Assembly (NCBI GenBank): GCA_017471765.1
Contig: JAFURT010000015.1
Coordinates: 1-64,000 of the forward strand
From: Clostridia bacterium
GTDB lineage: Bacteria; Bacillota; Clostridia; Oscillospirales; Acutalibacteraceae
DNA length: 64,000 nucleotides
Direction of reading: 5' to 3'
Shown piece after piece: positions 1-64,000 of the stretch (positions within the stretch are counted from its first letter, which is position 1; every line of letters begins with the position of its first letter). The notes under the pieces are model-generated. The model saw only the letters and a list, made by a program, of their open reading frames with translations, ran no database searches and was not told the DNA's origin. The translations under genes were made by a program, and so were the position numbers.

Positions 1-120
1 AACAAAAAGCAAATACAGGAATACATAAAGAATCAGTTGACAGAAGATCAAATTGCAGATCAAATGGAACTGAAAGAGTTTGTGGACCCGTTTACGGGTA
101 GCGTGAACAAGAAGGCATAA
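1..120 (+). CDS. IS200/IS605-like transposase, C-terminal end (partial)
   Basis: The first 39 codons in frame 1 are open from the window edge and stop with TAA at 118-120. The readable tail contains EYIKNQ and ends in the KEFVDPFTGS motif, which resembles the C-terminus of small Y1 (HUH) transposases of the IS200/IS605 group in gut Clostridia. The catalytic HUH and Tyr motifs lie upstream of the window, so the assignment rests on this tail and on the series of hairpins just downstream, which looks like an IS200-type right end. Whether the element is intact cannot be judged. Confidence 0.55.
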   Translation, partial: NKKQIQEYIKNQLTEDQIADQMELKEFVDPFTGSVNKKA

Positions 121-250
121 AACGAGCCCCTTTAGGGGCGGTCGGAAAAAGGAATGCGGTCGGCAAACCTTTCGGCGCCCCTTCAGGGGCTTTGTCCGTA
201 TTATGCCCTTCTAGGGCTGTGCAAGCCACCGGCTTAGCCGGTGGCCTTGA
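121..250 (+). mobile_element. IS200/IS605-like right end with four stem-loops
   Basis: Directly after the transposase stop there are four short perfect hairpins: GCCCC-TTTA-GGGGC (126-139), GCCCC-TTCA-GGGGC (177-190), GCCCT-TCT-AGGGC (205-217) and GCCACCGGC-TTA-GCCGGTGGC (225-245). Subterminal imperfect palindromes recognised as single-stranded hairpins are a hallmark of IS200/IS605 ends. The last and longest one, with its TTA loop, is the most likely right-end recognition hairpin. The exact cleavage site cannot be fixed from the sequence alone. Confidence 0.55.
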
Positions 251-285
251 CTTTTGGGGGTATTTGCCGTAGGGATGGGGCTGTC

Positions 286-402
286 GGGCGGTCGAGGGCG
301 CTCGCCCCTACAAATTTCAATTTGGTATGTACGGAATGGATTTATCCATTCCGTTTTGCGGCACGCCTCTTTTAATGTAGGGGCGATTCACGAATCGCCC
401 GC
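286..402. repeat. Small palindromic repeat element (MITE/REP-like)
   Basis: TCGCCCCTACA at 302-312 is matched by its exact reverse complement TGTAGGGGCGA at 376-386. Inside lies the hairpin CGGAATGGAT-TT-ATCCATTCCG (332-353), and the right side carries GGGCGATTC-AC-GAATCGCCC (381-400). No gene fits here. Such short GTAGGGGCGA-bounded palindromes resemble dispersed non-coding repeats in Oscillospiraceae genomes; that link is from memory. Together with the IS end this accounts for most of the 346-bp gene-free stretch between the transposase and eutP. Confidence 0.45.
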
Positions 403-426
403 TTTTTCGGCTATCGCCATGCCGTC

Positions 427-458
427 AAAAAACAGGGGAAGCCGGTCGGCTTCCCCTG
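427..458 (-). terminator. Rho-independent terminator after eutP
   Basis: On the minus strand, CAGGGGAAGCC-GACC-GGCTTCCCCTG is a perfect 11-bp stem with a 4-nt loop, followed directly by six T (plus-strand A at 427-432). It lies 9 bp past the eutP stop and ends the eutS-eutP unit. Confidence 0.85.
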
Positions 459-466
459 TACGCATC

Positions 467-913
467 TTATTCCACCGGGGGATCGCCCGGTTCGCGCAGA
501 AAATTCAGAATATCCTTGACCCCCTTGCCCGAGTGGCTGTCCACATGGAAAACGATCCGACACCCGGCCAGCCGCAACCAGTTCTCTGCCCGCTGGGGGT
601 TCCCCTCCGGGTCGTCGATGTGGGTGACGATGCCGATAACTACCCGGTTACAGGCGGTGGTGCAGCAAGGGGGATAGAGGCTATACGGCTCGGTGGCGGA
701 AAGCAGCAGCCCTACCACATCCGCCTCGTAACTGTACAGCGCCAACGCCCGCCCCAGATGCTGGGTCTCGGCGTACTCACCGGGGGTGTCGATGACCACA
801 TCGGTGTGGCGGATGTACTGGGTCTTGTGGTAGTGGATGGCCTCGCCACGGAGCGCCTGGGTGAGGGTAGTCTTTCCGCTGGCCACCCGGCCCATCAGAA
901 TAATCTTTTTCAT
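467..913 (-). CDS. eutP: EutP/PduV-family P-loop NTPase
   Basis: A 148-residue P-loop protein of the EutP/PduV family, which accompanies ethanolamine and propanediol microcompartments; its role there is poorly defined (GTPase-like fold, acetate kinase activity reported for EutP). The N-terminus MKKIILMGRVASGKTT contains the Walker A motif G-x4-GKT at residues 8-15. DTPGEY near residues 43-48 is the switch II region. Where Ras-like GTPases have NKxD this protein reads THID, a common family variant. It starts 5 bp after the eutS stop, so the two are co-transcribed. A terminator follows at once, so no further microcompartment genes belong to this unit. Confidence 0.85.
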   Translation of the reverse strand: MKKIILMGRVASGKTTLTQALRGEAIHYHKTQYIRHTDVVIDTPGEYAETQHLGRALALYSYEADVVGLLLSATEPYSLYPPCCTTACNRVVIGIVTHIDDPEGNPQRAENWLRLAGCRIVFHVDSHSGKGVKDILNFLREPGDPPVE

Positions 914-918
914 CGCCG

Positions 919-1281
919 TTATGTCCGGGTGATGTCACACACGGTGAAGCCCAGCGTGTCCCGGCAATACGCGGTGAGGGCGTTCAGCGCGGCCTCTACC
1001 TCGGATACCCGGCCGGTGACGATGAGGGTGCCGCTGAAACGGTCTACAAAGCCCAACTCCACACCGGAGGTCTTGATGGCGATATCGCCGGCAATGATGG
1101 CGGTCTCGGCAGGGGACATGGTGACGATGCCGATGGCGGCGCAGGCATAGTCCACCGCCGGGTCGAGTCCCAGCTTGCGGTAGATGATTTTATCCGGGTT
1201 GGCGATGATATGGGCGATGGTAATCTGTTTGCCCGGCACCAACTCCTGTATTAAGCGCATTTTATCCTGCATCGTTTCCAT
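919..1281 (-). CDS. eutS: EutS-like bacterial microcompartment shell protein
   Basis: A 120-residue BMC-domain protein with the circularly permuted EutS/PduU arrangement. It would form hexameric tiles of a microcompartment shell. Family features are PGKQITIAHIIANP near the start, the GIVTMSP(A/S)E stretch, and GFVDRFSGTLIVTG in the second half. The start chosen, ATG at 1281 (METMQDK), follows GAGGGA at normal spacing; an upstream in-frame ATG at 1332 lacks a site and would overlap the promoter -10. It is followed by eutP. No ethanolamine ammonia-lyase, aldehyde dehydrogenase or other shell gene is visible, so the pair is an orphan within this window. Confidence 0.9.
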   Translation of the reverse strand: METMQDKMRLIQELVPGKQITIAHIIANPDKIIYRKLGLDPAVDYACAAIGIVTMSPAETAIIAGDIAIKTSGVELGFVDRFSGTLIVTGRVSEVEAALNALTAYCRDTLGFTVCDITRT

Positions 1282-1332
1282 TGGAAGTCCCTCATTTCTG
1301 CTTGGTAACTGGTTACCACTTATACACATCAA

Positions 1333-1361
1333 AGTATAGCACGGTTTCCGTCATTTGGCAA
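1333..1361 (-). promoter_or_regulatory. Sigma-70/SigA-type promoter of eutS-eutP
   Basis: On the minus strand TTGCCA (1356-1361) and TATACT (1333-1338) are separated by exactly 17 bp. This places transcription start about 45 bp before the eutS ATG. Confidence 0.7.
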
Positions 1362-1383
1362 TGGGAAAAACGGAAAATATCGC

Positions 1384-1416
1384 AAAAATTTTCCCCGGAT
1401 GTTTTGGCATCCGGGG
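1384..1416 (-). terminator. Terminator after rubredoxin gene
   Basis: A 9-bp perfect stem, CCCCGGATG (1393-1401) against CATCCGGGG (1408-1416), is followed on the minus strand by AAAATTTTT. It lies 9 bp past the rubredoxin stop and separates that unit from eutS. Confidence 0.75.
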
Positions 1417-1425
1417 AACTTGCGT

Positions 1426-1581
1426 TTATTCAGCGGAGAACATATCCTTGCCTACGCCGCACAGGGGGCAGACCCAATCCTCGGGGACGTCCTCCCATTT
1501 GGTGCCGGGGGCAACGCCGTTCTCGGGATCGCCGGCGGCCTCGTCGTAGACGTAGCCGCAAACATCGCACACATATTTCAT
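1426..1581 (-). CDS. Rubredoxin
   Basis: A 51-residue protein starting [14 protein letters not shown], with two CxxC pairs, C5/C8 and C38/C41, the second inside [11 protein letters not shown]. This is the complete canonical rubredoxin, a one-iron Fe(Cys)4 electron carrier in the cytoplasm. It lies 55 bp after the flavodiiron protein gene on the same strand. The family context (rubredoxin reducing FprA for O2 or NO reduction) makes it the likely electron donor of that enzyme. The ribosome site is AGGAGG about 8 bp before the ATG (GAAAGGAGGCGTGAGAA). Confidence 0.95.
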
Positions 1582-1636
1582 TTCTCACGCCTCCTTTCTG
1601 CTAGTGTACTACAAAAAACGGAAAATATACACCCTG

Positions 1637-2791
1637 TCAGCGGCAAAGCTCACCGGCCAGGGTGGTCAGCTGCTGTCGGTTTTCTTCACTTATCGCCGCA
1701 TGGACGGTGACGGTGGTGTCGGTGTAGGTGATGCCCTGGCTGTTTTCCAGCATCTTTCGCATCACTTTGGCGGCCATTGGAGCCCAGCTACCGTTCTCGA
1801 TGAGACCGACAGTACGATTTTTGTAGCCGCGCTCGGTGAGCTCATGCAGGAAGGTGCGCATGAAGGGGAAAACCTCACTGTTATAGGTCGTGGTGGCCAG
1901 CACCAGCTTGCCGTAGCGGAAGGCATCCTCCACCGCCTCGGCCATGTCACAGCGTGCCAGGTCGTTGACCGTTACCTTGGGGCAACCGGCGGCCTTCAGC
2001 TCCTGCGCCAGCAGCTCCACCGCCGCCTTTGTGTGGCCGTAGACGGAGGTGTAGGCGATGACCACGCCCTCGCTTTCCACCCCATAGGCAGACCAGGTTG
2101 TGTACAGGTTCAGGTAATAGTCCAGGTTGTCGGTCAGCATCGGGCCGTGGAGAGGGCAGATGGCCCGGATGGGCAGACTGCTCAGCTTTTTCAGCACCGT
2201 CTGCACCGGCACGCCGTATTTGCCCACGATACCGAAATAGTACCGACGAGCCTCGCAGGCCCAGTCCTCCTCCACATCCAGGGCACCGAATTTGCCGAAG
2301 GCATCGGCGGAGAACAGCACCTGTTCGGTGGTTTCATAGGACATGATGACCTCTGGCCAATGCACCATGGGGGCGGTGTAGAATTGCAGAGTATGGTGAC
2401 CAAGGGAGAGGGTATCCCCCTCCTTGACCACCAGCCGCCGGCGGGCAAAGTCGGTGCCGAAGTACTTTTGCATCATGGCAAAAGCCTTTTCGGAGGAGAC
2501 CACTACCGCCTCCGGGTAGGTATCTAAGAAGGTTTCGATATTGGCAGAGTGGTCCGGCTCCATGTGCTGTACCACCAGATAGGCAGGCTGGCGGTTGCCC
2601 AGCACCTGCCGCAGATTGTGCAGCCACTCCTGGCCAAAGCGGGCATCCACCGAGTCCATGACGGCGATTTTTTCATCCTCGATGACATAGGAATTGTAAG
2701 CCATGCCGTTTGGCACAGCGAACTGCCCCTCAAACAGGTCGATGGCGTGGTCGTTAACGCCCACATAGTGAATTGCATTGTGTATGGTCAT
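1637..2791 (-). CDS. fprA: FprA-family A-type flavodiiron protein
   Basis: A 384-residue two-domain enzyme that reduces O2 to water and/or NO to N2O in strict anaerobes. The N-terminal metallo-beta-lactamase domain keeps all expected di-iron ligands: H76, E78, H81 in HMEPDH, then H144, D163 and H215. The C-terminal flavodoxin domain begins near residue 243, with the FMN phosphate loop TSVYGHT. Length is normal for class A, with no fused rubredoxin; the separate rubredoxin gene directly downstream supplies that function. The ATG follows GGAGAA. The gene begins 24 bp after the ZIP transporter gene and is probably in the same transcript. Confidence 0.95.
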   Translation of the reverse strand: MTIHNAIHYVGVNDHAIDLFEGQFAVPNGMAYNSYVIEDEKIAVMDSVDARFGQEWLHNLRQVLGNRQPAYLVVQHMEPDHSANIETFLDTYPEAVVVSSEKAFAMMQKYFGTDFARRRLVVKEGDTLSLGHHTLQFYTAPMVHWPEVIMSYETTEQVLFSADAFGKFGALDVEEDWACEARRYYFGIVGKYGVPVQTVLKKLSSLPIRAICPLHGPMLTDNLDYYLNLYTTWSAYGVESEGVVIAYTSVYGHTKAAVELLAQELKAAGCPKVTVNDLARCDMAEAVEDAFRYGKLVLATTTYNSEVFPFMRTFLHELTERGYKNRTVGLIENGSWAPMAAKVMRKMLENSQGITYTDTTVTVHAAISEENRQQLTTLAGELCR

Positions 2792-2815
2792 AGGGTGTTT
2801 CTCCTTTATGTTAGT

Positions 2816-3574
2816 CTATCCAAGAAGCACGTCGAACACCAGCATCAGGCAGAATCCGGCCAACAGGGCGTAGGTTGCCCCTCGCTGGCTGCCGTGGGCG
2901 TGGGTCTCGGGAATCATCTCGTCGCTGATGACGTACAGCATGGTGCCGCCGGCAAAAGCCAAGGCGAAGGGCAGAATAGCGCTTGACAGGCTGACGGCAA
3001 AGTAGCCCAGCAGGGTGCCGACCACCTCAATCAGGCCGGTGGCCAGCGCCACGGCCAGGGTGCGGCCGTAGCTCATACCTACCGCCAGCATGGGGGCGAT
3101 GATGACCATACCCTCCGGGATATTTTGCAGAGCGATGCCTCCGGCAATGGTCAGTGCCTCGCCGGTGTTACCGGTGCCGAAACCGACACCGGCGGCAATA
3201 CCCTCCGGCAGGTTGTGGATGGCGATGGCGATGATGAACAGCAGGACCTTGTTGAGCTGTTTTTGCCTATCGGGGTGATGCTCCTGCTCGCCGCCGGAAA
3301 GGCGGTGAAGGTGGGGGACCAGCTTGTCGATGAGATTGACACACAGAGCGCCGCAGAATACACCGACAATGGTGACCGGTAAGGGGAATCGCCCGCCATA
3401 TTCCATAGAGGGGAGGATTAGTCCGATGACGGCGGCGGCCAGCATGACCCCGGCAGCAAAGGACAGGATGATATCGCTCCATTTGTGGCTGGTTTTCTTA
3501 AATAACAGCCCGATGAGTGCACCGGCGAACGAAGCACCGCCCACGCCCAGAGCTGTAAGGAGAACAAGTGTCAT
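2816..3574 (-). CDS. ZIP-family divalent metal transporter
   Basis: A 252-residue integral membrane protein of the ZIP family (GufA-like branch), expected to import Zn2+, Fe2+ or similar metals. HNLPEGIAAGVGFG in the fourth segment and NIPEGM in the fifth supply the metal-site His, Asn, Pro and Glu residues. The cytoplasmic loop before TM4 is His/charge-rich (HRLSGGEQEHH), as in other ZIPs. The start at 3574 (MTLVLLTALG) follows GAAGGGAGGG; the longer in-frame start at 3628 would lie inside a terminator stem. It probably heads a unit with fprA and rubredoxin, a plausible link of iron supply to iron enzymes. Confidence 0.9.
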   Translation of the reverse strand: MTLVLLTALGVGGASFAGALIGLLFKKTSHKWSDIILSFAAGVMLAAAVIGLILPSMEYGGRFPLPVTIVGVFCGALCVNLIDKLVPHLHRLSGGEQEHHPDRQKQLNKVLLFIIAIAIHNLPEGIAAGVGFGTGNTGEALTIAGGIALQNIPEGMVIIAPMLAVGMSYGRTLAVALATGLIEVVGTLLGYFAVSLSSAILPFALAFAGGTMLYVISDEMIPETHAHGSQRGATYALLAGFCLMLVFDVLLG

Positions 3575-3599
3575 ACAGACCCTCCCTTCAATCCTCATC

Positions 3600-3608
3600 A
3601 GTATAACA
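3600..3608 (-). promoter_or_regulatory. Extended -10 promoter before ZIP-fprA-rubredoxin
   Basis: The minus strand reads TGTTATACT, an extended -10 (TGn + TATACT), 26 bp before the ZIP start. No good -35 hexamer is present because the upstream DNA is the RpiR terminator stem. Confidence 0.4.
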
Positions 3609-3624
3609 CAAAGCAGAGAAAAAT

Positions 3625-3666
3625 GCACGCACTATTTTTTGGCTTTTTACAAAAAATAGTGCGTGC
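3625..3666 (-). terminator. Perfect 16-bp stem terminator after the RpiR-type regulator
   Basis: GCACGCACTATTTTTT (3625-3640) is an exact inverted repeat of 3651-3666, with a 10-nt loop. On the minus strand the stem is followed by ATTTTTCTC. It lies 21 bp past the stop of the regulator gene. The same stem has A/T-rich inner arms in both directions, but no plus-strand gene ends here. Confidence 0.8.
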
Positions 3667-3687
3667 GTATTGCGGCCGGCAATATGG

Positions 3688-4569
3688 TCAGGATTTTTCG
3701 CTGTGCGCTACTTTCTTGGTCTTCTGATAGTTCTCGCTGGCATCGGTGCCGGCGCTTTTACAGCAGCATAGGTACAGGATGTCGATGATGGTAAATTGTC
3801 CAATAGTCAACGGCATATCAATGTAGGAAAAGGCACTGACATTTCTAGGGGTTGTATAGATGTTGTAGTCGGCCAGCTTGGACAGAGGGGAGATGCTGAA
3901 GTCGGACAGCACAATGACGGTGGCGCCGTTTTCCTTGGCGATTTTGGCGCATTCCAGAATATCGGCGCTGCGACCGGAGGAGGAGATGGCGAACAGAATG
4001 TCTCCTTTGCCCATAAGAGAGACCTGCATTTTCCGATAGGTGGTGTCGGTTTGTGCCGAGCAGGGCAGGCCGATACGGAAGAACTTGGAATAGGCATACT
4101 GGGCGCTGATACCGGAGTTACCGGTACCGATGAAGAAGGTGTGCTTGGCCTTCAGCATCTCCTCTGTGATGCGGTCAATGCTGGCCGCATCGGTGATAGA
4201 AAAGGAATCGGAAAGGGTTTTGAGTGCCAGGCTGTGTACGTTTTTGCAAATCTCCATGGTGGTGATATCCGGTGAGATAACAATGTCCATGTAGTCATTC
4301 ACATCCGGCTGACCGGCGGCCACATCACTGTACAGATAGTCTTTCAGTTCCTTGTAGCCGCTGTACCCCATCTTTTTGCAAAACCGGTTCATGGTGGCAT
4401 AGCTGGATTGACAGCGCTCTGCCACCTGATTGATGGTCATGTTCAGAATCTCGGAGGGGTTGGACAGGATGAATAAGGCGATGCGCTTTTCGGCACTTTT
4501 CAGGCCGTCCAGACTGCCACGGATTTTCAGCAGACAGCCGCCTCGCTTTTCCAGGTCATATCGATTCAT
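3688..4569 (-). CDS. MurR/RpiR-family transcriptional regulator (HTH + SIS)
   Basis: A 293-residue regulator. The N-terminal RpiR helix-turn-helix covers about residues 15-90 (MTINQVAERCQSSYATMNRF, with KKMGYSGYKELK following). The C-terminal SIS sugar-phosphate isomerase-like domain is around 120-260, with IGTGNSG and SSSGRSADIL as the phosphosugar-binding loops. This family senses phosphorylated sugars such as GlcNAc-6-P, MurNAc-6-P or ribose-5-P. It starts 21 bp after the beta-helix gene, with AAGGAGG before its ATG, so both come from one promoter. Its position beside a large glycan array makes it the likely local regulator; the operator is not identified. Confidence 0.9.
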   Translation of the reverse strand: MNRYDLEKRGGCLLKIRGSLDGLKSAEKRIALFILSNPSEILNMTINQVAERCQSSYATMNRFCKKMGYSGYKELKDYLYSDVAAGQPDVNDYMDIVISPDITTMEICKNVHSLALKTLSDSFSITDAASIDRITEEMLKAKHTFFIGTGNSGISAQYAYSKFFRIGLPCSAQTDTTYRKMQVSLMGKGDILFAISSSGRSADILECAKIAKENGATVIVLSDFSISPLSKLADYNIYTTPRNVSAFSYIDMPLTIGQFTIIDILYLCCCKSAGTDASENYQKTKKVAHSEKS

Positions 4570-4590
4570 GTTGCTTCCTCCTTGCAGGGA

Positions 4591-6936
4591 TTATTCTTCG
4601 ATCATGGAGGCCTTCCAGGCCATGTCGGCCGCCTCGTTGATGGAAAGATAGTCGTTGGTGGTTTTAATGAAATCCAGCGTCAGCGGCTTCTGGCTACGGT
4701 AGATAACAATGGCGGTGGGCTGATTGAGCGGGATAGCCTCAAAGGCGGCCAGAAAATCATCGGTGTTGCGGATGACGGTATCGCCGATCTGCCGGATAAC
4801 ATCACCGACGCCGATCGGAATACCCAGCTTGCAGAACAGCCCCAGCACATCACGCTCGGCGATATATACGCCGTAGAAATCCGGCAGGCCGGCGGCGGAG
4901 CGCATGCCCTCGCCGTCAATATCCGACAGCAGCAGGTCGTGGAAGCGGACGGTACGGGTGCTGTTTGCCGCATCTACGTAGGTGTAGTGGGGCGGGTTGG
5001 GGCAATCCGCCCGGCCGAAATCTTCGTCCCGGACAGGGAAGGGGATGAAGCCCATGGCCAGTGCCGGAGATGCCGGCGTGAGGGAGAAATCGTTGCCGGC
5101 AAAATCGGTGAACAGGGGGTCGGCAATGCGGGCACCGTGCTCGTCCTCCGGCAGACCGCGTACCTCATGGCCCATGTTCCAGTACAGGTTGTTGTTGTGG
5201 ACGGTGGTAGCACCGGGGTTGATGCACAGCCGGTTGTAGGCGGCCGGGAACACCACTACGTTGGTGTAAATCAGGTCGTTGTTCTGGGCAAAGGTCATGT
5301 GCAGTTCAAAGCCGGAGCCGATCAGCAGGTTGTTGTGCACCCGTCGGTCGAAGCCGTCACGCAGTTTAATACCTACGCCGATGCACAGGTTGTTATAAAT
5401 ATCGTAGTTGGAGGAGCCGTCGTCGATATCAATGCCAAAGGCATGGTTGGCGTGGACACGGTTGTGCCGGATGATGGAGGTGGAACGGGCATCCAGCAGG
5501 GCAAAGGGACGCTTGGTCTTGCCATAGTAGCCCATGGCATCGTGCTGGGGGACAGACCAGTAGCGGTCACGTCCCCAGCAGTTGATGGGGCCATGGTCTG
5601 CCGTTTCGGTCACGCAGTCAAACAGGTCATTGTCCTCGATGATGTGGCCGCCGAAGGTGCCGTCATGGATATTCAGACCGGCACGGGAGGTGTGGTGAAC
5701 GGTGCAACGGCGGACAGTACAGCGCTCGCTGACCGAGAAGTTGACGGCGGCGGTTTGCTTTTCGTAGGTGCCGATATCGTAGAAATAGCAATCGGTGATT
5801 ACAATATCCCGGGGATAGTCCTCGCTGCAGGGGCCGGGCGTATAATCGGAGATGACCGTCTTGTGGTTGTCATTGTCATAGCAGGAGGCGTCCCGTACAG
5901 CGGAGGTCAGACCGTTGACCAGGACACCGGTAGCGCCGATATGCAGGAAGTCACAATGACGGATAACCGCATCCGCATTGTAGGCGGAGACGGTGACGGC
6001 GTTGCCGCCGATATCATCAAAAACGCAGTCGTTGACAGCGATGCCCACCGTGTTTTCCAGCAGAATCACGCCATCCCGGACGATGCCCCAGTCTCCACGC
6101 AAGGGGCGCTCATACTCGCCGGTAAACAGCGTGCGAGCCGTATTGGTAAAGCGAAGCCCGGAGAATTCCACACCGGTAAAGGGAACCTCCGGCGACTGCC
6201 CCTTCAAATGGAAGAAACGGTGGTTTTCCACCAATTCCACCGTGGCGGTGGAGAGGTCTACGTCCTCCGTCGGGTAGTAGTACAGAATGCCGGTTTTGCG
6301 GTTGTAGAACCACTCGCCGGGGGCGTCCAGCTCTTCAAAAATGTTCTCCACCATGCGCTTGACAGGGTGCATTTCACAGCCACGGTTGTTGTCGCCTACC
6401 CAGCGCATTTCCAGGGTGTTATCGGCGTTTTTGCCGGTGATGATATAGTCGTTGGAGCCCCATTCTGCATGGTGGAGGGCGCGGATATACCCATCTGTCG
6501 GGTCGGCCCATCGGGCCACCCGTTCCGGGGCAATGGCGTCCTCGGCATAGCCGTTAAGCACCACGTCCTCGATGAAGTTCGGGTAGCGAGCGAGGATTTG
6601 CTTCTGTCCGCCCACGAACAGGGCATCGGGGATGTGGCTGAGGCCGATGTCTGCCTGCAGGATGCCATCTTTGTAAGGTGACCAGCAGACGGACAGGGGA
6701 ATTCTGGCGGTCAGCTCCACTGCCTCTCTGTCGGCGGCAAAAAAAGTGACGGTGTGCTGTGCCGGCAGAGGACTGTCCAATTCTACGGAGCGAGGAAACC
6801 GATGTATGCCCGGTAAAAACTCCACGGCGAGGTGACAGGGCTCGGCCGTGTTTTTAACATCTTGAAGGACGGCTTCAATAGCCTCGGGAGCTGTTATGCT
6901 GTCGCTGGGGCGGATGGAAACGGTCAGTTGTTTCAT
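4591..6936 (-). CDS. Right-handed beta-helix protein with C-terminal PDZ-like domain, cytoplasmic
   Basis: A 781-residue protein with no signal peptide (MKQLTVSIRPSD). From about residue 290 to 600 it shows stacked Asn/Asp-rich coils of the right-handed parallel beta-helix type seen in pectate lyases and GH110/GH120-like glycosidases (for example IEDNDLFDC, IIRHNRVHANHAFGIDIDDG, VHNNLLIGSG). A segment near 600-660 has the secretion-free PxxDF(S/A)L tail typical of these enzymes. The last ~110 residues resemble a PDZ fold (IPIGVGDVIRQIGDTVI). The substrate is unknown; lyase, glycosidase and epimerase remain possible. It shares a transcript with the RpiR regulator and diverges from the GH2 gene. 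Confidence 0.75.
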   Translation of the reverse strand: MKQLTVSIRPSDSITAPEAIEAVLQDVKNTAEPCHLAVEFLPGIHRFPRSVELDSPLPAQHTVTFFAADREAVELTARIPLSVCWSPYKDGILQADIGLSHIPDALFVGGQKQILARYPNFIEDVVLNGYAEDAIAPERVARWADPTDGYIRALHHAEWGSNDYIITGKNADNTLEMRWVGDNNRGCEMHPVKRMVENIFEELDAPGEWFYNRKTGILYYYPTEDVDLSTATVELVENHRFFHLKGQSPEVPFTGVEFSGLRFTNTARTLFTGEYERPLRGDWGIVRDGVILLENTVGIAVNDCVFDDIGGNAVTVSAYNADAVIRHCDFLHIGATGVLVNGLTSAVRDASCYDNDNHKTVISDYTPGPCSEDYPRDIVITDCYFYDIGTYEKQTAAVNFSVSERCTVRRCTVHHTSRAGLNIHDGTFGGHIIEDNDLFDCVTETADHGPINCWGRDRYWSVPQHDAMGYYGKTKRPFALLDARSTSIIRHNRVHANHAFGIDIDDGSSNYDIYNNLCIGVGIKLRDGFDRRVHNNLLIGSGFELHMTFAQNNDLIYTNVVVFPAAYNRLCINPGATTVHNNNLYWNMGHEVRGLPEDEHGARIADPLFTDFAGNDFSLTPASPALAMGFIPFPVRDEDFGRADCPNPPHYTYVDAANSTRTVRFHDLLLSDIDGEGMRSAAGLPDFYGVYIAERDVLGLFCKLGIPIGVGDVIRQIGDTVIRNTDDFLAAFEAIPLNQPTAIVIYRSQKPLTLDFIKTTNDYLSINEAADMAWKASMIEE

Positions 6937-6980
6937 AATTCAGTGTCCTTTCTGCAGAAATTAGGCAGTTTTCTGTCTTC

Positions 6981-7008
6981 ATTATATCAAATGCTTCACA
7001 ATAGTCAA
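6981..7008 (-). promoter_or_regulatory. SigA-type promoter for beta-helix/RpiR unit
   Basis: On the minus strand TTGACT (7003-7008) and a perfect TATAAT (6981-6986) are 16 bp apart. The start codon at 6936 follows AGAAAGGA about 40 bp downstream. Confidence 0.75.
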
Positions 7009-7528
7009 CCTAAATTTGAAATGTTTTCGTAAAAACTTTTCTGCCAAGGAGGAGCAAAGCCCAAAATTGCCAACGCTTTAAAAGTTTCATAATTCAATAT
7101 AAAAAATGCGCTATTTCAACGAAAAAGTGCCAAGGCGCTGTGACGAAATAACGCAAAAATGCAGGTGGAAAGGGCTAAGGCGCTTTTTGGGATATTTTGT
7201 CAAAATCCAGACATAACCGCGAGGAGCCGGCGGCGTTTCGCAGGGAAAAAAGAGAATTTAATTCGCTTTTTCTTTGACAAATTTGATAGGAAAAAGCGTG
7301 ATAAAATGCGGTAAACTGTGTCTAAACACCTCATTTTAACAGGTGGAGACGGAATGGGATTGACGTGCTCAAAAATACGGAGCGAGGTACGCAAAGGCAA
7401 TGTCTCTAAAATGTTTCTTTTTTTCAGCGTTTTTTCTGTAGAATTAGTCATATAGCCCAAAAAACGAAACTTTTGATACTTTTGTCGAAAAAATATCAAA
7501 AACCTTTTTTTTTTTTGATATAAAACGC

Positions 7529-7557
7529 TTGAATTTTTTGCAGATATGTGCTAATAT
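7529..7557 (+). promoter_or_regulatory. Candidate promoter for the GH2-transport array
   Basis: TTGAAT (7529-7534), a 17-bp spacer and TAATAT (7552-7557) lie about 125 bp before the GH2 start. The long leader leaves room for regulation; other -10-like boxes in this A/T-rich stretch are possible. Confidence 0.45.
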
Positions 7558-7689
7558 GTACTACGCAAGGTTTCCGTGGGGCGTGTTTTATCCGTTCGGT
7601 CAAGCGGGGATGTGCATTTTTAAAATCGAAAAATGATTGTTTTACCCTTAAATCCTTTACTCTCATAAAGAAAAAAGAGGTGCGGAGCA

Positions 7690-10600
7690 ATGGAAATGCA
7701 GAAAATCTTACTTAACGGCAGCGATTGGCAGATTTGTCAGGATGACCGGGGCCCTCATCTGGATTGGGCAGAGGGTTGGTTACCGGCTACCGTCCCGGGC
7801 AATATCCAAGGCGATTTGCAGGATGATCGGCTACTCAAGCCTTTGCGGTACGGCGATGGGGATGACCGGCTGATGTCGGTTTGCTTGTCCGGTTGGTGGT
7901 ATCGTAAGGTATTCACTCTGCCGGCGCTTCAGCCCGGCCAGCGTATATCCATTTCCTTTGGCGGTATCGATTATAGCGGCACCATATACGTCAACGATAA
8001 GGAAATTGCTTACACGGAGGGACAGTTTAACCGGTTTATCTTCGACATAACCGACGCTGTAAAAGCCGGAGAGAACGAGCTGAAGGTTCACATCGACCCC
8101 ATGCCGGAAGAGCTGGCCTGGTGGTTGGAGAAGTGTGACGGCGCTCTGAGCGGCGAAGGCACCGAGTACCATTTCGTTACCGTTAACGATATGATCCGCC
8201 GTCGCTTGAAGGGTCTTAAGTCTCCCGGCACCTGTAGTTACGACTGGGCTTTCAACGTATATACGCTGGGCCTTTGGAAGGATGTGGAGCTGATCATCAC
8301 CGGCGCCGCCCGTATTGATTGGCTGTGCCTGCGAGGCCCCCTGTCAGACGATTATACCAAGGGTAGCATTGACGTGATGCTGGAAACCGACAGCGTTGCC
8401 GCTGTGGAGGCAACTTGCCGGCTGACGGTTACTGCACCGGACGGCGCCGTTTCTGTGCACACCTTCCCCTGCACCGTTCCCGAGGGACAGGGCAAGGTAG
8501 AGGTGTCTGTACCGGTGGAGAAGCCGGCACTGTGGTGGCCTAACGGCTATGGCGAGCATCCTCTGTATACAGTGAAAGCGGAGCTGCTGGATGGCGACAC
8601 GGTGATGACGGAAGAAACCGACCGCATGGGCTTCCGTGATATCGACTGGGAGTTCACCGAGGGAGCGCCTGAGGATTTCAAGGATAAGTTCGGCTTGCTG
8701 GTAAACGGCAAGCGTGTCCGTACCATGGGCTCCTGCTTGCTGATTCCGGATCTGCTGTGCGGCCGTGTAGGTGACCGTGGTCGCCACTTTGTGGAGATGG
8801 CCTGTGCCTGTAATATGACGGCGCTGCGTGAGCATGGCGGTCAGGCGATCATGCCGAAATCCCTATACGATGCCTGCGATGAAAGCGGCCTTATCATCCT
8901 GATGGATTTCCCCATGGGTAACTGCATTCCGGAAAATGAGCCGGTGTTCCTGAAGAATCTGGAGTTCACCATCGCCAACATCGTCAAGCAGTTGCGCAAC
9001 CACGCATGTGTGGCCGACTGGTCCGGCGGTAACGAGCTGAATGTGTATTTCAACAAGGACGCTGACCGGACGGCGATCGACCTGATGCACCATGTAGTCG
9101 GGCAGGAGGATCCCACCCGTGTGATGCGTGACACTTGCCCCATCAACGGCTCCCGTCACGCTCCGTGGGATTACATCCCCGACCGGCACTACGCCTATTA
9201 CAACACCGATCTGAAGGATAACTTCGGCAAGATTCCCATGATGCGGTATGGCGAGTTCGGTTGTCAGACCCCGGCCAATCTGGAGACCTGGATGCGGGAC
9301 ATTCCTTCTGCCAGCCGGTGGCCGCTGAATGAGCAAGACAGCGTGATGGTGCGTAAGAACGTGTTTGGCGCCGCTTTCGCGCAGGAGTATTGGCTGTTGC
9401 CGGATGTGATCAAGAGCATCTTTGGCCCGCTGGACGATATGGAGATGACCATCTGGGGCGGCCAGTATCTGGCAGCGGAGGGCATCCGCTATGCAATGGA
9501 TGCCATGCGTGCTATGGGCAAGCGCTTGGGCGGGTTCTCCTCCTGGGACTACAATGAGCCCTGGCCTAACGGCGCCGGCTCCTATATCATCGACTACGAT
9601 GGATGCCCGGTCATGGCATATTATTATGTACAGCAGGCGTTGGCGCCCCTGGCCCTGCAGCTGAAGTACGACCACATCAACATTGAGTTCTTCAAGGAAT
9701 CCTTCGCCGAGCTGCGGCTGGTCAGTGATATGCCGGATACGGTAGAGGGATTGACCTGGAGCTATGTGTGCCGTGACCGTATCGGTCGCATTTACGCACA
9801 GGATTCCGGTACGGTGTCCATCGACCCGCTGGAGGTTAAATCGTTGGTCACCTTTAAGCTCAATCCGCCGGAGAATATGATGTACGGCCCCATCTTTACC
9901 GAGCTGTACCTCAAGGATGCGGACGGCAACATGGTGGCTGAGCGTCTGTACATCTTCGGCACGAAGGGCGTGAAGGATCCCCTGCGTGCGCTGCTGAAGC
10001 CGGAGCAGACCACCGTGTATGAGTGGGGCGTGCCTTATGCCCTGACCAACGTGGCCGGTGGCAAGATCAGCGAGACCAAGCTGACGGTGCAGAAGGTGGA
10101 GGCCGGTGTGGACGGCGATTGGGAGACGCTGGCCTTTACGGTGCAGAATGACGGCGATATGACCGCTCTGCTACCGGAATTGCATCCGTTGCTCAAATAT
10201 CGCACCGACCTGTTTATCAGCAACAACTTCTCCTTCATCCCGCCGCATGAGAGCCGTACCCTCACCGTCCGTGCCCGTCGAGCCGCCGACCTGTCTTTGA
10301 CGCAGCTTGGTTGGTGGTTGGATTGCCGCAATGCAGAAAAGATTGTTCTGCCGCCGGATGAGTCGGTGCTGCTGTATATGGGCCGTGAGGATGATACCGC
10401 CCATGCCTATGCCGAAGCCGGTGCTGTGAGCTTGACGGCCGCTGACCGGGCAGTGGAGCCACAGGCAATGCAGCGGCTGGTTCGGGATAGCGTAACCATT
10501 CAGTTTGCCGGTGTCGCCGGTGCGGCGGAGCTGCAGCTGGCCTTTGCCGACGTATCTGCAACGGTACGCTTGACGGTCGAGGTGAACGGTACCGTCTTCC

Positions 10601-10782
10601 CGTTGTCGGTTGCCGGTGGTTTGGGCATTCAAGAGACCGATCCCGAGCATTTGGCGTATCCCCGTCACACCACGGTATCTATTCCTGCCGGTGTGTTGCG
10701 GGCCGGGGACAACACCCTGACCTTCCGGGTGGAAGAGGGCTGGTTCACCTGGGACGCCTTACGTCTGGTCAGCCGGGCGTAA
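7690..10782 (+). CDS. GH2-family glycoside hydrolase (beta-mannosidase / exo-glucosaminidase-like)
   Basis: A 1030-residue exo-acting retaining glycosidase without a signal peptide, so cytoplasmic. The N-terminal jelly-roll sugar-binding domain (about 1-200) has WYRKVFTLP and GIDYSGTIYVND, typical of GH2. An immunoglobulin-like domain follows, then the (beta/alpha)8 barrel. The acid/base is E449 in WSGGNE; the nucleophile is E522 in YGEFGCQ. The WxGxNE plus EFGxQ pattern fits beta-mannosidases and related GH2 members; exo-beta-glucosaminidases of the CsxA type use Asp as acid/base, which argues against that subgroup. The extra C-terminal ~150 residues look beta-rich. AAAGAGGTG precedes the ATG. 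It leads the large plus-strand array and likely cleaves imported oligosaccharide. Confidence 0.85.
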   Translation: MEMQKILLNGSDWQICQDDRGPHLDWAEGWLPATVPGNIQGDLQDDRLLKPLRYGDGDDRLMSVCLSGWWYRKVFTLPALQPGQRISISFGGIDYSGTIYVNDKEIAYTEGQFNRFIFDITDAVKAGENELKVHIDPMPEELAWWLEKCDGALSGEGTEYHFVTVNDMIRRRLKGLKSPGTCSYDWAFNVYTLGLWKDVELIITGAARIDWLCLRGPLSDDYTKGSIDVMLETDSVAAVEATCRLTVTAPDGAVSVHTFPCTVPEGQGKVEVSVPVEKPALWWPNGYGEHPLYTVKAELLDGDTVMTEETDRMGFRDIDWEFTEGAPEDFKDKFGLLVNGKRVRTMGSCLLIPDLLCGRVGDRGRHFVEMACACNMTALREHGGQAIMPKSLYDACDESGLIILMDFPMGNCIPENEPVFLKNLEFTIANIVKQLRNHACVADWSGGNELNVYFNKDADRTAIDLMHHVVGQEDPTRVMRDTCPINGSRHAPWDYIPDRHYAYYNTDLKDNFGKIPMMRYGEFGCQTPANLETWMRDIPSASRWPLNEQDSVMVRKNVFGAAFAQEYWLLPDVIKSIFGPLDDMEMTIWGGQYLAAEGIRYAMDAMRAMGKRLGGFSSWDYNEPWPNGAGSYIIDYDGCPVMAYYYVQQALAPLALQLKYDHINIEFFKESFAELRLVSDMPDTVEGLTWSYVCRDRIGRIYAQDSGTVSIDPLEVKSLVTFKLNPPENMMYGPIFTELYLKDADGNMVAERLYIFGTKGVKDPLRALLKPEQTTVYEWGVPYALTNVAGGKISETKLTVQKVEAGVDGDWETLAFTVQNDGDMTALLPELHPLLKYRTDLFISNNFSFIPPHESRTLTVRARRAADLSLTQLGWWLDCRNAEKIVLPPDESVLLYMGREDDTAHAYAEAGAVSLTAADRAVEPQAMQRLVRDSVTIQFAGVAGAAELQLAFADVSATVRLTVEVNGTVFPLSVAGGLGIQETDPEHLAYPRHTTVSIPAGVLRAGDNTLTFRVEEGWFTWDALRLVSRA

Positions 10783-10834
10783 TGATTGTTTCGTTACCCA
10801 TTCCCAATACGCATCAAGAAAGGAAGATGGAAAC

Positions 10835-12613
10835 ATGAAAAAGCATCTGCGTTCGTTGTCTTTGGTTCTGGCTGTTGTGCTGGCTTTGGGCCTGATGAGC
10901 GGCCTGACCGCCTGTAAACCGGAGGATAAGCCGACCGTGGTGGACACCCGGTACAAGAAGTTTGATCCCCCCATCACCCTGACGACCACCCGTACGGCGG
11001 CTTCAGCAGACCAGCTGGACGCCTGGAAGCAGAATCCTTACATTGTGTGGTGTGAGGAAAAGTTGGGCATCATCTGGGAGCCGAAATACGTAGCCGCTTC
11101 CAACGATGACCATATCCGTCAGCTGACTTTGTTGGCTAACTCCAACGACCTGCCGGATGTGCTGGCTGATGGCTCGGATATTTTCCCCGAGCTGTACCAG
11201 GGCGGCTATCTGCGCGTGGTTGAGGATGATATCAACGAGCATGGCTCTGCGATGGTCAAGCACATTTTCAACGAGTATAAGACCACCTTGGGTCTTGACG
11301 GTGTTGCCAACAAGATCAACGAGGACGGCAAGCTGTATTGCATCCCCCATGTGCTGGATCCTACCGAAGCCGGTGCGTATGAGACGCTGTATATCCGTAT
11401 GGATATCGTGGAGGAGCTGGGTTATGACAAGCCTACTACCATAGCTGAGCTGGAGGAGGTTATGGCCGCCTATAAAAAGGCGTATCCCCAGTACTATCCC
11501 TACCTGACTGAGTCTGTCACCTACGGCACCAGCAGCATGGTGTTTGCCATGCACGGTGCGTACGCCGGCTGGTATTATCCCAAGGCGGACGGCAAGTATA
11601 CATACGGTTCTATTGAGCCGGCTATGAAGGAAGCGCTGGCTACTCTTAACTCCTGGTACAAGAAGGGCTGGATGGATCCCTATTATTACAAGCAGAACTC
11701 TTCCGATTACCAGACCGCCTTTATCAACGGCAAGGGCTTGCTGACCGGCGGTATGGGCTGGTTCTCCAACTGGTCGCAGACCCAGCTCTCCCTCAACCTG
11801 GAGGAGGCTCGCGTAGAGCCGCTGGGCTTCCTGGCCGGCCCCAAGGGGAACGCAGACTATGACTACTATACGTGGTTGCCTACCGGCTGGCCGGCGGCTA
11901 TCAGCACCAACTGTCAGCACCCTGAAGCGGTTATTACCGAGCTCAACGAGCTGTATGAGTCGGTGATGCGTAACGATACCGAGATGCGGGAGAAATTCGG
12001 CAACAAGTACCCCATCACCGCTGTGCAGGAGCCTATGAACAAGGAAGCTGTAGCGGACGGAACAGAGATTGCCCGGTATAATTACTCGGATGCTGAGATT
12101 GGCCCCGGTTTCTTCAACGAAGGCACCAATACCAGCCAGTCCCCGGTGGGTGTGCACCTGTACGGTGACTCCACGGTGAACTCCACCTCCAAGAACAGCG
12201 CCGCTGTGCTGGAGGTACTGCAGCGCAATGAGCTGGATCTGGAGGCAACGGCCGCCGAGCTGAAGGGAACGGCCTATCAGGGCTATTACGAAGCACTGCG
12301 CAGAGAGACTGAGGGCTTCGGTCAGGATTTTGCCATGCTGAGCAAGCTGCTGAACCTGAAGATGTTGGGCGAAAACATTTCTTCCGGTCGCATTAAGCAT
12401 GTAATGACATCCACCGACTATACCAATGCCGGTGTCCAGGCAATGAAGGATTATCAGAAATCTCTGGAGGAAATGGAAAAAGAGTATTTCCATGCTATCG
12501 TCCGCGGCGAGCGTCCGCTGGATGACTGGGATCAGTTTATCGCCTCCTGGAAGGCCCAGGGCGGTCAGGATATTCTTGATCAGATTAATAAGTATTGGAG
12601 TAAAGAACCCTAA
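10835..12613 (+). CDS. Extracellular sugar-binding lipoprotein (CUT1, LipO/YtcQ-like)
   Basis: A 592-residue solute-binding protein. It has a lipoprotein signal ending in GLTAC (Cys near residue 27), so it is anchored outside the membrane. The mature part is a large family-1 type binding protein of the LipO/YtcQ kind (SNDLPDVLADGSD, then GKLYCIP and a YIRMDIVEELGY segment, the hallmark of the hinge region). It hands sugar to CUT1 permeases encoded downstream. It begins 52 bp after the GH2 gene, with AAAGGAAG as the ribosome site. A strong stem-loop without a T-run follows it, likely protecting this highly needed message. The substrate cannot be read from sequence. Confidence 0.9.
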   Translation: MKKHLRSLSLVLAVVLALGLMSGLTACKPEDKPTVVDTRYKKFDPPITLTTTRTAASADQLDAWKQNPYIVWCEEKLGIIWEPKYVAASNDDHIRQLTLLANSNDLPDVLADGSDIFPELYQGGYLRVVEDDINEHGSAMVKHIFNEYKTTLGLDGVANKINEDGKLYCIPHVLDPTEAGAYETLYIRMDIVEELGYDKPTTIAELEEVMAAYKKAYPQYYPYLTESVTYGTSSMVFAMHGAYAGWYYPKADGKYTYGSIEPAMKEALATLNSWYKKGWMDPYYYKQNSSDYQTAFINGKGLLTGGMGWFSNWSQTQLSLNLEEARVEPLGFLAGPKGNADYDYYTWLPTGWPAAISTNCQHPEAVITELNELYESVMRNDTEMREKFGNKYPITAVQEPMNKEAVADGTEIARYNYSDAEIGPGFFNEGTNTSQSPVGVHLYGDSTVNSTSKNSAAVLEVLQRNELDLEATAAELKGTAYQGYYEALRRETEGFGQDFAMLSKLLNLKMLGENISSGRIKHVMTSTDYTNAGVQAMKDYQKSLEEMEKEYFHAIVRGERPLDDWDQFIASWKAQGGQDILDQINKYWSKEP

Positions 12614-12633
12614 GAAACAGGGATGTATCCTAT

Positions 12634-12663
12634 GTCGGGTAGTTGTATATACAGCTACCCGAC
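12634..12663 (+). promoter_or_regulatory. Intercistronic 30-bp near-perfect palindrome
   Basis: GTCGGGTAG (12634-12642) pairs with CTACCCGAC (12655-12663), and the centre TGTATATACA continues the palindrome; only one symmetric position pair deviates and forms a G-U wobble in RNA. There is no T-run. It sits between the two binding-protein genes, where such stems typically raise the level of the upstream message by blocking 3' exonucleases. Confidence 0.6.
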
Positions 12664-12704
12664 AAGGGGTTCTGTTGACCACGCAGTATTAAGGAGGTTC
12701 GTCC

Positions 12705-15659
12705 ATGAAGGGCTGGCAATCATTGGGAAAAGCTGTTTTGGCAGGGTTACTGAGTTTAGCGGTTCTGTCTTCTTTTTGCATGCCCATGTCGGCAGAGGAA
12801 GATTTATCGGCGCTTCCCATGCGAGACCAATATCAGATGACCAATATGGATACCTCCGTAGACACCGTCAGCGACCTGCTGTATTATGCAGAGCTGACGG
12901 AGGAATACAGTGCCTATCCTGATTACGGCGGCGAACCGATTGTACTCACCCCTTTGGATATAACCGCCAGCAGTCATCCGGTAGATGGACTGATGCAGGA
13001 GTATGGCACCCCGACAAAGACGGCCCTGCTGTGGGGTGAAAGTCTTACCTGGATCGAGTTTACCGTACAGGTGCCGGAGGATGCCCTGTACAATCTGGAG
13101 TTTATCTATTGCGCCTACAACGTATCCACCTTGGATGCGGTGCGGGAATGTTACATCGACGGCGAGATTCCTTACAAGGAGCTCTCCACCATCCAGTTCC
13201 CCTGGACCTGGAATGATTCTGCTGAAACCAGCATCAACGCCGTGGGCGATGAGGTAGCCTCCTCGCAAGCGCTTATCGAGCAATGGGAGCAACGGCGTGT
13301 ATACGATGCAGAGGGCTATTATGTTGCCCCTCTTTGCCTGCGACTGAAGGCAGGCAAGCATACCCTGCGGTTTGGCTATGTACAGCAGTCCATTGCTTTG
13401 GCGCAGGTCAGCCTGGTAGCCCCTAAGACCTATGCCTCCTACGCGGATATTCAAGCCGAATACGAGGCCAAAGGCTATCAGGAGGCACAACAGCCTGTCT
13501 ATTTCGAGGCGGAGGTAACGAGCGGCAAGAATTCTCCCAGCCTGCAGAGGGTGGCCGACTATGACCCCCGCACCTCGCCGCTGGAGACGGGCTTCCGTCG
13601 GCTGAATATCATTGGCAGCGGCTATTGGGCTGCCGGTGGTTTGAGTCTTTCATGGAACTTTACTGTGCCGGAAAGCGGCCTTTACCGCATTGATATGCGG
13701 GTGCAAAATGCACAGACCGGCGGTCTGCCGGTTTATCGCCAGATTGCCATTGATGGCGAGGTTCCCTTCAAGGAACTGCTGGCGTATCGCTTTGATTTCA
13801 ACAAGGATTGGTACATCGAAACTTTAGGCAAAGAGGATGTGCCGTACCTTTTCTATTTTGAGGCCGGCGTGGAGCACACCCTCTCCATGACGGTGATGGC
13901 GGCGGAATATACCGACCTGATCGTATCTCTGAACTATGATTCGCAAAAGCTGACGGACTATCTGCTCAAGGTGACCATGCTGACCGGCTCTTCTCCGGAT
14001 CTGAACTATGAGTACGATATTCTGCGGAACATACCGGAAACGCCTACGGTATTACGTGAGCTGGTGGACAGCCTGAGCTGGAAGGTAGATACCCTGCGGC
14101 AGTTGGCGGGCGGCAAGAACGTATCGGTGGCTAACAGTCTGGAACAGATTATTTCCTCGTTGGAAACCTCCCTGAACGACCCGGAGTCCATCCCCAAGCG
14201 CTTGAGCGCTCTGGAGGAGAATCAGATTGCTCTGTCTACGTGGTATACCGGCTTGCAGACCATGCCTTTGTCTATTGACTATTTCCGCCTGCAGGATAGC
14301 AACGCTCCACAGGATGATGCCACCAGCCGTTGGTACGAAAAGCTATGGGCGACCTTGCAGACGTTCTTCATTTCCTTTACCAAGGATTATACCAATGTTG
14401 GTATTCAGGCGGTGGATGAGGACGGTATCCCTCCCTTGAACGTGTGGGCCTCTACCAGTACAGAGGCGGCGGAGATACTCCGCGGAATCATGGATGATAC
14501 CTTCACACCGGTAAACCAGGTGGAGGTCAATCTTAACCTGTTGCCGGCCGGGCAGTTGAATGCAGGCGCAGTCAACACCTTGATGCTGTCTATGGTATCC
14601 GGCCGGACGCCGGACGTGGTGCTTAGTGTCACCCCCAGCACGGCGGTAGAAATGGCTATCCGTGACGCCGCCCTGCCCCTGTCCTCCATGAAGGGCTTTG
14701 ACACGTTTTCTCAACAGTTTTTATCCGAAGCGTTTAAGCCTTTGAGCTTCAACGGCGAAGTGTACGGCATACCGGAGCGGGCGGATTTCCGTCTGTTGTA
14801 TTACCGCAAAGATATTTTTGCCGCTCTGGGTTTGACGCCGCCGGAGACATGGGAGGATTTTTACCATGTCACTTTGCAGGTGCTGAACCAAAACCAGCTG
14901 GAGGCCTATGTGCCGCAGGATCTGTCTATGTTCCTGTTCCAGCAGGGTGGAAAGTATTTCTCTGACAACGGCTTGACATGTGCGCTGGACTCCACCGCCG
15001 GCTATGATGCCTTCGAGGAACTGGTGGAGTTGTATGTGAACTACGGTGTACCGTTTACCACCGCCTTCTTCAACCGCTTCCGCACCGGCAGTATTCCTGT
15101 GGGAATCGGCGGCTATTCCGAGTATATCTCTCTGCTTATCGGTGCGCCGGAGTTGTCCGGCAAGTGGGGCATCGCTTTGGTACCGGGGCACCGGGACGAG
15201 AACAATGTGGTGGACCGCTCTTGGTCCGGCACAGTCACCTCCGCCTCGCTGATTATGGCAGATACCGAGATGCCGGAGGAATCCTGGGCATTTCTGCAGT
15301 GGTGGATGGGGGAGGAGACCCAGTCGCGCTACGCTCGTGAGGTGGAAAGCCGCATCGGTCTCGGCTCCCGTGTGAATACCGCTAACCTGAAGGCGTTCCA
15401 GAGCCTGAGCTGGCGCACCGGCGATATGGATATGTTTATGGAGGCCTGGAGCAGCGCTGTGGAAATTCCCGGCGTGCTGGGTGGCACCTACCTGATGCGC
15501 CATGTCAACAATGCCTGGAACCGGATTGTTGTTGAGCAACGGGATATGACTGCCAGAGATTCTCTGGAGGAGGCCATTGAGGAGATCGACCGGGAGCTCA
15601 AGGCAAAACAGCACGAATATCCTCATCTTGTAGACACAGGAGTTAATATCTATGAGTAA
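12705..15659 (+). CDS. Solute-binding protein fused to two carbohydrate-binding-like modules
   Basis: A 984-residue secreted protein. The signal peptide ends near MPMSAEED, with no lipobox Cys. Two related beta-sandwich modules follow, at about 60-240 and 260-425; each carries the same signature IDGE(I/V)P(Y/F)KEL after an aromatic F(T)VP strand, so they look like a duplicated CBM-like unit. A helical linker spans about 440-580, and a solute-binding domain about 590-960 (GRTPDVVLSVTPS, FNGEVYGIPE, LLYYRKDIF). The ordinary family has about 430-550 residues. It overlaps the next permease gene by 8 bp. How it is held at the cell is unclear; the permease partner may retain it. AAGGAGG lies before the ATG. 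Confidence 0.8.
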   Translation: MKGWQSLGKAVLAGLLSLAVLSSFCMPMSAEEDLSALPMRDQYQMTNMDTSVDTVSDLLYYAELTEEYSAYPDYGGEPIVLTPLDITASSHPVDGLMQEYGTPTKTALLWGESLTWIEFTVQVPEDALYNLEFIYCAYNVSTLDAVRECYIDGEIPYKELSTIQFPWTWNDSAETSINAVGDEVASSQALIEQWEQRRVYDAEGYYVAPLCLRLKAGKHTLRFGYVQQSIALAQVSLVAPKTYASYADIQAEYEAKGYQEAQQPVYFEAEVTSGKNSPSLQRVADYDPRTSPLETGFRRLNIIGSGYWAAGGLSLSWNFTVPESGLYRIDMRVQNAQTGGLPVYRQIAIDGEVPFKELLAYRFDFNKDWYIETLGKEDVPYLFYFEAGVEHTLSMTVMAAEYTDLIVSLNYDSQKLTDYLLKVTMLTGSSPDLNYEYDILRNIPETPTVLRELVDSLSWKVDTLRQLAGGKNVSVANSLEQIISSLETSLNDPESIPKRLSALEENQIALSTWYTGLQTMPLSIDYFRLQDSNAPQDDATSRWYEKLWATLQTFFISFTKDYTNVGIQAVDEDGIPPLNVWASTSTEAAEILRGIMDDTFTPVNQVEVNLNLLPAGQLNAGAVNTLMLSMVSGRTPDVVLSVTPSTAVEMAIRDAALPLSSMKGFDTFSQQFLSEAFKPLSFNGEVYGIPERADFRLLYYRKDIFAALGLTPPETWEDFYHVTLQVLNQNQLEAYVPQDLSMFLFQQGGKYFSDNGLTCALDSTAGYDAFEELVELYVNYGVPFTTAFFNRFRTGSIPVGIGGYSEYISLLIGAPELSGKWGIALVPGHRDENNVVDRSWSGTVTSASLIMADTEMPEESWAFLQWWMGEETQSRYAREVESRIGLGSRVNTANLKAFQSLSWRTGDMDMFMEAWSSAVEIPGVLGGTYLMRHVNNAWNRIVVEQRDMTARDSLEEAIEEIDRELKAKQHEYPHLVDTGVNIYE

Positions 15660-16551
15660 TCGGATTCGGACCACATTCAGCGTACAGCACTTCCGTCACA
15701 AGCTCCACGAGCTGACGATGGAAAGCGTGGTGCTTTATACCTTTACCTTTGTACTGGTGATTTTTGCCCTGCTGCCGCTGGTGTATTTAATCAACTCGGC
15801 TTTCAAGCCGCTGGACGAGATTCTGCGGTTTCCCCCTCGCTTCTTTGTGCGTAAGCCGACCATGGACAACTTTTCCAATCTGGTGGTATCTCTGAGCAGC
15901 AGCACGGTTCCCTTTTTGCGGTATGTGTTCAACAGCTTGGTCACTACCATTGCCACTGTTGCCGGCACGGTTTTGGTTTGCGTGCTGGGTGCCTATGGTC
16001 TGGTTATCCACAACCCCAAGGGCTCCGGTGTCATTATGCAGGTGGTTGTGGCGGCGCTGATGTTTTCCATATATGTCACCCAGATTCCCAACTATATGGT
16101 GGTGACCGGACTGGGGATGTACGACAGCTTTGCCGCTTTGGTGGTACCCAAAATTGCGGTGGCGTACAACTTCTTCCTGATGGAACGTTTCACCCGGGAG
16201 ATTCCCAATGCCTTGATTGAGGCGGCACGCATCGACGGTGCCGGGGAGACGCACATCTGCTTTAAGGTGGTTATGCCGTTGCTGAAGCCGGCTATCGCCA
16301 CGCTGATTGTGCTGACCTTTATCAGCTCCTGGAACGACAGCTTCTCTCCGCTGGTGTTTTTGGTCAGCCAGGAGAAAAAGACCCTCCCCGTGGCGCTGTC
16401 GACCATCGCCGGCGGTGTGGGCGTCAGCGACCTTGGACGTGTGGGCGCGACAATGGCGGCATCGCTGATTACCGCTTTACCCACCATCGTGGTGTTTACG
16501 GCTATGCAAAGCAAGGTTATGCAGACCATGGCCCACTCGGGCATAAAATGA
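15652..16551 (+). CDS. Carbohydrate ABC transporter permease (MalG-like)
   Basis: A 299-residue CUT1 inner-membrane permease of the MalG type with about six hydrophobic segments. The cytoplasmic EAA loop reads EAARIDGAGETHICFKVVMP, the docking site for the ATPase. It overlaps the fused binding protein by 8 bp, so the two are translationally coupled and probably function together. No partner MalF-type permease directly adjoins; the nearest is at 20958. No ATPase gene occurs in the array, which fits use of a shared MsmX-type ATPase. Confidence 0.9.
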   Translation: MSNRIRTTFSVQHFRHKLHELTMESVVLYTFTFVLVIFALLPLVYLINSAFKPLDEILRFPPRFFVRKPTMDNFSNLVVSLSSSTVPFLRYVFNSLVTTIATVAGTVLVCVLGAYGLVIHNPKGSGVIMQVVVAALMFSIYVTQIPNYMVVTGLGMYDSFAALVVPKIAVAYNFFLMERFTREIPNALIEAARIDGAGETHICFKVVMPLLKPAIATLIVLTFISSWNDSFSPLVFLVSQEKKTLPVALSTIAGGVGVSDLGRVGATMAASLITALPTIVVFTAMQSKVMQTMAHSGIK

Positions 16552-16580
16552 CCCTCCGGGGCATGAAAAGGACCGGTACT

Positions 16581-18011
16581 ATGATAAAGAAACGAGTAAC
16601 AACTGCATTGTTTGCTGTCTGTCTGGCGGTTCTGTGTGTGTCGCCGGTTTCGGCGTGGGCAGAGGTGGATCATATTGTGGACCACAATTATGACGACCCT
16701 ATCCAGCCGATCCCACAGACCTATACGCTGGTACATACCATCTCCTACCTGGGGGAGACCTTTGGTACGCTGAATGCGCCGCAGGACTTGTTTGTGGCGG
16801 CGGATGACACCTTGTACATCGCGGATAGCGGAAACAACCGGATATTGCACTTTGATGCCGCATATCAGCCTGTGCAGGCGGTTGAAGGCGAGGCGGACAG
16901 CCGGCTGAGCAACCCGCAGAGCGTCTTTGTGGATGAATATGGCGGTATGTATGTGGCAGATACCGGCCACAGCCGTATTGTTAAGTTCTCCAAGGCCGGT
17001 AAATACGTAGAGGAGTTTGGCACGCCAAAATCCGATGTGCTGGCGGACGATTTTGTGATGTCTGCCCGGCGCATCAGCGTCAGCAGTACAGGGAGCCTGT
17101 ACGTCATCCGCAACCAGTATGTGATGCAGATGGATGCCTATAACAATTTCCGGGGCTATATCAGTGTGAACGATGTAGGCTTTGACCTGTGGTATAAGAT
17201 TCAGCAGCTGTTATCCACTGAAAAACAGAAATACAGCATGCAGAAGCGTGAGCCTGCCTCCTGTCTGTCTTTTGATGTAGCTGCTGACGGTACGTTGTAT
17301 GTCACAACGGCAGAAGCCAGCGGCCAACTGAAAAAAATCAGCTCCATCAGCAAAAATATTTATCCGAAAAAGGATGCTTTCGGTGCTACGGTGATGGTAG
17401 ACGGTGTGCCCCATACGCCCTACTTTGTGGATCTGGCGGTTGCGCAGGACGATACAGTGTTTATGCTGGAGAGCTGGGGCGGCGAGATACACGCCTATGA
17501 TGCCGAGGGCAACAACCTGACGGTGTTCGGCGGCATTGGAGAAAGTGCGGACGAATTCAGCAACCCCATTGCGGTGGATACCGATAGCCGTGGATACGTC
17601 TATGTGCTGGACGCCGCTTCTAACTGTGTGAAGATTTTTGCTCCTACCTATTTTATGAATATGGTGCTGGAGGCTGTATCCCTGTACGGTGAAGGGAAAT
17701 ATGTGGAGGCCGTAGAGTATTGGGAGGCCATATCGGAGATTGATTCCAACTATTCTCTGGCCAACAAGGGCTTTGCGAAAGCCTATTTTAAGCAGAAGAA
17801 ATTTAAGACGGCCATGGAGTATTACGAGCTGTGCAATGACAAGAGCGGCTATTCCGAGGCGTTCACAAAGTACCGGCTGGAGGTTCTGCGCCAGTATTTT
17901 GGCTGGGTGCTGCTGGTGGCGGCTGTCTTGCTGGTGGCGGTTATTTTCATTATCAAGTACTTTATGCGTTGGGTCGGCAAGGTGATTCGACGGTATTATA
18001 ACAAGATTTAA
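16581..18011 (+). CDS. NHL-repeat propeller / TPR protein with C-terminal membrane anchor
   Basis: A 476-residue protein. The start at 16581 (MIKKRV) is chosen because AAAAGGA lies 8 bp upstream and it gives a clean signal peptide ending in VSAWA. A beta-propeller of NHL type covers about 50-355 (LYIADSGNNRILHFD, MYVADTGHSRIVKF, VYVLDAASNCVKIF). TPR-like helices follow at about 365-440 (YGEGKYVEAVEYWEAI, ANKGFAKAYFKQKKFKTAMEYY), then one membrane segment near 448-470 and a short basic tail. The propeller and TPR would face outside. A binding or scaffold role is more likely than catalysis. It sits between a permease and YIP1/DUF5696 genes, an arrangement I also associate with Paenibacillus sugar clusters. 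Confidence 0.8.
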   Translation: MIKKRVTTALFAVCLAVLCVSPVSAWAEVDHIVDHNYDDPIQPIPQTYTLVHTISYLGETFGTLNAPQDLFVAADDTLYIADSGNNRILHFDAAYQPVQAVEGEADSRLSNPQSVFVDEYGGMYVADTGHSRIVKFSKAGKYVEEFGTPKSDVLADDFVMSARRISVSSTGSLYVIRNQYVMQMDAYNNFRGYISVNDVGFDLWYKIQQLLSTEKQKYSMQKREPASCLSFDVAADGTLYVTTAEASGQLKKISSISKNIYPKKDAFGATVMVDGVPHTPYFVDLAVAQDDTVFMLESWGGEIHAYDAEGNNLTVFGGIGESADEFSNPIAVDTDSRGYVYVLDAASNCVKIFAPTYFMNMVLEAVSLYGEGKYVEAVEYWEAISEIDSNYSLANKGFAKAYFKQKKFKTAMEYYELCNDKSGYSEAFTKYRLEVLRQYFGWVLLVAAVLLVAVIFIIKYFMRWVGKVIRRYYNKI

Positions 18012-18025
18012 AGGAGGCGTGTGGC

Positions 18026-18652
18026 ATGCATCTGTTTTCATTGGCGTTTTGTATCATTCGCCACCCCTTCGATACCTTCCGGGCTTTGCAGGCGTCCCGT
18101 GACCGGTTCAGCTGGTGGCCTTCATTATTTTTACTGGGGCTTATTCTGCTGGTGCGGCTGACGTATCTGTTTTTCCTGCACTTTCCGATGGCTTCTACTG
18201 CCGCCGAGGATATTAATATCGGCATGGAAATATTCACCTTCGTGATTCCTCTGACCACATGGGCGGTGTCGATTTTCGCCATGACATCCATTATGGATGG
18301 GCAGACACGGTTCAGCGAGGCCTTTACCGCAGCCATGTACTGCATGGTCCCCTACATTCTGCTGGCCTTGCCGCTAATGGGAATTTCCCATATCATCAGC
18401 CAGAACGACTCGGCAATCTTTGATATTTTCATGGTGGCTATCGAAATCTGGGTGGTATTCTTGTTTGTAGTCAGCGTAAAGACGATGAATGAGTATTCTC
18501 TGAAAAAAACATTATTGGTTATCATTCTTGCCCTGCTGTTTATGGCACTGATTTGTGCGGTAGGTTTGTTGATTTTCTCCCTGTCCAGCCAGCTGTATCA
18601 GTTTATTGTTGGCTTGTACAAGGAGGCTCGGTACGTTCTCTTCGGCACATGA
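18026..18652 (+). CDS. YIP1-family membrane protein
   Basis: A 208-residue polytopic protein with about five hydrophobic segments. The N-terminus (IIRHPFDTFRALQ) matches the bacterial YIP1 domain start, where a conserved P-x-x-x-F-x-x-(I/L) box precedes the first helix. The function is unknown in bacteria. AAGGAGG lies 8 bp before its ATG, and it starts 14 bp after the NHL protein gene, so it belongs to the same transcript. It may help assemble or modulate the transporter; this is inference from position only. Confidence 0.8.
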   Translation: MHLFSLAFCIIRHPFDTFRALQASRDRFSWWPSLFLLGLILLVRLTYLFFLHFPMASTAAEDINIGMEIFTFVIPLTTWAVSIFAMTSIMDGQTRFSEAFTAAMYCMVPYILLALPLMGISHIISQNDSAIFDIFMVAIEIWVVFLFVVSVKTMNEYSLKKTLLVIILALLFMALICAVGLLIFSLSSQLYQFIVGLYKEARYVLFGT

Positions 18653-18689
18653 CCGGTCAGCCTATGTGCACAAGGAAAAGAGGTCAGAC

Positions 18690-20954
18690 ATGAGAAAAAG
18701 ATTTTTAGCCTTGATGGTAATATTGAGCTTGTTGGTAACGCTGGCTACGTCTTGCGGAGGGGTGTCTGTAGATACAGATGTTGCCCCGTTGAAAGGCGCT
18801 TCCTCCTTACCGGAGGCGGTAGTAGCGACGCAGAAACCGGCGGCTATTCCGGAAGAAACACCTGCGGGATATGAGCTGGCGGCAGCAACCTCGGCGTTGG
18901 CTTTGTATGTAACAGAGGACGGCATGCGCATTGCGGTGCTGGACCGTAATGCCGGGCGTTTATGGACCTCGGCTGTGGATGGGACGACCTTGTCCCGTAA
19001 GCCGAATAAACTGTGGAGCGCCAATATTACCTCGCCGTTCACGTTCTCCTATCAGGCGGTGGACAACACAAAAGGCAATACCAAAACCGGCAACGCCACC
19101 AACGAGGTGACTGCTGCGAAGGTGACCCGGCTTACCGATGGGGTGAGTATTCATTACACGATGAGGAAGCTTCGGTTGGAGCTCACGATGGAGTTGCGGC
19201 TGGATGGTGGCTCTCTGGTAGCTTGTATTCCGGAGGATGAGCTGGTAGAGGGAGAGAAAAACTATTTTGTATCGATAGAACTGCTTCCTTTCCTGGGGGC
19301 AACGGTGGACACGGATGAAGGCTATTACCTGTATCCCAACGGCCCCGGCGAGCTATATTATTTCAAGGACGAAGCCTTGCGGCAGAACGCCCTCAAGACC
19401 TATACCATCCCGTATTATTCTGCCCAAACGGTGAATATCGGGGCTATCGAGCAGAATGATGAAGAGCACACCGAGATTCAGGCGATGCTCCCGGCCTATG
19501 GTATTAAGGTAGGCGATGCCGGCCTGGTTGCCATGGTGGAGGACGGTGCTCCCTACACGGCACTGACGATATCTCCCAGTGGCGTATCGGTTACCTGTAA
19601 CCGTATTTTCAACAGCTTTGTATACCGTAAGTCCTACGGCGTGTATGGTTCCTCCGTGAGCATTGCCGGCGGCTCATCGGTGTTTCCGCTGGCTGTCTTG
19701 CTGGATAAAGAACGGTATGCCGGAGATAGGGTCGTGCGGTATACCTTCCTCAGCAAGGACGAGGCTGATTACAGTGGCATGGCGAATGTGGTGCGACAGA
19801 GATATCTGGATACCGGCCTGCTCCCGTCCACACCGGTGGCCGGCGTAGCGCCCACCGTGTTGGATCTGCTGGGTGGCATTACCGAAGAGACGCTGTTCTT
19901 TGAAACCTATAAAAAACTGACCACCTTCGCTCAAAGCGAGGAGATTGTGACCGATTTGAAAACCGCCGGTGTGGATTCTTTGGTCATCAATCTGAAGGGA
20001 TGGGCAGACGGCGGTCTGACCGCCTCTCCGCAAAAGGCCAAGGCGGCAAACAAGCTGGGCGGCTATCGCGGACTGAAGAGCTTGGCCACTCTGTGTGCTG
20101 AGCAGAAGATACCGCTGTATTTGCACGCCAACTATACGGATATTTATGCGGGAAGCGGTAGCTATAACCTGAATACCGATGCTGCCCGTGACCCCAACAA
20201 TTACATGTACACCAACGGGGATGAAACCCATTTCCTGCAGGGGCCGCATGTGGCACTGCATAAGCAAAGTGAACTGCTGGCGTATTTGCAGGATCTTCCG
20301 TTGGCCGGGCTGACATTTGCCCGTTTGGGCACGCTGGTGTACAGCGACCATTACAACAAGAATCCCTGTATGGCGGACAGAACAGCTGCTGCATGGGTGA
20401 AGATGCTCAACACCACCGCTGATGCATTTGGCTCTGTGGCGGTAGAGGGCGGAAACGGTTATGTGCTGACAGAGGCTTCTTTGTTGCGGGATGTCCCGGA
20501 GAAAAGTGTTTCTGTTCTTTTCGGAGATGAAACGGTGCCGTTTTATCACATGATCGTTCACGGCAGCGTTTATTACACAGGCACCCAAAACAATCTGTTC
20601 TATGACACCAAGGCGCAGACGCTGAAGATGATCGAATATGGGTATCTGCCCTATTATGAGCTGACATATGCACCCTCAAAGGAGTTGCGGAATACCGCGT
20701 ACAGTACGCTGTTCTCCTGCAATTATGCCGATTGGCGGGATAGCATCGTGACTACCTCGCAGGTGTTTTCCGGGCAGTTGGCAGCTTTGTACGGTTGCTA
20801 TATGACGGGGCATGAGGCTGTGGCGGAAGATGTGGTTTGCGTGACCTATTCCAACGGTGCACAGGTGTATATTAATTACCGGGACACCGCTTATGAAGCA
20901 AATTCGGTTCGTGTAGAAGCGGAAAGTTATGTTGTTGTTACGAAGGGAGGCTGA
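18690..20954 (+). CDS. DUF5696-like lipoprotein with a barrel-like (possible glycosidase) domain
   Basis: A 754-residue lipoprotein. The start at 18690 (MRKRFLALM) follows AAAGAGGT; the signal ends in LATSC, an acceptable lipobox. Residues about 45-380 look like a beta-sandwich (galactose-mutarotase-like: YLYPNGPGELYYF). From about 400 a (beta/alpha)-rich region follows (VDSLVINLKGW, PLYLHANYTDIY, LTFARLGTLVYSDH, GSVAVEGGNGY), which resembles GH101/GH66-type barrels without being a clear member. DUF5696 is the name I recall for this architecture. Candidate acids are in YSDH and VEGGNG. It is preceded by YIP1 and followed 3 bp later by a permease, so it is coupled to transport. Confidence 0.7.
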   Translation: MRKRFLALMVILSLLVTLATSCGGVSVDTDVAPLKGASSLPEAVVATQKPAAIPEETPAGYELAAATSALALYVTEDGMRIAVLDRNAGRLWTSAVDGTTLSRKPNKLWSANITSPFTFSYQAVDNTKGNTKTGNATNEVTAAKVTRLTDGVSIHYTMRKLRLELTMELRLDGGSLVACIPEDELVEGEKNYFVSIELLPFLGATVDTDEGYYLYPNGPGELYYFKDEALRQNALKTYTIPYYSAQTVNIGAIEQNDEEHTEIQAMLPAYGIKVGDAGLVAMVEDGAPYTALTISPSGVSVTCNRIFNSFVYRKSYGVYGSSVSIAGGSSVFPLAVLLDKERYAGDRVVRYTFLSKDEADYSGMANVVRQRYLDTGLLPSTPVAGVAPTVLDLLGGITEETLFFETYKKLTTFAQSEEIVTDLKTAGVDSLVINLKGWADGGLTASPQKAKAANKLGGYRGLKSLATLCAEQKIPLYLHANYTDIYAGSGSYNLNTDAARDPNNYMYTNGDETHFLQGPHVALHKQSELLAYLQDLPLAGLTFARLGTLVYSDHYNKNPCMADRTAAAWVKMLNTTADAFGSVAVEGGNGYVLTEASLLRDVPEKSVSVLFGDETVPFYHMIVHGSVYYTGTQNNLFYDTKAQTLKMIEYGYLPYYELTYAPSKELRNTAYSTLFSCNYADWRDSIVTTSQVFSGQLAALYGCYMTGHEAVAEDVVCVTYSNGAQVYINYRDTAYEANSVRVEAESYVVVTKGG

Positions 20955-20957
20955 CCG

Positions 20958-21860
20958 ATGAGAACCCGTGCCACAAAAACCCAGCGGCGCAAAGCGCTGG
21001 AAGGGTTTATGTTCGTTTCTCCCTTTGTGGTAGGTACGCTTGCCTTTTTCCTGTACCCGGTAATTTTTTCGCTGTATATCAGCTTTGGTGAGTATACAAT
21101 CGTTAAGGAAGCTTCCACATTTGAGTTTCTGGGTTGGGCTAATTACCTTAACGCCTTTGTAGAGGATACTACCTTTACCACCATCTTCAAGACGGTGGTT
21201 ACCGACAGTCTGATCAATACGCCTCTTATCGTGGTGTTTTCCCTGATTATTGCCATTTTCCTTAACAAAAATTTTCCCGGTCGTGGCTTCTTCCGGACGG
21301 TGTATTTTCTGCCGTTCCTGCTGGGTACCGGCTATGTTATGAGTATCCTGCTGGGCATGGACGTGGGTGAGGAGGCCATGAATATGGCCAGAGGCATCCT
21401 GTTGCCTGAAGGGGTACGGGAATATCTGGGCACCACCTTCACAGCGATGGTGGAAACCTTCCTGGGCCGTATCACCTATGTGTTCTGGCGTTCCGGTGTG
21501 CCGATTATTCTGTTCCTGTCCGGTCTACAGAACATTAACGTTTCTCTGTATGAATCGGCAAAGGTGGACGGCGCTACCGAATGGGAAATGCTGTGGAAGA
21601 TCACCTTGCCGATGGTGTCGCCGATTATGCTGTTGGTTATCGTGTACGTGGTAATCGATTCCTTCAGCGATACGGGCAATGCGATGGTGACCTATTTCTT
21701 CGAGCAGGCGTTCCGTAAGCAGGATTTTTCGTACAGTGCGGCGATCAGTTGGATTTATTTTGCATTTATCCTGTTGTTTGTGGGGCTGATTTTTGCGGTG
21801 ATGAAAGGGTTTATCCATTCCGAGCAGAGTGAGCCCCGTCGAAAGAAGGTGAGGACATGA
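20958..21860 (+). CDS. Sugar ABC transporter permease (MalF-like)
   Basis: A 300-residue CUT1 permease of the MalF type. The N-terminus (RRKALEGFMFVSPFVVGTLAF) enters the first of about six membrane helices, and the EAA loop is ESAKVDGATEWEMLWKITLP. The start codon lies 3 bp after the DUF5696 stop, with GGGAGG upstream. The gene overlaps the next permease by 4 bp (ATGA), a clear MalF-MalG pair for one transporter. No ATP-binding protein is encoded nearby. Confidence 0.92.
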   Translation: MRTRATKTQRRKALEGFMFVSPFVVGTLAFFLYPVIFSLYISFGEYTIVKEASTFEFLGWANYLNAFVEDTTFTTIFKTVVTDSLINTPLIVVFSLIIAIFLNKNFPGRGFFRTVYFLPFLLGTGYVMSILLGMDVGEEAMNMARGILLPEGVREYLGTTFTAMVETFLGRITYVFWRSGVPIILFLSGLQNINVSLYESAKVDGATEWEMLWKITLPMVSPIMLLVIVYVVIDSFSDTGNAMVTYFFEQAFRKQDFSYSAAISWIYFAFILLFVGLIFAVMKGFIHSEQSEPRRKKVRT

Positions 21861-22831
21861 AGAAGAGCGTAGCCTTGCCGGCGAGAATGGCGCAGCTGAA
21901 GGAAGGAAAGCTGTTTCAGTGGTATTCCGCCAATCTTTCCCGTGGCCAGATTTTTGTCAAGCTGTTTATCTACGTGTTCCTCAGCGTGGTGGCCTTTGTA
22001 TTTGTCTATCCATTCTTGTACATGGTCATTACATCCACTAAATCGGTCAATGATCTGTACGATTTGAGTGTCAACTGGATTCCTCGCAGTTTTCACAAAG
22101 AGAACTATACATACGCGTGGAAGATGCTGGGTTATCCGCGGCATTTCCTGATATCTGCCTTTTTGACGGGCGCCGGTGTGACGCTGAAGGTGCTGTGCTG
22201 TTCGTTCATTGGTTACGGCTTTGCCAGATATAAGTTTTTTGGAAAAAATCTGCTGTTTTTCATGGCGATTCTCAGCATTATCATGCCGGTGCAGACGATT
22301 CTGTTGCCCCAGTATCTGATTTTTGCCAATCTCCAGTGGACCGGTTCGTACCTGCCGCTGTTGGTGCCGCAGATTTTCGGTTATGGTCTTAAGGGCGGAT
22401 TGTTTATCTTCCTGTTTCGCCAGTTTTTCCTCAACCTGCCCACCTCTTTGGAGGAAGCGGCCAGAATCGACGGCTGCGGTTCGTTTAAAACCTTCTGGCG
22501 TGTGGCGCTCCCCACTGTCCGCACGTCGGTGGTGGTGACGGTGGTGCTGGCTATGGTATGGCACTGGAACGATTACTACGAGCCGTCTATCTACCTCAAC
22601 AATGCGCAAATGCTACCGCTTCCCTCTATGTTGCCGCAGGTCAAGGCGGCCTATGATTCTCTGTTTGGCGGAGCCATTGATGCTACCGCCAGCAACGCAG
22701 GGGCGCTGGTCAGCGAAGGAACGCTGATGGCGGCTATCTTCCTGGTGGTGTTGCCGGTACTGATTGTGTATGCGTTCCTGCAGAAGAAATTTATGCAAGG
22801 CATTGAGCGTAGCGGTTTGGGCGGCGACTGA
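21857..22831 (+). CDS. Carbohydrate ABC transporter permease (MalG-like)
   Basis: A 324-residue CUT1 permease of the MalG type, with about six membrane helices and the EAA loop EEAARIDGCGSFKTFWRVALP. ATGA overlap with the MalF-like gene before it indicates a heterodimer. The extra C-terminal loop (LPSMLPQVKAAYDSLFGGAI) is longer than in the permease at 15652. GGTGAGG is the ribosome site. Confidence 0.92.
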   Translation: MKKSVALPARMAQLKEGKLFQWYSANLSRGQIFVKLFIYVFLSVVAFVFVYPFLYMVITSTKSVNDLYDLSVNWIPRSFHKENYTYAWKMLGYPRHFLISAFLTGAGVTLKVLCCSFIGYGFARYKFFGKNLLFFMAILSIIMPVQTILLPQYLIFANLQWTGSYLPLLVPQIFGYGLKGGLFIFLFRQFFLNLPTSLEEAARIDGCGSFKTFWRVALPTVRTSVVVTVVLAMVWHWNDYYEPSIYLNNAQMLPLPSMLPQVKAAYDSLFGGAIDATASNAGALVSEGTLMAAIFLVVLPVLIVYAFLQKKFMQGIERSGLGGD

Positions 22832-22890
22832 TGCCGCAGATAGATTGACCGTTGCCTTTATGGCAATTCACGAAGGAATGGAAGGCAAAT

Positions 22891-23808
22891 ATGAACAAAC
22901 GTGTTGCACATTTGAATAAGAGTCCGTTACAGGAGTTTTGGCGTCAGAACGGCATCGGATATCTTTTCCTGGCCCCCTTTCTGATTTTATTCGCTGTGTT
23001 TGTGATTTTGCCGATCGTGATAGCGATTGGGCTGAGCTTCACAAACTACAATATGATCCAGGATGCTACCTGGGCGGGGCTGGCCAACTATAAAAACCTG
23101 TTCCTGAACGATAATGTATTCCTGACAGCGTTGAAGAACACCTTCGTTTTTGCGCTGTTTATCGGACCGATTGGATATCTGCTCAGCTTTTTCATGGCAT
23201 GGCTTATTAACTCCATGAAGTTCCGGCGCTTTTTGACGCTGGCATTCTATGCGCCCTCTATCTGTAGCGGTATTGCTATGGCGACGGTGTGGCTGACCCT
23301 GTTTTCTAACGACCGCACCGGTTATATCAATAATTTCCTGTTAAATCTGGGGATTATCTCCGAGCCGATTTTGTGGAACCAGAGTGCCCAGTATATCTTC
23401 CCGGCAGTTATCATTATGTCGGTGTGGATGAGTATGGGTAGTGGCTTCCTGGTGTTTCTGGCCGGTTTGCAGGGACTGCCGACAGAGGTGTTTGAGGCCG
23501 GCAAGATCGACGGTATAAAGAACCGGTGGCAGGAGCTGGCTCAGCTGGTTTTACCGCTGATGAAGCCACAGCTGCTATTTGGTGCTATCAACGCAATTGT
23601 CGGTTCTTTTTCCGTATTTGACGTCGTATACCAGTTTGCCGGTATGCCCACTCCCAACTATGCCGGCCATACCATTGTAGCGCACCTGTATGATTACGCC
23701 TTCCTACGGTTTCAGATGGGATACGCTTCGGCGGTATCGGTGGTGCTGTTCCTTATTACGTTCATTCTTGGGCGAGTGGTCATGCGTGTCCTTCGTTCGG
23801 ATGATTGA
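22891..23808 (+). CDS. Sugar ABC transporter permease (MalF-like), second copy
   Basis: A 305-residue CUT1 permease. The start at 22891 (MNKRVAHLNK) is supported by GAAGGAATGGAAGG upstream and by the usual position of the first helix (GIGYLFLAPFLILFAVFV); a longer start at 22852 has no ribosome site. The EAA loop is EAGKIDGIKNRWQELAQLVLP, with the weakly conserved first Glu/Ala kept. By type it would pair with a MalG-like subunit; the unpaired one at 15652 is the candidate, though 21857 could serve both. Confidence 0.9.
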   Translation: MNKRVAHLNKSPLQEFWRQNGIGYLFLAPFLILFAVFVILPIVIAIGLSFTNYNMIQDATWAGLANYKNLFLNDNVFLTALKNTFVFALFIGPIGYLLSFFMAWLINSMKFRRFLTLAFYAPSICSGIAMATVWLTLFSNDRTGYINNFLLNLGIISEPILWNQSAQYIFPAVIIMSVWMSMGSGFLVFLAGLQGLPTEVFEAGKIDGIKNRWQELAQLVLPLMKPQLLFGAINAIVGSFSVFDVVYQFAGMPTPNYAGHTIVAHLYDYAFLRFQMGYASAVSVVLFLITFILGRVVMRVLRSDD

Positions 23809-23834
23809 GTACAAAGATGAAAGGGGTATTAACT

Positions 23835-26624
23835 ATGAAGCGTTCCCGTTTAGCTCGTTTGCTTTGCCTGTTGATGGTACTTACGGTTCTCTGTACAGCT
23901 TTTGGCGCATGTAAGGCGCAAGAGGGGTGTGGCCGTGTGATGACCGAGGGAAAGATAAAAAACACCTATGCTTACCGCAAGGATGCGGCCACAGCGATTT
24001 CCCTGGAGCAGGCAGAGGACCGTGTGGGTTTGACTGCCGGCAACCATCGCGTAGAATTCGTCCGCAACAGTAAGGGCGAGTATGTGATGACCACCTACAT
24101 CAAGAAGGGTGGCGAGTGGACGCCCTTCTACAACAGCGGTGAGGCGCTGATCCAGGGCACAGCCTTCGGCGCTCATCCGACAAAGGCTGAGGTGGTGGAG
24201 GATACGGCCGCCTACAAGGCCGTGAAGCTGTCCGGCACCCATCCCAGCGCCAAGGTGAAGAATTACACCTTCGACATTTTGGTAGAGGCGTATGAGGGTA
24301 ACCCGCTGATTCACTTTGTTATCACCAACCACCTGAAGAGCAAACTGACGCTCACCACCGGTGAGCCTCGTATCATGCTGTGGCGCAACAGCGCGGCGAC
24401 GGACCTGGTGTACACCAACCAGGAGGTTCCCACCTATCAGACGGTGGATGATACTTCCCGCTGGTGCAGTGGCTTCCCGGCCAGCTATACCTATACCGAC
24501 GGCATGGCGTCCGCCTTCTATCTGGATGTGACGAACATGACCTGGTTCTCCAACAGCGGGTTGCGCCGTTTTGCGGATGCCCAGGTGCGTACCACGCAGG
24601 AGAACGGCCGTGTGGGTACCGGTATGGATCTGCGGAATGACAGCAAGGGCGACACCATTGCCGCCGGGGATATGATAGTGGAATTCTACCTGTATGGCGA
24701 AGAGGTAACCGAAACCCCCACCAAGCAGGAGGGCCTGAACACCGCCGTAGAGGTCTTTGCCAACTGCTTGTCCAGCACGGCCGTATCCCCCAAGAACTAT
24801 TTGGATTGCCAGGTCGACTACGGGTATTACATGGACAAGATCGTGGAAGGTCTGATGGCGGAGAACGTGTCCTATCAGTGGCAGGATCTGCCGGACGGTG
24901 TGTGGTCGGACGGACCGCTGTTTACCGACTATACCATCAACAAGATCGTGCAACGACAGGGGTATGTTCCCGGCAGTGATTGGCGAAAGACCAACAATGC
25001 CACCACCTTCTTCGGTGACTGGAACTGCAATAATAATACCATCCTGCCGTTGGTGTTGTACAACCGGCTCAATGAGGACGAAAAGGTAGATAGCTATCTG
25101 GATGCGGCCAAGCCCGGCCTGCTCACCTATTTTGACCGGATGGCCAGCATGTTCCGGAGCTTTACCGGTCAGAGCGGCAGTGGCTTGGAGTTCACCTTCC
25201 AGAATTACCTGATGCAGCAGGGTACCCTGTGGGCCAGCCAGTTTACGCCGGTCGAGGAATTTGACCCGGCTTACGGCGGCAAGTTCATTCAGGCGGCTTA
25301 TGGCATGCAGACGCTGGCGCAGAATGTGAACTACAAGCAACCCCAGCTGATTGATGTGGGCCGTATGGGTGCCGCCAGCAGCATTGACGAAACGCACCTG
25401 GGCGTGACCTGGGAGGTTTGGAGTGGCGGCTTCTACGCCTACAATATGATGCTGGCCTATGATGTGACCGGCAACGAAATGTATCTGAATGAGGCCAAGA
25501 AGCAGCTGGAAACGCTGTTCGGCGGTCTGGAGTATTATGCCAACTCCCTCAAGCAGAAGCTGCTGAACAACACCTATGAGTATGCTATCAACGAGGTCAG
25601 CTCTGCCCCCTGGGGTATTGCGGCCGCCCAGTGGATCTACCGCGTCACTGGCGAGGAAAAGTATCTGCAGTATTCGGAGGATATCCGCAACATCACCCTG
25701 CGCATGATGACCTGGTATGAAAGCGCTGTGGCAGATGACCCCAAAGACCAGGCGATTAAAGGCCAGTCCTTCTTCAGCGCTTTCTCCAACACCTGGACCA
25801 CCTGTCCGTGGGAGAGCATTCAGACCTATCTGCCCATGGTGATGGAGCTGAAGAATACGGATGTGCAGGCTTCGCAGGTACTGCTGAAGGCCTTCAATCT
25901 GTTCCGGATCAACTGCTTCAGCTTCTCCGGCGCTTCTTGGGATCCGTCGGTGATTGATTCGGCAGATGTGTACCAGTCCATGGTGACAGCCTATTTTATG
26001 CCGGAAGATTACTATTGCCTGGAGACCCCCACCATGCCCGGCAACAACGGTGCCAACAACTACATGACCAACACCCTGATGTATGCATGGATGATGTATG
26101 AGGCATACGCCGAGGCCGACAGCGCCGACATCATGGTCATCAACGTAGACGTCTGTGACGAAGCGTTGGAGATGGCAGAGGGCGTCAAACGGCACTTTGT
26201 GGTGTTCAACCCCCTGGCAACCACCGAGAAAACCAAGGTGCAGTTTAAGGACTTGGATAAGGATGCTAAGTACACCTTGACCATTCTGGATGAGCAGGGC
26301 AACCAGCTGTCCAAGGAGACGCTCACCGGCAAGTCGCTGATGAACGGCTACTCGGTGGAGCTGGACAGCATGACCTACGTGCACGCTGTGGTGGAGGCGG
26401 ATGAAGCCACGATGAAGACCTTCACCGCCGCCAAGGAGGCACAGCACAAGCTGATGCAGGCCTATGCCGCCCTGCAGACCGCCGGCGAGTATGCGGACGT
26501 TTCTACGCTGTCTCAGCAGAAGACCAAATTCCTGGAAGCCAAGGCGCTGTACCAGAAGGGTGACTATGCCGCTTGTATCGCGGCGGTGGATGCCTTCTAT
26601 GGTACGATTCCCACCTTTGATTAA
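23835..26624 (+). CDS. Large lipoprotein of unrecognised family, paralog A
   Basis: A 929-residue surface lipoprotein (start at 23835, MKRSRL, after AAAGGGG; lipobox FGAC). I cannot assign it to a named family. Residues about 30-330 look like a beta-sandwich (VLVEA, HFVITNHL). From about 370 it is helix-rich, with Trp/Asn/Gly-rich loops such as GDWNCNNNT, VWSGGFYAYNMMLAY, NEVSSAPWGIAAAQW and GASWDPSV, which suggests an alpha/alpha-toroid enzyme such as a polysaccharide lyase or glycosidase. A short beta domain (VVFNPL, VQFKDL) and a helical tail end it. Paralog B at 29895 shares all these motifs in order. Its setting inside a glycan array supports an enzyme or binder role. Confidence 0.7.
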   Translation: MKRSRLARLLCLLMVLTVLCTAFGACKAQEGCGRVMTEGKIKNTYAYRKDAATAISLEQAEDRVGLTAGNHRVEFVRNSKGEYVMTTYIKKGGEWTPFYNSGEALIQGTAFGAHPTKAEVVEDTAAYKAVKLSGTHPSAKVKNYTFDILVEAYEGNPLIHFVITNHLKSKLTLTTGEPRIMLWRNSAATDLVYTNQEVPTYQTVDDTSRWCSGFPASYTYTDGMASAFYLDVTNMTWFSNSGLRRFADAQVRTTQENGRVGTGMDLRNDSKGDTIAAGDMIVEFYLYGEEVTETPTKQEGLNTAVEVFANCLSSTAVSPKNYLDCQVDYGYYMDKIVEGLMAENVSYQWQDLPDGVWSDGPLFTDYTINKIVQRQGYVPGSDWRKTNNATTFFGDWNCNNNTILPLVLYNRLNEDEKVDSYLDAAKPGLLTYFDRMASMFRSFTGQSGSGLEFTFQNYLMQQGTLWASQFTPVEEFDPAYGGKFIQAAYGMQTLAQNVNYKQPQLIDVGRMGAASSIDETHLGVTWEVWSGGFYAYNMMLAYDVTGNEMYLNEAKKQLETLFGGLEYYANSLKQKLLNNTYEYAINEVSSAPWGIAAAQWIYRVTGEEKYLQYSEDIRNITLRMMTWYESAVADDPKDQAIKGQSFFSAFSNTWTTCPWESIQTYLPMVMELKNTDVQASQVLLKAFNLFRINCFSFSGASWDPSVIDSADVYQSMVTAYFMPEDYYCLETPTMPGNNGANNYMTNTLMYAWMMYEAYAEADSADIMVINVDVCDEALEMAEGVKRHFVVFNPLATTEKTKVQFKDLDKDAKYTLTILDEQGNQLSKETLTGKSLMNGYSVELDSMTYVHAVVEADEATMKTFTAAKEAQHKLMQAYAALQTAGEYADVSTLSQQKTKFLEAKALYQKGDYAACIAAVDAFYGTIPTFD

Positions 26625-26688
26625 AGGTGCCGAACATTGTCCCTAAGGGATGGTATATCCCTAAAAAATAGAGGAAAGGATGAACCCT

Positions 26689-27969
26689 ATGAAACGCGCG
26701 TTAACCCTGATTGCAGTCTTAAGCTTACTCATGTCCATGTTGCTGATTGCAGCGCCGCTGACCAGTGCGGCGGCCACCGGCGAGTGGATCGACCGGAAAG
26801 GTGCTGACCTGACCGAGCCCTATGAGGAAGCCAAGGACTCCACCTATGAGCCGATTCCCGGCTCCCTGTCCAGCTCCGGCTCTTTTGGTATCGCCGGTGC
26901 GACCTTCTCCCTGCCGATTGGTAAGGAAGCCTTCAAGGTTTCTTTTGACCTGGATTGGGTAACCCCCAGGCGCTTTGACGATTCTAACGAATCTACTGCG
27001 CAGAAGAACTTCTTCATCTGGATCAACTATGGCTATACCTCTAAGGATGAAATGGAGTCTTGGGTTGGTTTTGACGAGAGCAAGGCTCCCTGGGAGACCG
27101 CTTCCGAGGCCAACTTCACCCTGTGGAACAATAAGGTGGGCGTGGCCTATCCCGCCTACACCGACGGCCGCGAGCTGGCCTTCCCCGCCGATGCTGGCGA
27201 GAATGCGGATGAGACCGTTACCAACCTGATCTCCTTCAAGACCAAGCAGCCCATCACCGACAAGATCGAGTGGATCACCCCCGATGCCGGCATGAACATT
27301 GCCAAGGCCGGCACGGTGCATATTACGCTGGAACTGAAGAACGACGTGGTGTCTCTGAACGTCAAGAAGAAGGCGGACGGCACTGACCTGGGCACCGCCA
27401 AGGCTTATTACAAAGACGGCTACTTCAATAGCAAGACCGAGCGGTATTTCGCCATCACCCACTTCAATGGCGCTTTTGTGTGGGATATCACCAACTTCAA
27501 GATCGAGTCCAGTGATATCGCCTCCAGCGTAGGCGCTACCCCCGGTGGCCGTGAGTATGACGAGAACGGCCAGCCCATCGGCGACACGGGTGCTACCAAG
27601 CCGCCGGAGACCCCTACCAATACGACCGCTGCCGGTAGCAACGACAACAAGACCACTGGTGCTGCCGCTAATAACAACACCACTACTGCCAACACGGCTG
27701 ATGGCACGACGGCTCCGGCCGGCTCTGCTGATGCCGACACCACCACCACCGCTCCCGATGGAGAACCCGACTCCGGCAACGATGCGCCCACTGATGGCGG
27801 TGCGGACAATAACAACGACACCAGCGCACCGGTAGACGGCGATGATCCGACTGATCCCGATGGAGATTCTGCCGGGTTCCCGGTATGGGCGATTATCGTT
27901 ATCGCCGTGGTTGTGCTGGCCGGTGCCGGTGTAGCGGTATTCTTCGTGCTGAAGAAGAAAAAGGCGTAA
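26689..27969 (+). CDS. Cell-surface protein: one beta module, Thr/Asp-rich stalk, membrane anchor
   Basis: A 426-residue protein, start at 26689 (MKRALTL) with AGGAAAGG at better spacing than for the ATG 9 bp upstream. A signal peptide ends near TSAAA. One beta-rich module covers about 40-280, with the signature IGKEAFKVSFDLDW and ending FKIESSDIASSVG; the next protein carries two copies of the same module. A low-complexity stalk of about 110 residues (Thr, Asn, Asp, Ala, Pro) follows, then one membrane helix (FPVWAIIVIAVVVLAG) and KKKKA. Function unknown; the likely task is displaying a glycan-binding module away from the membrane. Confidence 0.75.
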   Translation: MKRALTLIAVLSLLMSMLLIAAPLTSAAATGEWIDRKGADLTEPYEEAKDSTYEPIPGSLSSSGSFGIAGATFSLPIGKEAFKVSFDLDWVTPRRFDDSNESTAQKNFFIWINYGYTSKDEMESWVGFDESKAPWETASEANFTLWNNKVGVAYPAYTDGRELAFPADAGENADETVTNLISFKTKQPITDKIEWITPDAGMNIAKAGTVHITLELKNDVVSLNVKKKADGTDLGTAKAYYKDGYFNSKTERYFAITHFNGAFVWDITNFKIESSDIASSVGATPGGREYDENGQPIGDTGATKPPETPTNTTAAGSNDNKTTGAAANNNTTTANTADGTTAPAGSADADTTTTAPDGEPDSGNDAPTDGGADNNNDTSAPVDGDDPTDPDGDSAGFPVWAIIVIAVVVLAGAGVAVFFVLKKKKA

Positions 27970-27998
27970 GATTTACGCAAGTCCCTGTTGTATGAGAG

Positions 27999-28015
27999 GC
28001 CGGGGCGTACCCGGC
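27999..28015 (+). promoter_or_regulatory. Small intercistronic stem-loop
   Basis: GCCGGG-GCGTA-CCCGGC between two surface-protein genes, followed by TTCACATAAAATTTTAAG. The short stem and weak T-tract suggest partial termination or message processing rather than a full stop. Confidence 0.35.
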
Positions 28016-28051
28016 TTCACATAAAATTTTAAGTGAAAAGGAGAATCCCCC

Positions 28052-29704
28052 ATGAAAAAGACCTTTAGCATTGTCTTGGCTGTCACCTTCCTGGTTCTGT
28101 CCATCGGCGCAGCCCTGTCCGTCAGCGCCGCTGACTGGACCAACCGCCCTGTGGGCGGCCCCCTGCAGGAGTATGCCGGCATCACTTCTGTCTATGACGG
28201 CGATGTGATTTCCACCTCCGGCTCTGCCGTGTACGTTAAGACCCCTGTGGGTAAGACCGATTTCAAGGTTGCCTTCAAGGTGGACTATTCCGATGCAAAC
28301 GTGATGGAGGGTGAAGACGGCTACACCAGCGATTTCCTCTCCATCTGGCTGGAGAGCAAAGAGGATATCGACAACCTGTTTGCCGGTCATATCGATATGG
28401 CGGATATGAATGACAGACGCTTCCGTGTGCTGAAGAAGCACCTGCAGGCTGTGATGGAGCCGACTGCTTTCACCAACACTCTGCGCCGCGATATTGCGGA
28501 TTTCGGCACCCAGCTGATCCCCGGCACGGAGGAACAGGAGTGGACCACCCTGGCCAACATGACTTCCACCGGCATTGTGCAGATGTTCCTGGAGGTTACC
28601 ACCGTAGATGTGGATAACTACAAGGTGATCCTGTCTGTCGTGGATGAGGCTGGCAACGAGAAGAGCAACGTATACTTCGACATCGTCGAGGATGGCTCTG
28701 TTGCGCCTTATGTGGACGGCAACGAGCTGTACCTGTGCTTCGGCTTGTATGAGGAGGCTTATTTCACTGTGTTCGACATCGAGGTCATGGAGAGTGACAT
28801 CGAGGGCGCTGTCGGTAAGAAGACCGAGTTCGTTCACAACAAGATCACCGACGAGGAGGGCACCGTGTACGCTCCTCTGCTGGAGACCACGGTTGCTTCC
28901 AGCATGAACGTTGAGGGCGCCATGGCCAGCTGGGGCACTGCGGCTACCTTCTCTCCCGTGGTGGGCAAGCAGGCGTTCTCTGTGAGCTTCGACCTGGTGT
29001 GGAAGTCCACCGCTAACGATCGTAACCAGGTTCCCAACTACAACGCTTTGGGCATCTACCTGTCCGACACCAACGAGTTCCCCTCTGATGTGGCAGAGAG
29101 CACCTGTCTGCCTCTGACCGACTGGTTTGAAATCACCGACCGTCATCTGGAGATCAAGGGCCTCACCGGTGGCAACTCCCAGACCAACGGCTTCCAGGAC
29201 TTCGGCGCAGTTGAGGGCGACGATTACGTGGTCCTGGGCGATTCCGTGGTGCACCATGTGACCATGGAGCTGAAGGATAAGGCTTTGACCCTGACGCTGG
29301 CCGGCAAGAGCTTCACGCTGAACTATGTTGATGTGGCTGACACCGATAAGTACATCGGCTTTGCTCTGCAGGGCCCCGTGGGTGTTCCCTACATGGTGAA
29401 GAACTTCGATGTGGTTGAGTCCGATCTGGCCGAGAGCATCGCTGCTGATCTGGTGGATGTGGAGTACCATGTTGCTTCCACCACTCCCGACGATGGTGAG
29501 GGTGAGACCCCCGATGCCGGTGAGAACGAGGGCGATAAGCCTGCCGACAAGCCTGCAGATAAGCCTGCCGACAAGCCTGCTGAGGACGATGCCGACAAGA
29601 ACGAGGACAAAGCTCCTGCTACCGGCGTGGCTTCTATGGCCATTCCTGCTCTGCTGACCGCTATCGGCGCTGCCGCTGTTTGTGTAAAGACGCGTAAGGA
29701 CTAA
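28052..29704 (+). CDS. Cell-surface protein with two beta modules and a sorting-signal-like end
   Basis: A 550-residue secreted protein. The signal peptide ends near LSVSAAD. Two related modules span about 30-250 and 285-475: the first has VGKTDFKVAFKVDY and ends IEVMESDIEGAVGK, the second has VGKQAFSVSFDLVW and ends VVESDLAESI. Both match the module of the preceding gene. A Pro/Asp/Lys stalk has KPAD three times plus KPA (29537-29581). The last residues read APATG, then a hydrophobic stretch and KTRKD, an anchor-like order of motif, helix and basic tail, although APATG is not a canonical LPxTG. AAAAGGAG precedes the ATG; a terminator follows. Confidence 0.75.
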   Translation: MKKTFSIVLAVTFLVLSIGAALSVSAADWTNRPVGGPLQEYAGITSVYDGDVISTSGSAVYVKTPVGKTDFKVAFKVDYSDANVMEGEDGYTSDFLSIWLESKEDIDNLFAGHIDMADMNDRRFRVLKKHLQAVMEPTAFTNTLRRDIADFGTQLIPGTEEQEWTTLANMTSTGIVQMFLEVTTVDVDNYKVILSVVDEAGNEKSNVYFDIVEDGSVAPYVDGNELYLCFGLYEEAYFTVFDIEVMESDIEGAVGKKTEFVHNKITDEEGTVYAPLLETTVASSMNVEGAMASWGTAATFSPVVGKQAFSVSFDLVWKSTANDRNQVPNYNALGIYLSDTNEFPSDVAESTCLPLTDWFEITDRHLEIKGLTGGNSQTNGFQDFGAVEGDDYVVLGDSVVHHVTMELKDKALTLTLAGKSFTLNYVDVADTDKYIGFALQGPVGVPYMVKNFDVVESDLAESIAADLVDVEYHVASTTPDDGEGETPDAGENEGDKPADKPADKPADKPAEDDADKNEDKAPATGVASMAIPALLTAIGAAAVCVKTRKD

Positions 29705-29748
29705 TTCAGCGTATACCCATATAAGGACGTATAAAACCTAGGCTTCAC

Positions 29749-29790
29749 GATGGGGTGCCGTCTTTCGGCGGCACCCCATCCTCTTAATTA
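29749..29790 (+). terminator. Terminator after the module-repeat surface gene
   Basis: GATGGGGTGCCG (29749-29760) pairs with CGGCACCCCATC (29769-29780), loop TCTTTCGG, followed by CTCTTAATTATG. The T-tract is weak, so some read-through is possible. It splits the array into two transcripts or an attenuated one. Confidence 0.65.
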
Positions 29791-29820
29791 TGTATTTTCC
29801 CTTCATAACTTAGAAAATAA

Positions 29821-29836
29821 CAGGGAACATTCCCTG
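29821..29836 (+). promoter_or_regulatory. Short palindrome before paralog B
   Basis: CAGGGA-ACAT-TCCCTG is a perfect 16-bp hairpin or operator-like element about 60 bp before the start of the 29895 gene. No convincing -35/-10 pair stands out around it. Confidence 0.3.
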
Positions 29837-29894
29837 ATAACATATGCTAGTACATCTTAAATATATAAACAATCCGAAAAAGGAGGAACATACA

Positions 29895-32855
29895 ATGGCG
29901 AAAACATGGATCCGACTATTTGCATGCTTGTTGAGCGTGGTTCTGCTCTTTACTGTGGCCTGCGGCTGTCGTTCCGGCGAGGAGAACAGTGCGGGGGACA
30001 ATAGCAGTGATGTGACTGACAGCACCGGTGAGCCGGATGGCCCCAACAATTCCGGTGACAGTGCAACTACCGACACCACGGGAGAGAACACTACCATCGG
30101 CGGCACCGTCGGTACCGAGGCTACCAAGCCCAGTGGAGGCGGTAGTGTAGGGACAACCAAGCCTTCCACCGGTTCTGGTATTGCCGACCTGGTGAGCAAC
30201 GGCTCCAAGGATATTCCCTCCCAGACCTATGCCTATGTGAAGAACCCCGGTGTGGGTATTGCTATGGAGAAAAAGGCGGATAGCATCACCCTGCGTGCCG
30301 GCGGCCAGAAGGTGACCTTTGCCAAAAACGGCAAGGGGGAGTATATCCTCACCACCTATGTCGTCAAGGGCGGCAAATGGGTGGCCTTCTTTGACGGCGC
30401 CGAGGCGCTCATTCAGGGCGATAAGTTTGACGGCCATCCCACCGGCTATACGGTGGTGGCGGACACCGCCAACTATAAGGCGGTGAAGCTCACCGGCAAG
30501 CAGAGCGGCGTGGGCTGTGATTTTGACATTCTGGTGGAGGTATTTGACGGCAACCCCCTGGTGCATTTCACCGTCACCAACCACCTGACCAATACTATAA
30601 CTTTGGCGGAGGACGAGCCGCGCTTTATGCTGTGGCGTAAGGGCGTGGACAATAACCGGGTGAGCATCAATCAGGAGACCCCCACCTATCAGGATGCCTC
30701 CGCCTCCGGCTGGAGTGCCTTCCCGGCCAGCTATCTGTACACCGATGGGATGGCCTCTGCGCTGTATTTTGATATGGCGCCCATGACCTGGTATTCCGAC
30801 AACGGCATCCGGCGCTTCCGGGACAGTAAGGTGCGTACGGTGGCCGAAAACGGCAAGACCGGCGTGGGTCTGGACATCATCGGCTCGTCCCAGGGCAAGC
30901 GGATTGCCAAAGGAGATATGGTAATCTCCTTCTACCTGTACGGGGAGGGAGACGTGGCCAAGCCCACTAAACTGCAGGCACTGGATGCCGAGGTAGAGGC
31001 CTTTGCCTATTGCCTGGATAACGACACCAACAAGCACACCAACTATCTGGATGGCACGCTGAGCTATGAATTCTATGCCAAGAAGATCATCGAAGGCATG
31101 ATGGCAGAGAATGTGTCCTTTAAATGGGAGAATAAGAGCTGGAACGGCGGCAAACTGTTCCCGGAACTGAGCGTCAAGCGCATTGTGCAGCGTTCCGGCT
31201 ATGTGAAGAATACCAACATGCACGGCAACAACGCCGGCGATTTGTCTGGTGACTGGAACTGCAACAACAATACGTTAGTACCCTGGACGCTGATTGAGCG
31301 GTTACATCCCAATGCCAAGCAGAATGCGATGATTAAAGAGCAAGCCACCGGTCTGCTGGCGTATTTCGATGATATCGCCTGCCTGTACCGGAGCTTCCCC
31401 GGTGCCTATTTCGGGCAGGGTAAGGAGTTTACCTTCCAGAACTATTTTATGAATCAGGGTCCCCTGTGGGTCAGCGATTTCCTGCCGGCAGACAGCTTCA
31501 ATCCTGCCTTGGGCGGCAAGTTCCTGCAGGCGGCGGACACCATGATTCAGCTGGCTCATAATGTGGGATATGTGATGCCCCAGCTTATTGATGTAGCCCG
31601 TCTGGGCGTGGCCGAAAGTATTGATGAGCCTCATTTGGGCGGTACCCGTGAGGTGTGGAGTGGCGGCTTCTATGCCTACAACATGATGCTGGCCTACCGT
31701 GTCAGCGGCGAGCAGAAGTACCTCAATGAGGCCAAAACGATGCTCACCAAGCTGTTCGACGGTAAGTTGAGCTTTTATGTCAATTCCAAGAAAGAGAAGC
31801 TGTACACCGATCCCTATGAGTTCCCGGTCAACGAGGTCAGCTCTGCTCCGTGGGGCATTGCTGCCGCCCAGTGGATCTATCGTATTACCGGTGACAAGAC
31901 CTATCTGACCTATTCCGATAACCTGCGTAATCTCACCCTGCGGATGATGAAGTGGTATGAGAGTAATCTGAGCAGTGTCCCCATGGACCAGAGCTTGGGC
32001 GGCATCTCCTTCTTTGCCGCATTCCCCACCACCGATACCACCTGCCCCTGGGAGACGATTCAGAGCTATCTGCCCATGCTGATGGAGCTGAAGAATACCG
32101 ATGTAGCCCCCTCGCAGGTGATGCTGAAGGCGTTCAACCTGTTCCGCATCAACAGTTTTGGCTTCTCCGGTGCTTCCTGGGATCCCAGCGTTATCACCAG
32201 TGCCAAGCATTATCAAAGCAGTGTAACGGCGTATTATATGCCGGAGGATTATTATTCCTTTGAGGTGCAGACCAAGCCCGGCCAGAACGGCGCCAACAAC
32301 TATATGTCCAATGCGCTGATGTATGCCTATCTGATGTACGATGCCTATGCTGCCTCCAGCAACGAGGATATGATGGTGGTCAACACCGACATCTGCGACG
32401 ACGGCATGGAGATGGCCGACGGTGTTTGCCGGAATTTCACGGTGTTTAACCCCACCTATAAGTCTGCCACTTTCAAGATTCAGTTTAAGGATCTGAAAAG
32501 CGGCTCGAACTACACCCTGACAGTACAGGAAGCCAACGGCAAGAAAACCACCAAGACGCTGACCGGCAAAGCCTTGATGGCCGGCTATTCTGTCACGCTG
32601 GGGGCGATGGACTATCTGCAGCTGAAGGTGGAGCTGGCAGACAAGGCAGCCGTGACCAACTTCGAGAACGCCAAGGCGGCCCGGTACGACCTGATGCAGG
32701 CCTATGCCAAACTGCAGAATTCCTATTTCGATGCCGGTAGCGTTACCAGTGCTCTGCAGGCGAAAAAGGATATCTATTCGGCAGCGCTGAAGCTGTTTAA
32801 CGAGGGCAAGTACACCGATTGCAGCAAGAAGCTGGCGGACGCCGGCCTGTGCTAA
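29895..32855 (+). CDS. Large lipoprotein of unrecognised family, paralog B
   Basis: A 986-residue lipoprotein; start at 29895 (MAKTWIR) after AGGAGGA; the signal ends VACGC, so the acylated Cys is in TVAC or ACGC. A Gly/Ser/Thr/Asp-rich linker covers about 25-100, absent from paralog A. The rest aligns with paralog A along its whole length, with shared motifs GDWNCNNNT, VWSGGFYAYNMMLAY, NEVSSAPWGIAAAQWIYR, LPM(L/V)MELKNTDV, GASWDPSVI and NGANNYM. I do not recognise the family. The conserved Trp, Asp, Glu and Asn in loops suggest sugar binding or catalysis. It is followed 21 bp later by a GH29-like enzyme. Confidence 0.7.
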   Translation: MAKTWIRLFACLLSVVLLFTVACGCRSGEENSAGDNSSDVTDSTGEPDGPNNSGDSATTDTTGENTTIGGTVGTEATKPSGGGSVGTTKPSTGSGIADLVSNGSKDIPSQTYAYVKNPGVGIAMEKKADSITLRAGGQKVTFAKNGKGEYILTTYVVKGGKWVAFFDGAEALIQGDKFDGHPTGYTVVADTANYKAVKLTGKQSGVGCDFDILVEVFDGNPLVHFTVTNHLTNTITLAEDEPRFMLWRKGVDNNRVSINQETPTYQDASASGWSAFPASYLYTDGMASALYFDMAPMTWYSDNGIRRFRDSKVRTVAENGKTGVGLDIIGSSQGKRIAKGDMVISFYLYGEGDVAKPTKLQALDAEVEAFAYCLDNDTNKHTNYLDGTLSYEFYAKKIIEGMMAENVSFKWENKSWNGGKLFPELSVKRIVQRSGYVKNTNMHGNNAGDLSGDWNCNNNTLVPWTLIERLHPNAKQNAMIKEQATGLLAYFDDIACLYRSFPGAYFGQGKEFTFQNYFMNQGPLWVSDFLPADSFNPALGGKFLQAADTMIQLAHNVGYVMPQLIDVARLGVAESIDEPHLGGTREVWSGGFYAYNMMLAYRVSGEQKYLNEAKTMLTKLFDGKLSFYVNSKKEKLYTDPYEFPVNEVSSAPWGIAAAQWIYRITGDKTYLTYSDNLRNLTLRMMKWYESNLSSVPMDQSLGGISFFAAFPTTDTTCPWETIQSYLPMLMELKNTDVAPSQVMLKAFNLFRINSFGFSGASWDPSVITSAKHYQSSVTAYYMPEDYYSFEVQTKPGQNGANNYMSNALMYAYLMYDAYAASSNEDMMVVNTDICDDGMEMADGVCRNFTVFNPTYKSATFKIQFKDLKSGSNYTLTVQEANGKKTTKTLTGKALMAGYSVTLGAMDYLQLKVELADKAAVTNFENAKAARYDLMQAYAKLQNSYFDAGSVTSALQAKKDIYSAALKLFNEGKYTDCSKKLADAGLC

Positions 32856-32876
32856 GAGTAAAAAGGAGTGAATAGT

Positions 32877-34559
32877 ATGGATTTTTTCCAAACTTCAAAA
32901 CTGGCCCTGTACGTGACCTATGCCTTTGAGGCAGGCGGCCCTTGCGGTTGCTATCCCGACGGCAGCCTTCCCGGAAGCTTTAAGGAGATCGTGGACGGCT
33001 TCAATGCGGAATCCTTTGCAGAGGACTGTGCCGAAATCGGGGTGGATTATGTCAATTTCACCGCCTATCACGCCAATATGTATGTGCTGTATCCCAGCGC
33101 TTATCTGGACGAAAACCTGCCGGGGCATTCGGCCTATCGGGATGTCATCCGGGATCTGATCGATGCTCTGCATAAGCGGAATATCAAGCTTCAGCTGTAC
33201 ATTCATGCCACCATCGGCGACACGATGAAGGAGGAAGACCGTACCCGGCTGGGGTATCACGATTCCACCGGTGGATACAAGCGCTGGAATGATTTTGTCA
33301 ACGGCTTTTTCACTGAGCTGGTACAGCGGTATGGCACGGATATTGATTCCTACTATTTCGATATGATTTTTGACAAGCCCTTCCTCACCATGATTGATTT
33401 CAAGCGGCTGTATAACACCGTGAAGTCGGTCAATCCGGACGTGGTCGTGGTGGGCAACGGCGAGGCCAACGATGCGGTGGATTACGGCTCCCGTGAGGAC
33501 GGCCTGGCCGATTTCACCGACGCCGATAAGTGGGCGGTGTATCCCACGCAGACGGTGGTGCGCCTGTCTGATTGGTGGTGGTCCACCCGCCCCAACACGG
33601 TGGAGGATGCGACTAAGTGCTCGGCAGACCACCTGTTCCGGCTGCTGGTGTTGACCTGCGGTGCCAATACCGAGGGCGGCGGTCTGGCGTTGGGAGCTTC
33701 TCCCTATGCAGGCGGCGGCTTTGAACCCAGGGTAAAGGAGACCATGCTGGAGCTGGCGGAGATGATTCGCCCCATTGAGGAATCTATCAAAAACACCTTG
33801 CCCAGCAAGAGTTATATCACGCCCTCCGGTATTAAAATTCCGGAATTGCCCCAGGGCATTACGGCGACCACCTCGGTGGATAGAACGAAGGAATATATCC
33901 ACGTACTGTGTCCGCCGGCCGATAACCGGCTGGATTTGCCGTTGCCGCTGGATGGAAAGACCTTCCTGTCTGCCACCATGTTGCGTACCGGTCAGCCGGC
34001 AGAGTTGACGGTGGATGCCGAAGGCGTGCACATTGTTGTGCCGGCCGGGTGGGATGCCTATGACACGGTGATTAAGCTGGATTGTATCCCTGCCGCCCCG
34101 GCGGAGATTGACTATGTGGCGTTGCCGCAGACCAGTCTGCAGGTGGCCTCTTCGTCGCCGACAGTGGCCGGCTGTGGCCCGGAGAAGGCGATTGACGGCA
34201 ACCCCAACAGCATCTGGTGGACCTCCGGCGATGTGATGGGACAGATCACCTTGGAACTGGATGACGTGTACGATGTGTGCCGTGTCCGGGTGCTTCCCCG
34301 GCAGGATGGGGAGGGTGTCAAACTGTGCACCCATATTTCTCTGTATGCCATTTATGTCAGCGAGGACGGTGAGCACTTCACCCCGGTGGCTTCCGGCGAA
34401 TGGAAGCGGTCGCTGACCGAAAAGCAGGCGGTATTCCCGCCGGTAAAGGCCAAGTATGTCCGTATCACCTCCGGCCCCAACTGGTTGCCTGCCGATTGGC
34501 GGATCTTCCCGGTGTCCTCCTCCTCTGCGGCCGGCATCTTTGTGGATGTGAAGAAATAA
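32877..34559 (+). CDS. GH29-like glycosidase with C-terminal F5/8C-type domain, cytoplasmic
   Basis: A 560-residue protein, start ATG at 32877 (MDFFQTSK) after AAGGAG. The N-terminal 310 residues form a barrel like alpha-L-fucosidases (GH29): EIGVDYVNFTAYHANMYVLY, RDVIRDLIDALHKRNIKLQL, and YYFDMIFDKP, in which D162 is the candidate nucleophile. A beta domain follows, then a discoidin/F5-8C-like domain from about 420 (SSPTVAGCGPEKAIDGNPNS and YVRITSGPNW). The general acid cannot be named. There is no signal peptide, unlike its neighbours, so it would act on imported sugars. Fucosidase is the best guess; another GH29-related specificity is possible. Confidence 0.65.
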   Translation: MDFFQTSKLALYVTYAFEAGGPCGCYPDGSLPGSFKEIVDGFNAESFAEDCAEIGVDYVNFTAYHANMYVLYPSAYLDENLPGHSAYRDVIRDLIDALHKRNIKLQLYIHATIGDTMKEEDRTRLGYHDSTGGYKRWNDFVNGFFTELVQRYGTDIDSYYFDMIFDKPFLTMIDFKRLYNTVKSVNPDVVVVGNGEANDAVDYGSREDGLADFTDADKWAVYPTQTVVRLSDWWWSTRPNTVEDATKCSADHLFRLLVLTCGANTEGGGLALGASPYAGGGFEPRVKETMLELAEMIRPIEESIKNTLPSKSYITPSGIKIPELPQGITATTSVDRTKEYIHVLCPPADNRLDLPLPLDGKTFLSATMLRTGQPAELTVDAEGVHIVVPAGWDAYDTVIKLDCIPAAPAEIDYVALPQTSLQVASSSPTVAGCGPEKAIDGNPNSIWWTSGDVMGQITLELDDVYDVCRVRVLPRQDGEGVKLCTHISLYAIYVSEDGEHFTPVASGEWKRSLTEKQAVFPPVKAKYVRITSGPNWLPADWRIFPVSSSSAAGIFVDVKK

Positions 34560-34604
34560 TCTGCATGCCGGATGAATTGTTTTCATGAAAGGGGCAGAAA
34601 AAGT

Positions 34605-36122
34605 GTGGCAAAAAGCGTTTGGCATCGTTTGGTGGCACTGGGTACGGCGGCGGTCATGTTACTGACAGTATGCGCCGGCTGTACCGGTGAGGATAAGCCT
34701 GATTCTGATGTCGAAAGCACCGACAATCGGACAGATTACAGTAAGTATATCGAGGTTTCTGTGGAACAGTTCAGTAAAAATCGGGGGGAATGGGACGTGG
34801 ACAGTATTTTGTTATCCAATATATTTACCGACGGCGTGGTGCTACAGCGTGAGCAGGGCATCCGTGTGTTCGGCGAGGCGCCCAACGGCCAGCCGGTGAC
34901 GGTGGCGCTGGGTGAGGATACGGTTACCGTTACCGCTGATGCGGAGAACGGTGGCTTTATCGCCACCCTGCCGCCTCGCAAGGCGGCGACCGGTCTGACA
35001 CTGACCGTCACCAGCGGTGAGGAAACGGTCACGGTGAAGGATGTATGCGTTGGGGATGTGTTCCTGTGCGGTGGCCAGTCCAATATGCAGCTGACCATGG
35101 ACGATACCGAGTGGTATGGGGATTTTTACCTTTCCCAGTTTAAGGATTATCAGGATGACCCTCTGCTTCGTCAGTATCTGGTGGAGTTTGGGGCCAGTAC
35201 CACGCCGCAGTTGGACAGCATCTCCGTCGGTTGGGTGGAAGCCAAAGCCGAAACCTTCAAAAAATTTGCTCCGCTGGCCTATCTGTTTGCCTGCCAGCTG
35301 CGGCAGCGCGAGGGGGATATCCCGGTGGGTCTGGTTATGTGCTCTGCCGGCGGCTCCGCCATTCAGTTATGGATGCCGGAAGCAGATCAGGTGTCTGACG
35401 GTGACAGCGACAGCCAGTTCTACAGCCAGAGAGCGCAGTTGTATAACAACATGGTCGCTCCTCTTATGCCGTATACCGTGTCTGCCGTCCTGTGGTATCA
35501 GGGTTGCGCTAACGCTACCTATGACAAAGAAGGGGTATACGAGCTGTTACTGGAACGCCTGATTAGCAGTTGGCGGCGAGAGCTGTACAGCGATACAGTG
35601 CCCTTCTATGTTATCGAGCTGGCCGGCTGGAATGACCGGCGTTTTGTCACTCTGCGGCAGAATCAGCGGACGGTGAGCGATAAGCTGGACAATGTGTTCC
35701 TGATTGCCAACTACGACCTGGGCCACCCCAGCAATATCCACCCCACCACCAAGGATGTGTTAGCGGTGCGTTTGGCAAACGCCTACCGGGCTACACGCTG
35801 GTATGAGGCGTGCGAATGGCAGGCGCCTCGGTTGGATACAGTGGCAGTGGCTGACGGCAAGGCAACCGTGACCTTTACCTATGTCTACGACGGGCTGAAG
35901 GAGGAGCAGGCGCTTAATGGCTTTGCGGTGTGTGATGAAAACGGTGCGTGGTACGACGCTCAGGCTACGGTTTCCGGCAAAGATACGGTGACGGTGTGGT
36001 GTGATGAGGTGGCTACCCCCACCGGTGTAAAATATGCACAGCTGGGCTATTTGGCTGATGTAAACGCTTACAATAGCGCAGATTTACCTGTTCTGCCCTT
36101 TATTTGGCAGGAAGAAAAGTAA
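34605..36122 (+). CDS. Sialate O-acetylesterase-like SGNH lipoprotein
   Basis: A 505-residue surface lipoprotein. A GTG start at 34605 is chosen because AAAGGGG lies 10 bp upstream and it leads straight into the signal VALGTAAVMLLTVCAGC; the in-frame ATG at 34572 has no ribosome site. The mature protein has a beta domain (LPPRKAATGLTLTV) and then the SGNH hydrolase: GGQSNMQ with the nucleophile Ser, CSAGGSAIQLW, WYQGCANA and, in the last block, SNIHPTTKDV with the catalytic His. Family members I recall have NDIHP there, so the Asp position reads Asn. The enzyme would remove O-acetyl groups from sialic acid or other sugars. A terminator follows. Confidence 0.8.
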   Translation: MAKSVWHRLVALGTAAVMLLTVCAGCTGEDKPDSDVESTDNRTDYSKYIEVSVEQFSKNRGEWDVDSILLSNIFTDGVVLQREQGIRVFGEAPNGQPVTVALGEDTVTVTADAENGGFIATLPPRKAATGLTLTVTSGEETVTVKDVCVGDVFLCGGQSNMQLTMDDTEWYGDFYLSQFKDYQDDPLLRQYLVEFGASTTPQLDSISVGWVEAKAETFKKFAPLAYLFACQLRQREGDIPVGLVMCSAGGSAIQLWMPEADQVSDGDSDSQFYSQRAQLYNNMVAPLMPYTVSAVLWYQGCANATYDKEGVYELLLERLISSWRRELYSDTVPFYVIELAGWNDRRFVTLRQNQRTVSDKLDNVFLIANYDLGHPSNIHPTTKDVLAVRLANAYRATRWYEACEWQAPRLDTVAVADGKATVTFTYVYDGLKEEQALNGFAVCDENGAWYDAQATVSGKDTVTVWCDEVATPTGVKYAQLGYLADVNAYNSADLPVLPFIWQEEK

Positions 36123-36150
36123 TGGCGTTTCGGGTTTTCCCCTTTTCTAT

Positions 36151-36197
36151 GCAGGCGGTTGGTACCAGCAGGTATCAGCCGCCTGCAATTTTTATTT
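36151..36197 (+). terminator. Terminator ending the glycan array
   Basis: A 16-bp imperfect stem (36151-36166 with 36171-36186, core GCAGGCGG/CCGCCTGC, loop AGCA) is followed by AATTTTTATTTTTC. Confidence 0.85.
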
Positions 36198-36212
36198 TTC
36201 GGTGTTTTTCTC

Positions 36213-36241
36213 TTGCATTTGCCGGCAGGGTGTGGTATGCT
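36213..36241 (+). promoter_or_regulatory. Promoter of proBAC
   Basis: TTGCAT (36213-36218), a 17-bp spacer and TATGCT (36236-36241) lie 49 bp before the proB start. The short leader leaves no room for a riboswitch or T-box. Confidence 0.7.
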
Positions 36242-36289
36242 TTACTGTAATAAAGTTAAAAACTGCTCTTTTGGTAAGGAGAGATTGTT

Positions 36290-37060
36290 ATGCGTATCGT
36301 TGTTAAGGTAGGCACCTCCACGCTGGCTCATGCCACGGGGATGCTGAACATCCGTCGGGTAGAAAAGCTGTGCCAGGTGATGAGTGACCTGAAGAATGCC
36401 GGCCACCAGCTGGTGCTGGTCTCCTCCGGTGCTATCGGCATGGGAGTAGGCAAGTTGTCTTTGCCCGGTCGGCCGGCGGATATTCCCACCAAGCAGGCGG
36501 CCGCCGCCGTGGGGCAGTGCGAGCTGATGTACACCTATGACAAGCTGTTCACTGAGCACAACCATACGGTGGCCCAGATTCTGATTACCGGCGCTGACCT
36601 GCAGAATGACGAGCGCCGGCATAATTTCCACAATACGCTGTACCGCCTGCTGGAGCTGGGGGCCCTCCCCATCATCAACGAGAATGACTCGGTAGCCACG
36701 GAAGAAATCGTCATTGGCGACAACGATACGCTGGGTGCCATTGTAGCTACCAATGTGGGAGCTGATTTGCTGATTTTGCTGTCGGATATCGATGGTCTGT
36801 ACACCGCAGACCCCCATACCGACCCCACGGCCCGTCTACTGACGGTGGTGGAAGCCATCACGCCGGAGATTGAGGCTATGACCGGGGGCGCCGGGAGCAA
36901 GCTGGGCACCGGCGGCATGCAGACGAAGATTCACGCCGCCACCATTGCCATGGAGGCCGGCATCCCCATGGTGATTGCCAATGGGCAGGACCCGGCGGTG
37001 CTGTATGATATCGTGGAGGGACGCCCGGTGGGCACCCGCTTTGCCGCAAAGGGGGAGTGA
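36290..37060 (+). CDS. proB: Glutamate 5-kinase
   Basis: A 256-residue amino acid kinase that phosphorylates L-glutamate to gamma-glutamyl phosphate, the first step of proline synthesis. The N-terminus MRIVVKVGTSTLA is the ATP-phosphate loop; LVSSGAIGMG, INENDSV and LLSDIDGLYTADP are the substrate and nucleotide blocks; GTGGMQTK(I)HAA is the C-terminal kinase signature. It lacks the PUA domain of the 367-residue E. coli enzyme, as many Firmicutes versions do, so any proline feedback must act at the kinase domain. It is 3 bp before proA. Confidence 0.97.
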   Translation: MRIVVKVGTSTLAHATGMLNIRRVEKLCQVMSDLKNAGHQLVLVSSGAIGMGVGKLSLPGRPADIPTKQAAAAVGQCELMYTYDKLFTEHNHTVAQILITGADLQNDERRHNFHNTLYRLLELGALPIINENDSVATEEIVIGDNDTLGAIVATNVGADLLILLSDIDGLYTADPHTDPTARLLTVVEAITPEIEAMTGGAGSKLGTGGMQTKIHAATIAMEAGIPMVIANGQDPAVLYDIVEGRPVGTRFAAKGE

Positions 37061-37063
37061 GCC

Positions 37064-38308
37064 GTGACCACACTGGAGATTTTACAACGGGCCAAGGCGG
37101 CCACAGCCACGCTGGCTATGCTGACAACCGAGAAGAAAAACGCCGCCCTGCTGGCGATGGCGGATGCCCTGGAAGCGGCTATTCCGGCGATATTAGAGGC
37201 AAATGAAGTGGATATGGCGCTGGCAAAAGACTCCATCAGTTCGGTGATGCTGGACCGGCTGGCCTTGACCGAGAGCCGCATTGAGGCAATGGCAGAGGGC
37301 ATCCGGCAGGTAGCGGCACTCCCCGACCCGGTGGGGCGGGTGCTGGAGGAGAGTACCCGGGCAGACGGACTGTGCATCTGCAAGGTGTCTGTCCCCGTGG
37401 GTGTGGTAGCCATCATCTATGAAAGCCGCCCCAATGTCACCAGCGATGCCGCCGCCCTGGCGGTGAAAAGCGGCAACGTGTGCGTCCTGCGTGGCGGCAA
37501 GGAGGCCTACCGCAGTGCGGCGGCTATCGTGACCGCCCTGCGGCAGGGATTAGCTGACGCCGGGCTCACCCCGAATATGGTCAATCTGATCGAGGATACC
37601 ACCCGGCAGAGCGCCAACGAGCTGATGCGGGCGGATGCCTATGTGGATATGCTCATCCCTCGTGGGGGTGCAGGCCTTATCCGGGCCTGCGTGGAGAATG
37701 CCACCGTGCCCTGCATCCAGACCGGCACCGGTATCTGCCACATCTATGTGGATAAGGCCGCTGATATTGACCGGGCGCTGGCCATCGTGGACAATGCCAA
37801 GATGAGCCGCCCCTCGGTGTGCAACGCCTGCGAGGTGTGTCTGGTGCATGAGGCCATCGCTCCTACCTTCCTGCCTCGGCTGAAAGCCCGGCTGTGCGAG
37901 GGCCGGGAGCAGACTGCCGAACTGCGGCTGGATGAGAAGGCGGCGGCTGTCATCCAGGGGACGCCTGCGGGAGAGCAGGATTTTGACACGGAGTTTCTGG
38001 ATTATATCCTGGCCATCCGGGTGGTGGCCGATGTGGAGGAGGCAATCGCCCATATCGCCGCCCATTCCACCCACCACAGCGAGGCCATTATCACCGCCGA
38101 TGAGGCCACAGCGGCCAGATTTACGGCGGCGGTGGACAGTGCGGCGGTGTATGTCAACGCCTCCACCCGGTTTACCGATGGCGGCGAATTTGGGCTGGGG
38201 TGCGAGATGGGCATCTCCACCCAGAAGCTACACGCCCGGGGCCCCATGGGGCTGGCAGAGCTAACCACCTACAAGTACATTATCACAGGAGAGGGGCATA
38301 TACGATGA
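37064..38308 (+). CDS. proA: Gamma-glutamyl phosphate reductase
   Basis: A 414-residue NADPH-dependent reductase that makes glutamate-5-semialdehyde in proline synthesis. It begins with GTG at 37064 after AAGGGGGAG. Family blocks are [27 protein letters not shown], the catalytic Cys in [12 protein letters not shown], and [19 protein letters not shown] near the end. Length is normal (E. coli 417). Its stop overlaps the proC start (ATGA), so the three steps are translationally linked. Confidence 0.97.
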
Positions 38309-39105
38309 AAATTGGCTTTATCGGCACCGGCAACATGGGCGGTGCTTTGGCTAAGGCAGTGGCGGCCGCCCTGGGCGGCGAGTGCCTGTACCTGGCGGAT
38401 GCTAATGTAGAGAAAGCGGCGGCGCTGGCCGGTGCGCTGGGGGCGTCGCTGGTGAACAACGACTATGTGGCGGCGGAATGTGACTTTGTATTTCTGGGGG
38501 TCAAGCCCCAGATGCTGGAGGCACTGCTGGCCGAACTGACACCCACCCTGGCCCAGCGGGAGATGGCGCCGGTGCTGGTGAGCATGGCCGCCGGTGTGTC
38601 CATCGATAAAGTAGCGGCATGGATAGGGGTAGAGTGCCCCATCATCCGCATCATGCCCAATACCCCTGTTGCGGTGGGGGAGGGTACGGTGCTGTATAGC
38701 CTGTCTCCCTCGGTAACGGAGGCAGAGCGGGAGGTTTTCTGCGCAGTGCTGTCCGCTGCCGGACGGCTGTGCCGGATGCCGGAGAAACTGCTGGATGCCG
38801 GTACGGCGGTGTCCGGGTGCGGCCCGGCCTTTGTGTGCCTGTTTATTGAGGCACTGGCCGACGGTGGCGTGGAGTGCGGCCTGCCCCGTCAGCAGGCGAT
38901 GGAGCTGGCTGTACAGACGGTGCTGGGTACCGCCCGCCAGTTACAGGCGACGGAGAGCCACCCCGGTGCGCTGAAGGATGGGGTGTGCTCCCCCGGTGGT
39001 TCCACCATCGCCGGCGTGCACGCCCTGGAGGCTGGCGGCTTCCGGTCGCTGGCCATGGATGCGGTGTGTGCCGCCTATGAACGCACGCAGGAACTGGGGA
39101 AATGA
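38305..39105 (+). CDS. proC: Pyrroline-5-carboxylate reductase
   Basis: A 266-residue reductase for the last step of proline synthesis. [15 protein letters not shown] is the Rossmann dinucleotide-binding start; [15 protein letters not shown] is the central signature; SGCGPAFV and [18 protein letters not shown] are the C-terminal substrate-side motifs. The start at 38305 overlaps proA by 4 bp; AGGAGAGGGG lies upstream. An earlier in-frame ATG at 38200 would add 35 residues that match no family and is rejected. Confidence 0.97.
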
Positions 39106-39242
39106 GGTCGCTGAAGGAGCGGCGAAGCCCAAAGATACACAAGCGATTTACACTAAAAATGTTGTCTATGCAGAAAATGCTCCCCGACCAACCCCAGCAG
39201 ATCGAACGGCTTTTGGATATCCTGCGAGCGTATGAGCGATAG
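39102..39242 (+). CDS. Possible small protein coupled to proC
   Basis: A 46-codon ORF starts ATGA-overlapping the proC stop (ATG 39102) and ends TAG at 39242, 4 bp before the operon terminator. The product is basic at first ([16 protein letters not shown]) and then helix-like (QQIERLLDILRAYER). GGGG precedes the ATG closely. No family is recognised; it may be chance. Confidence 0.3.
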   Translation: MRSLKERRSPKIHKRFTLKMLSMQKMLPDQPQQIERLLDILRAYER

Positions 39243-39246
39243 AGAA

Positions 39247-39283
39247 ACCAGCGGAGAGGCCCTCGGGCCTCTCCGCTGGTTTT
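39247..39283 (+). terminator. Terminator of the proBAC operon
   Basis: A perfect 15-bp stem (39247-39261 with 39266-39280, core GCGGAGAGGCC) and loop CTCG are followed by TTTAC with the stem's own GGTTTT edge. Confidence 0.85.
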
Positions 39284-39321
39284 ACTTCAGGGCTCTTCCA
39301 GGCAAATCGGGAAAATGCCCC

Positions 39322-39357
39322 TTGACAAGCATAATACTTCGTGATATGATGTATTAT
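39322..39357 (+). promoter_or_regulatory. padR promoter with overlapping palindrome (probable operator)
   Basis: TTGACA (39322-39327), 17 bp and TATGAT (39345-39350) form a near-consensus promoter. ATAATAC (39331-39337) and GTATTAT (39351-39357) form a perfect inverted repeat enclosing the -10 box, a position well suited for autorepression by the PadR protein encoded directly after it. Confidence 0.75.
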
Positions 39358-39374
39358 GTGAGGGGAGGTATTGT

Positions 39375-39692
39375 ATGGATGTTCAGTTGAAGCGGGGTAT
39401 GTTGGATGTGTGTGTGCTGGCGGCTATCAAGGATGGGGAGTCATACGGCTACAAGATTATCAAAGACATGAAGCCGTATATCGATATGTCCGAGTCCACC
39501 CTCTACACCATCCTGAAGCGGCTGGAATCAGCCGCTATGCTGACCGTACGCACGGCAGAGCATGGTGGCCGATTGCGAAAATATTACCATATTACCGATG
39601 AAGGGCTGAGGCGCATTGAGAGCTTTAAGGCCGAGTGGGAAGAGCTCCTGGCTATCTATCGGTTTGTCACAAAGGAGGATGACCATGTGTAA
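39375..39692 (+). CDS. PadR-family transcriptional regulator
   Basis: A 105-residue winged-helix repressor. The N-terminal part, LKRGMLDVCVLAAI and YGYKIIKDM, then STLYTILKRLE as the recognition region and GGRLRKYYHITDEG as the wing, are classic for short PadR (subfamily 2) proteins. It usually dimerises and responds to drugs or envelope signals. It overlaps the DUF1700 gene by 8 bp and heads a three-gene operon of a type common in Firmicutes. GGGGAGG lies 6 bp before its ATG. Confidence 0.93.
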   Translation: MDVQLKRGMLDVCVLAAIKDGESYGYKIIKDMKPYIDMSESTLYTILKRLESAAMLTVRTAEHGGRLRKYYHITDEGLRRIESFKAEWEELLAIYRFVTKEDDHV

Positions 39693-40299
39693 GCAAACAT
39701 TTCTTGCGGCGTTACGGCAGGGGCTGGCCGGCTTGCCGCAGAACAATATTGAGGAATGGTTACTGTTTTACAGCGAGATGATCGACGACCGTATGGAGGA
39801 CGGCCTTTCGGAAAAGGAGGCGGTTGCCGCTATGGGGCCGGCAGAGGAGGTCGCCGCCCTGATTATAGAGGAGTTTCCTCTGGCCAAGCTCGTCCGGGAG
39901 CGAGTAAAGCCGAAGCGCGCCATGCCGGCTTGGGGAATCGTGCTGTTGGTGCTGGGCTCTCCGGTATGGTTTTTTCTCCTGGTGGCGGCCGCCGCTGTTC
40001 TGCTTTCCCTCTACATCAGCCTATGGGCGGTGGTTATCTCGCTGTGGGCTACGGGTGCCGCCTTGGTAGGGGGCGCCTTTGGCGGCGTAGTGGCCGCTGT
40101 GGTGTTGATGCTTCAGGGCAATGTTTTGACCGCCCTGGCTATGCTGGGTGCCGGTCTCTTTTTGGCCGGACTGTCCATTTTCTTGTCTTTCGGCTGTAAA
40201 GCGGCTTCCCGGGGCGCTGTATTACTGGTGAAAAAGGCTGTTTCCGGCACAAAAAGCCTGTTAATGGGAAAGGAGCGAGCAGGATGCGCAAAGCAATGA
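39685..40299 (+). CDS. DUF1700-family membrane protein
   Basis: A 204-residue protein. The start at 39685 (MCKQTFLAALR) follows AAAGGAGGA. The cytoplasmic N-terminus, about residues 1-70, holds the helical DUF1700 pattern LRQGLAGLPQNNIEEWLLFYSEMI and DGLSEKEAVAAMG. Three to four membrane helices follow (GIVLLVLGSPVWFFLLVAA onward). It probably senses or transduces an envelope signal with PadR. It overlaps both neighbours (8 and 16 bp). Function is not established for the family. Confidence 0.85.
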   Translation: MCKQTFLAALRQGLAGLPQNNIEEWLLFYSEMIDDRMEDGLSEKEAVAAMGPAEEVAALIIEEFPLAKLVRERVKPKRAMPAWGIVLLVLGSPVWFFLLVAAAAVLLSLYISLWAVVISLWATGAALVGGAFGGVVAAVVLMLQGNVLTALAMLGAGLFLAGLSIFLSFGCKAASRGAVLLVKKAVSGTKSLLMGKERAGCAKQ

Positions 40300-41237
40300 T
40301 TATCGCTACGGTTTTAGTGGTGGTGGGGCTTATTCTTTTTGCCGGGGCGATGACCGCTAACGGCTGGGATTTTACCAAACTCAGCACCGTAAGCCCTGTG
40401 ACGAATAGCTACGAGGTAAGCGGCTTTGACAAAATCTCTATTGACATAGACACCGCAGAGCTGGTGTTTGTGCCTACCGACGAGGCGGTTTGCCGGGTGG
40501 TGTGTTATGAGCAGGAGAAGGTACAGCATACCGTTACGGTGCAGGATGGAACGCTCTGTATCAGCAGGGTGGATACCCGGAAATGGTATGAGCATATTGG
40601 CATTTTCTTTGATGAGTTCCGGGTGACAGTGAGTCTGCCGAAGACGGTGTATGCCGCCCTTAAGATCGATACCCATACAGGCAATGTGACCATCCCCCAG
40701 GGTCTTACCTTTGGTGTACTGGAGGTAAAAGGGAGCACGGCGGATGTGAGCTGTCTGGCGGCTGTTTCGGAGCGTCTGTCCATTGTGACGAGTACAGGCG
40801 ACATTCTGGTGGACGGCCTGACGGTGGACGAGGTGGCATTGTCCACCACTACCGGAAATGTTCGTATGCAGTCCACGGAGGTCAAGGGCCGTGTGGATGT
40901 TGAGGTTAATACCGGTGATGTCCGGCTGACGAAGGTGGCCTGCGAGACACTTGAGGTGGACAGCGATACAGGAAAGCAGTGGCTGAAGGATGTGGTTGTC
41001 TCCGGGGCGCTTTCGCTGGAGAGCGATACGGGGGATGTGCGGCTGACCGGCTGTGATGGGGCGCAGATTACCATTGAGACCGATACCGGGGACGTGACCG
41101 GCACTCTGCTGACCGATAAGGTGTTCATCACCGAGACCTCCACCGGCCGGATTCAGGTGCCTAAAACTACCACCGGCGGCCGGTGCGAGATTACCACCTC
41201 CACCGGAGATATTAGCATTACGATTCAGCCCGCCTGA
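40284..41237 (+). CDS. DUF4097-family beta-repeat protein (adhesin-like fold), membrane-anchored
   Basis: A 317-residue protein with one N-terminal membrane helix (MIIATVLVVVGLILFAG) and an external beta-helix-like DUF4097 domain. The domain consists of repeated short strands with the recurring TGD/TGN turn: THTGNVTIP, TSTGDILVDG, TTTGNVRMQ, VNTGDVRL, SDTGDVRL, TDTGDVTG, TSTGDISI. It is the usual third member of PadR-DUF1700-DUF4097 operons. The role is probably at the cell envelope. Its start overlaps the preceding gene by 16 bp, within AGGAGCGAGCAGG. Confidence 0.88.
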   Translation: MRKAMIIATVLVVVGLILFAGAMTANGWDFTKLSTVSPVTNSYEVSGFDKISIDIDTAELVFVPTDEAVCRVVCYEQEKVQHTVTVQDGTLCISRVDTRKWYEHIGIFFDEFRVTVSLPKTVYAALKIDTHTGNVTIPQGLTFGVLEVKGSTADVSCLAAVSERLSIVTSTGDILVDGLTVDEVALSTTTGNVRMQSTEVKGRVDVEVNTGDVRLTKVACETLEVDSDTGKQWLKDVVVSGALSLESDTGDVRLTGCDGAQITIETDTGDVTGTLLTDKVFITETSTGRIQVPKTTTGGRCEITTSTGDISITIQPA

Positions 41238-41324
41238 ACGATTAGTCTGCTGTTAAAAAGGCTGGACAAATGGCACGAGATAGGATGAACCAGAGAGGAT
41301 AACCAACAAGAAAGGACCATCTAT

Positions 41325-43463
41325 ATGCCTACATATTTTGAAAAAGCCCAGCCGGTATGGCTGGCTGGTCTGGAGACCGAACGACATATCACCGCAGGCT
41401 TTTACACGGCTGTGACCGGGACGTCTGCCTTGTTGCGTGTGGCCACCGCCGGCCTGTACCGGGTGTTTGTCAACGGTGTCTTTGTCACCCATGGCCCTGC
41501 CCGGTGTGCCCACGGCTTCTATCGGGTAGATGAAGCCGCCCTTCCGTTGACGGCGGGGGTAAACCACATCGCCATAGAGGTGGTAAACTATTACATGAAC
41601 AGCTTTGCCTATCTGATGCAACCCGGCTTCATACAGATGGAGCTGGTGGTGGACGGTGCGGTACAGGCGGCCACCGGAACAGAGGGGTTTACCTCTTATC
41701 AACTTACCGACCGTGTGCGGAAAATGCAGCGGTACAGCTACCAGCGGCCGATGGGAGAGAGCTACCTCCTGGCGGCCGATGTTTATGGGTGGCGGATAGG
41801 GCAGCCCGGCGCCAATGCCCAGCTTCATCCCACGGCGGTGACAGAGGAAAAAGCTTTTGTTCCCCGGGGCATCGCCCCCCTGCAGTTTCCCGTCTGCCGG
41901 CCGGAGACCTGGCTGTCTGCCGGCACCTTTATTACCGGGGTGAAGCCGGAGCATTACAAAAAAGACCGGTCACTGACCCATCTGGGTGACCCGGAGGAGG
42001 GGCGAATCTGCGGTTGGCCGGAGGACGAGCTGGAGCTCCACCTGAGCGACGAGCTGCAGGAGTGGCAGATAACCGGGATGGCGACCGTGGATAGCCAGGA
42101 CACAGAGCAGATGGTGTTGACAGCCGGACAGTTCGCCGTTTTGGCGCTGCCGGTGGAGAAAACCGGCTTTATTGCGGCAGATATCCTCTGTCAGGAGGAT
42201 GGTACGCTGTATGTGGCCTTTGATGAGGAACTGCAGCCGAACGGGGATGTGGATCCCAACAGCAAGGATTGCCTGAATGCTCTGCGGCTGGATATGCAGG
42301 CCGGCAGCTATCCCTTCCAGACGATGGAGCCGTATGGCTTCCGCTATATCCGGCTGTCCTGCACCACCGGTGCCTTTACGGTGTGTGGCCTTCGGGTGGT
42401 GGAGGTGATATGCCCCCAGCCCATCACAGCCGCCTATACCGGGGATGACCCGGCGCTGGCTCGGGTGTTTGCGGCGGCGGTGGAAACCTTTAAGCAGAAT
42501 GCGGTGGACATTTTCATGGACTGTCCTACCCGGGAACGGGCCGGTTGGCTGTGCGACAGCTTCTTTACCGCCCGGGCGGAGCACGCACTCACAGGAGACA
42601 ATGCCATTGAACGCAATTATCTGGAGAACTACCTGCTCCCGGAGCGATTCCCGATGTTGCCGGAGGGGATGCTTCCCATGTGTTATCCCTCCGACTTTCT
42701 GGCGAAGCAGTATATTCCCAACTGGGCCATGTGGTTTGTGCTGGAGCTGGAGGATTATGTGCGTCGGAACGGAGACAGCACCTTTGTACAGCCTTTCCGT
42801 GACCGGGTATATGCGTTGCTCCGATTTTTTGAGGGCTATGAGAACGCAGATGGCTTACTGGAAAAATTGGACAGCTGGGTATTTGTGGAGTGGTCTCAGG
42901 CAAACCGTTTGGTGCAGGATATCAATTTCCCCACCAATATGCTGTATGCCCGGATGCTGCGGGCGGTAGCGACCCTCTTTGACGACCCCGGTGCTGCTCA
43001 AAAGGCGGCCAGACTGGAGGATGTCATCCGGCGGCGTTCTTTCGACGGGCAGTTCTTTACGGACAACGAGGTGTACAATGAGGCCGGTGTGCCGGTGCCC
43101 TCCGGTGAACGCACCGAGACCTGCCAGTATTACGCCTTTTTCACCGGCATTGCCACCCCAGAGACCTATCCGGAGCTGTGGCAACGGATGCTGACCGAGT
43201 TTGGCCCACAGCGTGCGGAGCAGGGGCTTTGGCCGGACATCTGGCCCAGCAACGCGTTTATCGGTAATTTCTTGCGGCTGGAGCTACTCCGTCGGGTAGG
43301 GTTGTATGACCAGCTTCTGTCGGAATGTGTGGGGTATTTTTCCTACATGGCGGAGCGTACCGGCACCCTGTGGGAGAATATCACTAATTGTGCCAGCTGT
43401 AACCATGGTTTCGCTTCCTATGCGGCGGTGTTCATTTTGGAGGCCGAAAAACAGCCGAAATAA
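41325..43463 (+). CDS. GH78-like alpha-L-rhamnosidase, cytoplasmic
   Basis: A 712-residue protein. N-terminal beta domains are at about 1-330 (YRVFVNGVFVTHGPAR matches the rhamnosidase N-domain pattern). The (alpha/alpha)6 barrel starts near 350; DCPTRERAGWLCDS corresponds to the GH78 block DCPxRDERxGWxGD carrying the acid residues, here with the second Asp/Glu replaced (RERAG). C-terminal strands close the protein early; many GH78 enzymes are longer (about 850-1000). No signal peptide is present. It likely acts on imported rhamnosides or related sugars. AAAGGA lies before the ATG. It is separated from the DUF4097 gene by 87 bp and may be a separate transcript. Confidence 0.75.
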   Translation: MPTYFEKAQPVWLAGLETERHITAGFYTAVTGTSALLRVATAGLYRVFVNGVFVTHGPARCAHGFYRVDEAALPLTAGVNHIAIEVVNYYMNSFAYLMQPGFIQMELVVDGAVQAATGTEGFTSYQLTDRVRKMQRYSYQRPMGESYLLAADVYGWRIGQPGANAQLHPTAVTEEKAFVPRGIAPLQFPVCRPETWLSAGTFITGVKPEHYKKDRSLTHLGDPEEGRICGWPEDELELHLSDELQEWQITGMATVDSQDTEQMVLTAGQFAVLALPVEKTGFIAADILCQEDGTLYVAFDEELQPNGDVDPNSKDCLNALRLDMQAGSYPFQTMEPYGFRYIRLSCTTGAFTVCGLRVVEVICPQPITAAYTGDDPALARVFAAAVETFKQNAVDIFMDCPTRERAGWLCDSFFTARAEHALTGDNAIERNYLENYLLPERFPMLPEGMLPMCYPSDFLAKQYIPNWAMWFVLELEDYVRRNGDSTFVQPFRDRVYALLRFFEGYENADGLLEKLDSWVFVEWSQANRLVQDINFPTNMLYARMLRAVATLFDDPGAAQKAARLEDVIRRRSFDGQFFTDNEVYNEAGVPVPSGERTETCQYYAFFTGIATPETYPELWQRMLTEFGPQRAEQGLWPDIWPSNAFIGNFLRLELLRRVGLYDQLLSECVGYFSYMAERTGTLWENITNCASCNHGFASYAAVFILEAEKQPK

Positions 43464-43518
43464 TCCCCGGTATGAAACAAGAGGGCCGTACACATACTAC
43501 TGCAAAGGAGTGGTGGTT

Positions 43519-44472
43519 ATGTGTACGGCCTTGACTTATGTGACCGACTGCGGCTATTTTGGCCGGAATTTGGATTTGGAGCGTTCTTACGGTGAGCAGG
43601 TGGTGGTCACTCCCCGGCGGTTTGCCTACCCCCTGCGCTGTGCGCCTCCTATGAGGGAGCACTATGCGTACATCGGGATGGCGACAGTAGCCCGGGGGGT
43701 GCCCTTGTATTATGAGGCCACCAACGAAAAAGGGCTGAGCATGGCGGGGCTGAACTTCCCTGACAATGCGGTGTATTATCCCTATGCCGAGGGCAAGGAC
43801 AACATCTGCTCTTTTGAACTGATTCCCTGGATGTTGGAAAGGTGTGCCAGCGTAGAGGAGGCGCTGACGGCACTTGGACGGCTTAATGTGGTGGACATCC
43901 CCTTTAGCGACGCACTGCCGCTGACGCCGCTGCACTGGCTGGTGGCGGACAGACACCGGGCGGTTACCGTGGAGTGTGTGAAAGAGGGGCTACAGGTGTA
44001 TGAAAATCCCTTGGGCGTGCTCACCAACAATCCCCCCTTTCCCTACCACCGGACAAACGTCCGGAACTATATGAGCCTGCACGAGGGGACACCGGCGGCC
44101 AGCCAATGGGGGGATAGCCCGCTGACGGCATACAGCCTGGGGATGGGGGCAATGGGCCTGCCGGGGGATTTTTCCTCTGCCTCCCGGTTTGTGCGGGCGG
44201 CGTTTGTGAAAAGCCATTCTCATTGCGGGACAGGCGAAGCCGAAAGCGTAGCGCAGTTTTTCCACATACTGGCGTCGGTGGCCATGCCTAAGGGCTGTGT
44301 GCTGGTGCGGGAGGGCGTATACGAATATACCCGGTATAGCTGTTGCTGTAATGTAGACCGGGGCGTGTACTACTACACCACCTATGAAAGCAGCACCGTA
44401 CAAGCGGTGGATATGTATGCGGAGGGGCTGGAGGGGGACAGCTTGCGTATGTATCCTTTGAAAATACAATAA
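43519..44472 (+). CDS. Bile salt hydrolase / choloylglycine hydrolase family (Ntn hydrolase)
   Basis: A 317-residue cytoplasmic N-terminal nucleophile hydrolase. ATG at 43519 is followed at once by Cys2, which becomes the N-terminal nucleophile after Met removal. The remaining active-site residues of bile salt hydrolases are kept: R16 and D19 in GRNLDLE, N79 in GLNFP, N171 in LTNNPPF and R223 in SRFVR. This set matches conjugated bile acid hydrolases better than penicillin V acylases, although specificity is not proven. The enzyme would release taurine or glycine from conjugated bile acids and points to a gut habitat. AAAGGAG lies upstream; a terminator follows. Confidence 0.9.
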   Translation: MCTALTYVTDCGYFGRNLDLERSYGEQVVVTPRRFAYPLRCAPPMREHYAYIGMATVARGVPLYYEATNEKGLSMAGLNFPDNAVYYPYAEGKDNICSFELIPWMLERCASVEEALTALGRLNVVDIPFSDALPLTPLHWLVADRHRAVTVECVKEGLQVYENPLGVLTNNPPFPYHRTNVRNYMSLHEGTPAASQWGDSPLTAYSLGMGAMGLPGDFSSASRFVRAAFVKSHSHCGTGEAESVAQFFHILASVAMPKGCVLVREGVYEYTRYSCCCNVDRGVYYYTTYESSTVQAVDMYAEGLEGDSLRMYPLKIQ

Positions 44473-44522
44473 CACTGCCGGATTTGTTGTTCGCAGGCAA
44501 TATACCGGCGAATAGGCAACTG

Positions 44523-44576
44523 CCACAGGGAAAAAACAGCTTCAAAAGCCATGTTTTCCCTGTGGTGGTATTTTTT
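44523..44576 (+). terminator. Terminator after the bile salt hydrolase gene
   Basis: CCACAGGGAAAA (44523-44534) pairs with TTTTCCCTGTGG (44554-44565), and TGGTATTTTTT follows. Confidence 0.8.
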
Positions 44577-44578
44577 AC

Positions 44579-44607
44579 TGGACATTATAAGCATATCATG
44601 CTATACT
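44579..44607 (+). promoter_or_regulatory. Promoter of the transglutaminase-dockerin gene
   Basis: TGGACA (44579-44584), a 17-bp spacer and TATACT (44602-44607) lie 35 bp before the ATG. Confidence 0.7.
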
Positions 44608-44642
44608 AAAAATAGTGCGAATAAAAAACAGAGGTGTATGGG

Positions 44643-46178
44643 ATGAAACAGATTAAGCGTCAGGTGTTACGGTTAATCGCCATTGCTGTCGTGATAGCGA
44701 TGGTATGCGGTCTGCTACCGGTAGTGGCAGAAGAGAGAAAGGTTACGCCGCCTTGCTACGGTCAGCAGGTGCTGGCCGGGGAGGCTAATGCCAGAAACCT
44801 GCTCTTTGTGTATGAGCAGTTGGTGGCAGGGCTATCCGCAGCAGAGGAAGAGATTGCGGTGGAAGATGCAACGCACAGCATCACCAGTGATGAACTCCAG
44901 GTGGTGTTTACGGCGGTAATCAGTGACCATCCGGAACTTTTTTGGTTCAGCGGCGGATACAGCTACCGATGGGACGGCACATACGTATACTCGGTCATAC
45001 CCCAGTATTCTATGACCGGAAGCAACCTGGAAGCCGCTAAAAAGGCAGTGGAAAAGCAGGTGCTGGCGCTGACAACCGGCTTACAGGGAAAGAGCGAATA
45101 CGAGATTGCATTAGAGCTTCATGATCGGTTGGCGACCCATGTTTCCTACGAATTTGCCGGCTATCATCAGACGATTTACGGCGCCTTGGTGGGAGGAAAA
45201 GCCGTCTGCAACGGCTATGCGGCCGCCTATCAGTATCTGCTACAGCGTATGGGCATCCAGGCATGGAAGGTGACCGGTAGTAGCGTAGATCCTTCCACCG
45301 GTAAGTTGGTGAGCCATGCGTGGGATATGGTTTGTCTTGATGGAAACTGGTATCACACCGATCCCACATGGGATGACCAGGATGGCACGGAGGTTGCTTT
45401 CTATGGGTATCTGGATGTGACGACAGAGCAGATCAGTGAAGATCACGTAATGGATGATTTCTTTGATCGGTATGCGCCGGTATGTACGGCTACTGCCGCC
45501 AACTATTATGCGGTGAACAGCAGCGGCTCTTTGAATAAATTTGATGTCAACGCCGTGACAGCGGCGATGAAGGCCAGCGATAGTTCCGTTATCCGGTTCT
45601 ATGTTCCTGAGGATATAAATACATTCCTGAAAGAGTTTACCAATAATGTGGTGACAATAGCAACGAATATTGGCGTTACCGGTGGATTTTCTTATGGCTA
45701 TTACAGTCTGGGGCACGAGGTGGTGTTGCGGATCATTACACAACAGACGGTCAGCGGCACGATCGATTTTTGTGATAAGGATGACGCCATCACGGTGGAA
45801 CTGTGGAAGTGGGGTGCTTCCTCCGCCACCTATTCCACCACGCTGGTGAACAGCAATCGGTATCAGTTGGAGAATGTCCGATCCGGCGACTACATTCTGC
45901 ATGTGAAAAAGGCCGGCAATGTGCAGTATACCTGCCCGGTGACGGTGGGCACACATGGGGTTCTGCAGGATGTGGCGCTGACCCTTATCGGGGATGTGCT
46001 GGAGGACGGCACAGTGGATGCCCAGGACGCCCTCTACACCCTGTACCACACCCTGTTGCCGGATGAGTATCCGGTATCCCAGCTTGTTGACTATACCGAT
46101 GACGGTGAGATCAGCAGTGACGATGCGGTATATTTGCTGTATTACACCTTGATTCCCGATGAATATCCGCTGGGATAA
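44643..46178 (+). CDS. Secreted transglutaminase-like protein with C-terminal dockerin-like module
   Basis: A 511-residue secreted protein (start MKQIKRQ at 44643; the signal ends near LLPVVAEE). The transglutaminase-like core at about 150-250 has the full catalytic triad: C189 in GGKAVCNGYAAAY, H225 in SHAWD, D240 in TDPTWDD. It may act as protease, transglutaminase or peptide transferase. A beta domain covers about 380-445. The last ~63 residues hold two calcium-loop repeats of dockerin type I: DVLEDGTVDAQDALYTLYHT and DYTDDGEISSDDAVYLLYYT. Such modules plug into cohesins, so this enzyme could be docked in a surface complex. No cohesin gene is in the window. It is alone behind its own promoter; YgjV follows 14 bp later. 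Confidence 0.85.
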   Translation: MKQIKRQVLRLIAIAVVIAMVCGLLPVVAEERKVTPPCYGQQVLAGEANARNLLFVYEQLVAGLSAAEEEIAVEDATHSITSDELQVVFTAVISDHPELFWFSGGYSYRWDGTYVYSVIPQYSMTGSNLEAAKKAVEKQVLALTTGLQGKSEYEIALELHDRLATHVSYEFAGYHQTIYGALVGGKAVCNGYAAAYQYLLQRMGIQAWKVTGSSVDPSTGKLVSHAWDMVCLDGNWYHTDPTWDDQDGTEVAFYGYLDVTTEQISEDHVMDDFFDRYAPVCTATAANYYAVNSSGSLNKFDVNAVTAAMKASDSSVIRFYVPEDINTFLKEFTNNVVTIATNIGVTGGFSYGYYSLGHEVVLRIITQQTVSGTIDFCDKDDAITVELWKWGASSATYSTTLVNSNRYQLENVRSGDYILHVKKAGNVQYTCPVTVGTHGVLQDVALTLIGDVLEDGTVDAQDALYTLYHTLLPDEYPVSQLVDYTDDGEISSDDAVYLLYYTLIPDEYPLG

Positions 46179-46192
46179 CGGAGGTCTGATCC

Positions 46193-46717
46193 ATGGAGAT
46201 CATCGGACATATACTGGGGTTTATCGCCCTGTTTCTGTTTATCTGGTCTTATCAACTTCGGGAACCCCGGCCGCTGCTGCTGGTGCAGACAGCGGCCACA
46301 GCTTTGCTTTGTTTGCAGTATTTTCTTATCGGTGCCTATTCCGGGTTTGCCCTTAATATTGTCTGTATCGTGCGGAATATCCTGTACTATCACCGGGATA
46401 AGAAATGGCTGTCCGGCTGGGTGCCACCGGTACTGCTGGCTACCGCTATGGCGGGGGTGAGCCTGTTTTCCTGGGAAGGGTATCACTCCCTGCTGATTAT
46501 CCTGGGGCTTATGATCAACACCGTTTGTATGGGCGTATGCAACACCCAAAATCTGCGAAAGAGCGTTCTGCTGACCTGTTCTATGCTGGCGGCGTACAAT
46601 GTGTTTGTTGGCTCGGTCAGTGGTTTTATTAACGAGAGCCTGTCGGTCGCTTCGGCGGTTATTGGGCTTATCCGGTTTACCAGAAAAGGAAGTGCCGGGA
46701 AGGAGGAGCCGGCGTGA
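46193..46717 (+). CDS. YgjV-family inner-membrane protein
   Basis: A 174-residue protein with about five to six membrane helices. The sequence FLFIWSYQLREPRPLLLVQTA and IVCIVRNILYYHRDKKW match the pattern of the YgjV family, which keeps a W-x-x-Q and NxxxxxRN arrangement. The function is unknown. GGAGG lies before the ATG; the stop overlaps the next gene by 4 bp, so it is co-translated with the DUF89 gene. Confidence 0.8.
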   Translation: MEIIGHILGFIALFLFIWSYQLREPRPLLLVQTAATALLCLQYFLIGAYSGFALNIVCIVRNILYYHRDKKWLSGWVPPVLLATAMAGVSLFSWEGYHSLLIILGLMINTVCMGVCNTQNLRKSVLLTCSMLAAYNVFVGSVSGFINESLSVASAVIGLIRFTRKGSAGKEEPA

Positions 46718-47598
46718 GTGAGACACATCTGCGTTTAAACCCCACCTGCGTTACCTGTCTGCTCCAAAAATATCTGCGCATGGTGCCGGATGAGGCCGAT
46801 GACTGGCATAGGCTGACCTATATGCAGCGGGTGATGGGAATCTTGGCGGCGACGCCACCTACCTGCAGTGCCCCGGAGGTGGTCGAGCAGTTTACTGTCC
46901 TGCGGGAGGAGCTGTTCGGCATAAAAGAGGATTTGTCAGCAGAAAAGGCCTATTTTAATGCCCTCATTTTGGCTCAGGAGCCCCTTTTGCGTGAGCGTAT
47001 CCGGCGGTCTGCCGATCCGCTGACGCTGGCATTGCGGTATGCCATGCTGGGAAATTATATTGATTTTGCGGCAATGGACAAAGTGGACGAACAATATTTG
47101 AATACCCTTTTGGAGGGGGCGGATACGCTTCCTTTTGATGACCGGGAGTTGGCTACATTACGGACAGAGCTGGGCAGCGCCCGGCGGCTGGTGTATCTGA
47201 CAGACAACTGTGGGGAGATCGGCCTGGATAAGCTGTTTATCGAGGAACTACTGCGGACGTTTCCGGCCTTGCAAGCAGAAGCCATCGTCCGAGGAGCACC
47301 GGTACATAATGATGCAACCCTGGAGGATGCCAGACAGGTTGGATTGGACCGCCTGATTCCGGTGAGCCACAACGGCACCGGCATTGCCGGTACCTGCCTT
47401 TCCCGCATTTCGCTACAGGCAAGGGAAAAGGTGGATGCTGCGGATGTCATCATCGCAAAGGGGCAGGGAAATTTCGAGACCCTGCGGCATTGTGGAAAAA
47501 ATGTGTATTATCTGTTTATGTGCAAGTGCGAGATGTTTGCCCAGCGCTTTCAGGTGCCGTTGTACAATGGCATGCTGGTGAACGACCGGCGTATGTAA
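46714..47598 (+). CDS. DUF89/ARMT1-like metal-dependent phosphatase family protein
   Basis: A 294-residue protein starting with GTG at 46714 after AAGGAGGA. An N-terminal CVTCLLQ pair (CxxC) is typical of the bacterial branch of DUF89. The metal-site blocks are TDNCGEIGLD, VRGAPVHNDAT and DVIIAKGQGNFETL. DUF89 enzymes are proposed damage-control phosphatases acting on sugar phosphates such as fructose-1-phosphate; the substrate here is unknown. It is co-transcribed with the YgjV gene. A strong bidirectional terminator follows. Confidence 0.9.
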   Translation: MSETHLRLNPTCVTCLLQKYLRMVPDEADDWHRLTYMQRVMGILAATPPTCSAPEVVEQFTVLREELFGIKEDLSAEKAYFNALILAQEPLLRERIRRSADPLTLALRYAMLGNYIDFAAMDKVDEQYLNTLLEGADTLPFDDRELATLRTELGSARRLVYLTDNCGEIGLDKLFIEELLRTFPALQAEAIVRGAPVHNDATLEDARQVGLDRLIPVSHNGTGIAGTCLSRISLQAREKVDAADVIIAKGQGNFETLRHCGKNVYYLFMCKCEMFAQRFQVPLYNGMLVNDRRM

Positions 47599-47599
47599 G

Positions 47600-47634
47600 A
47601 AAAAGCAACCAACCGTGCGGTTGGTTGCTTTTTG
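47600..47634. terminator. Bidirectional terminator between DUF89 gene and opp operon
   Basis: AAAAGCAACCAACC (47601-47614) pairs perfectly with GGTTGGTTGCTTTT (47619-47632), loop GTGC. A-run and T-run on the two sides serve the convergent genes on both strands. Confidence 0.9.
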
Positions 47635-47640
47635 TCGTTA

Positions 47641-47886
47641 TCAGGCAAACTTAAAAACTAGCCAAGCGAGAAAATAGACCAGAGCCATGCCGGCGACAAA
47701 TACCAGTGTAACCGGGAGCATCATTTTAACAGCGCTCCAATAGGTCTTCCAGGCGTCACCGAACCGGATAGGTGGGCGGTCATCCGGGCGGGGCGTAAGC
47801 CCACTGCCCTTGACCCCGGACATATCCGCCAGGGTGCGGCCGTCGTCGATGTACACGATCTTTTCTTTTTTCTGTTTCCTGCCCAT
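47641..47886 (-). CDS. Small single-pass membrane protein at the end of the opp operon
   Basis: An 81-residue protein. The N-terminus is basic (MGRKQKKEKIVYIDDGRT), the middle polar and Pro-rich (LTPRPDDRPPIRFGDA), and there is one C-terminal membrane helix (MLPVTLVFVAGMALVYFLAW). No family is recognised. It starts 3 bp after the OppF stop and ends at the shared terminator, so it is the last gene of the peptide transporter operon. It may be a small accessory subunit; this is inference from position. Confidence 0.75.
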   Translation of the reverse strand: MGRKQKKEKIVYIDDGRTLADMSGVKGSGLTPRPDDRPPIRFGDAWKTYWSAVKMMLPVTLVFVAGMALVYFLAWLVFKFA

Positions 47887-47889
47887 GGC

Positions 47890-49011
47890 TTATTCCTCGT
47901 CCAGCAGATGGCAGGCGGCAAAGTGCCCTTCCTCGTACTCCTTGTAGTTGGGGGTCACATGCTTGCAGATCTCCTTGGCATAGGGGCAGCGGGTGTGGAA
48001 CCGGCAGCCCTTAGGCGGATTAGCCGGGGAGGGGATATCCCCCTGCAGGGCAATGCGCTGCATCTTGACGCTGGGGTCGGGATGGGGGATGGCAGAAAAC
48101 AGTGCCTTGGTGTAGGGGTGGAGAGGATTCTCGAAGATATCCTTCTTGTTACCGTACTCCATCATAGCGCCCAGGTACATCACGCCAATTTTGTCGGAGA
48201 TGAACTTGACCACCGACAGGTCGTGGGAGATGAAAATGTAGGTTAGATTCATATCCTGCTGTAACTTTTTCAGCAGGTTGATAATCTGCGCCTGGATGGA
48301 CACGTCCAGGGCGGATACCGGCTCGTCGCATACCACCAGTTTGGGGTTTACCGACAGGGCCCGGGCGATGCAGATACGCTGCCGCTGGCCACCGGAGAAC
48401 TCGTGGGGATAGCGCTCGTAATAATAGTCCCGCAGACCGCACTTGTCCATCAGTTCCAGCACATAGTCCTTGACTTGTGCCTTAGGGACGATGTTGTGCA
48501 CTTCCACCGGCTCCGACAGGATGCCGCCCACGGTGCTCCGGGGAGGCAGGGAGGAGTAGGGGTCCTGGAAGATGATCTGCATCTGCTTGCGGATCTCCCG
48601 CATCTGGGCAGACTTGTAGTCGGTGATATCCTTGCCATCGAAAATAATCTGACCGCTGGTGGGCTGATGCAGTTTTAGAATGGCCCGACCCATGGTGGTC
48701 TTACCGCAGCCGGACTCGCCCACGATACCCAAGGTTTCGCCCGGCATCAGCTTGAAGGACACATCGTCCACGGCGATAAGCTCCTGGGTGACCTTGCCGG
48801 TCATGGTCTTTTTCAGGGGGAAGCATTTCCGCAGATGCCGCACCTCCAGGATAGCATTGGGGTCGAAGGGCTTCTGCCGGTCTTCCTCAATCTGCGCCTT
48901 ACGGGCAGCCATAAACTTCGCCTCTTCGGCGGCATCATCGTATACAACGGAGGGGGCGGCGTCAGGGGTTGCTACCTGTTCTTCCTCAGGCAGAGTTTTT
49001 TCATCAGCCAT
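47890..49011 (-). CDS. oppF: Oligopeptide ABC transporter ATP-binding protein OppF
   Basis: A 373-residue ATPase subunit. The start at 49011 (MADEKTLPEE) follows AAGGAGG; the N-terminus is an acidic extension of about 50 residues. Then come Walker A GESGCGKTT, the signature SGGQRQR, Walker B LVVCDEPVSALD and the H-loop FISHDLS. The C-terminal HTRCPYAKEIC box is the oligopeptide/nickel ABC C-domain. It pairs with OppD to drive import of peptides. It overlaps oppD by 8 bp. Confidence 0.95.
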   Translation of the reverse strand: MADEKTLPEEEQVATPDAAPSVVYDDAAEEAKFMAARKAQIEEDRQKPFDPNAILEVRHLRKCFPLKKTMTGKVTQELIAVDDVSFKLMPGETLGIVGESGCGKTTMGRAILKLHQPTSGQIIFDGKDITDYKSAQMREIRKQMQIIFQDPYSSLPPRSTVGGILSEPVEVHNIVPKAQVKDYVLELMDKCGLRDYYYERYPHEFSGGQRQRICIARALSVNPKLVVCDEPVSALDVSIQAQIINLLKKLQQDMNLTYIFISHDLSVVKFISDKIGVMYLGAMMEYGNKKDIFENPLHPYTKALFSAIPHPDPSVKMQRIALQGDIPSPANPPKGCRFHTRCPYAKEICKHVTPNYKEYEEGHFAACHLLDEE

Positions 49012-50221
49012 GGTCAACCTCCTTATCGTACAGATGGCAGGCGACAAAGTGGGTGGGGCTGACCTGCACCATGCAGGGATACTCGCCGGAGCACGCCTTC
49101 ACGCACTTGTCGCACCGTTCCTTGAAATAACAGTAGTCGGGCATATTGATGGGGTTGGGCACGTTGCCGGGGATGTTGAACAGGGTATCATCGTTAGACT
49201 GCAGGGTGGGTTTGGACTTCTGCAGACCGATGGTATAGGGGTGCATGGGGTTGTGGAAAATTTCCTCTACCGTGCCCTGCTCAATGACCTTGCCGGCGTA
49301 CATGACCACCACGTAGTCGGCCATTTCTGCAATAACGCCCAAGTCGTGGGTAATCAGCAGGATGGAGCCGTCGATCTTGTCTTTCAGGTTGCGGAGCAAG
49401 TCCAGAATCTGCGCCTGAATGGTCACATCCAGGGCGGTGGTGGGCTCGTCGGCGATGATCAGACGGGGGTCGGCGGCCAGCGCCATGGCAATCATGACAC
49501 GCTGACGCATACCGCCGGACAGTTCGTGGGGGAACGCCCCATAGACGCGCTCCGGCATGGCGATACCCACCAGATTGAGCATCTCGATGGAACGAGCCTT
49601 AGCGTCCTCTTTGGTAGCACCGGGGGTATGAATGAAGGTGACCTCATCCAACTGCTGGCCGATGGTGAACACCGGGTTGAGGGAGGTCATGGGCTCCTGG
49701 AAGATCATGGCAATCTGCTTGCCCCGGATGCGGTGAATCTCCCGCATGGGCATCTGGGCGATGTCGTAGACCTTCTCCTCCATCTCGTAGGGGGTAGCGG
49801 AGCCTGCGGGGGCAGGCACCGGCTTGCCCTTCTCGTCCAGCTTGTAGTCATAGGCTTTGAAGCGGATGGAGCCGGAGTAAATCTGGCCCTGAGGGCCCTG
49901 CAACAGCCGCATCACCGACATGCTGGTGACGGATTTGCCGCAACCGGACTCGCCCACAATGCCCACAGTGGCATTCTTGGGGATGTTGAAGGAAACGCCG
50001 TTGACCGCCTTGACCACACCCTGTTCGGTGAAGAAATAGGTGTGCAGGTTGTCAATTTCCAAAATATTACCCGGGTCCTTCATCTCGGTGAGGAATTCGC
50101 TCTCCTCGGCCTTGCGGTATTTCTGTGCTTCCAGGCGTTTCATCACCTTTTTGTTAGCCTTGGTGATGGCGCGGATCTCTCTACCGGAGAGGTAGCCACG
50201 GGCTTTTTTCTCTTTACTCAT
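49004..50221 (-). CDS. oppD: Oligopeptide ABC transporter ATP-binding protein OppD
   Basis: A 405-residue ATPase subunit with an N-terminal extension of about 65 charged residues. Walker A is GESGCGKS, the signature SGGMRQR, Walker B LIIADEPTTALD, the H-loop LITHDLG. The C-terminal region is Cys-rich (CYFKERCDKCVKAC then CMVQ), the place where DppD-type subunits can bind an iron-sulfur cluster. AAGGAGG lies before its ATG; oppC ends 3 bp upstream. Confidence 0.95.
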   Translation of the reverse strand: MSKEKKARGYLSGREIRAITKANKKVMKRLEAQKYRKAEESEFLTEMKDPGNILEIDNLHTYFFTEQGVVKAVNGVSFNIPKNATVGIVGESGCGKSVTSMSVMRLLQGPQGQIYSGSIRFKAYDYKLDEKGKPVPAPAGSATPYEMEEKVYDIAQMPMREIHRIRGKQIAMIFQEPMTSLNPVFTIGQQLDEVTFIHTPGATKEDAKARSIEMLNLVGIAMPERVYGAFPHELSGGMRQRVMIAMALAADPRLIIADEPTTALDVTIQAQILDLLRNLKDKIDGSILLITHDLGVIAEMADYVVVMYAGKVIEQGTVEEIFHNPMHPYTIGLQKSKPTLQSNDDTLFNIPGNVPNPINMPDYCYFKERCDKCVKACSGEYPCMVQVSPTHFVACHLYDKEVDHG

Positions 50222-50224
50222 GGT

Positions 50225-51277
50225 TTACCTCCTTGATTTGGGATCCAGGGCATCCCGCAGGCCGTCGCCCACAAAGTTGAAGCCCAACACGGCCACAACA
50301 ATGCATACACCGGCGGGCACCCAAACATACAGATGGTTCTGCAGGATGTTGGGGTTGGTGGTGATGATGTTGATCATGGAGCCCCAGGCCGTATAGGGGG
50401 CCTTGATACCCATGTTCAGATAGGACAGGGTGGCCTCGTACAGGATCATGCTACCCAGGCTCAGAGACATCTGCACAATGAGCTGGGGCATAACGTTGGG
50501 CACCAGGTGCTTGAAGATCTTGCGGGATACAGAGTAGCCCATCGCCTCGGCGGCTACCATGTACTCCTGCTCACGCAGGGACAGGATCTGGCCACGCACC
50601 AGACGGGCTGTGCCGGGCCAGGAAATGAAGGTGAGGAACAGCATCAGGATGTATATCCGCATATTTTCCTCGATCATATCCAGGGATACCCAGCCGTCCA
50701 TAGCGGCACTGAGAATCAGCAGAATCGGGATGCCGGGCAGACACATCAGCACGTCGCATATACGCATGATGATATTGTCCACCGCGCCGCCGAAGTAGCC
50801 GGCAATACCACCCATCAGCACGCCGAACACCGTCAGCAGGAACACCGTCATAAAGCTGACCAGCAGGGACACCCGGCCGCCGTACATCAGGCGGGCCAGC
50901 ACGTCATAGCCCTGGTCGTCGGTGCCCAGCGGATGCTCGACAGAGGGGGCAGACAGGAAATTATCTACCAGATGGGTCTCGGTGGTCTGCCGCAGGGTGT
51001 AGGTCACCCCATCCACGGTATAGGTGGTCTCGGAGGTGGCATACTCGGTCTTACCGCTCTTGTCCAGGTCGGTCTCGCCCCAGCGGGTGTAGAACACCGG
51101 CCCCAGGAAGCAGAAAATAAACAGGCCAACCACCATAATCAGGCCCAGGATGCTCAGCTTGGAACGGAAGAACCGCCGCAGTAGCATCTGGGTGGGGGAC
51201 ATCAGCCGTACGTTTTGGTCGAGAGGGGTGTCTTGTTCCTCTTCGACAGACGGATTTTTCAGTTCAATTTCGTCCAT
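50225..51277 (-). CDS. oppC: Oligopeptide ABC transporter permease OppC
   Basis: A 350-residue permease. A cytoplasmic start of about 40 residues (SPTQMLLRRFFRSKLSILGL) leads into the first helix; an external loop near 70-120 has YTVDGVTYTLRQ; the conserved GTDDQGYDVLARLMYGGR segment and the EAA-type loop AAEAMGYSVSRKIFKHLVPN are typical of OppC/DppC. It forms the channel with OppB. AAGGAGG precedes the ATG. Confidence 0.95.
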   Translation of the reverse strand: MDEIELKNPSVEEEQDTPLDQNVRLMSPTQMLLRRFFRSKLSILGLIMVVGLFIFCFLGPVFYTRWGETDLDKSGKTEYATSETTYTVDGVTYTLRQTTETHLVDNFLSAPSVEHPLGTDDQGYDVLARLMYGGRVSLLVSFMTVFLLTVFGVLMGGIAGYFGGAVDNIIMRICDVLMCLPGIPILLILSAAMDGWVSLDMIEENMRIYILMLFLTFISWPGTARLVRGQILSLREQEYMVAAEAMGYSVSRKIFKHLVPNVMPQLIVQMSLSLGSMILYEATLSYLNMGIKAPYTAWGSMINIITTNPNILQNHLYVWVPAGVCIVVAVLGFNFVGDGLRDALDPKSRR

Positions 51278-51289
51278 GACACACCCTCC

Positions 51290-52285
51290 TTACTCCAATT
51301 TAACACGGGGATCGACGATGGCGTACATCAGGTCAGCCAGCAGTACGCCGATGACGCTGAGCACAGCCAGGAACATGTTGTAGCCCATGATAAAGGGAAT
51401 ATCGCCGGCGTTCATGGCCTGCAGGGCGATATTACCGATACCCGGCAGGTCGAATACCTGCTCAGTGATGATAGCGCCGGAAAACAGCGACGGCAACAGT
51501 CCCGCCATGGAGGTAACCAGCGGAATCAGCGTATTGCGGAAGGCGTGCTTGTTGATAACCACCTTTTCCTTAAGACCCTTAGCCCGGGCGGTGCGGATAT
51601 AATCCGAATTGAGCACCTCCAGCATGTTGGTACGGGTCATACGCATACGGGCACCGATGCTGAGGATGACCACCGTCAGAATCGGGATGCATACATGGTG
51701 GGCATAGTCAAGCAACAGGCCGAAACCGGACTGCACCTTGGTGGCGTCCAGCAGACCGCCGGAGGGGAACCAGCCAAGCTCCAGGGAGAGCCAGCTCTTG
51801 AGGATGTTGCCGAAGAAGAAGGCCGGCAGAGAAATACCGATCATCACCAGCACGGTAACCAGATAGTCACGGAATTTATACTGATGGGTGGCGGCCGTGA
51901 TGCCCAGGGGAATGGCGATGAGGAACTCGAACACGGCGGCAATCAGGGCAATCACGAAGGAGGTGCCCATGTGCATACCAATCTTTTCCGCCACAGGGAC
52001 ACCGAACTTGAAGCTGGTGCCCAGATCCAGTCGGAGCAGGTCGCTGAGCCAGTTGAAATAGCCCTTGAGGATGTCCAGGAAGGAGGCGTCCTCTACCAGG
52101 CCGTAGGCCTCGTACATGGCATCCACCATCTCGGCGCTGACTGTGGCACCGCTGGTGGCCATGGAGTTGACCTTGTCACGGACGAAGTCAATGGGCATGA
52201 GGCGAGTGAGAAAATAGATGATCAGCGAAACTCCCAGCAGGACAAGAACGGCGTATCCCAATCTTTTAACGATATATTTTAACAT
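51290..52285 (-). CDS. oppB: Oligopeptide ABC transporter permease OppB
   Basis: A 331-residue permease: first helix LGYAVLVLLGVSLIIYFLTR, the external loop FVRDKVNSMA, and the cytoplasmic loop TARAKGLKEKVVINKHAFRN of OppB/DppB proteins. It forms the channel with OppC, whose gene starts 12 bp later. It lies 58 bp after oppA with a strong stem between the two genes. AAAGGA is the ribosome site. Confidence 0.95.
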   Translation of the reverse strand: MLKYIVKRLGYAVLVLLGVSLIIYFLTRLMPIDFVRDKVNSMATSGATVSAEMVDAMYEAYGLVEDASFLDILKGYFNWLSDLLRLDLGTSFKFGVPVAEKIGMHMGTSFVIALIAAVFEFLIAIPLGITAATHQYKFRDYLVTVLVMIGISLPAFFFGNILKSWLSLELGWFPSGGLLDATKVQSGFGLLLDYAHHVCIPILTVVILSIGARMRMTRTNMLEVLNSDYIRTARAKGLKEKVVINKHAFRNTLIPLVTSMAGLLPSLFSGAIITEQVFDLPGIGNIALQAMNAGDIPFIMGYNMFLAVLSVIGVLLADLMYAIVDPRVKLE

Positions 52286-52305
52286 AAGATCCGTCCTTTA
52301 CTGTT

Positions 52306-52334
52306 GGGTGAGAGGGGAACAGCCCCTCTCACCC
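52306..52334 (-). promoter_or_regulatory. Strong stem-loop between oppA and oppB
   Basis: GGGTGAGAGGGG (52306-52317) pairs perfectly with CCCCTCTCACCC (52323-52334), loop 5 nt. On the minus strand no T-run follows. As at 12634, a stem after a binding-protein gene without a T-run suits message stabilisation or partial attenuation that keeps the binding protein more abundant than the permeases. Confidence 0.6.
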
Positions 52335-52343
52335 ACAGGATGA

Positions 52344-54908
52344 TTAGTTGGCGTACTCCAGCTCCCAGATGCGATCCAGGGGAGAGGAATAGGGGTTGAC
52401 GTCGGCAGGCAGGCTGTCGCTGCTGATAACGTTGGCGTTGTAGGCATACAGCACATCACGCTGGTACACAGGCAGTTCCACGGCCAGATCCAGCACGTAG
52501 CCCATGGCTTCCTCGTATAGGTCGGCACGCTCTGCCTTGTCATTGGTCTCGCGGGCACGGTCAATCAGGTCACTCAGGTCATCCAGGATGTCCAGCTCCT
52601 CGGCGGTGCCGCTGTTCTTCAGGAAGTTGTAGCCCCAAGCCAGGGTGCTGGTGGCGGTGGAATCCTTGTGGTACACCTGGTACATATCGGGATCCAGCGC
52701 AGAGGACCAGGCGGCGGCCCATACGGCCAGCGAGCCGGTGCTGATCTTGGTCAGCGCCTGGGTGTCACACACCACGGTGACCTCCCAGCCCATGTCGTTG
52801 AGCAGGGCGGCGGCGTCACGGAACACCTTGTAGGTGGGGTGATCCTGCAGGGTGGAGCCGGCGATGGTGAAGGTGACCTTCAGCTGGCTGTCACCGGCAG
52901 ATACACCGGCCTGTTGCATGTACTTCTCGATGTTGTTGCGGGCGATGGTATCGCTCCACTTGCCCATCTGGGGATAATCCTTGCCGTTGTCGGTGGCCGC
53001 ATCGCCATCGGGATAGGCCCAGCTGACGGTGGACATGCTCCAGTAGATCTGCTCAGCGGTACCGGCACGGTAGTAGTCCAGAGCCAGAGAGGTGTTCATG
53101 GCGCACATGATGGCCTTGCGCAGATTGATGTCGTTGATTTTGGAGGCGTTGACGCCGATGTAACCGTAACCTAACTGATCGGTGGTGATCATGTTGAAGC
53201 CCTTCTTGCCCATCTCCTGCAGCTTCTGGTAGTTATCGGTGGTCAGGGAGGGGGAGATGTAGTGTACGGTGCCGGTCTGCAGAGCGGCGATGGCGTTGTT
53301 GGAGCTGACGATCTGATAGCGGATCTTGTCGATCTTGGCATTCTCAATGCCGGTGCCGACAGTGCCGAAGTTCTCGTTGGCCTTGAAATACACGACGTTG
53401 TTGGTGTAGAAATCGCTCTCGCTGGGGGTGTCAGCATTGGCGTTGTTGGTAGCCTTATAGGAGCCGGCACCCATGGGGATCTTCACATTGCGGGGGGACT
53501 GGATGATATCGGACATGAAATCAAAGCTGGCAAACTCCACGCCGAACTTGTTGTTGGCGATATCCATGCCCACGGCGCTACCCTCACCGTAATAGTGCTG
53601 GGGAGCAACGGAGATAGCAAAGTTCCAGATAGCCTTGGGGTCGATGCCGTCGATGGTGATCTGCAGAACATCGTATTCAGCGGCGTTGGTCACGGTGCCA
53701 TCAGCATTGTGGCCGGAAGCAACGGTGTAGTCGGTACCGTTGATCTTGATGGTGGAGCCGGCGGCATCGGTGTGACCCAGGGACACGATACCGGAGATGC
53801 TGGGCACAGCCAGGGTGTTGTCATCGGACACGTTCTCGTGCAGGATAACTTCCTTGGCCTTGGCCATGAACTCGGTGTTCAGGGTGGTACCGGTAGCCCA
53901 GTACTGCAGGATGATGTTCAGCTCACGGGCAATTTTGTCGTTGTACACATACTCAATAGCCTTTTCCTTGCTATCCACGGAGCTGGGATAGGCCTTGGTC
54001 AAAGTCTCGATGGTGGTACGGTCGATCTTGCCGTCGGCACCCTCAGCGTACTTCACCTCGACATAGCCCTCGGTGTACATGAAGCAGAAGATCTCGTCCT
54101 TGAACTCATCGTAGTTGGTGTAAGGCTTATCGGTGTAGGACTCCTGGGCGCTGACATAGTCACGGCCCAGCTCTTCCTTAAACAGCTTCAGGGCATACTC
54201 GTAATCCTCCAGCAGGGTGTTGCTGTCCACCTTGGAGGGATCGTTGGAAATGGCAGACTGATAACCGGAGGACACGGAATGCTCCCGGATAGCCGCCTTC
54301 ATATCCTCGTAGCTTACCTCGCTGGTGGAGGAGGCCTTCAGCTTGGCGTTGAAGAGGTTGATCAGCTCGTTCAGACGGGCCTGGGCACGGGAGGCTGCCT
54401 GGGAGGAGATCAGCTCATCGCTGTCATCCGAGGCGGAGCCAACCGTCTGGGTGCGGTACTCGGACAGGCCGAGAATATCGGTGGAATACAGGGTGTTGGA
54501 GCCGGTGTACACCGGATCCAGATATACATAGTAGTTGAACAGCACGTCCTCCATGGTCAGGGGGTGACCGTCGGAGAATTTGATGCCGTTCTTCAGCACG
54601 AACCGGTAGGTGTTGGTGCCGTCCTCGTTCTCCACGATGTCGTAGTCCTTGGTGACCACAGCTTCGTCCTCACCATAGGCGACCTCGACCTCACCGTTCA
54701 CATACTTAGAACCCAGCATACCGATCTGGGTCATGGCCACGATGGTGCCGTCATTGGCAGAGGTGGAGAAGAAGGGGTTGAACAGACCGTCCAGCTGGTC
54801 TACCATGATAACAAAGGCATCGGTGGAGCCACCGCAGCCGGACAGGACGGATGCCATGCCGATGCACAGGGACAGGCACAGCAACAGAGAAAGAATACGC
54901 TTTTTCAT
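52344..54908 (-). CDS. oppA: Peptide-binding lipoprotein OppA-like, with a large insertion
   Basis: A 854-residue lipoprotein; the start MKKRIL at 54908 is preferred over ATG two codons earlier for ribosome-site spacing (AAAGGAAAG). The lipobox is LSGC. The family-5 binding pattern is present (VLKNGIKFSDGHPLTMEDVLFNY). Normal members have about 520-600 residues; here about 230 extra residues between about 170 and 400 interrupt the fold, with helical and charged character (AQARLNELINLFNAKLK, KLFKEELGRDYVSAQE). The C-terminal half returns to the family (NAIAALQTGTVHYIS, LRKAIMCAMNTSLALDYY). It captures peptides for OppBCDF. The insertion may alter specificity or contact the neighbours. Confidence 0.88.
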   Translation of the reverse strand: MKKRILSLLLCLSLCIGMASVLSGCGGSTDAFVIMVDQLDGLFNPFFSTSANDGTIVAMTQIGMLGSKYVNGEVEVAYGEDEAVVTKDYDIVENEDGTNTYRFVLKNGIKFSDGHPLTMEDVLFNYYVYLDPVYTGSNTLYSTDILGLSEYRTQTVGSASDDSDELISSQAASRAQARLNELINLFNAKLKASSTSEVSYEDMKAAIREHSVSSGYQSAISNDPSKVDSNTLLEDYEYALKLFKEELGRDYVSAQESYTDKPYTNYDEFKDEIFCFMYTEGYVEVKYAEGADGKIDRTTIETLTKAYPSSVDSKEKAIEYVYNDKIARELNIILQYWATGTTLNTEFMAKAKEVILHENVSDDNTLAVPSISGIVSLGHTDAAGSTIKINGTDYTVASGHNADGTVTNAAEYDVLQITIDGIDPKAIWNFAISVAPQHYYGEGSAVGMDIANNKFGVEFASFDFMSDIIQSPRNVKIPMGAGSYKATNNANADTPSESDFYTNNVVYFKANENFGTVGTGIENAKIDKIRYQIVSSNNAIAALQTGTVHYISPSLTTDNYQKLQEMGKKGFNMITTDQLGYGYIGVNASKINDINLRKAIMCAMNTSLALDYYRAGTAEQIYWSMSTVSWAYPDGDAATDNGKDYPQMGKWSDTIARNNIEKYMQQAGVSAGDSQLKVTFTIAGSTLQDHPTYKVFRDAAALLNDMGWEVTVVCDTQALTKISTGSLAVWAAAWSSALDPDMYQVYHKDSTATSTLAWGYNFLKNSGTAEELDILDDLSDLIDRARETNDKAERADLYEEAMGYVLDLAVELPVYQRDVLYAYNANVISSDSLPADVNPYSSPLDRIWELEYAN

Positions 54909-54937
54909 GATCATCTTTCCTTTCGTTTTCAGTGGGT

Positions 54938-56263
54938 TTATTGGGCAAATTCCAGGGATACCTCGTTACCGTTTACGGTAATAGAAACCTTTTCGGGGGC
55001 GTCGCCAACAGCGACACAGGTCAGGCCGTTGGCGTTGATGCCCTCGGCAGAGCCGACACCGCAGACCAGGCCAATCGTGTAGTCATCCACGCCAAAATAG
55101 CAACCGGAATCAATCTGCAGGGTGCTGTTTTGCAGGCCCACGCCGGTGAAGCTGGCCCCCGCAGACACGGTACCGGCCAGCAGACCGTAGCCAGTGCCGG
55201 CCACACGGGTGCCGGCCTTGATGGTCAGGGTGACATTCTCAAAGGTGACATCCGAGAAGGCGGCCTTTTCGGTGATGTGGCCGAACAGGCCGGTGTTCAC
55301 CTTGGAGTTGTTGGTCTGGGTCAGAGAGACGTTCCGGATGGTGTGGCCGTTACCCTGGATGGAGCCGGCGAAGTTACCGTGCATCAGGGCGGTGGGCCAG
55401 ATTTTACCGGTGAAATCCAGATCGGTCTCCAGGATGTAGTGGCCGTTGATGTTGGCGTTGGCCAGGAACTGCTCTGCGGTGCGGATGTGGTACCATTCGC
55501 CTTCGTTCCACTTGACATACAGCGTCATGTCGCTGTCGGTAGCGGTGCCGGTGGCCTTATCCAGCTTACCGGTGTGGCTGATAGCCGCATCGGTGACCGG
55601 CTGGGTGCCGGCCAGGTCGTAGTAGGCGCCGGCGAAGGTGTAGCCGTCCCGCTTGGGGAACTTGTGCATCTCCATGGCGCCGGTTTCCTCGTCCCAGGAG
55701 GGAATCTGCAGGGAGCCGTCCTGTTCCAGGGGATTAAAGGCGTATGTATCCAGCAGTTGCCCGGACTCTATGTCGTAGAAATCCACGGTGAATTCCGGTA
55801 CCCAGGCGGCATACAGGGTAAGCACCGGCTGGGCGGCGGTATAGTCACCGTCGGCGTCAGCCTTGACCCGGTCATTGGCAAAATCCCAGGGCTCGGCATA
55901 GGTGTAGGTGGCGTTTTCCTCACCGCCGGCGGTTTCGGTGCGCTTGGCATACCAGCCGGCCAGGAAATAGCCACTCTTTACCGCCGTAAAGGCGTCGTTG
56001 CCACGCCGGGCATCCTCCGGCGCCAGCAGGGCGATCTCCACCTCTCCTTTACTGTTGGCCGACAGGCTGTCCAGCGAGTAGGAGTCGGTGATGATGGAGG
56101 TATTGGTGGTAAACAGACCACCGTTGGCATCATATTGTACACTGACTGTGTAATTGTCGTCGTCATTGGTTTGGTATGGTGTGGGTTGCTGACTACAGCC
56201 GGCCAAAAGGGCCAGGATGACGAGCAGCAGGCACACCAGCAATACCCGTTTGTTGTTTCTCAT
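54938..56263 (-). CDS. InlB-repeat lipoprotein with GLUG-like C-terminal part
   Basis: A 441-residue lipoprotein with lipobox LLAGC. Two InlB B-repeat (Listeria-Bacteroides) beta-grasp modules are visible: VQYDANGG through SGYFLAGWYAKR with LTLYAAW, and VDFYDIESG through DGYTFAGAYYD with MTLYVKW. From about 290 there is a beta-helix-like GLUG-type part (LETDLDFTG, FAGSIQGNGHTIRNV, GLFGHITEKAAFSDVTFENV). These features occur in adhesins and surface-exposed scaffolds. It lies between the subtilase and oppA, same strand, with short gaps. It may bind substrate proteins or the cell wall. Confidence 0.85.
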   Translation of the reverse strand: MRNNKRVLLVCLLLVILALLAGCSQQPTPYQTNDDDNYTVSVQYDANGGLFTTNTSIITDSYSLDSLSANSKGEVEIALLAPEDARRGNDAFTAVKSGYFLAGWYAKRTETAGGEENATYTYAEPWDFANDRVKADADGDYTAAQPVLTLYAAWVPEFTVDFYDIESGQLLDTYAFNPLEQDGSLQIPSWDEETGAMEMHKFPKRDGYTFAGAYYDLAGTQPVTDAAISHTGKLDKATGTATDSDMTLYVKWNEGEWYHIRTAEQFLANANINGHYILETDLDFTGKIWPTALMHGNFAGSIQGNGHTIRNVSLTQTNNSKVNTGLFGHITEKAAFSDVTFENVTLTIKAGTRVAGTGYGLLAGTVSAGASFTGVGLQNSTLQIDSGCYFGVDDYTIGLVCGVGSAEGINANGLTCVAVGDAPEKVSITVNGNEVSLEFAQ

Positions 56264-56298
56264 GATTTCCGCATCATCCTTCGTTTTGCTGCCGGTCT

Positions 56299-56328
56299 GC
56301 CGGAGAGCTGTGTGTTCAGCTCTCCGGC
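56299..56328 (-). promoter_or_regulatory. Stem-loop between the subtilase and InlB-repeat genes
   Basis: GCCGGAGAGCTG (56299-56310) pairs perfectly with CAGCTCTCCGGC (56317-56328), loop 6 nt. No T-run follows on the minus strand, so read-through into the lipoprotein gene is likely. Confidence 0.5.
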
Positions 56329-56343
56329 AAACGGGGTTGCAGC

Positions 56344-59300
56344 TTATTCGGTGGCTTCGGGGGCGACAGCCACAGTGGCTTCTGCCTCCTCTGTTACGGG
56401 AGCCGTTTCCGGTGCTTCTGCCGGAGCAGGCTCGGTGTCTGCGGGGGACTCTGCAGCGGTGTCAGCCGTGACGGCATCCTCCTCTGCAGCGGCCTTGGCC
56501 TTGCGGCCACGGCGTTTTTTCTCCTTAGGGGCCTTAACTTTTTTCTCTTTGGGTTCTTTGACCTTTTTCTCTTTGGGCTGTTTGACTTTCTTTTCCTTGG
56601 GGGCTTTGGGGGCTTTTTCCTTTTTGGTGAACAGACCTTTCACCCAGCCGCCCAGCTTCTTACAGCCTGCCCACAGGGCGAGTCCAATCTTGGCGAAGAA
56701 GCGGCCGATGGGGGCCAGCACCTTCATCAGCACCCGGCCCACGGGGGCAAAAATCTTCTTCAGGAAGCGACCCACGGGTGAGAACACCTTTTTCAGTACA
56801 TTCCCCACCGGGGTGAATACTTTTCGGCAGAAGCCGCCCACGGCGGCGCCGATGGCCGCAAAGGGAATTTTGTTAATAAGAGGAATCTTCTTCCACCAGC
56901 CGGTCTTTTTCAGTACCAGCACAGCGGCAATCAGTACCACCAGCACGCCGGCAACGATCAGCAGGACGATGAGCACAGGGGACAGGGTCGGGCCGGGCAT
57001 TGGTACAGGCTCGGGCTCTTCCGTCTGGTTGTTGGGATCCAGTGCCATGATACGCTGCTCGGCCGAAATCAGGTCTGCATAGTTGGTGACCAGCGCCTGC
57101 TGTTCGGTGGTGGCAATCTTGTTGTAGGCGGCACGGGCGGCCTCAACCAGCGCCTTGTCCGCATAGCTGACCTTGTCCGGGATGGCATCGATGGCCTTGA
57201 TGGCGGCCACGGTGGTGGCATCGGGGGCGGCAGGCCCTTCCAGAGAACGGTCGAAGTACTGGCCCATGATGTAGGAGTCGTAGCACTGCCCGTTGATCGG
57301 CTTGACCATGGTCATCTTCTTGTCCACATAGCCCACATAGTCGATGAAGTTAGCACCGTAGAACACATTGGAGTACATGCCGCCGGTGGCGTTCCACATG
57401 AAGTAGGGAATCAGCCCCATAGGCTTAATGACGACCTCATTGCCGTCATAATCGGTGTAGGTACCGAAATCGCCGGAGCCGGGGATGTGCTCAAGGGATT
57501 CGTAATAGGTAGGATCAAATTCCTCTTCCAGGACGGGCGGATAGTAGCTGTTGAAGGCAACCAGTTCCATATCCTTACAGTCGAAGAAGGCCTTGTGACC
57601 GACGGCTCCGACGGTATAGGGCAGGGTTACACGCTGCAGCTTGCTGCCGGTAAAGGCCATGGCAGTGATCCGGACGGTGTTGTCCGCCACTTTTACATCC
57701 TTTTTACCGTTGTCAATGAAGGTGATCAGTTCCAGGCCGGTATCGATGGCACAGTACAGCGAGCCGTCGATAACCTTTACGGCATCGCTGATCTCGTAAT
57801 CGTAGATGTTGGTCACGTGGTCAACGCCGTTGAAGCTGGTAGTTTCAGTCAGGTGGAAGGGCTCCAGTACACACAGGGCGAAGGGGTTATCTCCCAGCGT
57901 TTTGAGCGTGCTGCCAAGCGTCACCTTGAGAGGGCTATAAGCTTCCTTCAGGAAGGCGTGGGTACCGATGCTCTCGGCGCCGGACAGGTCGGCTTCCTTC
58001 AGGGCGGTGTAGGCAAAGGCGTAATCGCCCACCTCTTTCACGTTGGCCATATTTTCCACTGTGGCCAGTGCCGGGCAGTAAGTGAAAGCACCTTCGCCCA
58101 GCTTGATGACAGCCTTTTTGTTGCCCTTCTTGTCTTCGGTTGCCTTACCAAACTTGACATGGCTGATGGTGTCGCTATCCACGAAGGCGTAGTCGCCGAC
58201 CTCCTCCACAGAGGACAGGTCGATGGCCGTCAAGGCAGACTCGATAAAGGCGTATTCATCTACCGTTTTGATTTTGCTCAGGTTGATATTCTTCAGCGAT
58301 ACACAGCCGGCAAAGGCATAGGGTGGAATAACGGTGATGCTGTCATTCAGGGTCACATCCGTCAACTGACGGCAGTAGGAGAAGGCGTGCTCGCCGATTT
58401 CCTTGGCGGTGCCGATGTTAATGCTCTTCAGTGCCGGGCCGTGGTAGGTGTAGACGTACATACCCTGGTTGTTCACCAGCGGGACGCTCATACCCTCGTC
58501 CATGTATACATAGTACACGTCACCGGAGAAGGCGTAGTCACCAATCGATACGGCGGCAGACAGGTCGATGCTCTCCAGGCAGGTGGTGTTGTAGAAGGCC
58601 ATCTTGCCAATCTTGGCACCGGCGCCAAGATTTATCTTCTTCAGGCTGGCGGTGTTGGCAAAAGCGTTCTCGCCAATGTCTGCATCCTTACCGATGGTGA
58701 GCTCCTCCAGCGTGGAGGCAAATTCATAATAGAACCGCTTAGCTCCCTTGTCCAGATAGTTCTGTACGGTAAAGGCATAATTTTTGCTGATGTTGAAAGC
58801 GAATTTCTCCAGCTTTACGTTGTTACCGATGGTCACACTTGTCAGGTGCAGGCACTCACTGAACACACCCTCGGCTACGGTGAAACCATCCGGGATGGTG
58901 ACGGTGGTCAGCTTGGAGTGGGAGAAGGCGTACCGGCCAATCTTGGCGTTGGCAGCAATCGCCGGCATCTGCTTGATTGCGGTCTCGAAGAAGGCGTACT
59001 CGCCAATCTGGGTCAGAGTGCCCAGGGTGACCGACTCCAGGTTTTCGCAGGAGCCGAAGGCGTACTCGCCCACGGTGGTGACCGTCGGCAGGTTGACGCC
59101 GGTGATGCGGTCGTTGTGGGAGAAGGCGCCCTTAGCGATGGCGGTCACAGCGGCACCGCCGATGGTTGCGGCAGTCACCTCGCCACGCAGAGTGGGGTTG
59201 ATGGCTATCAGCGTCTTGCTGTCAGCCGACAGGATATACCCGGCGGTCTGCACCTTGTAGGTTTTGTTGGCGCCGTCCACGATGAATTTCTCCACCGCTG

Positions 59301-62300
59301 CGTCACGGAAAGCAAACTCGCCGATGTCGTTCACATCCGGGCCGATGGTGACTTCCTTGAGCTTTTTACACTCATAGAACATACCCTCCGGCAGAACGGA
59401 AGCGTTCACATAGAAGGCGGTCAGAGCCTCACAGTCGGTGAAAGCATAGGCACCGTACTTGACCTTGGGAGCGGTGATGGTGACGGTCTTCAGCTTCTTA
59501 CAGCCGGCGAAGGCATACTGGCCGATGGACAGCAGGCTGTCGGAGGTGGTAACCTCTTTCAGACTTGCGTTGCCGGCAAAGGCATAGTCGGAAATGACAC
59601 ATGCAGAGGACAGATCCAGCTTGCCGGACAGGGCACAGTTCTCAAAAGCGTTCTGGTTGATGATCTTCAGGTTGTTTTCTCCGCTGAAGGTGATCTTTTC
59701 CAGGGCGGTACAGTTGTAGAAGGCGCCGTAGTCGATGTGCTCCAGGGTGGAGGGGAAGACCACCTCCTCAAGGGCGGTTAGGTTGGCAAAGGCGTAGGCG
59801 CTGATGGTTTCCACACCCTCGGGGATGACCACACGGGTGATGGTGGAGTCACCGATAAACCAGGCCTTAGAGGTTTCGGCATCGTCAAAGGCCAGTTCTT
59901 CCTCGGTTTTGAGCACATACTCAAAGTTGGAGAAAGCGAAGTTGCCGATGGTGGTCAGGGACAGATCCTCGGGGATGACCACCTCGCCGCCGTTACCGTA
60001 GTAGTGGGTCAGGCTGGCACCGGTGGTGAGATAGGGATCCTTGACCTCGATGGATACCGTCTCGGAGTAGTAGGTACTGCGGTCATTCTGCAACACCTTC
60101 ATGGTGATGGAGGCGAAGCCCTCTGCCACAGCGGTGATGGCACCGGCAGCGTTGACGGTGACAATGCTCTCGTTGCTGGATTCAAACTTCACCGTGGTAT
60201 CGGCGGGGAAGTAGGAGGCCAGCGTGTAGTTCAGCGTGACCGTTTCGGAGGGATACAGCGCCAGGGAGTAATTCCCCTCGAAGAAGCGGGTCTCGCCGGT
60301 GTCGCCGATGTCCTTATCCTCGTTGGCTACCACATAATAGGCCTTGTTGACATAATAACCGTTCAGCCCGAACTGGTCGGCAACCGGCTTGTCGTACCGT
60401 TTGTAGCCCTTGTCGTCCTTACCCAGGACGGTGACGGGGAAGGTAATGGTCTTGTTGGTATCGGGGTCACGCACCTTGATGGTGGCAGAGCCGGGGTTGA
60501 CAGCCACCAGCTTGTTGTTGACCACATTCACCACACTGGGACGGGAGGAGGTGAACTCCAGCAGTTCGCCCCACTCGGTGACGGGGTAGACCAGCGGCTC
60601 CAGGGTGAACACTTCGTTGGGGCTGAGGGTCAGGCCCTCGTCCAGCCCATCCAGGTAGAAGTCCACGAAGTTATCCGGCAGGCCGATCTCATAGGACGCA
60701 TAGTTCATCGCATAGTCGTAGCAGGTGACCACGAAGGAGTTGCGGTTGATTGCGCCCTCTTTGATGGTGTAAATGTAGTCGGTCAGCTCATACGTGATAT
60801 AGGTGGTGCTGTTCTCCTTGGAATACACAGGGGTCAGGTACTGCTCAAAGGATTTCAGCTCCGAGATGGGGTTGTCGTTCTCGTCCTTGCCCATGGTCAC
60901 ATAGCCCAGCTGGGTGGACATGGCATAGTGGTTGTCGTACACACCCACCTTGGCATACAGCCGGTTCTTCTTCTGCGTCTTATCGTATTCGTAGTAGTAC
61001 TCCACGTCGGTGATGGTGGGAGCCTCGAAGTCGATGGTCAGCGGGAAGGAGAAGGTGTTGTTCTTGTTGGTGGTCAGACCGCCGTCGCCATAATCCATGT
61101 AGCCGGTCATGTTGACGGTGTATTTGGTGTTGTTTTTCAGGTTGAGTTCAGTGGTGTCGAACTCCAGCTCCACATTGGCGGGGTAGATGGTGGCACCGCC
61201 GTCACCGTAAGACTTACGGACATCCAGGTCCTCACACTCGTAGACGACCTCGCCGGTGACGTCATCGGTGATGGTGACCACCACTTTGGCGGCGTTACGT
61301 AGCAGACCGGTCCAGATGAAGCGGAGGGAGTGGATCGTTCCCACCTGGTTGGACAGAGAGGCGTGCTCTCTGGTGGCGGAGATGGGCAGATCCTTGGGAT
61401 CCTGCAGGAAGTAGTAGGAGCCCAGGTAGCTGACATAGTCGTCCTCCACGCCGCCGATGGGGCGGGTGGCATAGGCATCGGGCATTACCTTATCCTCGAT
61501 GGCGATGGAATCGTCCATATCGTCCGCATCGGTCTCGAAGTAATCCAGATCCATCAGCGGAGCCACCGTCCAGTCGCCGTAGTAGGCCAGGTAGGGGATG
61601 CTCATGCTGATGTCAGTGCCCTTCTTGGCGGCCAGGGTGATGAAGCCCTCCACGTACATACCGTTTTCAAAGGATTTGTCGAGATAGGCCTTGTCCTCGT
61701 CGCTGAGGGTAACCGTGACGGTCACGGTGGCGGTCTCGCCGGCCTTGACGGTCAGCTTCTTGCCCTTGACAGTGCCGCCGGTGACCTCGCCCACGGTGAG
61801 GTCACCGTTCAGGGCGTAGGATTCTTCGGTCACGGTGGTCTCGCCGTGGGAGGTCTTGGTGTCGCTGACACCCTCGGTGAGGATATGGGCGCCCAGCTCA
61901 TAGGTCAGCGTCTTGTCGCCGAAGTTCTTGACGGCGAACTTCATTTCGTAGGCGCCGGTCTTTTCCTTGTCGTCCCCAAGCTCCAGCTTGGTCTTGTCCA
62001 TCTCCTTGCCATCCTTATCGTAGGTGATGATGATGGCATCGGTATTCAGCGCATTGTTCAGGTTTGCCAGACCGGCACCCTGCTTACGCACGAAATAGGG
62101 CAGAGCGTTCTTGCCCAGGGCGATGTCCGCCGTGGACATCATCAGGCGGTTGACCATCTTGTTGACGGCCACATTGTCCTCGGCAATCTCAGGGAAATTC
62201 TCCACCACATACTGGCGGAGCAGCAGCACCACGCCGGCCAGGTTGGGACAGGCCATGGAGGTGCCGGACAGCCGGTCGTAGCCGCCGCCGGTGATGGAGG

Positions 62301-64000
62301 ACAGGATCTGGCCACCGTGGGCGGTAATCTCCGGCTTGATGCCCAGGCTGGGGGTGGGTCCCCAGGAGGAGAAGTCGGAGATGAAGGGGCCGGAGGACTG
62401 GCTGCGGCTGACAGTGATGGTGCCGTTGCCTTGAGCAACCAGCATCTCACCGTCATCCTGGGAGATGGAGCAGGCGGCCAGTTTGGCATCGCCCACGTTC
62501 ATCTTGATATCACCGGAAACATTGTTGTAGATGATGATACCGGCGGCGCCCTGCGCTTCGGCGATCATCGCCTTTTCCTCGAAGGTATTGGAACCGCGGC
62601 GCACCAGGGCGATCTTGCCCTTAACGTCCATGCCGGTATAGTCGGCAGAACGGCCCACGCCGGGGATGATGACGTATTCCAGCTTGACACTGTCCTCTTC
62701 ACCCAGCAGGGTATCGCAGAAGTTGTTTTCTTCGGCGGCGCCGTTGGTGGTCTCGATGAAGTACAGGATCTGGTTGTTATACTTGATGTAGGGGGTCTCG
62801 GCACCGTTGATGGAGGCGACAGACATGACGCCCTCATAGGTGCCGGGGGAGCCGACGGTACCGGAGTCCGGGTTGGAGGTCAGGGGCAGGTTACCGTTCT
62901 TCTCCGAGCCGTAGGCGGAGGAGTAGCTGTTGGAGGCGGCCACCACCATGCTGATGCCGGCCTCCCGGATGCGATCATACACGCCGCTGAGCTTTTCCTC
63001 GTCGCCCTCACGGCTGAAGCCGCAGGCAGTACCCAGGGACATATTGATGACGTCCACGCCCAAGACCACGCAATCCTCCAGCGCCGCCAAAATCCAGGCG
63101 GCACGGGCGGTATCCATTACGTCGGAAAACACCTTCATGGATACCAGCTGGGCGTTAGGGGCAACACCGGTGATGGTGTCGTCCTTACCCACGATGACGC
63201 CGGACACGTGGGTGCCGTGGTTGTTGTGGGTGGAGTAGGGGTCCGGGTCGCTGTCGGCATAGTCATAGCCGAAGGGGACCTTGTTGTTTATGTACACGTC
63301 ATCCACCGTCAGACCCTCGGTCTGCTCGCTGGCCTTGGTGTCACCCAGTACAGCGGCCACCTGCTCGTAAGTCAGGCCCAGGGTGGTGGAGGTGAAATTA
63401 TCCACCGAGAAGGCGGTGTGCTTAGAGTCAAGACCGGTATCCAGTACCGCTACCACCGTGCCGGAGCCGTCGTAGGGGGCGTCGGAGCTGTCGAAGATAC
63501 CGGTGTCGAACACATCAACGGGGTTCTCCACCAGTTCGGTGGCGGCCACCTTGTATTCCTCGCCTACGATGATGTCCTGCCCCTTGCCCAAAGACTGGCA
63601 GGTGACACGGAAATCCCGGGCGGTGATCTGCAGCTCAAAGCCGCTGAGGACGGTGGCATATTCCTCACCCAGCTTGTAGGGCACCTTCTGCTCATCCAGT
63701 GTGGCCAGCAGGGATGCCTTTTCCTCGGCGATGGCGGTGCGGATAGCCTCCGCCTCATCGCTCTCCAGAGCAAATTCGGTAAAGCTCATCGTCTTGGCCG
63801 AATCCTCGTAGGCATCCATCAGCGTCGCCACATCCACCGTGACGATGACCGAAATTTCCTGGTCATCCTTTACGGTGTCGGGTAGCTGGAACATGACCTC
63901 ATTGTTGAGGTATTGCTGGTAGTTTACCAGTACATCCTGCAACTGCTGGATGGAGGAGGCCGTATAGGGCTCCTTTTCTGCATAGGCCACCGTCAGGGGA
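56344..64000 (-). CDS. Giant cell-surface subtilase with BspA-type LRRs, TM anchor and repetitive tail (N-terminus outside window)
   Basis: At least 2551 codons are visible; the frame stays open to the window edge, so signal and start lie beyond. A prodomain-like region comes first. The S8 protease triad is complete: Asp in VLDTGLDS (codon 63439-63441), His in NHGTHVSG (63208-63210), Ser in SGTSMACP (62257-62259), with a PA domain between His and Ser (ALVRRGSNTFEEKA). Fn3/C5a-peptidase-like and Ig-like beta domains follow. About 59970-57540 encodes many BspA LRR_5 units (AFANLTALEEVVFP, YAFAGCKKLKTVTI). One membrane helix (LSPVLIVLLIVAGVLVVLIA) precedes a 188-residue basic/acidic tail with repeats. 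It probably digests proteins near the cell for uptake by the Opp system. Confidence 0.92.
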   Translation of the reverse strand, partial: PLTVAYAEKEPYTASSIQQLQDVLVNYQQYLNNEVMFQLPDTVKDDQEISVIVTVDVATLMDAYEDSAKTMSFTEFALESDEAEAIRTAIAEEKASLLATLDEQKVPYKLGEEYATVLSGFELQITARDFRVTCQSLGKGQDIIVGEEYKVAATELVENPVDVFDTGIFDSSDAPYDGSGTVVAVLDTGLDSKHTAFSVDNFTSTTLGLTYEQVAAVLGDTKASEQTEGLTVDDVYINNKVPFGYDYADSDPDPYSTHNNHGTHVSGVIVGKDDTITGVAPNAQLVSMKVFSDVMDTARAAWILAALEDCVVLGVDVINMSLGTACGFSREGDEEKLSGVYDRIREAGISMVVAASNSYSSAYGSEKNGNLPLTSNPDSGTVGSPGTYEGVMSVASINGAETPYIKYNNQILYFIETTNGAAEENNFCDTLLGEEDSVKLEYVIIPGVGRSADYTGMDVKGKIALVRRGSNTFEEKAMIAEAQGAAGIIIYNNVSGDIKMNVGDAKLAACSISQDDGEMLVAQGNGTITVSRSQSSGPFISDFSSWGPTPSLGIKPEITAHGGQILSSITGGGYDRLSGTSMACPNLAGVVLLLRQYVVENFPEIAEDNVAVNKMVNRLMMSTADIALGKNALPYFVRKQGAGLANLNNALNTDAIIITYDKDGKEMDKTKLELGDDKEKTGAYEMKFAVKNFGDKTLTYELGAHILTEGVSDTKTSHGETTVTEESYALNGDLTVGEVTGGTVKGKKLTVKAGETATVTVTVTLSDEDKAYLDKSFENGMYVEGFITLAAKKGTDISMSIPYLAYYGDWTVAPLMDLDYFETDADDMDDSIAIEDKVMPDAYATRPIGGVEDDYVSYLGSYYFLQDPKDLPISATREHASLSNQVGTIHSLRFIWTGLLRNAAKVVVTITDDVTGEVVYECEDLDVRKSYGDGGATIYPANVELEFDTTELNLKNNTKYTVNMTGYMDYGDGGLTTNKNNTFSFPLTIDFEAPTITDVEYYYEYDKTQKKNRLYAKVGVYDNHYAMSTQLGYVTMGKDENDNPISELKSFEQYLTPVYSKENSTTYITYELTDYIYTIKEGAINRNSFVVTCYDYAMNYASYEIGLPDNFVDFYLDGLDEGLTLSPNEVFTLEPLVYPVTEWGELLEFTSSRPSVVNVVNNKLVAVNPGSATIKVRDPDTNKTITFPVTVLGKDDKGYKRYDKPVADQFGLNGYYVNKAYYVVANEDKDIGDTGETRFFEGNYSLALYPSETVTLNYTLASYFPADTTVKFESSNESIVTVNAAGAITAVAEGFASITMKVLQNDRSTYYSETVSIEVKDPYLTTGASLTHYYGNGGEVVIPEDLSLTTIGNFAFSNFEYVLKTEEELAFDDAETSKAWFIGDSTITRVVIPEGVETISAYAFANLTALEEVVFPSTLEHIDYGAFYNCTALEKITFSGENNLKIINQNAFENCALSGKLDLSSACVISDYAFAGNASLKEVTTSDSLLSIGQYAFAGCKKLKTVTITAPKVKYGAYAFTDCEALTAFYVNASVLPEGMFYECKKLKEVTIGPDVNDIGEFAFRDAAVEKFIVDGANKTYKVQTAGYILSADSKTLIAINPTLRGEVTAATIGGAAVTAIAKGAFSHNDRITGVNLPTVTTVGEYAFGSCENLESVTLGTLTQIGEYAFFETAIKQMPAIAANAKIGRYAFSHSKLTTVTIPDGFTVAEGVFSECLHLTSVTIGNNVKLEKFAFNISKNYAFTVQNYLDKGAKRFYYEFASTLEELTIGKDADIGENAFANTASLKKINLGAGAKIGKMAFYNTTCLESIDLSAAVSIGDYAFSGDVYYVYMDEGMSVPLVNNQGMYVYTYHGPALKSINIGTAKEIGEHAFSYCRQLTDVTLNDSITVIPPYAFAGCVSLKNINLSKIKTVDEYAFIESALTAIDLSSVEEVGDYAFVDSDTISHVKFGKATEDKKGNKKAVIKLGEGAFTYCPALATVENMANVKEVGDYAFAYTALKEADLSGAESIGTHAFLKEAYSPLKVTLGSTLKTLGDNPFALCVLEPFHLTETTSFNGVDHVTNIYDYEISDAVKVIDGSLYCAIDTGLELITFIDNGKKDVKVADNTVRITAMAFTGSKLQRVTLPYTVGAVGHKAFFDCKDMELVAFNSYYPPVLEEEFDPTYYESLEHIPGSGDFGTYTDYDGNEVVIKPMGLIPYFMWNATGGMYSNVFYGANFIDYVGYVDKKMTMVKPINGQCYDSYIMGQYFDRSLEGPAAPDATTVAAIKAIDAIPDKVSYADKALVEAARAAYNKIATTEQQALVTNYADLISAEQRIMALDPNNQTEEPEPVPMPGPTLSPVLIVLLIVAGVLVVLIAAVLVLKKTGWWKKIPLINKIPFAAIGAAVGGFCRKVFTPVGNVLKKVFSPVGRFLKKIFAPVGRVLMKVLAPIGRFFAKIGLALWAGCKKLGGWVKGLFTKKEKAPKAPKEKKVKQPKEKKVKEPKEKKVKAPKEKKRRGRKAKAAAEEDAVTADTAAESPADTEPAPAEAPETAPVTEEAEATVAVAPEATE
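56512..56607 (-). repeat. Four 8-residue KxPKEKKV repeats in the subtilase tail
   Basis: KAPKEKKV, KQPKEKKV, KEPKEKKV and KAPKEKKR follow each other without gaps: 24-bp units in the coding DNA. A highly basic, proline-spaced stretch that precedes an acidic Ala/Glu/Pro-rich end. Confidence 0.85.
56689..56820 (-). repeat. Four 11-residue amphipathic repeats in the subtilase tail
   Basis: VFTPVGNVLKK, VFSPVGRFLKK, IFAPVGRVLMK and VLAPIGRFFAK are consecutive 33-bp units. Each has hydrophobic positions 1, 2, 5, 8, 9 and basic 10-11, forming short amphipathic helices broken by Pro-Val-Gly. Confidence 0.85.

Follow-up and report, generated by a model that had tools for sequence, protein, structure and literature searches.

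The described enzymes closest to the proteins studied here belong to the families GH76 (alpha-1,6-mannanases), GH88/GH105 (unsaturated uronyl hydrolases), GH127 (beta-L-arabinofuranosidases, DUF1680), and GH36. Members of GH76 use a conserved adjacent pair of catalytic Asp residues, and the catalytic domain of GH36 is a TIM barrel. Many lyases possess a conserved Tyr/His/Arg set. The active residues given for UGL, a GH88/GH105-type enzyme, in PMC4528949 are Asp149, His193, and Asp88, with His193 thought to be active.

The two genes compared with these enzymes, A and B, are located in a window of 64,000 nucleotides (the whole stretch of DNA that was analysed). The original prediction described their products as an unrecognised family, which agrees with the results of our searches. 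Namely, the profile search against Pfam suggested with that prediction returned nothing above the cut-off for A or B (best E 0.019), no match near the cut-off was obtained with NCBIfam, and PHROGs yielded no match. A sequence search of the PDB with A alone gave one chance-level match (E 0.64), and the PDB search with the profile of the four-member lipoprotein branch described below gave none. A literature search, which covered few subscription journals, revealed no paper that could be tied to this family.

Genes A and B and their surroundings

The two genes are as follows.

23835-26624 (+): gene A, 929-aa predicted lipoprotein; ATG start preceded by AAAGGGG
29895-32855 (+): gene B, paralogue of A (986 aa), in which the signal peptide is followed by a longer linker rich in Ser/Thr/Gly; ATG start preceded by AAGGAGG

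Both were found at the positions originally predicted. Alternative starts are present further upstream (TTG 23805 for A; ATG 29844 for B); the sequences preceding ATG 23835 and ATG 29895 support the predicted starts and, hence, the lengths given above. Residues 54-924 of A align with residues 128-993 of B, with 478 of the 878 aligned positions (54%) identical and 19 gaps. The two genes are therefore paralogues, as had been claimed, but the N-terminal ends and the linkers are dissimilar, so that the earlier description of an alignment along the whole length was slightly too strong. No further match is present in the genome assembly to which A and B belong (1.92 Mb; completeness, 79%). Each protein begins with a signal-peptide-like stretch followed by a Cys usable as a lipoprotein site, which points to a probable location at the cell surface. 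Judged by eye, the lipoboxes of A and B fit imperfectly, and that of one relative, L012, is canonical (LSAC).

The other features of the locus are listed below.

7690-10782 (+): GH2 protein, counterpart of the GH2 protein in the L012 locus (42% identity over 1013 alignment columns)
10835-23808 (+): transport stretch upstream of A, recognised by Pfam and by eye
10835 (+): putative solute-binding protein, by eye, no Pfam match
12705-15659 (+): 984-aa protein with a solute-binding domain only at residues 589-873
15652, 20958, 21857, and 22852 (+): four ABC permease subunits
16548 (+): NHL/TPR protein
18026 (+): Yip1-domain protein
18606-20954 (+): DUF5696 protein inside the transport array (E 6e-152)
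26680-27969 (+): between A and B; protein that by eye looks secreted and anchored through a transmembrane segment at the C-terminus; no Pfam match above the cut-off
28052-29704 (+): secreted protein between A and B; C-terminus (PATG, hydrophobic stretch, KTRKD) presumably of the sortase type; no Pfam match
29749-29780 (+): terminator-like hairpin of 14 pairs just before B (pattern match)
32868-34559 (+): GH29-like protein with an F5/8C domain, directly after B (PF01120, 8e-19; PF00754, 3.2e-16)
34572-36122 (+): SASA-type carbohydrate acetylesterase (PF03629, 9.5e-26)
36150-36187 (+): terminator-like hairpin of 17 pairs with a T-rich tail, after the SASA gene (pattern match)

Thus, A and B do flank two surface proteins in a glycan array, the secretion and anchor signals being recognised by eye and the sugar locus by Pfam. 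The hairpin between A and B suggests that the two genes may be located on separate transcripts; 23 terminator-like hairpins were counted in the scanned stretch versus 10.5 in shuffled sequences. The GH2 and GH29-like proteins have no signal peptide by eye, which makes the lipoprotein the natural outside actor.

Several further features of the window were recorded. The first ~580 residues of the protein encoded at 12705-15659 could not be assigned clearly to any family, which is an unusual layout for a binding protein. No paper naming DUF5696 was found in the literature search. A choloylglycine (bile salt) hydrolase family protein (43306-44472, +; PF02275, E 5e-94) is encoded beside a GH78-type six-hairpin protein (41325-43463; PF17389, 1.2e-14). 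A right-handed beta-helix protein (4591-6936, -) matches GH141_M weakly (E 0.0023), and its gene adjoins that for an RpiR-type regulator (3688-4569). An open frame of 2548 aa (56344-63990, -) has other long frames opposite.

Members and distribution of the family

The family alignment includes 12 members of 693-986 aa (ATG starts), which form three branches sharing 15-25% identity with one another. Branch 1 is composed of lipoproteins from gut Clostridia. These are A, B, and two relatives found by scanning contigs with A and B: L011 from a buffalo-rumen Clostridia MAG (50% identity to A) and L012 from a sheep-rectum Clostridia MAG (45%). Branch 2 comprises proteins from five genomes of one other Bacillota genus; four of the five copies, which start without a signal peptide by eye, were aligned, and that of G635, cut by a contig end, was left out of profiles A3 and A5. 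Branch 3, reached through a plasmid search, includes proteins without a signal peptide (by eye) from two Asticcacaulis, one Novosphingobium, and one Spirosoma. Comparison of the profile of branches 1 and 2 (A3) with that of branch 3 (A4) gave Prob 98 and E 1.2e-14 over 311 columns. These statistics come from small alignments, with 12 members in total and branch 2 drawn from a single genus. Function may differ between the branches, since only branch 1 looks secreted.

The four-member profile of branch 1 matched 9 of 398 genomes of the phylum: the own genome, five of the branch 2 genus, and three with weak N-terminal matches. Each of the branch 2 genomes showed two matching stretches (best E 1e-14 to 1e-21). 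The branch 2 gene is present in 5 of the 17 genomes of its class, that is, in five of the six genomes of its genus. A reverse search with P0007 matched six of the 398 phylum genomes, all of which carry family members, A and B included. No full-length copy was detected with P0001 in the other 149 of 150 genomes of the same family or in the other 290 of 291 genomes of the class, and profile A5 likewise revealed none in 320 further genomes of the class, out of a set of 321 that overlaps with those searched with P0001. Hence, the gene occurs only sporadically in this lineage. Viral contigs (searched with A3) and phages (with P0009 as the sole query) contained no family match.

Weak matches were set aside and never entered the family alignment: one from the search of same-family genomes and six places from that of the class (both with P0001), three from the phylum search with the four-member profile, five from another search, and 29 from the class search with A5. 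Those in the toroid region correspond to 36 distinct places; ten were scanned, and all ten match GH88, GH127, or C5-epimerase-type models. Two proteins of the comparison sets A6 and A7, L064 and L073, were placed by eye. The N-terminal weak matches (L004, L019-L021) probably reflect signal-peptide resemblance.

A sugar-gene setting recurs around the distant relatives, and sugar genes also accompany the near ones. The partners common to the window and the L012 locus are GH2 and GH29-like proteins (42% and 44% identical, respectively); the latter locus also contains a rhamnulokinase-like gene, scoring under its cut-off. A GH2 gene is present in the L011 locus too, where the contig ends; the solute-binding-like protein encoded there has no Pfam match and displays no similarity to the window's 10835 protein in BLASTP. 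In branch 2, the context was checked with Pfam in one locus, L029, where a LacI regulator, the family gene, a solute-binding protein, and a permease were identified, together with a protein resembling a cellulase/GH2 barrel (under the cut-off) and another open frame to which Pfam gave no match. The other three branch 2 loci have similar gene starts according to the list of open reading frames only. All four branch 3 loci contain a GH130-type gene (by Pfam in three; annotated as 'glycosidase' in A. excentricus) and an SDR gene (by Pfam in two, by annotation in two) close by. The SDR gene of Spirosoma is two genes away on the opposite strand. Genes annotated as GH92, GH125, GH3, and GH2 are also near the family gene in Asticcacaulis DW145.

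The family, SDR, and GH130-type genes of branch 3 (L046-L049) form a recurring combination, carried by large replicons in Spirosoma, Novosphingobium, and Asticcacaulis. Genes annotated as Ku and Hsp20 (Novosphingobium) and as ferritin-like (Asticcacaulis) are located near these cassettes.

Fold and conserved residues

The 12-member profile matched 23 PDB chains at E up to 10. Eighteen of these had E < 0.2 and included 11 GH76, three beta-L-arabinofuranosidase (GH127), one LanC-like, and three AprG chains; the remaining five (E 0.84 to 3.8) were three LanC-like chains and two with unrelated names. The GH76, GH127, and LanC-like chains are all toroids. The best chain, GH76 4v1r, has a whole-chain E of 6e-7, which is summed from two stretches, the better of these alone giving E 0.0017. 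The next six GH76 chains have E between 7e-5 and 7e-4, with 8e-4 for the best stretch taken singly; per single stretch, the best PDB matches range from about 8e-4 to 2e-3. Run separately, profiles A3 and A4 matched GH76 chains only (best E 0.011 and 0.0018, respectively). Scanned against Pfam with a limit of E 10, the 12 members yielded 10 families, of which those matched by more than one member were GH36C (3), GH88 (3), and GH127 (2), all weakly. Since the PDB matches span 70-80 profile positions with no known catalytic residue inside, they support the fold type and not the chemistry. The helix-rich centre previously described as toroid-like is thereby borne out through a profile match to solved toroid enzymes, GH76 being the best, and this match supports the assignment of A and B to the six-hairpin (alpha/alpha toroid) glycosidase superfamily.

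The estimated domains of A and its conserved features are given below; residue numbers of A are those of P0001, counted from TTG 23805.

Residues ~54-300: N-terminal region, strand-rich according to a crude propensity script
Residues ~330-780: toroid
Residues ~790-860: C-terminal region, followed by a helical tail
25005-26144 (+): segment of highest conservation in A's toroid core (residues 401-780), defined by invariance in the four lipoproteins; PDB profile matches fall inside
25353-25355 (+): D517 of A (B: D583, 31590-31592); acid in 12/12 rows (MAFFT), same pairing of branches 1 and 2 with branch 3 by hhalign
26004-26006 (+): E734 of A (B: E801, 32244-32246); acid in 12/12 rows (MAFFT), same pairing by hhalign
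25812-25814 (+): E670 of A (B: E737, 32052-32054), a possible acid/base; Glu in 12/12 rows (MAFFT)

Among the four lipoproteins, 45-46% of positions are invariant in residues 401-780 of A, versus 26% in 50-300, 22% in 301-400 (the end of which is counted as toroid), 23% in 781-860, and 14% in 861-939. Six motifs recognised by eye in A, GDWNCNNN (404), EFTFQN (462), WSGGFYAY (539), NEVSSAPWG (596), CPWES (667), and NNGANNYM (747), recur every 57-80 residues, and inner helices could start there. Twelve helices are not established by the propensity script on its own, so the ring of six hairpins is putative.

The four motifs quoted in the original prediction are present in both A and B. They are largely kept across the four lipoproteins, with variation at some positions in L011 and L012, but few of their residues survive in all three branches: G542, Y544, and A545 of VWSGGFYAY; G604 and A607 of NEVSSAPWGIAAA; and P714 of GASWDPSV. 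No residue of GDWNCNNNT survives across all branches. The quoted motifs are thus largely a feature of the lipoproteins, and the weak conservation in a wider family that was named as speaking against the original prediction is partly observed. Two alignment methods agree on D517 and E734 as acids present in all three branches, and both are located outside these motifs. Pairs obtained by hhalign between branches 1 and 2 and branch 3 were D517, Y544, P714, E734, G749, and Y753. In the same alignment, E670 faces a branch 3 Ser that is closely preceded by two Glu; it was therefore rejected as a family-wide acid, and that claim rests on D517 and E734. In the MAFFT alignment, D444 and E563 are nearly invariant. 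Position E597 is Glu in 8 of the 12 members and Gln in the four members of branch 3.

Proposed function and comparison with known toroid families

A glycoside hydrolase is the simplest reading of A and B. We consider that they are probably surface enzymes of an unclassified six-hairpin family, which feed an ABC importer and the cytoplasmic GH2 and GH29-like enzymes. As cell-surface lipoproteins, they would carry a catalytic (alpha/alpha) toroid between N-terminal beta-rich and C-terminal domains and would make the first cuts of a glycan outside the cell. The products would enter through the ABC importer encoded just upstream of A, the GH2 and GH29-like enzymes would complete their breakdown in the cytoplasm, and the SASA esterase would remove acetyl groups. 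The active site is expected at the mouth of the toroid, with its carboxylates among D517, E734, and perhaps E670.

It is unlikely that A and B are instead polysaccharide lyases or unsaturated-uronyl hydrolases (GH88/GH105-like), in which the toroid would attack uronic-acid glycans through elimination or through hydration of the product. The comparison with a GH88-type set (A6) gave Prob 96 and E 3.5e-9 over 111 columns, but it is biased, because this set was drawn from the weak matches of the family searches themselves. The GH88 model (PF07470) was matched weakly by 3 of the 12 members (best E 0.0024, 11.5 bits for P0008), which is under the 26.6-bit cut-off as inferred from E. In a low-confidence local realignment, E597 is paired with Asp112 of the GH88-type protein L005 and E670 with Asp173, which is invariant in the GH88-type set, whereas global realignment pairs neither residue with these Asp. 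No conserved Tyr/His/Arg set is present in the A/B family. No His column within residues 330-780 is kept in all 12 rows; accordingly, His193 of UGL, thought to be active (PMC4528949), has no conserved toroid counterpart in the 12 members.

That the proteins are non-catalytic and capture oligosaccharides at the surface for the importer appears quite improbable. Their lipoprotein form and the position of two paralogues beside two other surface proteins would suit such a role, but the distant members, without a signal peptide by eye, are also encoded beside sugar genes, and D517 and E734 persist between branches that share 15-25% identity. It is very improbable that the toroid is the scaffold of a sugar epimerase or isomerase of the AGE or C5-epimerase type: some weak toroid neighbours from the family searches also match C5-epim_C, and branch 3 adjoins SDR and GH130-type genes, but the C5-epimerase and GlcNAc-2-epimerase models listed none of the 12 members with an E of 10 or less (HMMER filters drop most matches above about 0.1).

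For the glycoside hydrolase that we favour, a deoxyhexose-containing, O-acetylated heteroglycan as the substrate is only a guess from context. A mannoside, prompted by the GH130 neighbours of branch 3, was not adopted because the own assembly (79% complete) contains no GH130 match. Rhamnogalacturonan or fucose was set aside too, the context being suggestive only (GH29-like, L012 rhamnulokinase-like, GH141_M, and GH78-type proteins).

More tentatively, the family could be a new GH family extending across Bacillota, Alphaproteobacteria, and Bacteroidota, with its own set of toroid carboxylates. The secreted branch of gut Clostridia would start the breakdown of a deoxysugar-rich glycan, and the cytoplasmic branch of Asticcacaulis, Novosphingobium, and Spirosoma would form, with the SDR oxidoreductase and the GH130-type phosphorylase, a redox-assisted oligosaccharide pathway; we regard this wider scheme as possible, yet rather doubtful. 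If the proposed activity is true, a function could be given to a family without above-cut-off matches in the copies of Pfam and NCBIfam searched. The GH2 and GH29-like partners shared in gut Clostridia would then point to a glycan whose breakdown is traceable, and the SDR and GH130 cassette of branch 3 would represent a second, separately testable pathway.

Among the known toroid families, it is GH76 whose solved structures the family profile matches best, the match being located in a toroid hairpin. In contrast to GH76, A and B possess large extra N- and C-terminal regions, and the family has no Asp-Asp pair conserved in the toroid: DD occurs at two toroid positions (444 and 639) in some rows and at neither in all 12. 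The Pfam model of GH76 listed none of the members with an E of 10 or less, within the same HMMER filters. GH76 was rejected as the family home, with the Asp pair missing and the match short (70-80 positions). Members of GH88/GH105 are toroids as well, but the GH88-type proteins compared comprise 349-397 aa versus 693-986 aa in the A/B family. GH88 was also rejected as the family home in view of the missing His counterpart, the weak Pfam score, and the biased comparison set. GH127 shares the toroid (PDB E 0.13), but the profile-profile Prob against three GH127-type proteins is only 24; its Pfam model (PF07944) matched 2 of the 12 members weakly (best E 0.0014), under the cut-off by inference from E. 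The resemblance to GH36 is one of domain only: its catalytic domain is unmatched in the A/B family, whereas its C-terminal domain matches 3 of the 12 members weakly (best E 0.0023), in A at residues 805-847.
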